A stretch of DNA of 22,436 nucleotides, from positions 1 to 22,436 of the IMG/VR virus record IMGVR_UViG_3300020733_000084. The stretch is one strand, 5' to 3'. A model generated the notes under the pieces. The model had not been told where the DNA came from, did not search any database, and saw nothing but the letters and a program-made list of their open reading frames with translations. Below, piece by piece: positions 1-22,436 of the stretch. The position numbers and the translations under genes are program-made. Numbering within the stretch: position 1 is the first letter of the stretch; each line of letters starts with the position of its first letter. This stretch comes from a virus.

Positions 1-187
1 CACGGTTCAAAGTAGCCAAAACTTCTCTGCTGCTGTGCCAGCTTATACGGTTGACCAATTTACCGGACAGGTTTATACCCGTGTTCGGGGTCGCCAAATG
101 GCATTAAGGGTTGAATCTACAGGTCAAGGTGTAGCTTGGCAGCTGGGCGCTCCACGTATTGATATTCGTCAGGATGGTCGTAGATAA
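1..187 (+). CDS. C-terminal end of a virion (tail or head-tail) protein, partial
   Basis: An open frame runs in from the left edge (first full codon at 2) and ends with TAA at 185-187, giving 61 visible residues. The end of the protein reads RGRQMALRVESTG, then AWQLGAPRIDIR and QDGRR. I recognise this basic, beta-rich ending from large structural proteins encoded just before the ejection proteins in podovirus-like phages, but I cannot name the protein from the tail end alone. The stop codon shares one base with the next start (TAATG), so the two genes are probably translated together. The start and most of the gene lie outside the window. Confidence 0.7.
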   Translation, partial: TVQSSQNFSAAVPAYTVDQFTGQVYTRVRGRQMALRVESTGQGVAWQLGAPRIDIRQDGRR

Positions 188-492
188 TGAGTATTCCAAT
201 ATATCAGTCCTATAACGGCACTCCTATAAATCCAGCACCGCCAAACTTGCCGGTAGCTGCCCCACAGACTTACGATACCCAGTTTGAAAATCAGATGTTG
301 AACGTATTACGGCTGTATTTTAACCAGTTAAATAACTATACCCAAGCAACGGCAACACCTGATTATGGTACTACATCTCAAAGACCAACTATTAAGCTCC
401 AAATTGGGCAGATTTACTTTGATACTACCCTAGACTACCCTATATGGTGGAATGGCACAAAATGGGTAAACGCTTCCGGAACGGGCGTTTAA
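187..492 (+). CDS. Small phage tail-type virion protein (101 aa)
   Basis: The start is fixed by the TAATG overlap with the preceding gene. The N-terminal half is Pro/Asn/Gln-rich with a helical stretch (FENQMLNVLRLYFNQLNNY, about residues 33-51). The C-terminal third contains GQIYFDTTLDYPIWWNGTKW (about 74-93). A similar G-x-x-YFDTTLG-x-P-x-WWNGT-x-WV motif occurs in small proteins and tail-fibre segments of many tailed phages. The protein lacks any enzyme motif and sits directly downstream of a structural gene, so a tail or tail-fibre-associated structural role is likely. The exact position in the virion is unknown. Confidence 0.65.
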   Translation: MSIPIYQSYNGTPINPAPPNLPVAAPQTYDTQFENQMLNVLRLYFNQLNNYTQATATPDYGTTSQRPTIKLQIGQIYFDTTLDYPIWWNGTKWVNASGTGV

Positions 493-529
493 ATGATAAA
501 CTTAGTGGAAATTACTTCGTGGGGCCTCT

Positions 530-2029
530 ATGGGACTACATAATACAGCACATTATTTAAAATCTAAAGGCCGTGGCGGGGATACTGAACTTGTTCATAT
601 GGACAAAGGCGAAGTCCAAGCGCTTAAAGGTCTTGCTGCTGCCCATGGCAAAAATCTAACTACTAACCCAGAAACTGGTCTTCCAGAAGCGGGCATTTTA
701 AGCTCTATTCTTCCTGCCGTTGCAGGTATTGCAACCGCTGCTTTTGCCCCAGAACTTCTTCCTTTAGTTGCTGGTGGTATTGGCTTGGCCGACTATGCTA
801 TGACAGGTTCATTAACCCAAGGCCTTATGGCAGGTGTTAGCGCTTACGGAGCTGGTAGTTTAGGTGAGTCTTTGGCGGCTACAGGAGCTGCAGCGGACGC
901 TTTACCAGCAGCGGGCTCAACAGCGGAAACAACGGCAGGTGCACTTGCTCAAGCTCCTGCTGAGACAGGTGGTTTAACTTCATACCAAGAAGCATTAGGT
1001 TCTTCTTTACAGACAACCCCAGAAAATGCATCTGAGTATTTTAATCAAGTAGGTACTCCCGGAAATACCCCAGTCGGCAATATACCTGCTCCAACTACTA
1101 CACCCCCACCTAGCTTTAGCCAAAACCTTTCTAATATGGCAACAGGGATAACACAGCCCGGTGCATTTACAGGTAACTATGGCAATTTAGCTATGGCTGC
1201 GGCTCCATTGGCAATGAATGTTTTATCTCAACGTCCTGGATTACCTGCTGGAACTCCTGGTACTACTTCTAGTACAAACCCATTTGGTTTAGCAAGTTTA
1301 TCTTCTAATTTCCAACCTAGTCGGCCTACCCAACCAAATCCATATTACACGGCTCAATATCCTAATTACCAACAACAGCCTTATCAAGCAGCTACAGGTG
1401 GCATAATTGGTATGGCAAGCGGTGGTTCTGTACCTTCTTATAGTGGCAACAGTACTTATGGTAGCGTAGTAGGTATTGAAAATGCTACGCAGGATTTAGA
1501 AAATTTATATAAACCACGCCCTATTATTGATACACCATCTGCTAGTGTTGGTATTGATCAAGATACTGACCCAAATACCCGCAATTTAGATGCGTATAGC
1601 GCTGCTTTATATCGTATTAATCAAAAAGCAAATGCTGCAGGATTAGGTAAAAACGCCGTAACTCTTCCAAAAGAAGCTATTACACTAGGTAAAATTAACC
1701 CAGATAACACTCCAGATACTACTGATATGGCTTCTGGTGGTATTACAAGCCTAGGAAGCTATGCTGCTGGTGGAAACCCACGTTTACTTAAAGGTCCTGG
1801 CGACGGTATGTCTGATAGTATCCCTGCTAATATTGGTGGAAAACAACCTGCCAGATTGGCTGACGGAGAGTTTGTTGTGCCTGCTGATGTTGTGTCGCAT
1901 CTTGGAAATGGTTCTACTGACGCTGGCGCTAAAAAATTATACGCTATGATGGATAAAATTCGTCAAGCTAGAACAGGTAAAAAGAAACAAGCACCAGAGG
2001 TTAAGGCAGATAAATACATACCAAAATGA
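530..2029 (+). CDS. Virion protein with glycine motifs and conserved C-terminal box (499 aa), probable ejection/internal protein
   Basis: ATG at 530 is the only reasonable start: an in-frame TAG lies at 503-505, and a weak GGGG sequence lies five bases before the ATG. Residues 1-45 contain a conserved phage-type start (LHNTAHYLKSKGRGGDTELV, then MDKGEVQALKGLA). Residues about 57-110 are hydrophobic and Ala/Gly/Pro-rich (ILSSILPAVAGIATAAFAPE) and could touch a membrane. The middle is low-complexity Pro/Thr/Asn/Gln. MASGG motifs start at residues 295 and 400. A box at about 423-461 contains GDGMSDSIPA, LADGEFVVPADVVSHLGNG, followed by a basic helix (AKKLYAMMDKIRQARTGKKK). I know this box from uncharacterised virion proteins of podovirus-like phages. 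It lies before another large virion gene and a giant ejection-type gene, so an internal or ejected role is inferred, not shown. Confidence 0.65.
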   Translation: MGLHNTAHYLKSKGRGGDTELVHMDKGEVQALKGLAAAHGKNLTTNPETGLPEAGILSSILPAVAGIATAAFAPELLPLVAGGIGLADYAMTGSLTQGLMAGVSAYGAGSLGESLAATGAAADALPAAGSTAETTAGALAQAPAETGGLTSYQEALGSSLQTTPENASEYFNQVGTPGNTPVGNIPAPTTTPPPSFSQNLSNMATGITQPGAFTGNYGNLAMAAAPLAMNVLSQRPGLPAGTPGTTSSTNPFGLASLSSNFQPSRPTQPNPYYTAQYPNYQQQPYQAATGGIIGMASGGSVPSYSGNSTYGSVVGIENATQDLENLYKPRPIIDTPSASVGIDQDTDPNTRNLDAYSAALYRINQKANAAGLGKNAVTLPKEAITLGKINPDNTPDTTDMASGGITSLGSYAAGGNPRLLKGPGDGMSDSIPANIGGKQPARLADGEFVVPADVVSHLGNGSTDAGAKKLYAMMDKIRQARTGKKKQAPEVKADKYIPK

Positions 2030-2484
2030 CAACACTTGTATATGCAGATGTAGATGGGTTTGCAGTTTTAAATGAGATGGACGAGTTATTTCCAGCTCAT
2101 TATGAAGAATTATGTGTAACAAAAGAATTTGATTACGAGCCGGATTACGACGCTTACAAGCGTATGGCAGAAGCAGGAATGTTGCGGTGCATTACTTGTA
2201 GGGCAGATGGTGAATTAATTGGTTATATTGTATTTTTTATAACCCCACACCTACATTACAAGTCTTGTATAACTGCAATGGAAGATATTTATTTTGTGCG
2301 AAAAGATTATCGCAAAGGTAGAGTAGGAATTAAACTTTTTCAATATGCTGAAAAGGTTTTGAAAGAACGTGGTGTACAACGGATTGTTATGCATACTAAG
2401 GTGCATTTAGACAATTCACGGTTGTTTGAGTATTTGGGTTACAAAATGACAGACAAAGTATTTACTAAGATGATAGGAAATTAA
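2026..2484 (+). CDS. GNAT-family N-acetyltransferase (152 aa)
   Basis: This is a complete GNAT fold. A beta strand carries GELIGYIVFF (about residues 64-73), followed by MEDIYFVRKDYRKGRVGIKL (about 85-104), which holds the acetyl-CoA pyrophosphate loop R-K-G-R-V-G. Next comes the following helix (LFQYAEKVLKERG) and a C-terminal NSRLFEYLGYKMTD segment typical of the family. It should transfer an acetyl group from acetyl-CoA to an amine; the substrate is unknown. The ATG overlaps the stop of the preceding gene (ATGA), and the next gene starts after one base, so it is expressed with virion genes. Its length is normal for the family. It could modify a virion or host protein, or a small metabolite. 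Confidence 0.85.
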   Translation: MTTLVYADVDGFAVLNEMDELFPAHYEELCVTKEFDYEPDYDAYKRMAEAGMLRCITCRADGELIGYIVFFITPHLHYKSCITAMEDIYFVRKDYRKGRVGIKLFQYAEKVLKERGVQRIVMHTKVHLDNSRLFEYLGYKMTDKVFTKMIGN

Positions 2485-2485
2485 T

Positions 2486-4921
2486 ATGGGCGGCGGACCA
2501 TCTCCAGCACCGGCACCATCGGCGCCGACACAAACAACAGTCCAGAATACTAATATTCCGGATTATGCACAGCCGTATGTAAGCAATATGCTTAATGCGA
2601 CTCAGTCGCAATTATTTAATACCGATTCCAGTGGTAACATTACTGGCTTTGCTCCCTATGTTCCATATAGCAATAACCCTGCCAATTATGTAGCTGGTTT
2701 TTCTCCGCTTCAACAGCAAGCGCAATCATCCGCAGCTAATTTACAAATGCCTGGTCAATACAATGCCGCTACTGGTATTGCTGGAGCAGCTGGTTTAGGT
2801 TCTTTAGGTATTGCAGGACAAGCTAGCCAAGCCGGACAAAACTTACAAAATACTCTGACTAGCCCTGGTGCTATGGCTCAGTATATGAATCCGTATTTAC
2901 AAAATACATTAGCGCCCGCAGAACAATTACTTAATCAACAGTACGGTATTGCTGGCACTCAAATGGCGGGTCAAGCTACTGGTCAAGGTGCTTTTGGTGG
3001 CACTCGTAATGCACTGCAACAAGGTTTAAACCAACAAAATCAAATGTTGGCCCAAAACCAACTAGTTGGTAACGCTTATAACCAAGCCTATCAAAATGCT
3101 CAGCAACAAGCTATGAATGTAGCTAATACAGGTTTAGCTGGTCAACAAGCCGCATTACAAGGTATGGGTCAAGCTAATACTGCAGCAGGAAATTTAGCCG
3201 GTATTGGTGGTCAGCAGCTTTCTGCACAACAAGGCATTATTGGCACGCAAGCCCAACAAGGTGCTGCACAACAAGCTAATCAACAGCAGATTATTAATCA
3301 GGCTATTCAGAATTACGCTACAGCCCAGCAATATCCATTACTTGAATTGGGCACAATGTCCAATATGTTGCGTGGCCTACCAATGCAGTCACAAACAACT
3401 CAAATTTACCAAGCACAGCCGACTACGGCTCAACAAGCTATTGGTCTTGGCGGTACAGCAGCAGCTCTTGCAGCTGCAACTGGTGGTGGTTCTGCTGCAC
3501 CTGGTGGTATTAGAAAAGGTGGGCAGATTAAAGAAAAGAAAATGGCTAGTGGTGGCATTGCCGACGTTCCCGGGTTTAAATACGGAGCTATTATTAACGA
3601 CCCAAAACTTGAAAATGATGCACGTATGTTAGGTGCTTCTCCAGCACAACCTGGCCAACCAAGCCCATTACAACAACGCATACAAGATCCACAGTTAAAT
3701 CAAAATGAACGCAATATTTTTCAAGGCGTTCAACAAGACCAAGACCGGTTACGTCAAGTACCTGGTGCTGCTCAAGCATTACAACAAGCAGGTCAAATGC
3801 CGCAAATGCCACAGCCACAAATGAATCCACAAGTTATGCAACAAGCTAGATTATCTGGACTTGGGGCTGCAGGTGGCCCAGCATTTAATAGCCAACAATT
3901 TGCTGGCGGCGGTATTATTGCATTTAACGGCGAAGATGATGATCAATTAGTAGATGAAACTCACTTTGGTGTACCAACGGAAGAGCAAGGTTTAACTATG
4001 CCTCCTAAGAGTTTGTCTACTAAAGCTCCTAAAAAGACGCAAACTCCAACAACTTTGGACAAGCAAAATCTTAACAGCCCACAGACACCACAAGATTTTA
4101 TTAGCGCAAGACAGTCGGCTATGAAGTCTTTAGGTTTTGATCAAGGCCCTACCGAAGCAGAAAAAGCTTATGTAGAAAGCCAAAAAGCTGCTGCAAGTAA
4201 AGATGTTCTTAATCGTAATTTATGGCTTGCTGCTGCTCAAGGGTTTGCTAAAATGGGTTCAACTGCTGCTCCTGGTGGTATTTTGCAAGCATTTAATATC
4301 GGTGCACAAGCTGCGTTACCAAGCATTGAAAAAGCTTACGATGCTAATGAAGCTGCTAAAGTTGCTGCCGCTAAAACAGAATCTGATATGTCTGAAGCAC
4401 AACGTAAGTTTGCTGAAGGTGACGTTGACGGTGGCTTTAAAGATTATGACTCCGCCCTACGGAATAAAACAGAGCTTGATGTGGCTAGAATTCATGCTAA
4501 TGCTGCTGGTCAATCTGCTGCTATCGAAAGTAAAGCAATTCAAGACCTCATGAATACTCAAGGTATTTCTTATGGCGAAGCTTATAAACAAGTTAAAGGT
4601 TTAGATGCTAGAGATGCTACAGCTAGAATGACCGCCATGTATCATGCCGACAGCATATTAAATCAAGATACTAAGTATATGGCGCTTAAAATGAGTAAGA
4701 AGCCAGAAGACCAGCAAGCTGCACGTGCTATGCGTGAAGGCATGATTCAAGATTATATGCAGGCTTTAGGACCACAAGGTACAGGACCACAAAATGCGGC
4801 TAAAAACACTGGTACGGCTAACACCGCCGGAGCACCAGTAACTACCAAAGCGGAGTATGATAAGCTACCATCTGGAGCACATTATGTTGCGCCTGACGGT
4901 ACCGTTCGTGTTAAAGGTTAA
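2486..4921 (+). CDS. Gln/Ala-rich virion protein (811 aa), probable ejection/internal protein
   Basis: An AGGA ribosome site lies about eight bases before the ATG. The protein begins MGGGPSPAPAPSAPTQTTVQ, followed by a long Gln/Ala/Gly-rich helical region (about residues 70-290) with repeats of NQQNQ, AQQQA and GQQ type and a GAFGGTRNALQQGLNQQNQ motif. Glycine motifs occur at 353 (MASGGIAD) and 473 (AGGGIIAFNGEDDD). About 560-690 is a charged Ala-rich helical segment, and the C-terminus has SGAHYVAPDGTVRVKG, a short tail I recall from phage structural proteins. No catalytic motif is visible. The glycine motifs resemble those of the 499-aa protein upstream. The position before the 2,246-aa gene supports an internal/ejected virion protein. 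It may assemble as helical bundles, but this is inference. Confidence 0.65.
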   Translation: MGGGPSPAPAPSAPTQTTVQNTNIPDYAQPYVSNMLNATQSQLFNTDSSGNITGFAPYVPYSNNPANYVAGFSPLQQQAQSSAANLQMPGQYNAATGIAGAAGLGSLGIAGQASQAGQNLQNTLTSPGAMAQYMNPYLQNTLAPAEQLLNQQYGIAGTQMAGQATGQGAFGGTRNALQQGLNQQNQMLAQNQLVGNAYNQAYQNAQQQAMNVANTGLAGQQAALQGMGQANTAAGNLAGIGGQQLSAQQGIIGTQAQQGAAQQANQQQIINQAIQNYATAQQYPLLELGTMSNMLRGLPMQSQTTQIYQAQPTTAQQAIGLGGTAAALAAATGGGSAAPGGIRKGGQIKEKKMASGGIADVPGFKYGAIINDPKLENDARMLGASPAQPGQPSPLQQRIQDPQLNQNERNIFQGVQQDQDRLRQVPGAAQALQQAGQMPQMPQPQMNPQVMQQARLSGLGAAGGPAFNSQQFAGGGIIAFNGEDDDQLVDETHFGVPTEEQGLTMPPKSLSTKAPKKTQTPTTLDKQNLNSPQTPQDFISARQSAMKSLGFDQGPTEAEKAYVESQKAAASKDVLNRNLWLAAAQGFAKMGSTAAPGGILQAFNIGAQAALPSIEKAYDANEAAKVAAAKTESDMSEAQRKFAEGDVDGGFKDYDSALRNKTELDVARIHANAAGQSAAIESKAIQDLMNTQGISYGEAYKQVKGLDARDATARMTAMYHADSILNQDTKYMALKMSKKPEDQQAARAMREGMIQDYMQALGPQGTGPQNAAKNTGTANTAGAPVTTKAEYDKLPSGAHYVAPDGTVRVKG

Positions 4922-4929
4922 GGATAACC

Positions 4930-7900
4930 ATGGCTGATTTTTGGCAGAATGATGTTGTTGCTAACAAAGCACCGGCAGCTGATAACTTTTGGGAAAAAGA
5001 TAAAGCGGTAGAGGCCGCCCTTAAAAAAGAAGAAGAGCCAGAAAAAGAAGCTACTACAGTTAGTCAATTAGTAGGTGGATTTAAACAAGTCGGTGCCGAC
5101 TACGATACATTTTTAAAATCTTTAATGTCTCCTAATGAGGCAGCTAAAGAAGCGGCTAAACGCCAAGAAGAAATACAAAAAGAAACAGGCCACGTTCGTG
5201 GGCTTGATGAACTAAGTGAAGCGTATAAAAACGACGGCATTATTGGTGCTGTTGGAGAAGTCGCATCACAAGCGCCTGGCGCTATCGCATCTAGTACAGG
5301 TCAAATGTCTACGGCTATTGCTGGTAACGTAGGGGGCGCTGCAATTGGTACTGCGATTATGCCTGGTATTGGTACAACTATCGGCGGATACCTTGGCGGT
5401 GCTTTAGCTTTATTTCCACAATTTTATGCAGAAAACTTAGCTGAACAGGCTAGAGATCAGCAAGAAAAAGGGGAACCTGTTGATGTTAATAGAGGCAAAG
5501 CTGCATTAGCTGCTGCCGGTCAAGCCGGTTTAGAAGAAGCTGGTATGGCATATGCCTACGGCAAAAACTTACTTAAAAGCATTGTCGGCAAAATGCCTGT
5601 TACTGCGGTAGAAAAAGCTGCGGCCCAAGAAGCTCTTGTTGAATCTGCAAAATCTACATTGGCTTCTGTTGCTAAAGGTGCAGGTAAAGTAGCTTTAGAA
5701 GAATCATTTGTTAACCCAGCACAAGATATTTTACAGCGTGCCCAAGCTGGAGAAGACTTATTTTCTAAAGAAGCTATTGAAGGGTACGGAGCAGCTATTT
5801 ACGGTAGTATTTTACAATCACCATTAGGTGCTGTTGGTGGGTTACATGAAACACGGGCAGCTAGAAAAGAGTTAGCGGCAAAAGGATTAGATAGAAATGG
5901 TCAGCCTCTACCAACACCACCCGCAGATAATAACGCTTTCACGGAGGCTACAAACTATGAAAATACTGGAAATGTCGCCGGAACAAGTGAGCCTGGCGTT
6001 TCTGTGCCTGGAGAACAAGGCGGAGCCGAGTCAGGAATTGCAGGAACTACCGCCGGAGGCATGGGAAGAACTGAGCTACCTGCTGGCGGTGTTACAACAC
6101 GAGAAGAAGAACTCGACAATAAATTAGAAGAAGTAAATAAAAAAATAAATAGCGCTCGTGCTTATATTAAAGATATAAGTGAAGTTGATCCTAACGATGA
6201 ACGGGTCGACCAAGCAAAAGAACATTTATTTGGGTTACAAGAAGAAGCTAAATCTTTAGAGCAAGCACGTGCAGAAGTTAAATCTGAACCAGTAGAAGCT
6301 GAAGAAGAACCAAAAATTGCCGTAGTCGGCGCACGTAAGCCAAAAGCACCAGGCCAAATTGGGTTTGATTTTAATGCGCCCGAACAACCAGCCCCAGAAG
6401 AAATGACCGTTCCGCCTGCTAAAGAAGCGGGTATGCAACTAGAACAGCAAGGCAAGCTGCCAGAAATGAAAGCGCCCGAGCCTATTGAAGAACCAGAGAC
6501 GGCTCGTATGAATCTGGTCGGCCCAGCCGAAAATGTAATGGCTCCCATTACAACTTTTTTTAATAGCATTAAACCTGCCACCATAACACCAGAACAAGTT
6601 TCTCAATACCACAATAACGTTAAGGGTTTCCTTAATGACGTTGCCGAATTTGTTGGTGGTAAAAGTACAGAAGAAGTTAAACGTTATCAAGAAGAAGGGC
6701 AACCAGAACCTACGCCCGTTACTGGTCCAGATGTAAGCGCTCCATTAGAGCCAGGCCCAGAACTTGATAAACGCATGGCAGTTTTAAATAATTTCTTTGA
6801 TAGCCTAAGCCTTGCACCAAAAGAAAAAGAAGCTTTAACTTCTGGTCTGGTTAAGCAATTACCTGGCATGTCGGTTACTGACCAAACAAATGCTTTTAGA
6901 AGTTTATTACGTTTACCTAATATAAATACCGTACGTGGTATTAAAGAGCTGCGTGAAAAGTTTTATGATGCAGTATCTAGGTATGATCGCCGCCGTACAG
7001 GTCAAGATGATTCTGCGCTGCCATATAGCTCTAGAGATACTATGCGTAGCACCGACCCATTGGTCGAGAGACGTATTAATAAAGCCATTAGAGATTTAGA
7101 AAATATACCTAAAGATGAAAGAACTTCAGCAGATAATGCTGCGCATACTTACTTTAGAGCTTGGCCATATATAACTGCAATGCGCTCGGCTGCGTTTGAT
7201 TTAGCCGTTCCGTTTAATAGCCGCTCTAATGGTAGTACATATGCAGGGCAAACATCTGAGACAGCTAAAGAATTTGCTAAGTGGGTAGAAGAAAATTTAC
7301 CTGCCCAAGAGTTCCGCCGCTTTGAAGCTACAGTTAACGAATACAAACGTGAGATTGCACGTGCTGATCAAGCCATAGAAAACATGAACAAACGCCAGCA
7401 AACTGGCAAAGTTGGTACTATCTATGAAAGAATGTTAGGCCGAGCACCTACTGGAAAAGTACCGGGTGTGTTCGATGCTGGTTTAAATAAAAAGCCTGGC
7501 GAAGTTGTTAAGCTAGATCCAAAAGACTTTTATCAATTACACCCAGGCGTTGTAGCTAAAATACAACAGGGCGATTTAAAAGGTGCATTAACTTTACTGG
7601 CTAAAACCCCTAGCCCACAAGCTAGTAATAAAGTTAAGTTTAACGCTAAGTTAGCTCAGCGTTTGCTTGATCTGAATTTGCAGACTTCTTTGCTTACTGA
7701 CAATCAAGAAACTATGGCAGTCCGTTTAGTTAAAGAAGCCAATGGTCAACGCCGCATGGTGCTTCAACATTTCCAAAGCTACGAGTGGGGCAATGAGCTT
7801 ATTAAAAAATATGGTTTAGATAAATCCCCTACTAATGAACAAAACATTAGAGACATATATAAAGGCTTATCAGAAATAGCTGTTAATAAACCTAATATAT

Positions 7901-10900
7901 CTATCGAAGAGTTTTCTCCTATTCTTGCACAATTTAACAAAGCGCTAGAGGCTTTTCATGATGCTGTTGTAACACTAGATTCACCTGGTATTTATGTAGA
8001 TGCTTGGAATACTATTAATTTAAATAGTAAAGCGTTTGGTTTTAGTGAGGGTGTTTTCTTGCATGAATTAACCCACGCTGCTACTTACTATTCTTTAGAT
8101 GAGCAAAACTATAACGATCTAAGCCAGCAACAAAAAGAAGCTGTTAATGAATTAAAAGAACTATATGCCCATGCAACTGAACAGTTTGATAAGCATATGG
8201 TTAAAGGTTTGACAGATAATAAATACATTGAAGTAAATGGTCGTAAATTTATATATGATGAAATTTATTATGGCTTTAACAACATTCATGAGTTTGTAGC
8301 AGAAGCCTATTCAAATTGGGAATTCCAAGACTATCTAAAAGCCATGAAGTATCGTGGCACTGACACTGGTTTATGGAGCAAGTTTGTTCAAAGCGTTATT
8401 AAGTTATTTAAATTAGATAACGTATTAGGGTATACCCTAGCCCATGCCGATGCTATTATGCGTCCTACTCCTGTAGTCAATGGCTATGTAGCTAGTCCAG
8501 CGGTTGTACCTGCCAAGATACGCACGGTACTATCTGGGATGATGCCGACTAACCCAGGTAATCTTGGTTACGTTAATAATTTGTTTAATGGTAAACCCGA
8601 ATTTAGTATGGCTAAAGATGCCATAAAAAACTTTTTAACCAGCGTTAATGATACTGTTCGTCAATATTATTTGGGTGCTTTTACTTTACGTCAGTTAGAT
8701 GAAATTATTGGACGCCGTATTCCACAGGTTCGTGAATTTATTAATAGCACCGAACGCATGCTTGATAGCCGCAATCAACAACTAGAAAAAACAAGGGACA
8801 TTATTAACCCTTGGATGGAATGGCAAAACAAAAATCCAAAAGAAAGCGAGAAGCTTAATGCTTTGATGATTGACTCTACTTTACTTGGTGAAGATCCTGA
8901 CGCTAAAAACGGCAAAACTTCTGATAAAGATATTAATGACGCATGGAATAACCTAAGCGACCAGGCTAAAGATATATACCGAAAGGTTCGTGATTTTTAT
9001 AAACAACAATATGAAAATTACGTATCAATAATTCTTGATAATAAAAAACAATCTATGCTAGGCGCAGGTTTTAGTGAAGCCGATATTGCTGCACACGATA
9101 GAATTAAAAAGTTAAATATTACTGGTATTAAAGAACTACGTGCTCGGCTTGAGAAAAAAGGTCTAGCTGAACCAGATATACGTGCAACTATTGCTGCTGG
9201 TATAAAAGAAGCATTATTAGCTAAAGGGTTTACTAATGAAGAAATTGATGCACACAACCAGTTGTTTGCTATTGAAGATCACTTTGCTCGTAATAAAGTA
9301 GAACCATATTTCCCAATTCGTCGTTTTGGTAAATTCTCAGCTCAATTCTTTAAGGGCAAACAAAAAGAATTTTATACATTTGAATCGTCTTTTGCACGTG
9401 ATAAATTTGTAAGAAAACGTTTAGAAGAATTAGGTAAAACATTTGATCGTCAAAATGATTTGCATTTGGGTAACTCTATACAAGATTTAACTTCATCTAA
9501 CTTGCAAGACTTTGAGTTTTTAAAAAATCTTAGAGACATGATTCAAAATACTCAGGGTGCTGATACTACAGAATTACGTGGCAATTTAAATGCCGCTTTG
9601 GACCAGCTTTATTATTTGACTCTTCCAGATAAAAGCGTACGTAAGATGTTCCTTAACCGTAAAGGAACTGCTGGTATGGATAAAGATATGCTTCGTGCCT
9701 TTGCGCAGTCGGCGTTTCATATGGCCTATCAACAATCTCGTTTTAAGTTTAGCCGTGAACTATCTGGTCACTTAGAAAGAGCACGCCAGTTTGCTTTTGA
9801 TAAAGGCGACATAGAAGGTAAAGTAGATAAGGACTACGTAAAAGAATTAAGCGAGCGCTACAAATTAATTATGAATCCGCCAGATAGCGGCCCCGTTGCA
9901 GGGTTCTTATCCGGTGCTTCTTTTGTATGGTACATGACCTCACCAGCTTCGGCTATAACAAATATGTTAGGTGTACCAGCAGTAGGCTTTCCGGTAATAT
10001 CCGCACGCTACGGTGCTGGAGGAACTGCACGAGCTATGAGAGACTACGCATCTAAGTTTATGAAATCTGGACTGCGTGATGCCGACGGCAATCTTAACTT
10101 CTTCTCACTATCTAATAACGAAAATATCCTATCTAAACTAGAGCGGGAAGCCTATGATCAGTTTGTAGCTGATGGATTATTAGATGTTACATTGCCACAC
10201 GACATTGTCGGCTTAGCCGAAACACCATCTAATCTATATAAAGCACGGTTTCAAAAGGCTATGAACTGGGTTAGTATGCCGTTCCATGTAACAGAACGTG
10301 CCAACCGTGAGATTGTAGCTATGACTTCTTATAAGTTAGCATACGAAAAGTTTATGTCCAAAGGATATAGCGAGAAAGCTGCACAAGAAAAAGCTATTGA
10401 AACAGCTAAAGATTTAACATATAAATCAATGTTTGATTATTCAACATTAAATAAACCTCGTTATTTCCAAAACCCAAGCTTAAAAGTAATTTTGCAATTT
10501 AAACAGTTCTCTCAGCAAATGACTTACTTATTAGCTCGCAGTGCTTATGAATCTATTGGTAAACAGTATTTGCCATATAAAGATTTAGTTGCTATGGAGA
10601 ATGAGGCAAAGAATAATCGTACTAAGTTTGATCCTAAAATGCAGGAAATGCTTAATGATCTTCGTAGTATTCGTGAGTCTATTAGAGAAGACCATAGGCA
10701 GAATAAACCTGGGCTTCCTCCACTTACAGAAGATGAACTGGCTAAAGCTACCGATGACTTTATAAAAGAAACTAGAAGAGAAGCTAGAGCACGTCTTGCT
10801 GGAACTTTAGGTATGACTGCAATTTTTGCTGGGGCTACGGGTTTACCCTTATGGTGGTTGGTATCCGGAATTATGAACGCCATGCACGCAGCTTTTGGTG

Positions 10901-11670
10901 ATGAGGACGATACATGGGATTTTGACAACTGGTTTAAGAACTGGTGTGCCCATACCTTTGGTGGCTTTGTAGGTGATTCTATATCCCGTGGCATAATATC
11001 TCAGACTCTTGGGGCTAACGTAGCCGACCGACTTAGTTTAAATGACCTATGGTTTAGGGATGCTCGTAAGAGTCCTGATGAAGTAACGGCTATGCAGAAC
11101 TTTGTATTTAATGCTCTTGGTCCCACAGCGGGACTAGCTATGAGCTTTGCCGACGCATCTAAACAATGGAGAGAAGGTAATCTTGAGCGAGCTATAGAAA
11201 CAGCCAGCCCAGCCTTTGTTAAGAACTTCCTAAAGGGCGGACGGTTTGCGGTTGAGGGTAGGGCCACAACCTTGCGTGGAAATGAGCTTGTAGGCGACAT
11301 TACGGGGGCCGAAGCAGGATGGCAAGCATTAGGGTTTACCCCAGAACGTGTAGCCCAAAGACAGAAGGCCGACATTGAAATGAAAGCGGCTGAGCAGCAA
11401 ATACTTAACCGCCGTCAATCTTTGCTAGATGCATTCTTTATGGGTATAGATAACCAAGATGCTGATATGGTAGACCGGACTATGGAGAGAATAGGGCAGT
11501 TTAATTTAGCTAATCCAGGTGTTGCCATTACCGGTAGAAACTTAAGCCGTTCGGTACGTGGTCGCTTTAAGCAACGTATCTTAGCCGAAACTACAGGCGG
11601 TATACCAATTAATAAGAAATTGATTGGGGAGCTTAGCAGCATGGGCGACTACGGCGATCCCGACGAATAA
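4930..11670 (+). CDS. Giant polyvalent virion/ejection protein with HExxH metallopeptidase motif (2,246 aa)
   Basis: A strong TAAGGA site precedes the ATG. Order of regions: two FW motifs near the N-terminus (DFWQND at 3, NFWEKD at 19); a Gly/Ala-rich hydrophobic stretch at about 103-166; a low-complexity Gly/Thr/Glu/Pro region with coiled coil (about 330-560); a zinc-protease motif HELTH at 1045-1049 with HEFVAEA at 1120-1126 offering a third ligand (E1121 or E1125); PYFPIRRFGKF from 1458; FDYSTLNKPR at 1835 and QFKQFSQQMTYLL at 1856; a strongly hydrophobic segment at about 1956-1982 (LPLWWLVSGIM); and a soluble C-terminus. The 1458 and 1835-1868 motifs recur in very large phage polyvalent/ejection proteins. 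It is likely packaged in the capsid and injected, where it may form a channel and cleave a host or phage protein. The protease substrate is unknown. It is the last gene of the plus-strand block. Confidence 0.75.
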   Translation: MADFWQNDVVANKAPAADNFWEKDKAVEAALKKEEEPEKEATTVSQLVGGFKQVGADYDTFLKSLMSPNEAAKEAAKRQEEIQKETGHVRGLDELSEAYKNDGIIGAVGEVASQAPGAIASSTGQMSTAIAGNVGGAAIGTAIMPGIGTTIGGYLGGALALFPQFYAENLAEQARDQQEKGEPVDVNRGKAALAAAGQAGLEEAGMAYAYGKNLLKSIVGKMPVTAVEKAAAQEALVESAKSTLASVAKGAGKVALEESFVNPAQDILQRAQAGEDLFSKEAIEGYGAAIYGSILQSPLGAVGGLHETRAARKELAAKGLDRNGQPLPTPPADNNAFTEATNYENTGNVAGTSEPGVSVPGEQGGAESGIAGTTAGGMGRTELPAGGVTTREEELDNKLEEVNKKINSARAYIKDISEVDPNDERVDQAKEHLFGLQEEAKSLEQARAEVKSEPVEAEEEPKIAVVGARKPKAPGQIGFDFNAPEQPAPEEMTVPPAKEAGMQLEQQGKLPEMKAPEPIEEPETARMNLVGPAENVMAPITTFFNSIKPATITPEQVSQYHNNVKGFLNDVAEFVGGKSTEEVKRYQEEGQPEPTPVTGPDVSAPLEPGPELDKRMAVLNNFFDSLSLAPKEKEALTSGLVKQLPGMSVTDQTNAFRSLLRLPNINTVRGIKELREKFYDAVSRYDRRRTGQDDSALPYSSRDTMRSTDPLVERRINKAIRDLENIPKDERTSADNAAHTYFRAWPYITAMRSAAFDLAVPFNSRSNGSTYAGQTSETAKEFAKWVEENLPAQEFRRFEATVNEYKREIARADQAIENMNKRQQTGKVGTIYERMLGRAPTGKVPGVFDAGLNKKPGEVVKLDPKDFYQLHPGVVAKIQQGDLKGALTLLAKTPSPQASNKVKFNAKLAQRLLDLNLQTSLLTDNQETMAVRLVKEANGQRRMVLQHFQSYEWGNELIKKYGLDKSPTNEQNIRDIYKGLSEIAVNKPNISIEEFSPILAQFNKALEAFHDAVVTLDSPGIYVDAWNTINLNSKAFGFSEGVFLHELTHAATYYSLDEQNYNDLSQQQKEAVNELKELYAHATEQFDKHMVKGLTDNKYIEVNGRKFIYDEIYYGFNNIHEFVAEAYSNWEFQDYLKAMKYRGTDTGLWSKFVQSVIKLFKLDNVLGYTLAHADAIMRPTPVVNGYVASPAVVPAKIRTVLSGMMPTNPGNLGYVNNLFNGKPEFSMAKDAIKNFLTSVNDTVRQYYLGAFTLRQLDEIIGRRIPQVREFINSTERMLDSRNQQLEKTRDIINPWMEWQNKNPKESEKLNALMIDSTLLGEDPDAKNGKTSDKDINDAWNNLSDQAKDIYRKVRDFYKQQYENYVSIILDNKKQSMLGAGFSEADIAAHDRIKKLNITGIKELRARLEKKGLAEPDIRATIAAGIKEALLAKGFTNEEIDAHNQLFAIEDHFARNKVEPYFPIRRFGKFSAQFFKGKQKEFYTFESSFARDKFVRKRLEELGKTFDRQNDLHLGNSIQDLTSSNLQDFEFLKNLRDMIQNTQGADTTELRGNLNAALDQLYYLTLPDKSVRKMFLNRKGTAGMDKDMLRAFAQSAFHMAYQQSRFKFSRELSGHLERARQFAFDKGDIEGKVDKDYVKELSERYKLIMNPPDSGPVAGFLSGASFVWYMTSPASAITNMLGVPAVGFPVISARYGAGGTARAMRDYASKFMKSGLRDADGNLNFFSLSNNENILSKLEREAYDQFVADGLLDVTLPHDIVGLAETPSNLYKARFQKAMNWVSMPFHVTERANREIVAMTSYKLAYEKFMSKGYSEKAAQEKAIETAKDLTYKSMFDYSTLNKPRYFQNPSLKVILQFKQFSQQMTYLLARSAYESIGKQYLPYKDLVAMENEAKNNRTKFDPKMQEMLNDLRSIRESIREDHRQNKPGLPPLTEDELAKATDDFIKETRREARARLAGTLGMTAIFAGATGLPLWWLVSGIMNAMHAAFGDEDDTWDFDNWFKNWCAHTFGGFVGDSISRGIISQTLGANVADRLSLNDLWFRDARKSPDEVTAMQNFVFNALGPTAGLAMSFADASKQWREGNLERAIETASPAFVKNFLKGGRFAVEGRATTLRGNELVGDITGAEAGWQALGFTPERVAQRQKADIEMKAAEQQILNRRQSLLDAFFMGIDNQDADMVDRTMERIGQFNLANPGVAITGRNLSRSVRGRFKQRILAETTGGIPINKKLIGELSSMGDYGDPDE

Positions 11671-11693
11671 AAAACCCCACCGCTAAGGTGGGG
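11669..11693 (-). terminator. Rho-independent terminator for the minus-strand operon
   Basis: A perfect 7-bp GC-rich stem, CCCCACC at 11675-11681 and GGTGGGG at 11687-11693, encloses a 5-base loop. Read on the minus strand the stem is followed at once by six T residues (plus-strand A run 11669-11674), the layout of an intrinsic terminator for the replication block. On the plus strand the stem is followed by CAAACGG without a U-tract, so it should stop plus-strand transcripts poorly. The T-tract overlaps the TAA stop codon of the giant virion gene. Confidence 0.9.
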
Positions 11694-11752
11694 CAAACGG
11701 AATCAACCGAGGAAAACGAAGTAGCCCAAAGAAAGACTACGTGGTAATAATA

Positions 11753-11950
11753 CTACAAAATCCGCCAAACCCGCAAGCCACTAATACCTTTTTCCACTAC
11801 AACCCTAGTTTTTATTTCATATCCTAAGCGTCTTGTAGTTTTTAAAATGGTAGCCTTAGCCCCTTCTGTATCCAAACAAGGGATAAAAAAGGAAGAACCT
11901 ATTACAAAGTTTTTCCAATTAACTCGGAAGTCCAGACCGTGGATCAACAT
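11753..11950 (-). CDS. Small conserved phage protein (65 aa), function unknown
   Basis: This frame overlaps the 3' end of the primase-helicase gene by 32 bases and ends with TAG at 11755-11753, about 60 bases before the terminator. The protein has a W-K-N-F-x-x-GSSFFIPCLDTEGAK segment (about residues 12-31) followed by a basic helix (ATILKTTRRLGYEIKTRV) and ends RVVVEKGISGLRVWRIL (from about 49). I recognise this two-part pattern from short uncharacterised phage genes; the GSSFF-P and GLRVWR parts are the conserved bits. It may be a small nucleic-acid or protein-binding fold, with no catalytic motif seen. The ATG at 11950 lacks a clear ribosome site, so translation may depend on coupling to the upstream gene or start slightly downstream. 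Confidence 0.6.
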   Translation of the reverse strand: MLIHGLDFRVNWKNFVIGSSFFIPCLDTEGAKATILKTTRRLGYEIKTRVVVEKGISGLRVWRIL

Positions 11951-14759
11951 CTACAATAGCATTCTTGGCTTCTTCGATAAACTGGTCAGTGTCTTGGAAG
12001 TGGGCATTATTCATATCAAACAAAAATGCGTCCACAGTCGGCGACGTAATCTTAGTGCCTTTACCTAGTCGCTTATTAACCTTACCCAAAAATGCTTTAT
12101 CAGCTTGCAAAGAAGTTAGCACATCTTTTAAAGTAATCTGATTGTCAGAACAATACTTACGGAACTGTTTAGCGCTAATATAAATATGCTTATTATCCGG
12201 TTCAATTCGTACAAACAAATCATTAAACTTAGGTTCAAGAATAGGTAGCTGTTCCATGCCAGAACGCTTATCAGCTTTACCATTAATGACTAATATGGCT
12301 GCACGATGATGGTTCATAAATTCACCAATTACGCTAGAGTTGTTTTGTGCAGGCATCTTAACTTCAGTGCGCATTACTTTAAGTTCTTTAACTATCCAAT
12401 CAAAGACACGTTTAATATCGAAGTCAATAATTTTTAAATCTTTAGCAATCAAAGCCCCAGCAATATTACATGCGCATATAGCAGACCAGAAACGTTCTCT
12501 GTTTGTTAGGCCGACAGCCTTGTCCAAGCGTTGTTGAACTTGCATAACTAGGTCAATGGCCGACTCTAAGTCGCTTACCAAATACTTAGCATACTCCACA
12601 CCAGCATGCCCATAATTATCGTACAAACGATTAAATATAACGTCGGCTTCTTCTTTAGTAAGATTTCCAGTAAGTTCAATTTTGTACTCCAGTAGTCGCA
12701 TGAATTCGCCATCAGGCGTAGATTTTAAAGATGACAATTTGTCATAGAAAGATGCATTAGAACTGCACAATACTATGGTCGCCCATTTAGTAGCATTAAC
12801 CCGTTCAGCATTAGTATGCTGTTGCATCCGGTTCTTGCCCCGACCTTGCGATGCGCTATAAGCTAAGTCAGAAAAGTGGTCGCCTGATAGTTTAGTTACC
12901 TCATCAATCGTTACAGGCAAATTATTCATTACACCCATACGGTGAATGATGGCATTCATAGTATCTTTCCACTGTAACATTAACTCTTCTGGATGACCCC
13001 ATACGCTGTTACACATCTTGAGAATAGTAGACTTACCTGTACCTGAGGTGTTGTTAATCAGATTGATAATGCCGCCTTTAAAATTTAAATGTTTAAGTAG
13101 CGGCGCACCAAACGCAGTAAAGAAACCAAACGCATGTGGTTCAAACCCTTCGGCATCGTAGACCTTAATTGTTTTCTTCCAAGCATCATAGTCACCTGCT
13201 GGTTTTAACCAATCAGATAATGATCCTGTTGCTACAGATGGCGGACTATACGCAACTCTATCTGCAGATATTTCTTGTTCACCAATAATAAACTTTGTAT
13301 CTTTGTCGGCCCAGCCAAATTGATTTCTCATAACTTCTAGCTCCATTTTATGTTGTAAATTTTTAGCAGATACAATGACATACGTCATAACTGCTTCCAT
13401 TTGTTTTTTCCCGCCAAGCACACCATAAAAACCTAGCTTTTCTTTTAATTTATCCAATGACATTACGTCGGTAGCTGGCAAAGAAAATTCTTTTACGCCA
13501 TCTCTTGGCAAATGCAATCTAAACCAAAGTGACTCGCCTTTGGCTGGATCATATAAACGTTTGACTATATAGAAGTCATGTTCATAAATGTTTATCGCAT
13601 CGTCGCCGTTTTCATCGTCTTGAATCCGGACATAAACGCCACCATTTTTGCCCCGAAAGTAAGGGAACGGGTAATCTGGAATTTCGAAAACTTCTTCTTT
13701 ACCATTCTCGTTCTCTTCCACGACGACATTATCTTCTGACTCAGCAATTTCGGATCCGAGCTGGATCGGAGAAGAAATCTTGCCCTTGTGCGGGCATTCC
13801 GTGCACGACGTTGGGTTAAGCTTTTGAAATATGTTGCATGTAAAAGGGCCCTTTGTCGAACGAGCTTTACGCTCTGTTGACTCCGATGAATACTCGGGAT
13901 GCCCCGATGATATTTGGTGTATCGCTGTGTCATGATCTACGCAGTGAGCTGCAATCGACAGCCCTGCCCTCCATAATGGTTCTTCAATTGTGTCTTGGTT
14001 TACTACAATGTTTTCAAGCTGGGCACATCCTTTGCCATTCATGGTTTTAATCATGATGGTTTTAAAGCGGCTTTGCTTATTACCTAACAATGCTAAGGCT
14101 GACTCGCTCATTTGGCGAGGTACCCAATCAGGGGCTATCAACACGCCGATGGTAGCTTTAATAGCTTCGTACTCAAGCTCAGGTTCAACCGCCAATATTT
14201 CTACAGGCAAACCCTCTTCATCTTTAAAGTTAAGTGTGCCGGGTACACGTAGGATAGATGCGTTGTCGGCAGTGCGTGATGGGTCAGCATGGAACTCATA
14301 TTCTTCGCACAATGTTTTAAGACGTTCAGCTACTGGCTTCCACTGTAATCGGTCGACTACAGTTGTTAATCTCCAATACGCATGTATGCCACGCCCTGAA
14401 TTGACAATCGTCGGCAAAGGTAGGTGCACCTTTGCACAGAACTCCTTGAGTGCCGATAAGCCTTCAGCTTGGTCTGCATATGGTTTGCCTAAACCACAAT
14501 CGACGTCAATCCAAAATGCTTTAATTAAATTGCCGTTAGGCTGTATGCGCCCTTCTTTTGGATCAATATACTTAGCACAAGCAAAATACACGTTGCATTT
14601 TTCTTGTAGCAGTTTGTCAATCTGCGTCTCTGCCTCAGCAAGAGTTGCATGAAATGTTTGTACTGGGGATTTTGACCCATCTTGCCGTAAGCCGACTATG
14701 CAGTAATGCCCCTCCCCTTCGGGTGGTAACACCTTGTCTAATAGATCTGTTGTAGGCAC
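11919..14759 (-). CDS. Primase-helicase: AEP-type primase fused to DUF927-type ATPase (946 aa)
   Basis: The start is GTG at 14759, immediately after the TAA of the preceding HTH gene. The N-terminal part is an archaeo-eukaryotic primase-like domain. It shows FWIDVD (D85, D87, metal-binding pair), NSGRGIHAYWRL (H126), and HADPSRTADN followed by RVPGTLNFK (D159 probably the third acidic residue). A linker has cysteines at 308, 319 and 322 followed by PHKGK, a probable zinc site. The C-terminal ATPase has Walker A TSGTGKST (571-578, K576), Walker B VTIDEV (616-621), and the SASQGRGKNRM segment typical of DUF927 proteins. By analogy it lays primers at the fork and unwinds DNA for the family A polymerase encoded upstream. 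No DnaB-type or T7 gp4-type helicase is seen in the window. Whether the primase also extends DNA (PrimPol) cannot be told. Confidence 0.85.
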   Translation of the reverse strand: MPTTDLLDKVLPPEGEGHYCIVGLRQDGSKSPVQTFHATLAEAETQIDKLLQEKCNVYFACAKYIDPKEGRIQPNGNLIKAFWIDVDCGLGKPYADQAEGLSALKEFCAKVHLPLPTIVNSGRGIHAYWRLTTVVDRLQWKPVAERLKTLCEEYEFHADPSRTADNASILRVPGTLNFKDEEGLPVEILAVEPELEYEAIKATIGVLIAPDWVPRQMSESALALLGNKQSRFKTIMIKTMNGKGCAQLENIVVNQDTIEEPLWRAGLSIAAHCVDHDTAIHQISSGHPEYSSESTERKARSTKGPFTCNIFQKLNPTSCTECPHKGKISSPIQLGSEIAESEDNVVVEENENGKEEVFEIPDYPFPYFRGKNGGVYVRIQDDENGDDAINIYEHDFYIVKRLYDPAKGESLWFRLHLPRDGVKEFSLPATDVMSLDKLKEKLGFYGVLGGKKQMEAVMTYVIVSAKNLQHKMELEVMRNQFGWADKDTKFIIGEQEISADRVAYSPPSVATGSLSDWLKPAGDYDAWKKTIKVYDAEGFEPHAFGFFTAFGAPLLKHLNFKGGIINLINNTSGTGKSTILKMCNSVWGHPEELMLQWKDTMNAIIHRMGVMNNLPVTIDEVTKLSGDHFSDLAYSASQGRGKNRMQQHTNAERVNATKWATIVLCSSNASFYDKLSSLKSTPDGEFMRLLEYKIELTGNLTKEEADVIFNRLYDNYGHAGVEYAKYLVSDLESAIDLVMQVQQRLDKAVGLTNRERFWSAICACNIAGALIAKDLKIIDFDIKRVFDWIVKELKVMRTEVKMPAQNNSSVIGEFMNHHRAAILVINGKADKRSGMEQLPILEPKFNDLFVRIEPDNKHIYISAKQFRKYCSDNQITLKDVLTSLQADKAFLGKVNKRLGKGTKITSPTVDAFLFDMNNAHFQDTDQFIEEAKNAIVDVDPRSGLPS

Positions 14760-14993
14760 TTAGATTTGTTCTAATAAAAAGTCTTGGACTAACTCAGCTT
14801 TACGTGGGTGAGGTTTAGACACACCAGTAAACCATGAATAAATAGTCATGCGAGATACCTTGAAGTACCTCGCAATCCTATCAACCGGAACGTCGTTTTT
14901 AATACACCACTTGCCAAGCTGTACCCCAACTAGGTCAGGGTTAGCAGCTTGGATGGCTTGTACTAAACGATAACTATAACCTCTTAAACTCAT
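14760..14993 (-). CDS. Small helix-turn-helix DNA-binding protein (77 aa)
   Basis: I chose the ATG at 14993 because it overlaps the TGA of the upstream gene (ATGA). An in-frame TTG at 15014 would add seven residues lying inside that gene. The C-terminal half contains a clear helix-turn-helix, VDRIARYFKVSRMTIYSWFT (about residues 41-60), followed by GVSKPHPRKAELVQDFL, much like Cro/C1-type or replication-associated regulators. The N-terminus (YSYRLVQAIQAANPDLVGVQ) is probably a helix for packing or dimerisation. It sits between a putative ssDNA-binding protein and the primase, with zero or minus spacing to both, so it may regulate this operon or help load the replisome on the origin. The DNA target is unknown. 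Confidence 0.7.
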   Translation of the reverse strand: MSLRGYSYRLVQAIQAANPDLVGVQLGKWCIKNDVPVDRIARYFKVSRMTIYSWFTGVSKPHPRKAELVQDFLLEQI

Positions 14994-15886
14994 TCTGAAT
15001 CGTCGGTAGACCAACCACTCATCACGGCTTTGAGATCACGTTTAGGTGTAGGCTCGGCTTTCTTTTCAACACGTTTTTTTGGCTCTTCAATTTCAGTTTC
15101 AACTGCATTTAAAACTGGATCTGCCATTTTTGGTGCTGGAGCAGCTAGCTTCTTAACGCCGTCGGCCTGCGCAACCGTCATAGTAATAGCGTTTATAGAT
15201 GCTGGAGTTTCACTTAACTTCTTAGCCTGTTCCCACTCGTGCTTCTCTAAGAAACGTACTGGGCGGAAGAACAACTTACCTACTGTAGAGTCTTCATCAA
15301 ACCGCATTTCAGTAACCAAGTTAATTAAGTTGTAGCCTTGTGAGCCAACATACTTAGCGTATTGGTTAAATGGCATGTGATCTAAATCGCCTGGGTCTTT
15401 CATATCATAGAAGATTGACTTAGATTGCAATGTCATTTGATAAACATCGCCTTCCAAATCAGATGCCAACGCTACTGCAATTCGGCGGTTCTTACGACAA
15501 GCTTTAGTATTACCTTGACCGGAACCGTTAATGTCTTGTGGACATCCTACGCAAGCAGAAGCTTGTGGTTCTTTAACAGATGGATCAGGTTTCTCACCGT
15601 CGTTAGACCAGCAGTCAGGTGGTGCAGCATCAGCTTTAGGATCCCATGCTTTAGCATAGAACGTTCTTGAAATATGCTTAGATGCATTAACAATTACAAC
15701 TTCCAACTTATCGCTGTTTGTTTTAGAAATATCAGATCCATTTACTTTTAATACAAATCTATTATTCCCAAGAGCAATCCGCTTAACTTGCGCACCACCA
15801 CCCGATAGGGCTTTGGTTACATCATCAAGCTGAACCTCTTTAAGGTAGTCAGGTAGTTGTTGATTAAAAAGGGCGACGTTACTCAT
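14990..15886 (-). CDS. Zinc-binding protein, putative single-stranded DNA-binding protein (298 aa)
   Basis: The ATG overlaps the upstream TGA (ATGA) and has AAGGAGA nearby in the upstream gene's last codons. The N-terminal part (about residues 1-90) is beta-rich (RIALGNNRFVLKVNG, LEVVIVNASKHISRTFYAKA). Cysteines at 92, 112, 115 and 130 with CVGCP in the centre look like a zinc site. About 140-235 holds further strands (RRIAVAL, GDVYQMTL). The C-terminal 60 residues are low-complexity Ala/Pro/Lys/Glu and end in an acidic tip, WSTDDSE. A beta-rich core with a flexible acidic tail is the layout of ssDNA-binding proteins that recruit partners through the tail, and the position just before the primase fits. 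No database match was run; a different nucleic-acid-binding role is possible. Confidence 0.5.
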   Translation of the reverse strand: MSNVALFNQQLPDYLKEVQLDDVTKALSGGGAQVKRIALGNNRFVLKVNGSDISKTNSDKLEVVIVNASKHISRTFYAKAWDPKADAAPPDCWSNDGEKPDPSVKEPQASACVGCPQDINGSGQGNTKACRKNRRIAVALASDLEGDVYQMTLQSKSIFYDMKDPGDLDHMPFNQYAKYVGSQGYNLINLVTEMRFDEDSTVGKLFFRPVRFLEKHEWEQAKKLSETPASINAITMTVAQADGVKKLAAPAPKMADPVLNAVETEIEEPKKRVEKKAEPTPKRDLKAVMSGWSTDDSE

Positions 15887-16302
15887 TTGCTTCTCCTTAC
15901 GGTAATAGCGTATGTGCGATCCACATTAAGTCCGGCGGGATGCAAATCCGGATTCTCCTCCAAAAATTGTTTCATATTGGATTGATGAATTCTTCTTTCT
16001 AATAACTCAGGAGCATTCTGTTCAAACAAGAACTCATAGAATTTCTCCCAATCATTAGTCCAGTAGCGTGACTTGACACCACGCATAGCCGTACCGTGCG
16101 CAGTCTTAATGCTGTCGGCCCCGGTTTGTTTGCATACATCAAGTATCTGCTGGGAAATTAGTTCAAGCTGCTCATTTAAATCAGCTTCTTTAGCTTCAAG
16201 TTCACGACGGATTTCATCTCGAGCGTCACGAATCTTGATATAGACTTCGACTAGTTTGTCTACGCTGACGACGGGTTGCTCTACCACTTTGGTATTTTCC
16301 AT
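15883..16302 (-). CDS. Conserved phage protein with N-terminal coiled coil (139 aa)
   Basis: This is the first gene behind the promoter at 16345-16373, with AAGGA seven bases before the ATG. Residues about 10-60 form a charged coiled coil (VEVYIKIRDARDEIRRELEA, then KEADLNEQLELI). Then follow a conserved SIKTAHGTAMRGVKSRYWTN segment (about 64-83), DWEKFYEFLFEQNAPELLE, and a C-terminal FLEENPDLHPAGLNVD and TYAITVRR strand. I know this order from uncharacterised proteins in early regions of tailed phages. The coiled coil plus globular end is reminiscent of Gam-type proteins, which shield DNA ends from host nucleases, but I cannot show homology. It is co-transcribed with replication genes and overlaps the next gene by four bases. 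Confidence 0.65.
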   Translation of the reverse strand: MENTKVVEQPVVSVDKLVEVYIKIRDARDEIRRELEAKEADLNEQLELISQQILDVCKQTGADSIKTAHGTAMRGVKSRYWTNDWEKFYEFLFEQNAPELLERRIHQSNMKQFLEENPDLHPAGLNVDRTYAITVRRSK

Positions 16303-16309
16303 TTCGTTT

Positions 16310-16314
16310 TCCTT
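16310..16314 (-). promoter_or_regulatory. Ribosome binding site of the 139-aa gene
   Basis: AAGGA on the minus strand lies seven bases upstream of the ATG at 16302-16300, inside one of the few true intergenic gaps of the block. It fixes the start of the first gene of the promoter-proximal unit. Confidence 0.75.
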
Positions 16315-16323
16315 TAATTGTTG

Positions 16324-16337
16324 CGGGTCTTCGCCCG
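16324..16337 (-). other. Small stem-loop at the predicted 5' end of the transcript
   Basis: CGGG and CCCG arms (16337-16334 and 16327-16324 read on the minus strand) surround a six-base CGAAGA loop. With the -10 box ending at 16345, transcription should start near 16338-16337, so the stem-loop would sit at the extreme 5' end of the RNA, ahead of the ribosome site. Such 5' hairpins can shield mRNA from decay. It lacks a U-tract, so it is not a terminator. Confidence 0.5.
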
Positions 16338-16344
16338 ATAATTA

Positions 16345-16373
16345 ATACTACTACAATTACTTTACTCTGTCAA
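16345..16373 (-). promoter_or_regulatory. Sigma-70-type promoter for the SSB-like/primase unit
   Basis: On the minus strand a consensus TTGACA (-35, plus coordinates 16368-16373) is followed after exactly 17 bases by TAGTAT (-10, 16345-16350, four of six consensus bases), in an AT-rich stretch. The -35 box lies within the last codons of the SNF2 helicase gene. It would be read by host RNA polymerase and drive the 139-aa protein, the putative ssDNA-binding protein, the HTH protein, the primase-helicase and the 65-aa gene, down to the terminator at 11669. Confidence 0.8.
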
Positions 16374-17930
16374 TTCTTTTTCATCAACTTCTTTTTTATA
16401 TAAGTCAATAATTTTTTCATGCACATCTAATTTATTTTGCAACATGTGGTACAGCCTTGTCTCTACGGGACTACCCTTAATATGCACAATAGTCATAGCA
16501 TTCTTTTGTCCTTGCCTATCAATACGTGCATTGGCTTGTAGGTATGTTTCTATGGATGTTACCGGTGCGTACCAAATGATTGTATCAGCAGCAGTTAGCG
16601 TGACCCCATGTGACGCAGCTTGAGGTTGAATAATAAGAACTCTTGGGTGTTCTGTCTCTTGAAATTTTTTAAATATTTCGGTTCGTTTATTAACCGTTAC
16701 GGCCCCATTTATAACGTCACAGGTAATACCTGCCCCTCTCAAATGCTCCGTGAGTAGCTCTATTGTATGCGTGAACGGCACAAATACAAGCACTTTGTGA
16801 CTAGCTTCTTGGATAACTTCCTCGATAACTCGTAAGCGATTAGACACGTCAAATTCAACAACAGCACCAGTGTCAGAATAGACAGCCCCACCAGAAATTT
16901 GCAGAAGTTTATTAAGGTTAATAGCAGCATTGACGGTACTGATTTCTTCTCCATCTGCCACCATGAGCATTTCTTTTTTGAGAAGTTTATAATATTTCTC
17001 CTGTTGCGCAGTAAGGGGGGCGTCTCTGTAAACATGTGTGACCTCTGGTAAGTCTAGGCAATCTTTCTTTTCAAATCTTATTGCTGGTTGGAGCGCATTA
17101 AATACTACTTGTTGTGCATCGGGTTTGGGCATCCATCGGTATTTGCTTACGTTAATCATAGTCTGATCTCTGAAAGCACCAAAGAATCTAGGCACGTTAT
17201 CCGGTACACACAGCTTTGCTAAACCAAAAGCATCAGTAGGACTTTGTGCTGCTGGAGTACCAGTCATCATCCATAACCAAGTTCTTGGGGTTACTATATG
17301 GTTAAGGGTTTTCCAGCGCTGAGTAGTAATAGTCTTATAGGCATTTGCCTCATCAACAATAATGAGATCAAAATTGTTTCTCATAATATCCTCGGCTACA
17401 ATTTCAACGCCGTCATAATTGATAATTACAAATTGTGCGTCGCTGTCAATAATAGCTTTACGCTTTAACCTATCTCCATAAGCTACGCCAACCTTGCGGT
17501 GCATAGCAAATTTAAATAAATCAGCCTGCCAAGCAGACTGCGTAATAGATAAGGGGCAGATAATAAGCGCACGTAGTACACGCTTTGTTTCCATCAAATA
17601 ATCAGCAGCCCAAATTGCTGATGCCGTTTTACCTGTACCTTGCTCATTAAAACAAAACGATCTTTGATTAAGCGTAAGGAAGTTGGCAGTTTCTTTTTGG
17701 TGTGCCATAGGTTTAAATAACCCCGGCCACTTGTAATCTTTTTGGATAGGCGAAGGAATGTTTTTTATCCTTAATTTATTTAATACTTGTGCTTCTTCTA
17801 AACCCCAATGAACTGCAACTTTATGGAGCTCGCCTTCCGTTTCTATAACTTCACTTTTAGGTATACATTCAGTTATTAAATTAGGTCGGCGGGTAGTAAT
17901 TACAATAGCTTTGTTATTTACTATTTCCAT
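16362..17930 (-). CDS. SNF2-type superfamily 2 helicase/ATPase (522 aa)
   Basis: Helicase motifs appear in order: a Q-motif-like FKPMAHQKETANFL (72-85); Walker A NEQGTGKT (95-102, K101); motif Ia ALIICPLSIT (121-130); Walker B IVDEAN (191-196, DEAN in place of DEAH); motif III MMTGTPAAQSP (221-231); motif V ASHGVTLTAADTII (439-452); motif VI QANARIDRQGQ (465-475). The motif VI form is characteristic of SNF2 ATPases, which move on duplex DNA rather than unwind it freely. Phage versions are thought to act in replication, recombination or removal of bound proteins. The ATG at 17930 overlaps the HNH gene by 17 bases. Length covers only the two ATPase lobes, with no added DNA-binding domain, which is usual for phage proteins. 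Confidence 0.9.
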   Translation of the reverse strand: MEIVNNKAIVITTRRPNLITECIPKSEVIETEGELHKVAVHWGLEEAQVLNKLRIKNIPSPIQKDYKWPGLFKPMAHQKETANFLTLNQRSFCFNEQGTGKTASAIWAADYLMETKRVLRALIICPLSITQSAWQADLFKFAMHRKVGVAYGDRLKRKAIIDSDAQFVIINYDGVEIVAEDIMRNNFDLIIVDEANAYKTITTQRWKTLNHIVTPRTWLWMMTGTPAAQSPTDAFGLAKLCVPDNVPRFFGAFRDQTMINVSKYRWMPKPDAQQVVFNALQPAIRFEKKDCLDLPEVTHVYRDAPLTAQQEKYYKLLKKEMLMVADGEEISTVNAAINLNKLLQISGGAVYSDTGAVVEFDVSNRLRVIEEVIQEASHKVLVFVPFTHTIELLTEHLRGAGITCDVINGAVTVNKRTEIFKKFQETEHPRVLIIQPQAASHGVTLTAADTIIWYAPVTSIETYLQANARIDRQGQKNAMTIVHIKGSPVETRLYHMLQNKLDVHEKIIDLYKKEVDEKELTE

Positions 17931-18210
17931 TTTTAGGTTTATTCCGTTTCATTGTATGGTCTGAGTTACGAGAATACGACCGGTTTGCGCTAGCTGCTTC
18001 TACTCTAAGATTAGACTTAACCGTTTTGCCACCTTTGGATAGTGGCGTTTTGTGGTCAACGTCTTTCCCATCCCCTTTGTGGGCTAGCCCAGCTTTCTCC
18101 ATAATTTTTCTAGCCTTATTTCTTTGGGCACGTTTTTTCTTAACGGCTGGCGTACCATCGTACATTTCATATTCATGTTTGTACGGTCTTGGCTTGTTCA
18201 CATAGGGCAT
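17914..18210 (-). CDS. HNH endonuclease (98 aa)
   Basis: I chose ATG at 18210, with AAGGAGA six bases upstream; a longer in-frame start at 18249 lies inside the neighbouring gene and lacks a ribosome site. The N-terminus is basic (KKKRAQRNKARKIMEKAG, about 24-41). The catalytic core is GDGKDVDHKTPLSKGG (46-61, with D52 and H53), then NLRV (67-70) and NRSYSRN (76-82), matching the short HNH family of phages. It should cut or nick DNA with a divalent metal at the H-N-H core. Phage HNH proteins may take part in packaging, recombination or homing. Placement between helicase and early genes does not favour a packaging role. It overlaps the upstream 70-aa gene by 38 bases. Confidence 0.85.
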   Translation of the reverse strand: MPYVNKPRPYKHEYEMYDGTPAVKKKRAQRNKARKIMEKAGLAHKGDGKDVDHKTPLSKGGKTVKSNLRVEAASANRSYSRNSDHTMKRNKPKNGNSK

Positions 18211-18385
18211 AGCGGTCTCCTTCTTTGCGGAAATAATATACAGAACCATCTGCTAGAACCATACATTTTATGCCGGTTTGTGGGTCATCACCAAGCATAT
18301 CTTTAATTATTTGTTCTACCTGTTCTTTATTAGGAGGGTCGGATGCTATCCAACCAGCAAAAGGTACGGGTTCAAAATTGTTCAT
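18173..18385 (-). CDS. Uncharacterised small protein (70 aa)
   Basis: The ATG overlaps the TGA of the 151-aa gene (ATGA). The protein begins MNNFEPVPFAGWIASDPPNK, followed by a helix (EQVEQIIKDMLGD, about 21-33) and strands (GIKCMVLADGSVYYFRKEGD, about 38-57). The last 13 codons overlap the HNH gene in another frame and supply its ribosome binding site, so the two are translationally linked. I do not recognise the family. The GSVYYF pattern suggests a small mixed alpha/beta fold. The overlaps at both ends and the fit to the coupling chain support a real gene. Confidence 0.6.
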   Translation of the reverse strand: MNNFEPVPFAGWIASDPPNKEQVEQIIKDMLGDDPQTGIKCMVLADGSVYYFRKEGDRYALCEQAKTVQT

Positions 18386-18837
18386 TTAATTTTCTTCTTT
18401 GCTAAACCACCCGCCCTGCGTAGGTCGCTGGAATGTAGTTTTTTAATATCTTTATCTTTAATCTGACCAGCTTTTTTGGCTATGACTGCAGCCTTTTTTC
18501 TCTTAACAAACTTATCTTCACTAGTAACAAAGCCACGCTTAGCATTCTTGTCTTTGATATGTTCTTTAACTTCTATTTGGTCATGTGCCCACTTTTTTGA
18601 AGGCGCCTCAATAATTACCCCAGTCTTTTTATCTTTGACTGCGGGCGCTACAATTTTTTCTTTTGTTGCCATGTACTTATCCTCTTCTCTCAAGGCTACG
18701 TTAATAGCCCACTGCACTTCTTCCCAAGTAGCCCTTTGCAGGATAACTGCCACATATTCCTGCCCCTTCCGAATATTATCAAACATTTCCTGTAATGTCT
18801 TGGCTTGCCATTTTTGTTTCTTTTTGGAACGTTTCAA
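18382..18837 (-). CDS. Basic conserved phage protein, TTG start (151 aa)
   Basis: The first usable start is TTG at 18837, which overlaps the stop of the sigma-like gene (TTGA), with AGAGGA six bases upstream. Residues 1-53 form a Lys-rich helical part (KKKQKWQAKTLQEMFDNIRK, then ATWEEVQWAINVALREED). From M56 (codon at 18672-18670, with AGAGG nearby) comes a Lys-rich linker and a KRGFVTSEDKFVKRKKAAVI segment followed by KKAGQIK and KLHSSDLRRAGG. The GFVTS-F-x-RKxAAxIAxxAGQ pattern is a conserved signature of uncharacterised phage proteins. It may bind nucleic acid given its charge. The N-terminal part may be a separate domain or a fusion; initiation at M56 would give 96 aa. Confidence 0.55.
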   Translation of the reverse strand: MKRSKKKQKWQAKTLQEMFDNIRKGQEYVAVILQRATWEEVQWAINVALREEDKYMATKEKIVAPAVKDKKTGVIIEAPSKKWAHDQIEVKEHIKDKNAKRGFVTSEDKFVKRKKAAVIAKKAGQIKDKDIKKLHSSDLRRAGGLAKKKIK

Positions 18838-19028
18838 AGCAGTTCCTCTTTTTTAAATCCTTTTTGTTTAAGTACTGCTTTAAACTTTTTCATAGCCCGT
18901 TTTTCTAATCCATTTATGCTTTCCCTTTGCATGCCTAATCTTTGGGCTATTTCTGCCTGTGTCATATCAAAATTAGACTGATCTTGTGCTTCGGGTATAA
19001 CTTCATTTATGTAATCTGCTATGCGCAT
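18834..19028 (-). CDS. Sigma-70 region 4-like helix-turn-helix protein (64 aa)
   Basis: The core is FDMTQAEIAQRLGMQRESIN followed by GLEKRAMKKFKAVLKQ, the helix-turn-helix and recognition helix typical of sigma factor region 4 (normally binding the -35 box). No region 2 is present. The start is uncertain: ATG at 19028 lies just after the upstream stop (19030-19032), while GTG at 19037 has GGAG eight bases before it and would add three residues. A frame extends to ATG 19109, but that part overlaps the well-supported 69-aa gene. It could redirect or block host RNA polymerase, or act as an ordinary repressor. Confidence 0.7.
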   Translation of the reverse strand: MRIADYINEVIPEAQDQSNFDMTQAEIAQRLGMQRESINGLEKRAMKKFKAVLKQKGFKKEELL

Positions 19029-19029
19029 C

Positions 19030-19239
19030 TTAGGCACTTTTATTTCTCCGTCTTGTTTTAACCGCAACAATACCAACTTCTGCTTCGGGTTCTGCCTTGC
19101 GTGCTTCAATCATAATGTCTGCTAACTCATACGCATTGGACGCTAAAACTTTATATGGCACTTCATCATTACTTCCCGATGCCATTAGCCCATTCAAAGC
19201 AAACATCGCAAAGCAATCCCTTAAATCATTCTCATTCAT
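19030..19239 (-). CDS. Conserved phage protein (69 aa), function unknown
   Basis: ATG at 19239 overlaps the TGA of the nuclease gene (ATGA); an in-frame TTG two codons earlier is less likely. The protein starts MNENDLRDCFAMFALNGLMA and has, at about residues 33-47, LASNAYELADIMIEARK, ending in a basic tail (KTRRRNKSA). The LRD-F-A-x-x-ALNG and AYxxADxMIEARK parts match a very common small phage protein of unknown role. It is mostly helical with no catalytic motif. It lies between the nuclease and the sigma-like protein and is likely co-expressed with both. Confidence 0.7.
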   Translation of the reverse strand: MNENDLRDCFAMFALNGLMASGSNDEVPYKVLASNAYELADIMIEARKAEPEAEVGIVAVKTRRRNKSA

Positions 19240-19907
19240 TTCCAATGCCCTTTTCCATTATGTTCACAATCTTTTACTGGGCAGAACTTTTTACAGGTAA
19301 AATTCGGCTTTGCATTCCACACGTTATTCTCGTGGGCGGCCTCTAATTTATCAGTTTCTTGTATCCATATAACCCACTTATCCGACGCTTCATATTTAAT
19401 GTAATTAGCTTTAACAAACTCCTCGCTTACTACAAAAGCCAAGCCAGCTTTAACTCTTTCTACGTGAGGGAAATGCTTAAACACGCACAGAGCCATAAGC
19501 TCTAACTGTTTAGTGTCGGCATACTGGGCAGACTTACCAGTCTTATAATCAATAATGTGTGCCACGTTATCGTTAATGATAACAAGGTCAGCTACGCCTC
19601 TAAACCAAACGTCTTTATCAAAGAACCCACAAGCCTCTAAGTCTTGGGTCAACCCCATCTTATACTCACAATGCTTTGTTCCCGGTATTTCTCTAAGAAC
19701 ATCCAATACTGGAGTAAGGAATGAGAACTTTTCCGGTACCGGCACACCATCTTTAATGTGATCTTCCGCAGCTTTATGGACTAACTTGCCATATAACATC
19801 TGCTCGGACTCGGGTTCTGTAATGTCCTTGATTACACGCAAATGATAGTATTTGCGAGGGCATTGCTGAAACAACCCAAGCGACGAGTATGACCAAGTTA
19901 TGCTCAT
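19236..19907 (-). CDS. RecB/Cas4-like PD-(D/E)XK nuclease with four conserved cysteines (223 aa)
   Basis: ATG at 19907 overlaps the TGA of the upstream 60-aa gene (ATGA); an earlier TTG at 19925 lies inside that gene. Starting MSITWSYSSLGLFQQCPRKY, it has the family pattern: C16 in the QQCPRKY segment, YGKLVHKAAEDH with H44, FRGVADLV (D107), IIDYKTGK (D120, K122), and KQLELMAL (Q134). The C-terminus has FTCKKFCPVKDC (C205, C209, C214). One early and three late cysteines suggest a 4Fe-4S cluster as in Cas4 and AddB. It probably degrades or trims DNA ends as an exonuclease during replication, recombination or host DNA breakdown. Its neighbours, polymerase upstream and helicase downstream, fit a recombination role. 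Confidence 0.85.
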   Translation of the reverse strand: MSITWSYSSLGLFQQCPRKYYHLRVIKDITEPESEQMLYGKLVHKAAEDHIKDGVPVPEKFSFLTPVLDVLREIPGTKHCEYKMGLTQDLEACGFFDKDVWFRGVADLVIINDNVAHIIDYKTGKSAQYADTKQLELMALCVFKHFPHVERVKAGLAFVVSEEFVKANYIKYEASDKWVIWIQETDKLEAAHENNVWNAKPNFTCKKFCPVKDCEHNGKGHWK

Positions 19908-20086
19908 TCTTTTGTGGGTATCCAAGTTTTAACTGCTGTGTTCATTAAACGTAATTCAACCTGTGCGTTCAAACAATGTTCGCTTGCTTCTACATAATTA
20001 TTTTTTAATAAAGCATCTTGTGCTAATTTAATTTCTTTTGTTGCTTCTAGATAATATGAGGAGTATTCCATCTTTATATTTTCCAT
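19904..20086 (-). CDS. Small helical protein (60 aa), function unknown
   Basis: The frame starts with ATG at 20086, inside the last codons of the DNA polymerase gene (13-base overlap). A second ATG at 20071 (residue 6) would begin after the polymerase stop; I cannot decide between them. The protein is one helical hairpin-like sequence (YYLEATKEIKLAQDALLKNN, then YVEASEHCLNAQVELRLMNT), ends in a stop overlapping the nuclease ATG, and contains no motif that I know. Its spacing and TGA/ATG coupling support a real gene. The helical pattern suggests a small TPR-like or dimerising adaptor, but this is speculation. Confidence 0.55.
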   Translation of the reverse strand: MENIKMEYSSYYLEATKEIKLAQDALLKNNYVEASEHCLNAQVELRLMNTAVKTWIPTKE

Positions 20087-21906
20087 TCTTCAATAGCCTT
20101 CTTGCTACTACAATCACCATAGGATTTCCCTACACCAAGTTCGCATGTCAATGGGAGTTCTTGAGCCCACTTAGGCCTCCATTTCATACACTCATCAATA
20201 TACAACATTGCAGGTTTAATTTCATCCTCGGGCACAACAGCCATTACCGCATCGTGTACGGTTAAAACTACTTTGTAACGTTTAGATATGCGTAGCATTT
20301 GCTCACCTATTACACATCTTGCTAGGGCTTGGCACACATTCTCCACCACTTTACCACCATAGATTTTTATTCGACCCCGTCGGCTTGCGTAAGAGTATTG
20401 TCCGTCTTGATCTTGTTGAAGGTCGGGGTAGTTGAGGAAGAGACCACTTGGCAATAAGAAACCATTCTCCGTAATGGTAAGCGCTTGCGGTTGATGCCCA
20501 ACTTGGCATACTTTTTTACTTTGGAGGGCACTGAGGGCACTATTAGCTTCTTGCCACAATCGGGGAATGTACGGATATCGAACTCTGTATACGTCAATAA
20601 TCCTAGCCGCCTCCGCATCTGTGATTTCCACCCCAAAAGTTTTGAGTTGTATACTAAACTTTCCAGCGCCCATGCCATACCCCGCACCGAGGATTGTCGT
20701 TTTACCCACGAACCGCTCGCTCGAATCAATTTTTTCTTCCGCCTTGTTATAGATAGCAGATGCCATGTTTTTGTATACATCCTCTCTCCTTTCGAACGCA
20801 TTAACTAAATCGTTTTGACCTGATAGCCACGCAACTATGCGAGCTTCAATCTGAGACGAGTCGGCATCGATTAAAACGTAACCTTCTTGGGAGATAATTG
20901 CATCTTTGAGAAGAGATTTTCTTGGTAGATTCTGAAGGTTAAGTTTATCGTCACCACCCCAACGCCCTGTATGGGCGGCATAATATCTAAGCGGTACTGG
21001 CATACGTCCTCGTTTAGATATATTGATAAAGCGTTCAGTTCTCGTTTCTTCAAGGGTAGATTTTGTACCCAATCTCGCAGCAACGATTGCTTGCACTCTT
21101 TCATCGGGATATTCAGACAACGCTTTAAAACCTTCATCATTTTTTGCAAACGCATACGTTTCTTTTCCTGTGGTAATTGATATTTTCATAGGTGGTTCTA
21201 CACCTAAAGATATTAGTAGTTCTGCTAGTTTAGGATTGGACATTAGGGTATCTTTATCTGCTACGCAAGCATTAAGTAATTTCTCTTTGCGGGCTTTAAC
21301 TTGCATCAGATGTTGTTCAAGCAAGACCGTGTCTAAAAATAGCGTCGGCTCTGCAAACATTTTGATAGTCAAACTAATTAGCTTTAACTCCGATAGGCTA
21401 AACCTAGGCAGTAGTATGTTAAATAAGCTGTATGTTAGCTCCACATCGTTATTACAATATCCACCGTATGCGCTAAGATCATCGACGCTAAAATCCGCAC
21501 GCCGCTTGTTGATCGCTTGTAATACTTCTGTCCCTTTTCGTCCCAAGTTATAACGCTCAACAAGTTTAGCAAGGGAGTTTCCAGCTTCCAAACCATCTGT
21601 CGCACGAGCCATGCTAAGCGTGTCCAGCCAAGCCATTGGTTGAATACCAAACCGCCAAGACAAAATAGCTGAGTCAAACATAGCATTATGGGCAAGAGCA
21701 AAAGAACTACTCCAGTCGTAGTTATGCAAGAAAGCCAATAACTCTTCGTGAGAACCGCTAAACCATTTTGTTTCATCATCATTCTCCTTTATAGATACAC
21801 CAATAACCTCAAAGCGATCATCACGCACATACTCTTCAGTCGTCAGCTTCGACAAACTAAAGTCCTGTGCGTAATAAGTTTCAAAATCTAAAGTTAAAAT
21901 ATTCAT
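20074..21906 (-). CDS. Family A DNA polymerase with 3'-5' proofreading exonuclease (610 aa)
   Basis: ATG at 21906 overlaps the upstream TGA (ATGA). The exonuclease keeps all four DEDDy acidic residues: LDFET (D7, E9), AHNAMFD (D78) and YCNND (Y150, D154). The polymerase has AHTGRWGG followed by LNLQNLPR (311-328), motif A DADSSQIEAR (347-356, catalytic D349), motif B RFVGKTTILGAGYGMG (398-413, R398, K402, Y410), and motif C LTVHDAVMA (548-556, D552). The residue equal to E. coli Phe762 is Leu406. The usual Glu after motif C His-Asp is Ala553. It synthesises the phage genome. Between about 190 and 305 there is only a short thumb with no T7-type thioredoxin-binding insertion. It belongs to the T7/PolI class and lacks a 5'-3' exonuclease domain. 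Confidence 0.95.
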   Translation of the reverse strand: MNILTLDFETYYAQDFSLSKLTTEEYVRDDRFEVIGVSIKENDDETKWFSGSHEELLAFLHNYDWSSSFALAHNAMFDSAILSWRFGIQPMAWLDTLSMARATDGLEAGNSLAKLVERYNLGRKGTEVLQAINKRRADFSVDDLSAYGGYCNNDVELTYSLFNILLPRFSLSELKLISLTIKMFAEPTLFLDTVLLEQHLMQVKARKEKLLNACVADKDTLMSNPKLAELLISLGVEPPMKISITTGKETYAFAKNDEGFKALSEYPDERVQAIVAARLGTKSTLEETRTERFINISKRGRMPVPLRYYAAHTGRWGGDDKLNLQNLPRKSLLKDAIISQEGYVLIDADSSQIEARIVAWLSGQNDLVNAFERREDVYKNMASAIYNKAEEKIDSSERFVGKTTILGAGYGMGAGKFSIQLKTFGVEITDAEAARIIDVYRVRYPYIPRLWQEANSALSALQSKKVCQVGHQPQALTITENGFLLPSGLFLNYPDLQQDQDGQYSYASRRGRIKIYGGKVVENVCQALARCVIGEQMLRISKRYKVVLTVHDAVMAVVPEDEIKPAMLYIDECMKWRPKWAQELPLTCELGVGKSYGDCSSKKAIEEWKI

Positions 21907-22217
21907 TCTTTTGCGTATTCTTCTATGTCTACTAATTCTTCTTTAGGTTCTTCTTCGTCGCATCTTTCAATCAAAGCTGCGTAACCGCATACGTCAACTA
22001 AGTTATCTCTGTGGCTTGGGTCGTTAGCAAAGCGTGCAACTTTAACAAGCATCATCAAAGCGGCAACGTCTTTTGCATTTACTTCTATTTCATTTTTGGC
22101 ATTTAAATATGCGTTCCACATAACCGCAATCGTTTTTAAATTCTTGCTTGGGTGTCCGTAAGTTTTCTCTCTATCGCCATAAATAATGTCGTTAGCTTCT
22201 CTTAATATGTTTTTCAT
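21903..22217 (-). CDS. DUF6378-type phage protein (104 aa)
   Basis: ATG at 22217 overlaps the upstream TGA (ATGA). Conserved parts are REKTYGHPSKNLKTIAVMWN (about 16-35), VNAKDVAALMMLVKVAR (46-62) and HRDNLVDVCGYAALIERC (69-86), followed by an acidic tail (DEEEPKEELVDIEEYAKE). This is a very common small early protein of tailed phages known as DUF6378; its helices with the charged YGHP and HRDN motifs recall all-alpha nucleotide pyrophosphatases, but activity has not been shown here. It sits directly ahead of the DNA polymerase, which would suit a nucleotide-related role. Family assignment is good; function is unknown. Confidence 0.8.
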   Translation of the reverse strand: MKNILREANDIIYGDREKTYGHPSKNLKTIAVMWNAYLNAKNEIEVNAKDVAALMMLVKVARFANDPSHRDNLVDVCGYAALIERCDEEEPKEELVDIEEYAKE

Positions 22218-22436
22218 TTCCCTTGTGCCTTTCTTAGTATTGCTCTAGCCAATTCAACAGGAAAGTTTCTCCAACCACCATCGGATTTTTTAGATTCTGT
22301 TAAATAAAAGTCTTGCTCCACAGCCTTATACACTTCTTCTATTTCCTCATCTGTTAGGGTCTTTGCTGGATGGGTGTAGAGTGGAATCCATGTGCCTTCA
22401 AGATGCTCAATCACTTGTAAGTTAATTAACTTTGGC
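22214..22436 (-). CDS. Uncharacterised early protein, 5' end probably outside the window
   Basis: The frame ends with TGA at 22216-22214 overlapping the ATG of the DUF6378 gene. The first internal start is GTG at 22414, but no stop occurs in frame between it and the window edge (the extra codons read PKLINLQ), so the gene may begin beyond 22436. It has GTWIPLYTHPAKT, a helix (LTDEEIEEVYKAVEQDFYLT), and a C-terminal GGWRNFPVELARAILRKAQ. The LTDEEI and ARAIL-KAQ parts resemble short phage proteins with unknown function. No motif of an enzyme is seen. Confidence 0.55.
   Translation of the reverse strand, partial: PKLINLQVIEHLEGTWIPLYTHPAKTLTDEEIEEVYKAVEQDFYLTESKKSDGGWRNFPVELARAILRKAQGK

Follow-up and report, generated by a model that had tools for sequence, protein, structure and literature searches.

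A domain of about 330 residues (approximately aa 865-1196) in the middle of a 2,246-aa phage protein is very probably, judging from its sequence and modelled fold, a zincin-like metallopeptidase of the gluzincin type residing in an ejected polyvalent protein. The stretch of DNA analysed, hereafter the window, was a 22,436-base IMG/VR virus record with virion-type genes on the + strand and replication genes on the - strand, the ORF of the giant protein (4930-11670) being the last member of the virion-type set. Phage polyvalent proteins have since 2017 been known to contain zincins, and the window domain is a further member of this class. The new link, drawn from sequence comparison, is that the same domain is present in internal virion or ejection proteins of Autographiviridae, PhiM1 gp48 among them.

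The two motifs that had drawn attention to this protein, HELTH at residues 1045-1049 and HEFVAEA at 1120-1126, were both present in the + strand ORF. The position given for the pair was correct at its start, nt 8062 (first nucleotide of residue 1045), whereas the end given, 8306, was one base short of the true span, 8062-8307. HELTH was the sole HExxH of the protein; 0.022 such motifs were predicted from its composition, 2.0% of shuffled sequences contained one, and 0.2% of the shuffles had an HExxH followed at the correct spacing by a motif resembling E-F/V-A-E. The features located are compiled in Table 1.

Table 1. Features located in and upstream of the giant ORF (nt, window coordinates; aa, residues of the encoded protein)
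Feature	Position (nt)	Strand	Basis
Upstream 811-aa ORF, DNA-ejection-protein-like	2486..4921	+	phrog_4287 DNA ejection protein, aa 66-338, E 1.3e-6
Giant polyvalent/ejection-type protein with predicted zincin	4930..11670	+	2,246-aa ORF
N-terminal Gly/Ala-rich hydrophobic stretch, aa 129-147	5314..5370	+	Hydropathy scan
Predicted zincin-like metallopeptidase domain, ~aa 865-1196	7522..8517	+	A5 profile envelope, E 1e-52 (the window sequence itself belongs to that profile)
Predicted zincin sheet strand 1, aa 920-923	7687..7698	+	DSSP of model; aligns with GDTKVEVV-type segment in relatives
Helical insertion between strands 1 and 2, ~aa 926-1011	7705..7962	+	A5 occupancy; model helices
Predicted strands 2 and 3, aa 1020-1023 and 1028-1031 (GIYV...TINL)	7987..8022	+	Model
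HELTH, aa 1045-1049	8062..8076	+	H1045 and H1049 as predicted Zn ligands, E1046 as general base
HEFVAEA, aa 1120-1126	8287..8307	+	Predicted third Zn ligand E1121 (8290-8292)
LPD39 domain (PF18858), aa 1239-1376	8644..9057	+	Pfam E 2.7e-19, above gathering score
PLxRFG/DarB-like C-terminal region, aa 1459-1878	9304..10563	+	NCBIfam NF032893

The giant chain combined an LPD39 domain, the zincin and a PLxRFG/DarB-like region, and is thus a polyvalent protein. It matched the NCBIfam PLxRFG domain-containing protein (E 8e-144) and, at aa 1244-1878, the DarB-like antirestriction PHROG (E 3e-99); tblastn against phages matched 38 records, mostly within aa 1205-2240. At curated cut-offs no zincin family was found in Pfam or NCBIfam for the window protein, and no second enzymatic domain was recognized by Pfam, PHROGs or NCBIfam. 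Upstream of the giant ORF were DNA-ejection-protein-like and virion-structural PHROG matches, which provide a virion-gene setting for the polyvalent protein. Gene context, namely the ejection-protein-like gene directly upstream, together with homology suggests that the giant protein is a virion protein, and by analogy with its homologues 8vb2 and the N4 virion RNA polymerase (vRNAP) it would be packaged and ejected with the DNA. Its hydrophobic N-terminal stretch is possibly membrane-interacting. Two minor matches were seen among the neighbouring genes: a weak, below-cut-off Pfam match to DUF2252 at the C-terminus of the 2486-4921 product, and a GNAT acetyltransferase gene at nt 2026-2484 (Pfam E 1.7e-11), flanked by virion genes.

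Conservation of the candidate catalytic residues was complete. H1045, E1046, H1049 and E1121 were invariant in 55/55 dereplicated relatives, by which a chance origin of the HExxH was ruled out, and HExxH and E1121 were also invariant over 80 aligned sequences with a mean column identity of 20%. The 80 loci came from a scan with domain alignment, in which each distinct protein matched carried HExxH; the retrieval patterns were EFV[AS]E and FSN.EFQ-type motifs, and since HExxH was not among them, its conservation is not a retrieval artefact. An EFVAE-type motif had, however, served as bait, so that E1121 needed independent support. This came from relatives that had been retrieved by tblastn or by profile, in which E1121 was kept (DEF in Pectobacterium phage CX5, KEF in locus L012, KEL in 9sfn, HEF in 8vb2 and HEM in 23sg) but the equivalent of E1125 was replaced, by Q, Y, W, Q and G, respectively. 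Because E1125 varies in these Autographiviridae members while E1121 does not, E1121 rather than E1125 is probably the third zinc ligand. G1020, T1028 and I1029, in strands 2 and 3, were conserved as well.

The predicted fold agreed with these assignments. An AlphaFold2 model of aa 880-1200 built on a deep alignment (80 sequences) reached a pLDDT of 88.1 and a pTM of 0.85; an earlier run with only four sequences (pLDDT 47) was discarded. As assigned by DSSP, the order of elements was helix, strand, insert, strand, strand, HExxH helix (aa 1040-1056) and Glu helix (aa 1119-1128, bearing E1121), which is the zincin core topology. The helical insertion of about 85 residues was present in the window's own clade and missing from most distant relatives. 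In profile comparisons the domain matched the solved phage ejection proteins 9sfn_G (E 1.9e-20), 8vb2_A (1.2e-13) and 23sg_S (4.8e-9). The match to the lethal-factor protease, an established zincin, was weaker (E about 1e-5) and kept the catalytic register, with the HExxH motifs aligned; this alignment stops at 741 in 1j7n numbering, which places residue 735 opposite E1121. Residue 735 we take to be the zinc-binding Glu of lethal factor. VIA-align of the model ranked 8vb2_A at the top (Z 9.0, 3.3 A, 138 residues), while the lethal-factor rows (Z about 7, model residues 1-284) were tied with unrelated helical bundles mainly covering the insertion. Foldseek with the model gave no match against PDB at E<=0.001, a lack to which no weight was given as evidence; among predicted viral structures its top matches were phage proteins of three kinds: polyvalent, internal virion and virion RNA polymerase. 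Some family members, furthermore, weakly matched the zincin Pfam families DUF6782, SprT-like, ATLF and Tox-MPTase4.

The original prediction had described a gluzincin-like protease having two His and, farther along the chain, a Glu, whose fold was to be sought at residues of about 950-1250. The zincin topology of the model and the invariant residues both back that description: as far as the model shows, the HELTH residues do not lie in a non-zincin helix, and far from being poorly conserved they are the same in all 55 dereplicated relatives.

No domain type is commoner in polyvalent proteins than the zincin-like metallopeptidases, which comprise 12 clades (Iyer et al. 2017, PMC5512222), and the N4 vRNAP is one polyvalent protein possessing such a domain (PMC5512222). 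Like the zincins of Iyer et al. (PMC5512222), the window domain has an HExxH helix, a Glu as predicted third ligand on the conserved helix that follows, and a three-stranded sheet, and it lies centrally in a giant phage protein with LPD domains and late genes nearby; unlike them, it has a large helical insertion separating strand 1 from strand 2 and is too divergent for the current Pfam and NCBIfam zincin models. It is also similar to the C1 domain of N4 vRNAP (PMC12633501) in being an HExxH domain inside an encapsidated, ejected giant protein. The virion RNA polymerase PHROG was matched by 60/80 family members, whereas the window protein had no recognized RNA polymerase and its profile match to the solved 11fw_A was weak (E 0.08).

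The DarB-like/PLxRFG giants encoded by PEp14, SopranoGao and Vibrio phage douglas 12A4 have in common with the window protein the C-terminal half from LPD39 (about aa 1205 on). Just upstream of this half the motif is HEILH in PEp14, HELFH in SopranoGao and HELITH in Vibrio phage douglas 12A4, the last of the HExxxH form that has also been reported for polyvalent zincins (Iyer et al., PMC5512222). That a protease in the central place would be unusual, as the original prediction implied, finds no support, given these three giants with HExxH or HExxxH before LPD39 and the prevalence of the domain type (PMC5512222). Nor does the protease simply stand in place of a muramidase, for PEp14 (SLT at aa 57-159, HExxH at 3778), SopranoGao and a Limnohabitans phage (SLT at 16-118, zincin near 600-739) each combine SLT with HExxH or zincin in one chain. 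In PEp14 and SopranoGao the SLT, methylase and helicase domains lie in front, and the window protein is without these. In Vibrio phage douglas 12A4, HELITH lies shortly before LPD39 (aa 2125), and an inorganic pyrophosphatase domain (PF18823) was observed farther upstream, at aa 950-1084.

The homology to solved ejection proteins bears on how the domain has been named. The tetrameric ejection protein (TEP) gp48 of Pectobacterium phage PhiM1 (8vb2) and its relatives among internal virion proteins, 9sfn and 23sg, carry a homologue of the domain in which both HExxH and the counterpart of E1121 are present, in chains that for the gp48 type are shorter than the window protein; the LPD39/PLxRFG half was not recognized in the CX5 homologue. 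PhiM1 TEP Asp268-Asp528 was labelled endolysin/exotransglycosidase-like on the basis of BLASTP and DALI (PMC11440229), and many homologues carry the name 'internal virion protein with endolysin domain', including the CX5 protein (6975-10667), which carries the zincin-type HExxH domain. The reading as a cell-wall enzyme (endolysin or lytic transglycosylase), which these GenBank names and the PhiM1 paper convey, is nevertheless highly improbable. Neither the window protein nor the PhiM1-like CX5 protein, in which the zincin is retained, had an SLT or lysozyme match; where SLT does occur, as in the Limnohabitans phage and PEp14, it is a separate N-terminal domain; and the PHROG named 'endolysin' aligned with CX5 only from profile position 183 on, beyond the SLT end. 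For the window domain an SLT/endolysin identity was rejected, as no such domain was found by Pfam, PHROGs or NCBIfam, and the earlier remark that the giant protein has no obvious muramidase holds for the same three collections. The PhiM1 paper (PMC11440229) contains no 'protease' or 'peptidase' wording and names zinc only in connection with nanoparticles. The endolysin label appears to have been transferred from SLT-bearing family members, and gp48 268-528 is probably mislabelled; we suggest that its label be revised to zinc peptidase. The tie to solved ejection proteins gives well-studied phages a concrete predicted active site, consisting of the two His, E1121 and the base E1046.

As a mechanism, we propose that the giant protein would be packed in the head and ejected together with the DNA, that H1045, H1049 and E1121 would bind Zn2+ with E1046 activating water, and that the zinc peptidase would become active after ejection, with the ejected proteins or a protein of the host as substrate. 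In the literature searched, no published activity or zinc was found for any close relative, nor a substrate for any member of the domain class. Iyer et al. considered three roles: host targeting, self-processing that precedes packaging (as for P1 DdrB), and self-processing that follows packaging or ejection (PMC5512222). A role after ejection is indicated by the presence of the PhiM1 homologue in mature particles and the packaging of N4 vRNAP in unprocessed form. Limited self-processing, of either the ejected chain or its partner ejection proteins, was ranked first, with a chance falling a little short of even, this option being weakened because no second enzyme was recognized in the chain for release by self-cleavage. 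The same lack of another enzyme to release keeps a lesser, still appreciable share of the probability with cleavage of a host protein of the envelope or cytoplasm, ranked second, in which the injected protease would act as an effector on a defence, envelope or regulatory protein of the host and not on the phage chain. Such host targeting, among the possibilities of Iyer et al. (PMC5512222), fits a chain with no other recognized effector enzyme and the weak family likeness to the effector zincins Tox-MPTase4 and ATLF, but the domain spans phages as different as Autographiviridae, N4-like and DarB-like ones and would require a target that is either very conserved or varied. Cleavage of the giant or head proteins during assembly, as inferred for P1 DdrB (Iyer et al., PMC5512222), seems improbable, and less likely than the other substrates that the original prediction had proposed: N4 vRNAP is packaged unprocessed (PMC5512222), and PhiM1 gp48 in the mature particle has 1,103/1,263 residues in the coordinates, the domain included, although a cut within a disordered loop could escape notice.

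It is unlikely, though slightly less so than cleavage during assembly, that the zincin domain is non-catalytic or purely structural. The chance is smaller still that the HExxH binds a metal for other chemistry, as in Fe(II)/alpha-ketoglutarate HExxH enzymes, or that the site is a structural relic. HExxH does occur in non-zincin enzymes, as pointed out in the N4 vRNAP preprint (PMC12633501); against this, the third-ligand Glu and strand order are zincin-like and the profile can be aligned to an enzyme proven to be a zinc protease, and a relic would hardly have kept its catalytic residues invariant despite great divergence. With the zinc peptidase reading preferred, one zincin family might, more speculatively, be a general and largely overlooked enzyme of the podophage ejection machine, a protease that is injected, acts on a conserved target and has been mislabelled endolysin in solved ejectosomes; this is a possibility we hold with clear reservation. 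If true, the family would extend over Autographiviridae, N4-like and DarB-like podophages and act in the newly infected cell.

Varied degrees of relatedness were found among the homologues. IMG/VR relatives had large parts of the chain in common at 38-74% identity, and two contigs from other metagenome samples (L002 and L005) were 100% identical to the giant protein over the compared part, indicating repeated sampling of this phage or of one nearly identical to it. The DNA-level search in phages and the protein search in plasmids gave no match, and the genome-contig scan yielded a single distant relative, in a Bradyrhizobium contig. One relative (L009, 4551-11561) has an N-terminus that starts with three imperfect short repeats (YTAEELGLP-like), the N-termini of other relatives being dissimilar. 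In L032 and L033, one giant protein carries two HExxH motifs, HELTH and HEVSH, about 320 aa apart, which are possibly tandem zincins.

Follow-up and report, generated by a model that had tools for sequence, protein, structure and literature searches.

The minus-strand gene block of the phage contig analysed here most likely represents a near-complete tailed-phage replication module centred on a self-contained 946-aa primase-helicase, in which an AEP primase is fused to a DUF927 motor; the probability of this reading, set out below, is put at about 0.8. The window, i.e. the whole stretch of DNA analysed, is the entire 22,436-bp IMG/VR record. It is an incomplete genome, a fragment of a tailed phage, and its source is a freshwater-type virus of bacteria. 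Genes of structural type occupy the plus strand from 187 to 11670, the last one encoding a 2246-aa polyvalent protein; a GNAT acetyltransferase gene is found amid them at 2026-2484 (PF00583, E=1.7e-11). A GC-rich hairpin (AAAACCCCACCGCTAAGGTGGGG; 11671-11695), read from the sequence and likely to be a terminator, lies between these genes and the convergent minus-strand block. The latter is co-directional and runs from 22217 to 11753, and its genes overlap or abut, the sole gap being 59 bp before the Gam-like gene. Starting from 22217, the order is DUF6378, PolA, Cas4/RecB-like nuclease, region-4-like sigma fragment, HNH, SNF2, Gam/Gp157-like protein, putative SSB, HTH protein, AEP-DUF927 and, last, at 11753, a 65-aa protein. 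When host or prophage copies were sought in the species genomes of GTDB, 69 pattern matches were obtained, none of which was confirmed as a relative.

An initial annotation had placed in this block an AEP-DUF927 protein, a PolI-class polymerase, an SNF2 motor, a putative SSB and a Fe-S-type nuclease. Domain matches and conserved residues confirmed each of these genes at its stated position, with conservation well above what chance would give, although the list was partial, leaving out the HNH and Gam-like genes and two small conserved genes. The gene for the 946-aa protein (11919-14759; like all features described below, on the minus strand) was predicted to encode an AEP primase, a helical domain with four cysteines, a DUF927 (MCM-like) helicase and a C-terminal winged-helix-like region. 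The AEP catalytic domain (residues 1-205; 14145-14759) contains D85xD87, S121GRGIH126, D159, R171, N177 and K179. These residues, among them the DxD motif (D85, D87), the SGRGIH motif (S121-H126) and D159, were invariant in 19 homologues with identities down to 30%, including those of Pseudomonas phage Rollin and Rhizobium phage RHph_TM27A. The Pfam Prim-Pol model did not match this domain; PHROG 2478 (DNA polymerase/primase) did, at residues 42-190 (E=1.7e-6). The structural model of the domain resembled the AEP domain of S-2L PrimPol (6zp9; Foldseek E=1.3e-6, TMt 0.71) and also RepB' (3h20/3h25; Foldseek, 1.9e-5). Judging from its catalytic motifs and predicted RRM-like primase fold, the N-terminal region belongs to the AEP superfamily.

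The DUF927 match (PF06048, E=8.6e-29) covers residues 371-651, with 101.5 bits against a cut-off of 22.6. The predicted MCM-like AAA+ motor core (residues 504-788; 12396-13250) includes Walker A (GTGKST, 573-578) and Walker B (DE, 619-620) motifs, and G573, G575, K576, D619 and E620 were invariant in the most diverged relatives, down to 25% identity. Residues 504-788 aligned in sequence with positions 140-426 of the SCCmec helicase Cch (5dgk_A; E=8e-14), and part of the same segment aligned with the SaPIbov1 Rep (8tch; E=5e-8). Confidence in the full-length model is moderate (pLDDT 71.7, pTM 0.39; residues 629-689 poorly modelled), and the best Foldseek matches of this model were again 5dgk (5.4e-14) and 8tch (3.3e-11), in alignments about 600 columns long. 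The NCBIfam model SCCmet_Cch1 matched with E=1.8e-16, under its equivalog cut-off. The viral structure library contained full-length matches to proteins of about this size, which were labelled only ‘DUF927 domain-containing’ or ‘Replication protein B’. Sequence and predicted fold thus agree in indicating that the DUF927 region is homologous to the MCM-like helicases Cch and SaPIbov1 Rep. The C-terminal region (residues 809-935; 11955-12335) shows in the model a helix-helix-strand-strand, winged-helix-like arrangement, for which DNA or origin binding is possible. Since no convincing iteron or tandem-repeat origin was found beside the primase-helicase gene or in the relatives scanned, origin binding by this protein is unsupported.

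The helical domain located between primase and motor (residues 230-335; 13755-14072) carries C245, C308, C319 and C322, and was considered PriCT-like or primase-large-subunit-like, with a metal or Fe-S cluster suspected. C308, C319 and C322, as well as a cysteine equivalent to C245, were invariant down to 25% identity, Rollin and RHph_TM27A included. A profile search of this domain against Pfam and PDB sequences, including PriL and Zn families, gave no match. A primase encoded by the Parageobacillus plasmid pGEOTH02 (locus L162, 309-2807) has an AEP domain and a four-cysteine region as in the 946-aa protein, but with a D5-type helicase instead of DUF927. The pairing of both with D5 suggests that the AEP and four-cysteine domains behave as one unit, which can be combined with different motors. 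The four-cysteine domain, placed here between primase and motor and recurring beside a D5 helicase in the plasmid, is the new detail. PriCT domains have been proposed to be related to the Fe-S domain of the large primase subunit of archaea and eukaryotes (PMC5862659), which makes a kinship of the four-cysteine region to that Fe-S domain attractive, but the profile searches lent it no support.

The family A DNA polymerase (610 aa; 20074-21906) matched PF00476 (E=2.7e-36) and, in its 3′-5′ exonuclease part, PF01612 (E=2.7e-7). Its motif B (RFVGKTTILGAGYG, residues 398-411) has Leu at the position of Phe762 of Escherichia coli in 23 of the 23 IMG/VR family members examined, and alignment placed an equivalent Leu in the PolA of Rollin, RHph_TM27A, pSTEC648_2 and Effie. 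On the basis of residue 762 and of the neighbouring genes, the enzyme is assigned to the Leu762 type with SNF2 and RecB-like neighbours. The 522-aa SNF2-family ATPase (16362-17930; PF00176, E=3.7e-21; Helicase_C PF00271, E=5.1e-16) contains the motifs GTGKT (98-102), DEAN (193-196) and ARIDRQGQ (468-475), and was conserved in 63 sequences. The 229-aa Cas4/RecB-like PD-(D/E)XK nuclease (19236-19925; PDDEXK_1 PF12705, E=2e-17; TIGR00372 cas4, E=4.9e-6, below cut-off) has C22, C211, C215, C220, D113, D126 and K128 invariant in 40 sequences. Its PD-(D/E)XK residues, together with one N-terminal and three C-terminal cysteines, are those of the Cas4/AddB type, with a predicted Fe-S cluster.

The putative ssDNA-binding protein (298 aa; 14990-15886) combines a four-cysteine zinc motif, a disordered linker and a conserved acidic tip with a Trp (DLKAVMSGWSTDDSE). 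Its description as zinc-binding agrees with the invariance of C92, C112, C115 and C130 in 81 sequences, in which W292 was conserved too, and its model was beta-rich; an OB fold is, however, not proven, as sequence and fold searches of the PDB gave no significant match. The weak fold matches were to phiC31 RDF (E=0.013, the best), PrgE (E=0.39) and an entry that contains RPA (E=0.52). The first of these is an entry with a phiC31 integrase-RDF fusion, and a link between phage SSB-like proteins and recombination directionality factors may merit attention. Among the smaller genes, the 139-aa Gam/Sipho_Gp157-like, Pam3 gp33-like protein (15883-16302) matched PF23984 (E=9.5e-6) and PF22709 (E=0.0049), both below cut-off, and is syntenic in relatives. 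A 111-aa HNH endonuclease-like protein (17914-18249) matched PF01844 (E=0.0025) and PHROG 4590 (E=2.3e-21). An 84-aa HTH protein (14760-15014) abuts the primase-helicase start; its HTH matches were weak, and its position is kept across relatives. The conserved 65-aa ORF (11753-11950), downstream of the primase-helicase gene and overlapping it, adjoins the AEP-DUF927 gene in nearly all the tabulated IMG/VR loci that reach that far, while locus comparison showed it to be absent from Rollin and RHph_TM27A. Within this early block, a 91-aa sigma-70 region-4-like protein (18834-19109; PF04545, E=1.1e-6) has counterparts in few relatives.

The tabulated IMG/VR relatives retained the gene order of the block, with AEP-DUF927 identities of 48-100%, and the order PolA...SNF2-SSB-AEP-DUF927 was conserved in dozens of loci. 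Three annotated elements share the order of the module at AEP-DUF927 identities of only 24-33%. The arrangement PolA - SNF2 - Gam-like - SSB - AEP-DUF927 holds in Rollin (33% identity) and RHph_TM27A (24%), and the E. coli element pSTEC648_2 (CP061838.1; 27%) has PolA, SNF2 and DUF927 in matching order; the two unnamed genes that separate SNF2 from DUF927 correspond, by position only, to the Gam-like and SSB genes. pSTEC648_2 (loci L163, L165 and L166) is a 60.5-kb circular molecule with genes for a holin, a lysozyme, a 2318-aa protein and a ParB-like protein; although deposited as a ‘plasmid’, it looks like a phage-plasmid or an extrachromosomal phage. In RHph_TM27A (L002, 19689-22772; MN988461.1, QIG66907.1) and three close relatives, the AEP-DUF927 protein is labelled ‘putative integrase’, apparently a misannotation. 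A further relative, G001 (L130-L133; AEP-DUF927 78% identical), is 66,656 bp long and classed as linear; its 127-bp terminal direct repeat indicates that it is probably a complete genome. Upstream of PolA, G001 carries a gene pair for an AAA ATPase and a VWA/metallopeptidase (DUF2201) protein (L133, 209-2858), and a similar pair is present in RHph_TM27A. Between its nuclease and HNH genes (L130, 44-4893) there is a glycosylation-like cassette with fucosyltransferase-like, FkbM methyltransferase, SPASM radical SAM and glycosyltransferase 2 genes.

The initial annotation also held that no DnaB, gp4-type or TOPRIM protein was present, and proposed a search for another helicase or primase. The window showed no DnaB (DnaB_C), gp4-type or TOPRIM gene; because the record is an incomplete genome, absence was judged on relatives. 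DnaB_C and Toprim_2 were each found in none of 20 relatives, and AAA_25 (gp4/RepA-type) in none of nine. Rollin and RHph_TM27A, both circular records of about 61 kb, lacked DnaB and Toprim_2. In the probably complete G001, a Pfam search of 20 further ORFs, the larger ones outside the recognised module and mostly unidentified, revealed no helicase or primase. The absence of DnaB and gp4 was thus upheld, yet a candidate ring helicase is present, since the motor of the 946-aa protein matches Cch and SaPIbov1 Rep and keeps the Walker residues. The replicative helicase would then be neither missing nor exotic, the DUF927 region being, by sequence and model, the candidate.

In the mechanism proposed, the activities, the polarity and the division of labour are predicted from sequence. 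The DUF927 part most likely assembles into a hexamer of the MCM/Cch kind, a ring by which the fork is unwound, in the 3′-to-5′ direction if it behaves as Cch does, and the C-terminal winged-helix-like part may load the 946-aa protein onto DNA. The N-terminal AEP domain, aided by the four-cysteine helical domain, would prime the exposed strand, and the Leu762-type PolA would extend the primers and proofread. The zinc-motif putative SSB would cover single strands, while the Cas4/RecB-like nuclease and the HNH protein may process ends or branches. The SNF2 ATPase would act as an accessory fork-remodelling or strand-annealing motor and not as the replicative helicase. T4 UvsW and SMARCAL1 are motors of this kind and serve as a model for such a role.

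The alternative that survives best, although it is improbable, is displacement synthesis: PolA itself would open the duplex, with help from SNF2, and AEP-DUF927 would serve only for priming or initiation. Such a view has been published for SNF2/Leu762 PolA phages, since work on environmental PolAs associated Leu762 with neighbouring SNF2 and RecB-like genes rather than with ring helicases and proposed that the polymerase may separate the strands (PMC6302109, PMC9069017). Strand displacement was observed in two of the five primer-extending Leu762 PolAs, nine of 14 Leu762 contigs carried an SNF2 gene and none had gp4 (PMC9069017), and the PolA described here is of the Leu762 type. Against this, the operon also contains the gene for a motor whose homologue is a demonstrated helicase and whose Walker residues are kept down to 25% identity. 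Moreover, the main text of PMC9069017 was found not to use the term ‘primase’, so that a fused primase-helicase, lying outside the classes scored, could have been missed.

A survey of 18 other SNF2 phages, sampled across similarity rankings, bears on the same question. HMM searches detected SNF2 in all 18 and PolA in 16, and DnaB in none. A VapE-like ATPase was present in 12, within open frames of 769-1006 aa (four of these matches being below the Pfam cut-off), DUF927 in one, and a Prim-Pol AEP in two more (frames of 783-898 aa). For a sample that was chosen on SNF2 and is no census, these figures suggest that such phages usually have a fused AEP/AAA+ primase-helicase as their replicative helicase. 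The generalisation is incomplete, as three of the 18 (Gordonia Nina, Bas71 and Bhz9) had no recognised primase-helicase; DUF3987 was ruled out as their motor, and D5_N was detected in only one of 25 records. In Ruegeria phage vB_RpoS-V16 (MH015258.1, 48516-49682) the SNF2 match spans two in-frame TGA codons, which may reflect either an interrupted gene or a match running across neighbouring frames. Taken together, the results suggest that a fused primase-helicase, rather than PolA alone, unwinds DNA in Leu762 PolA/SNF2 phages.

Somewhat less probable still is that AEP-DUF927 is a self-loading initiator of the SaPI Rep kind that opens the origin, after which a host DnaB replisome takes over and the phage PolA is left for repair or recombination. 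The SaPIbov1 DUF927 homologue has indeed been described as a protein for replication initiation that has helicase activity (PMC7581432), but the phage retains a PolA, an SSB-like protein, a nuclease and a primase of its own, all in strict synteny, which would then be redundant, and no iteron origin was found. That the block serves mainly as a cassette for recombination, repair or anti-defence (SNF2, HNH and PD-(D/E)XK nuclease) is very unlikely. SNF2 proteins are known from DISARM and further defence systems (NCBIfam DrmD matched with E=1.3e-10, far below its cut-off), but the gene order is retained as a replication block across diverse phages, and a defence cassette was rejected because no polymerase/primase/helicase locus other than this block was found in the complete relative G001.

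Each part of the module, and the AEP-DUF927 fusion itself, is already known; such fusions were listed in 2018 (Kazlauskas 2018, PMC5862659), and PMC10061031 also counts in favour of the primase-helicase explanation. Cch (PDB 5dgk), a DUF927 protein, is a demonstrated DNA-unwinding MCM-like helicase (PMC5862659, PMC7581432) that is reported to form a hexamer and to unwind 3′-to-5′ (PMC7581432). The match to the solved chains of Cch and SaPIbov1 Rep concerns the motor half only, the 946-aa protein having in addition the N-terminal AEP and four-cysteine domains. A comparable domain layout is that of the PrimPol-PV1 supergroup (PrimQH, All3500; PMC5862659), with an AEP, a PriCT/zinc-binding domain, a DUF927 ATPase and a C-terminal winged helix, although the four-cysteine domain found here matches no Pfam family. 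NrS-1 PrimPol-helicase and S-2L PrimPol likewise have an AEP within a large phage replication protein, and the NrS-1 polymerase combines priming with polymerisation (PMC7102993); here, in contrast, a proofreading PolA is present as a separate protein and the helicase is DUF927. Thermocrinis virus OS3173/TOSV also combines PolA and a DUF927 motor in one replication module, but its DUF927 is separate or fused to the polymerase (PMC7689252) and not to an AEP. The SNF2 and RecB-like neighbours are shared with the virioplankton Leu762 PolA arrangement (PMC6302109, PMC9069017), although the helicase classes scored in those studies did not include a fused primase-helicase.

The gene set differs from the T7 and T4 replisomes, as had been noted from the outset: the gp4-type TOPRIM primase-helicase of the T7 type is lacking, and, while the T4 type has a family B polymerase, a DnaB-like gp41 and a gp61 primase, the polymerase here is of family A and DnaB_C is absent. 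The initial annotation had further stated that the cooperation between the parts is not well described. This is true, and holds for the role of SNF2 too, but the kind of replisome is not uncharted (PMC5862659, PMC7581432, PMC6302109, PMC9069017).

A broader and more speculative reading, which we regard as possible but doubtful, is that the 946-aa chain brings together in one polypeptide a fork start of archaeal/eukaryotic style, with a PriS-like primase, a PriL-like Fe-S domain (the four-cysteine domain) and an MCM-like ring, working with a bacterial-type PolA, and that fused primase-helicases are the overlooked replicative helicases of Leu762-PolA/SNF2 phages. If true, this would overturn the proposal that the polymerase of these phages unwinds DNA alone. 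The AEP and four-cysteine unit appears with different motors, DUF927 in this phage and D5 in the Parageobacillus plasmid, and the AEP-DUF927 motor is predicted to be related to the one that human cells use to unwind their DNA. Annotated relatives in which the module could be studied can now be named, among them the 60-kb circular phage-like element in E. coli. The module may thereby offer a testable answer to a published question, namely what unwinds the DNA of the abundant environmental Leu762-PolA/SNF2 phages that lack DnaB and gp4.
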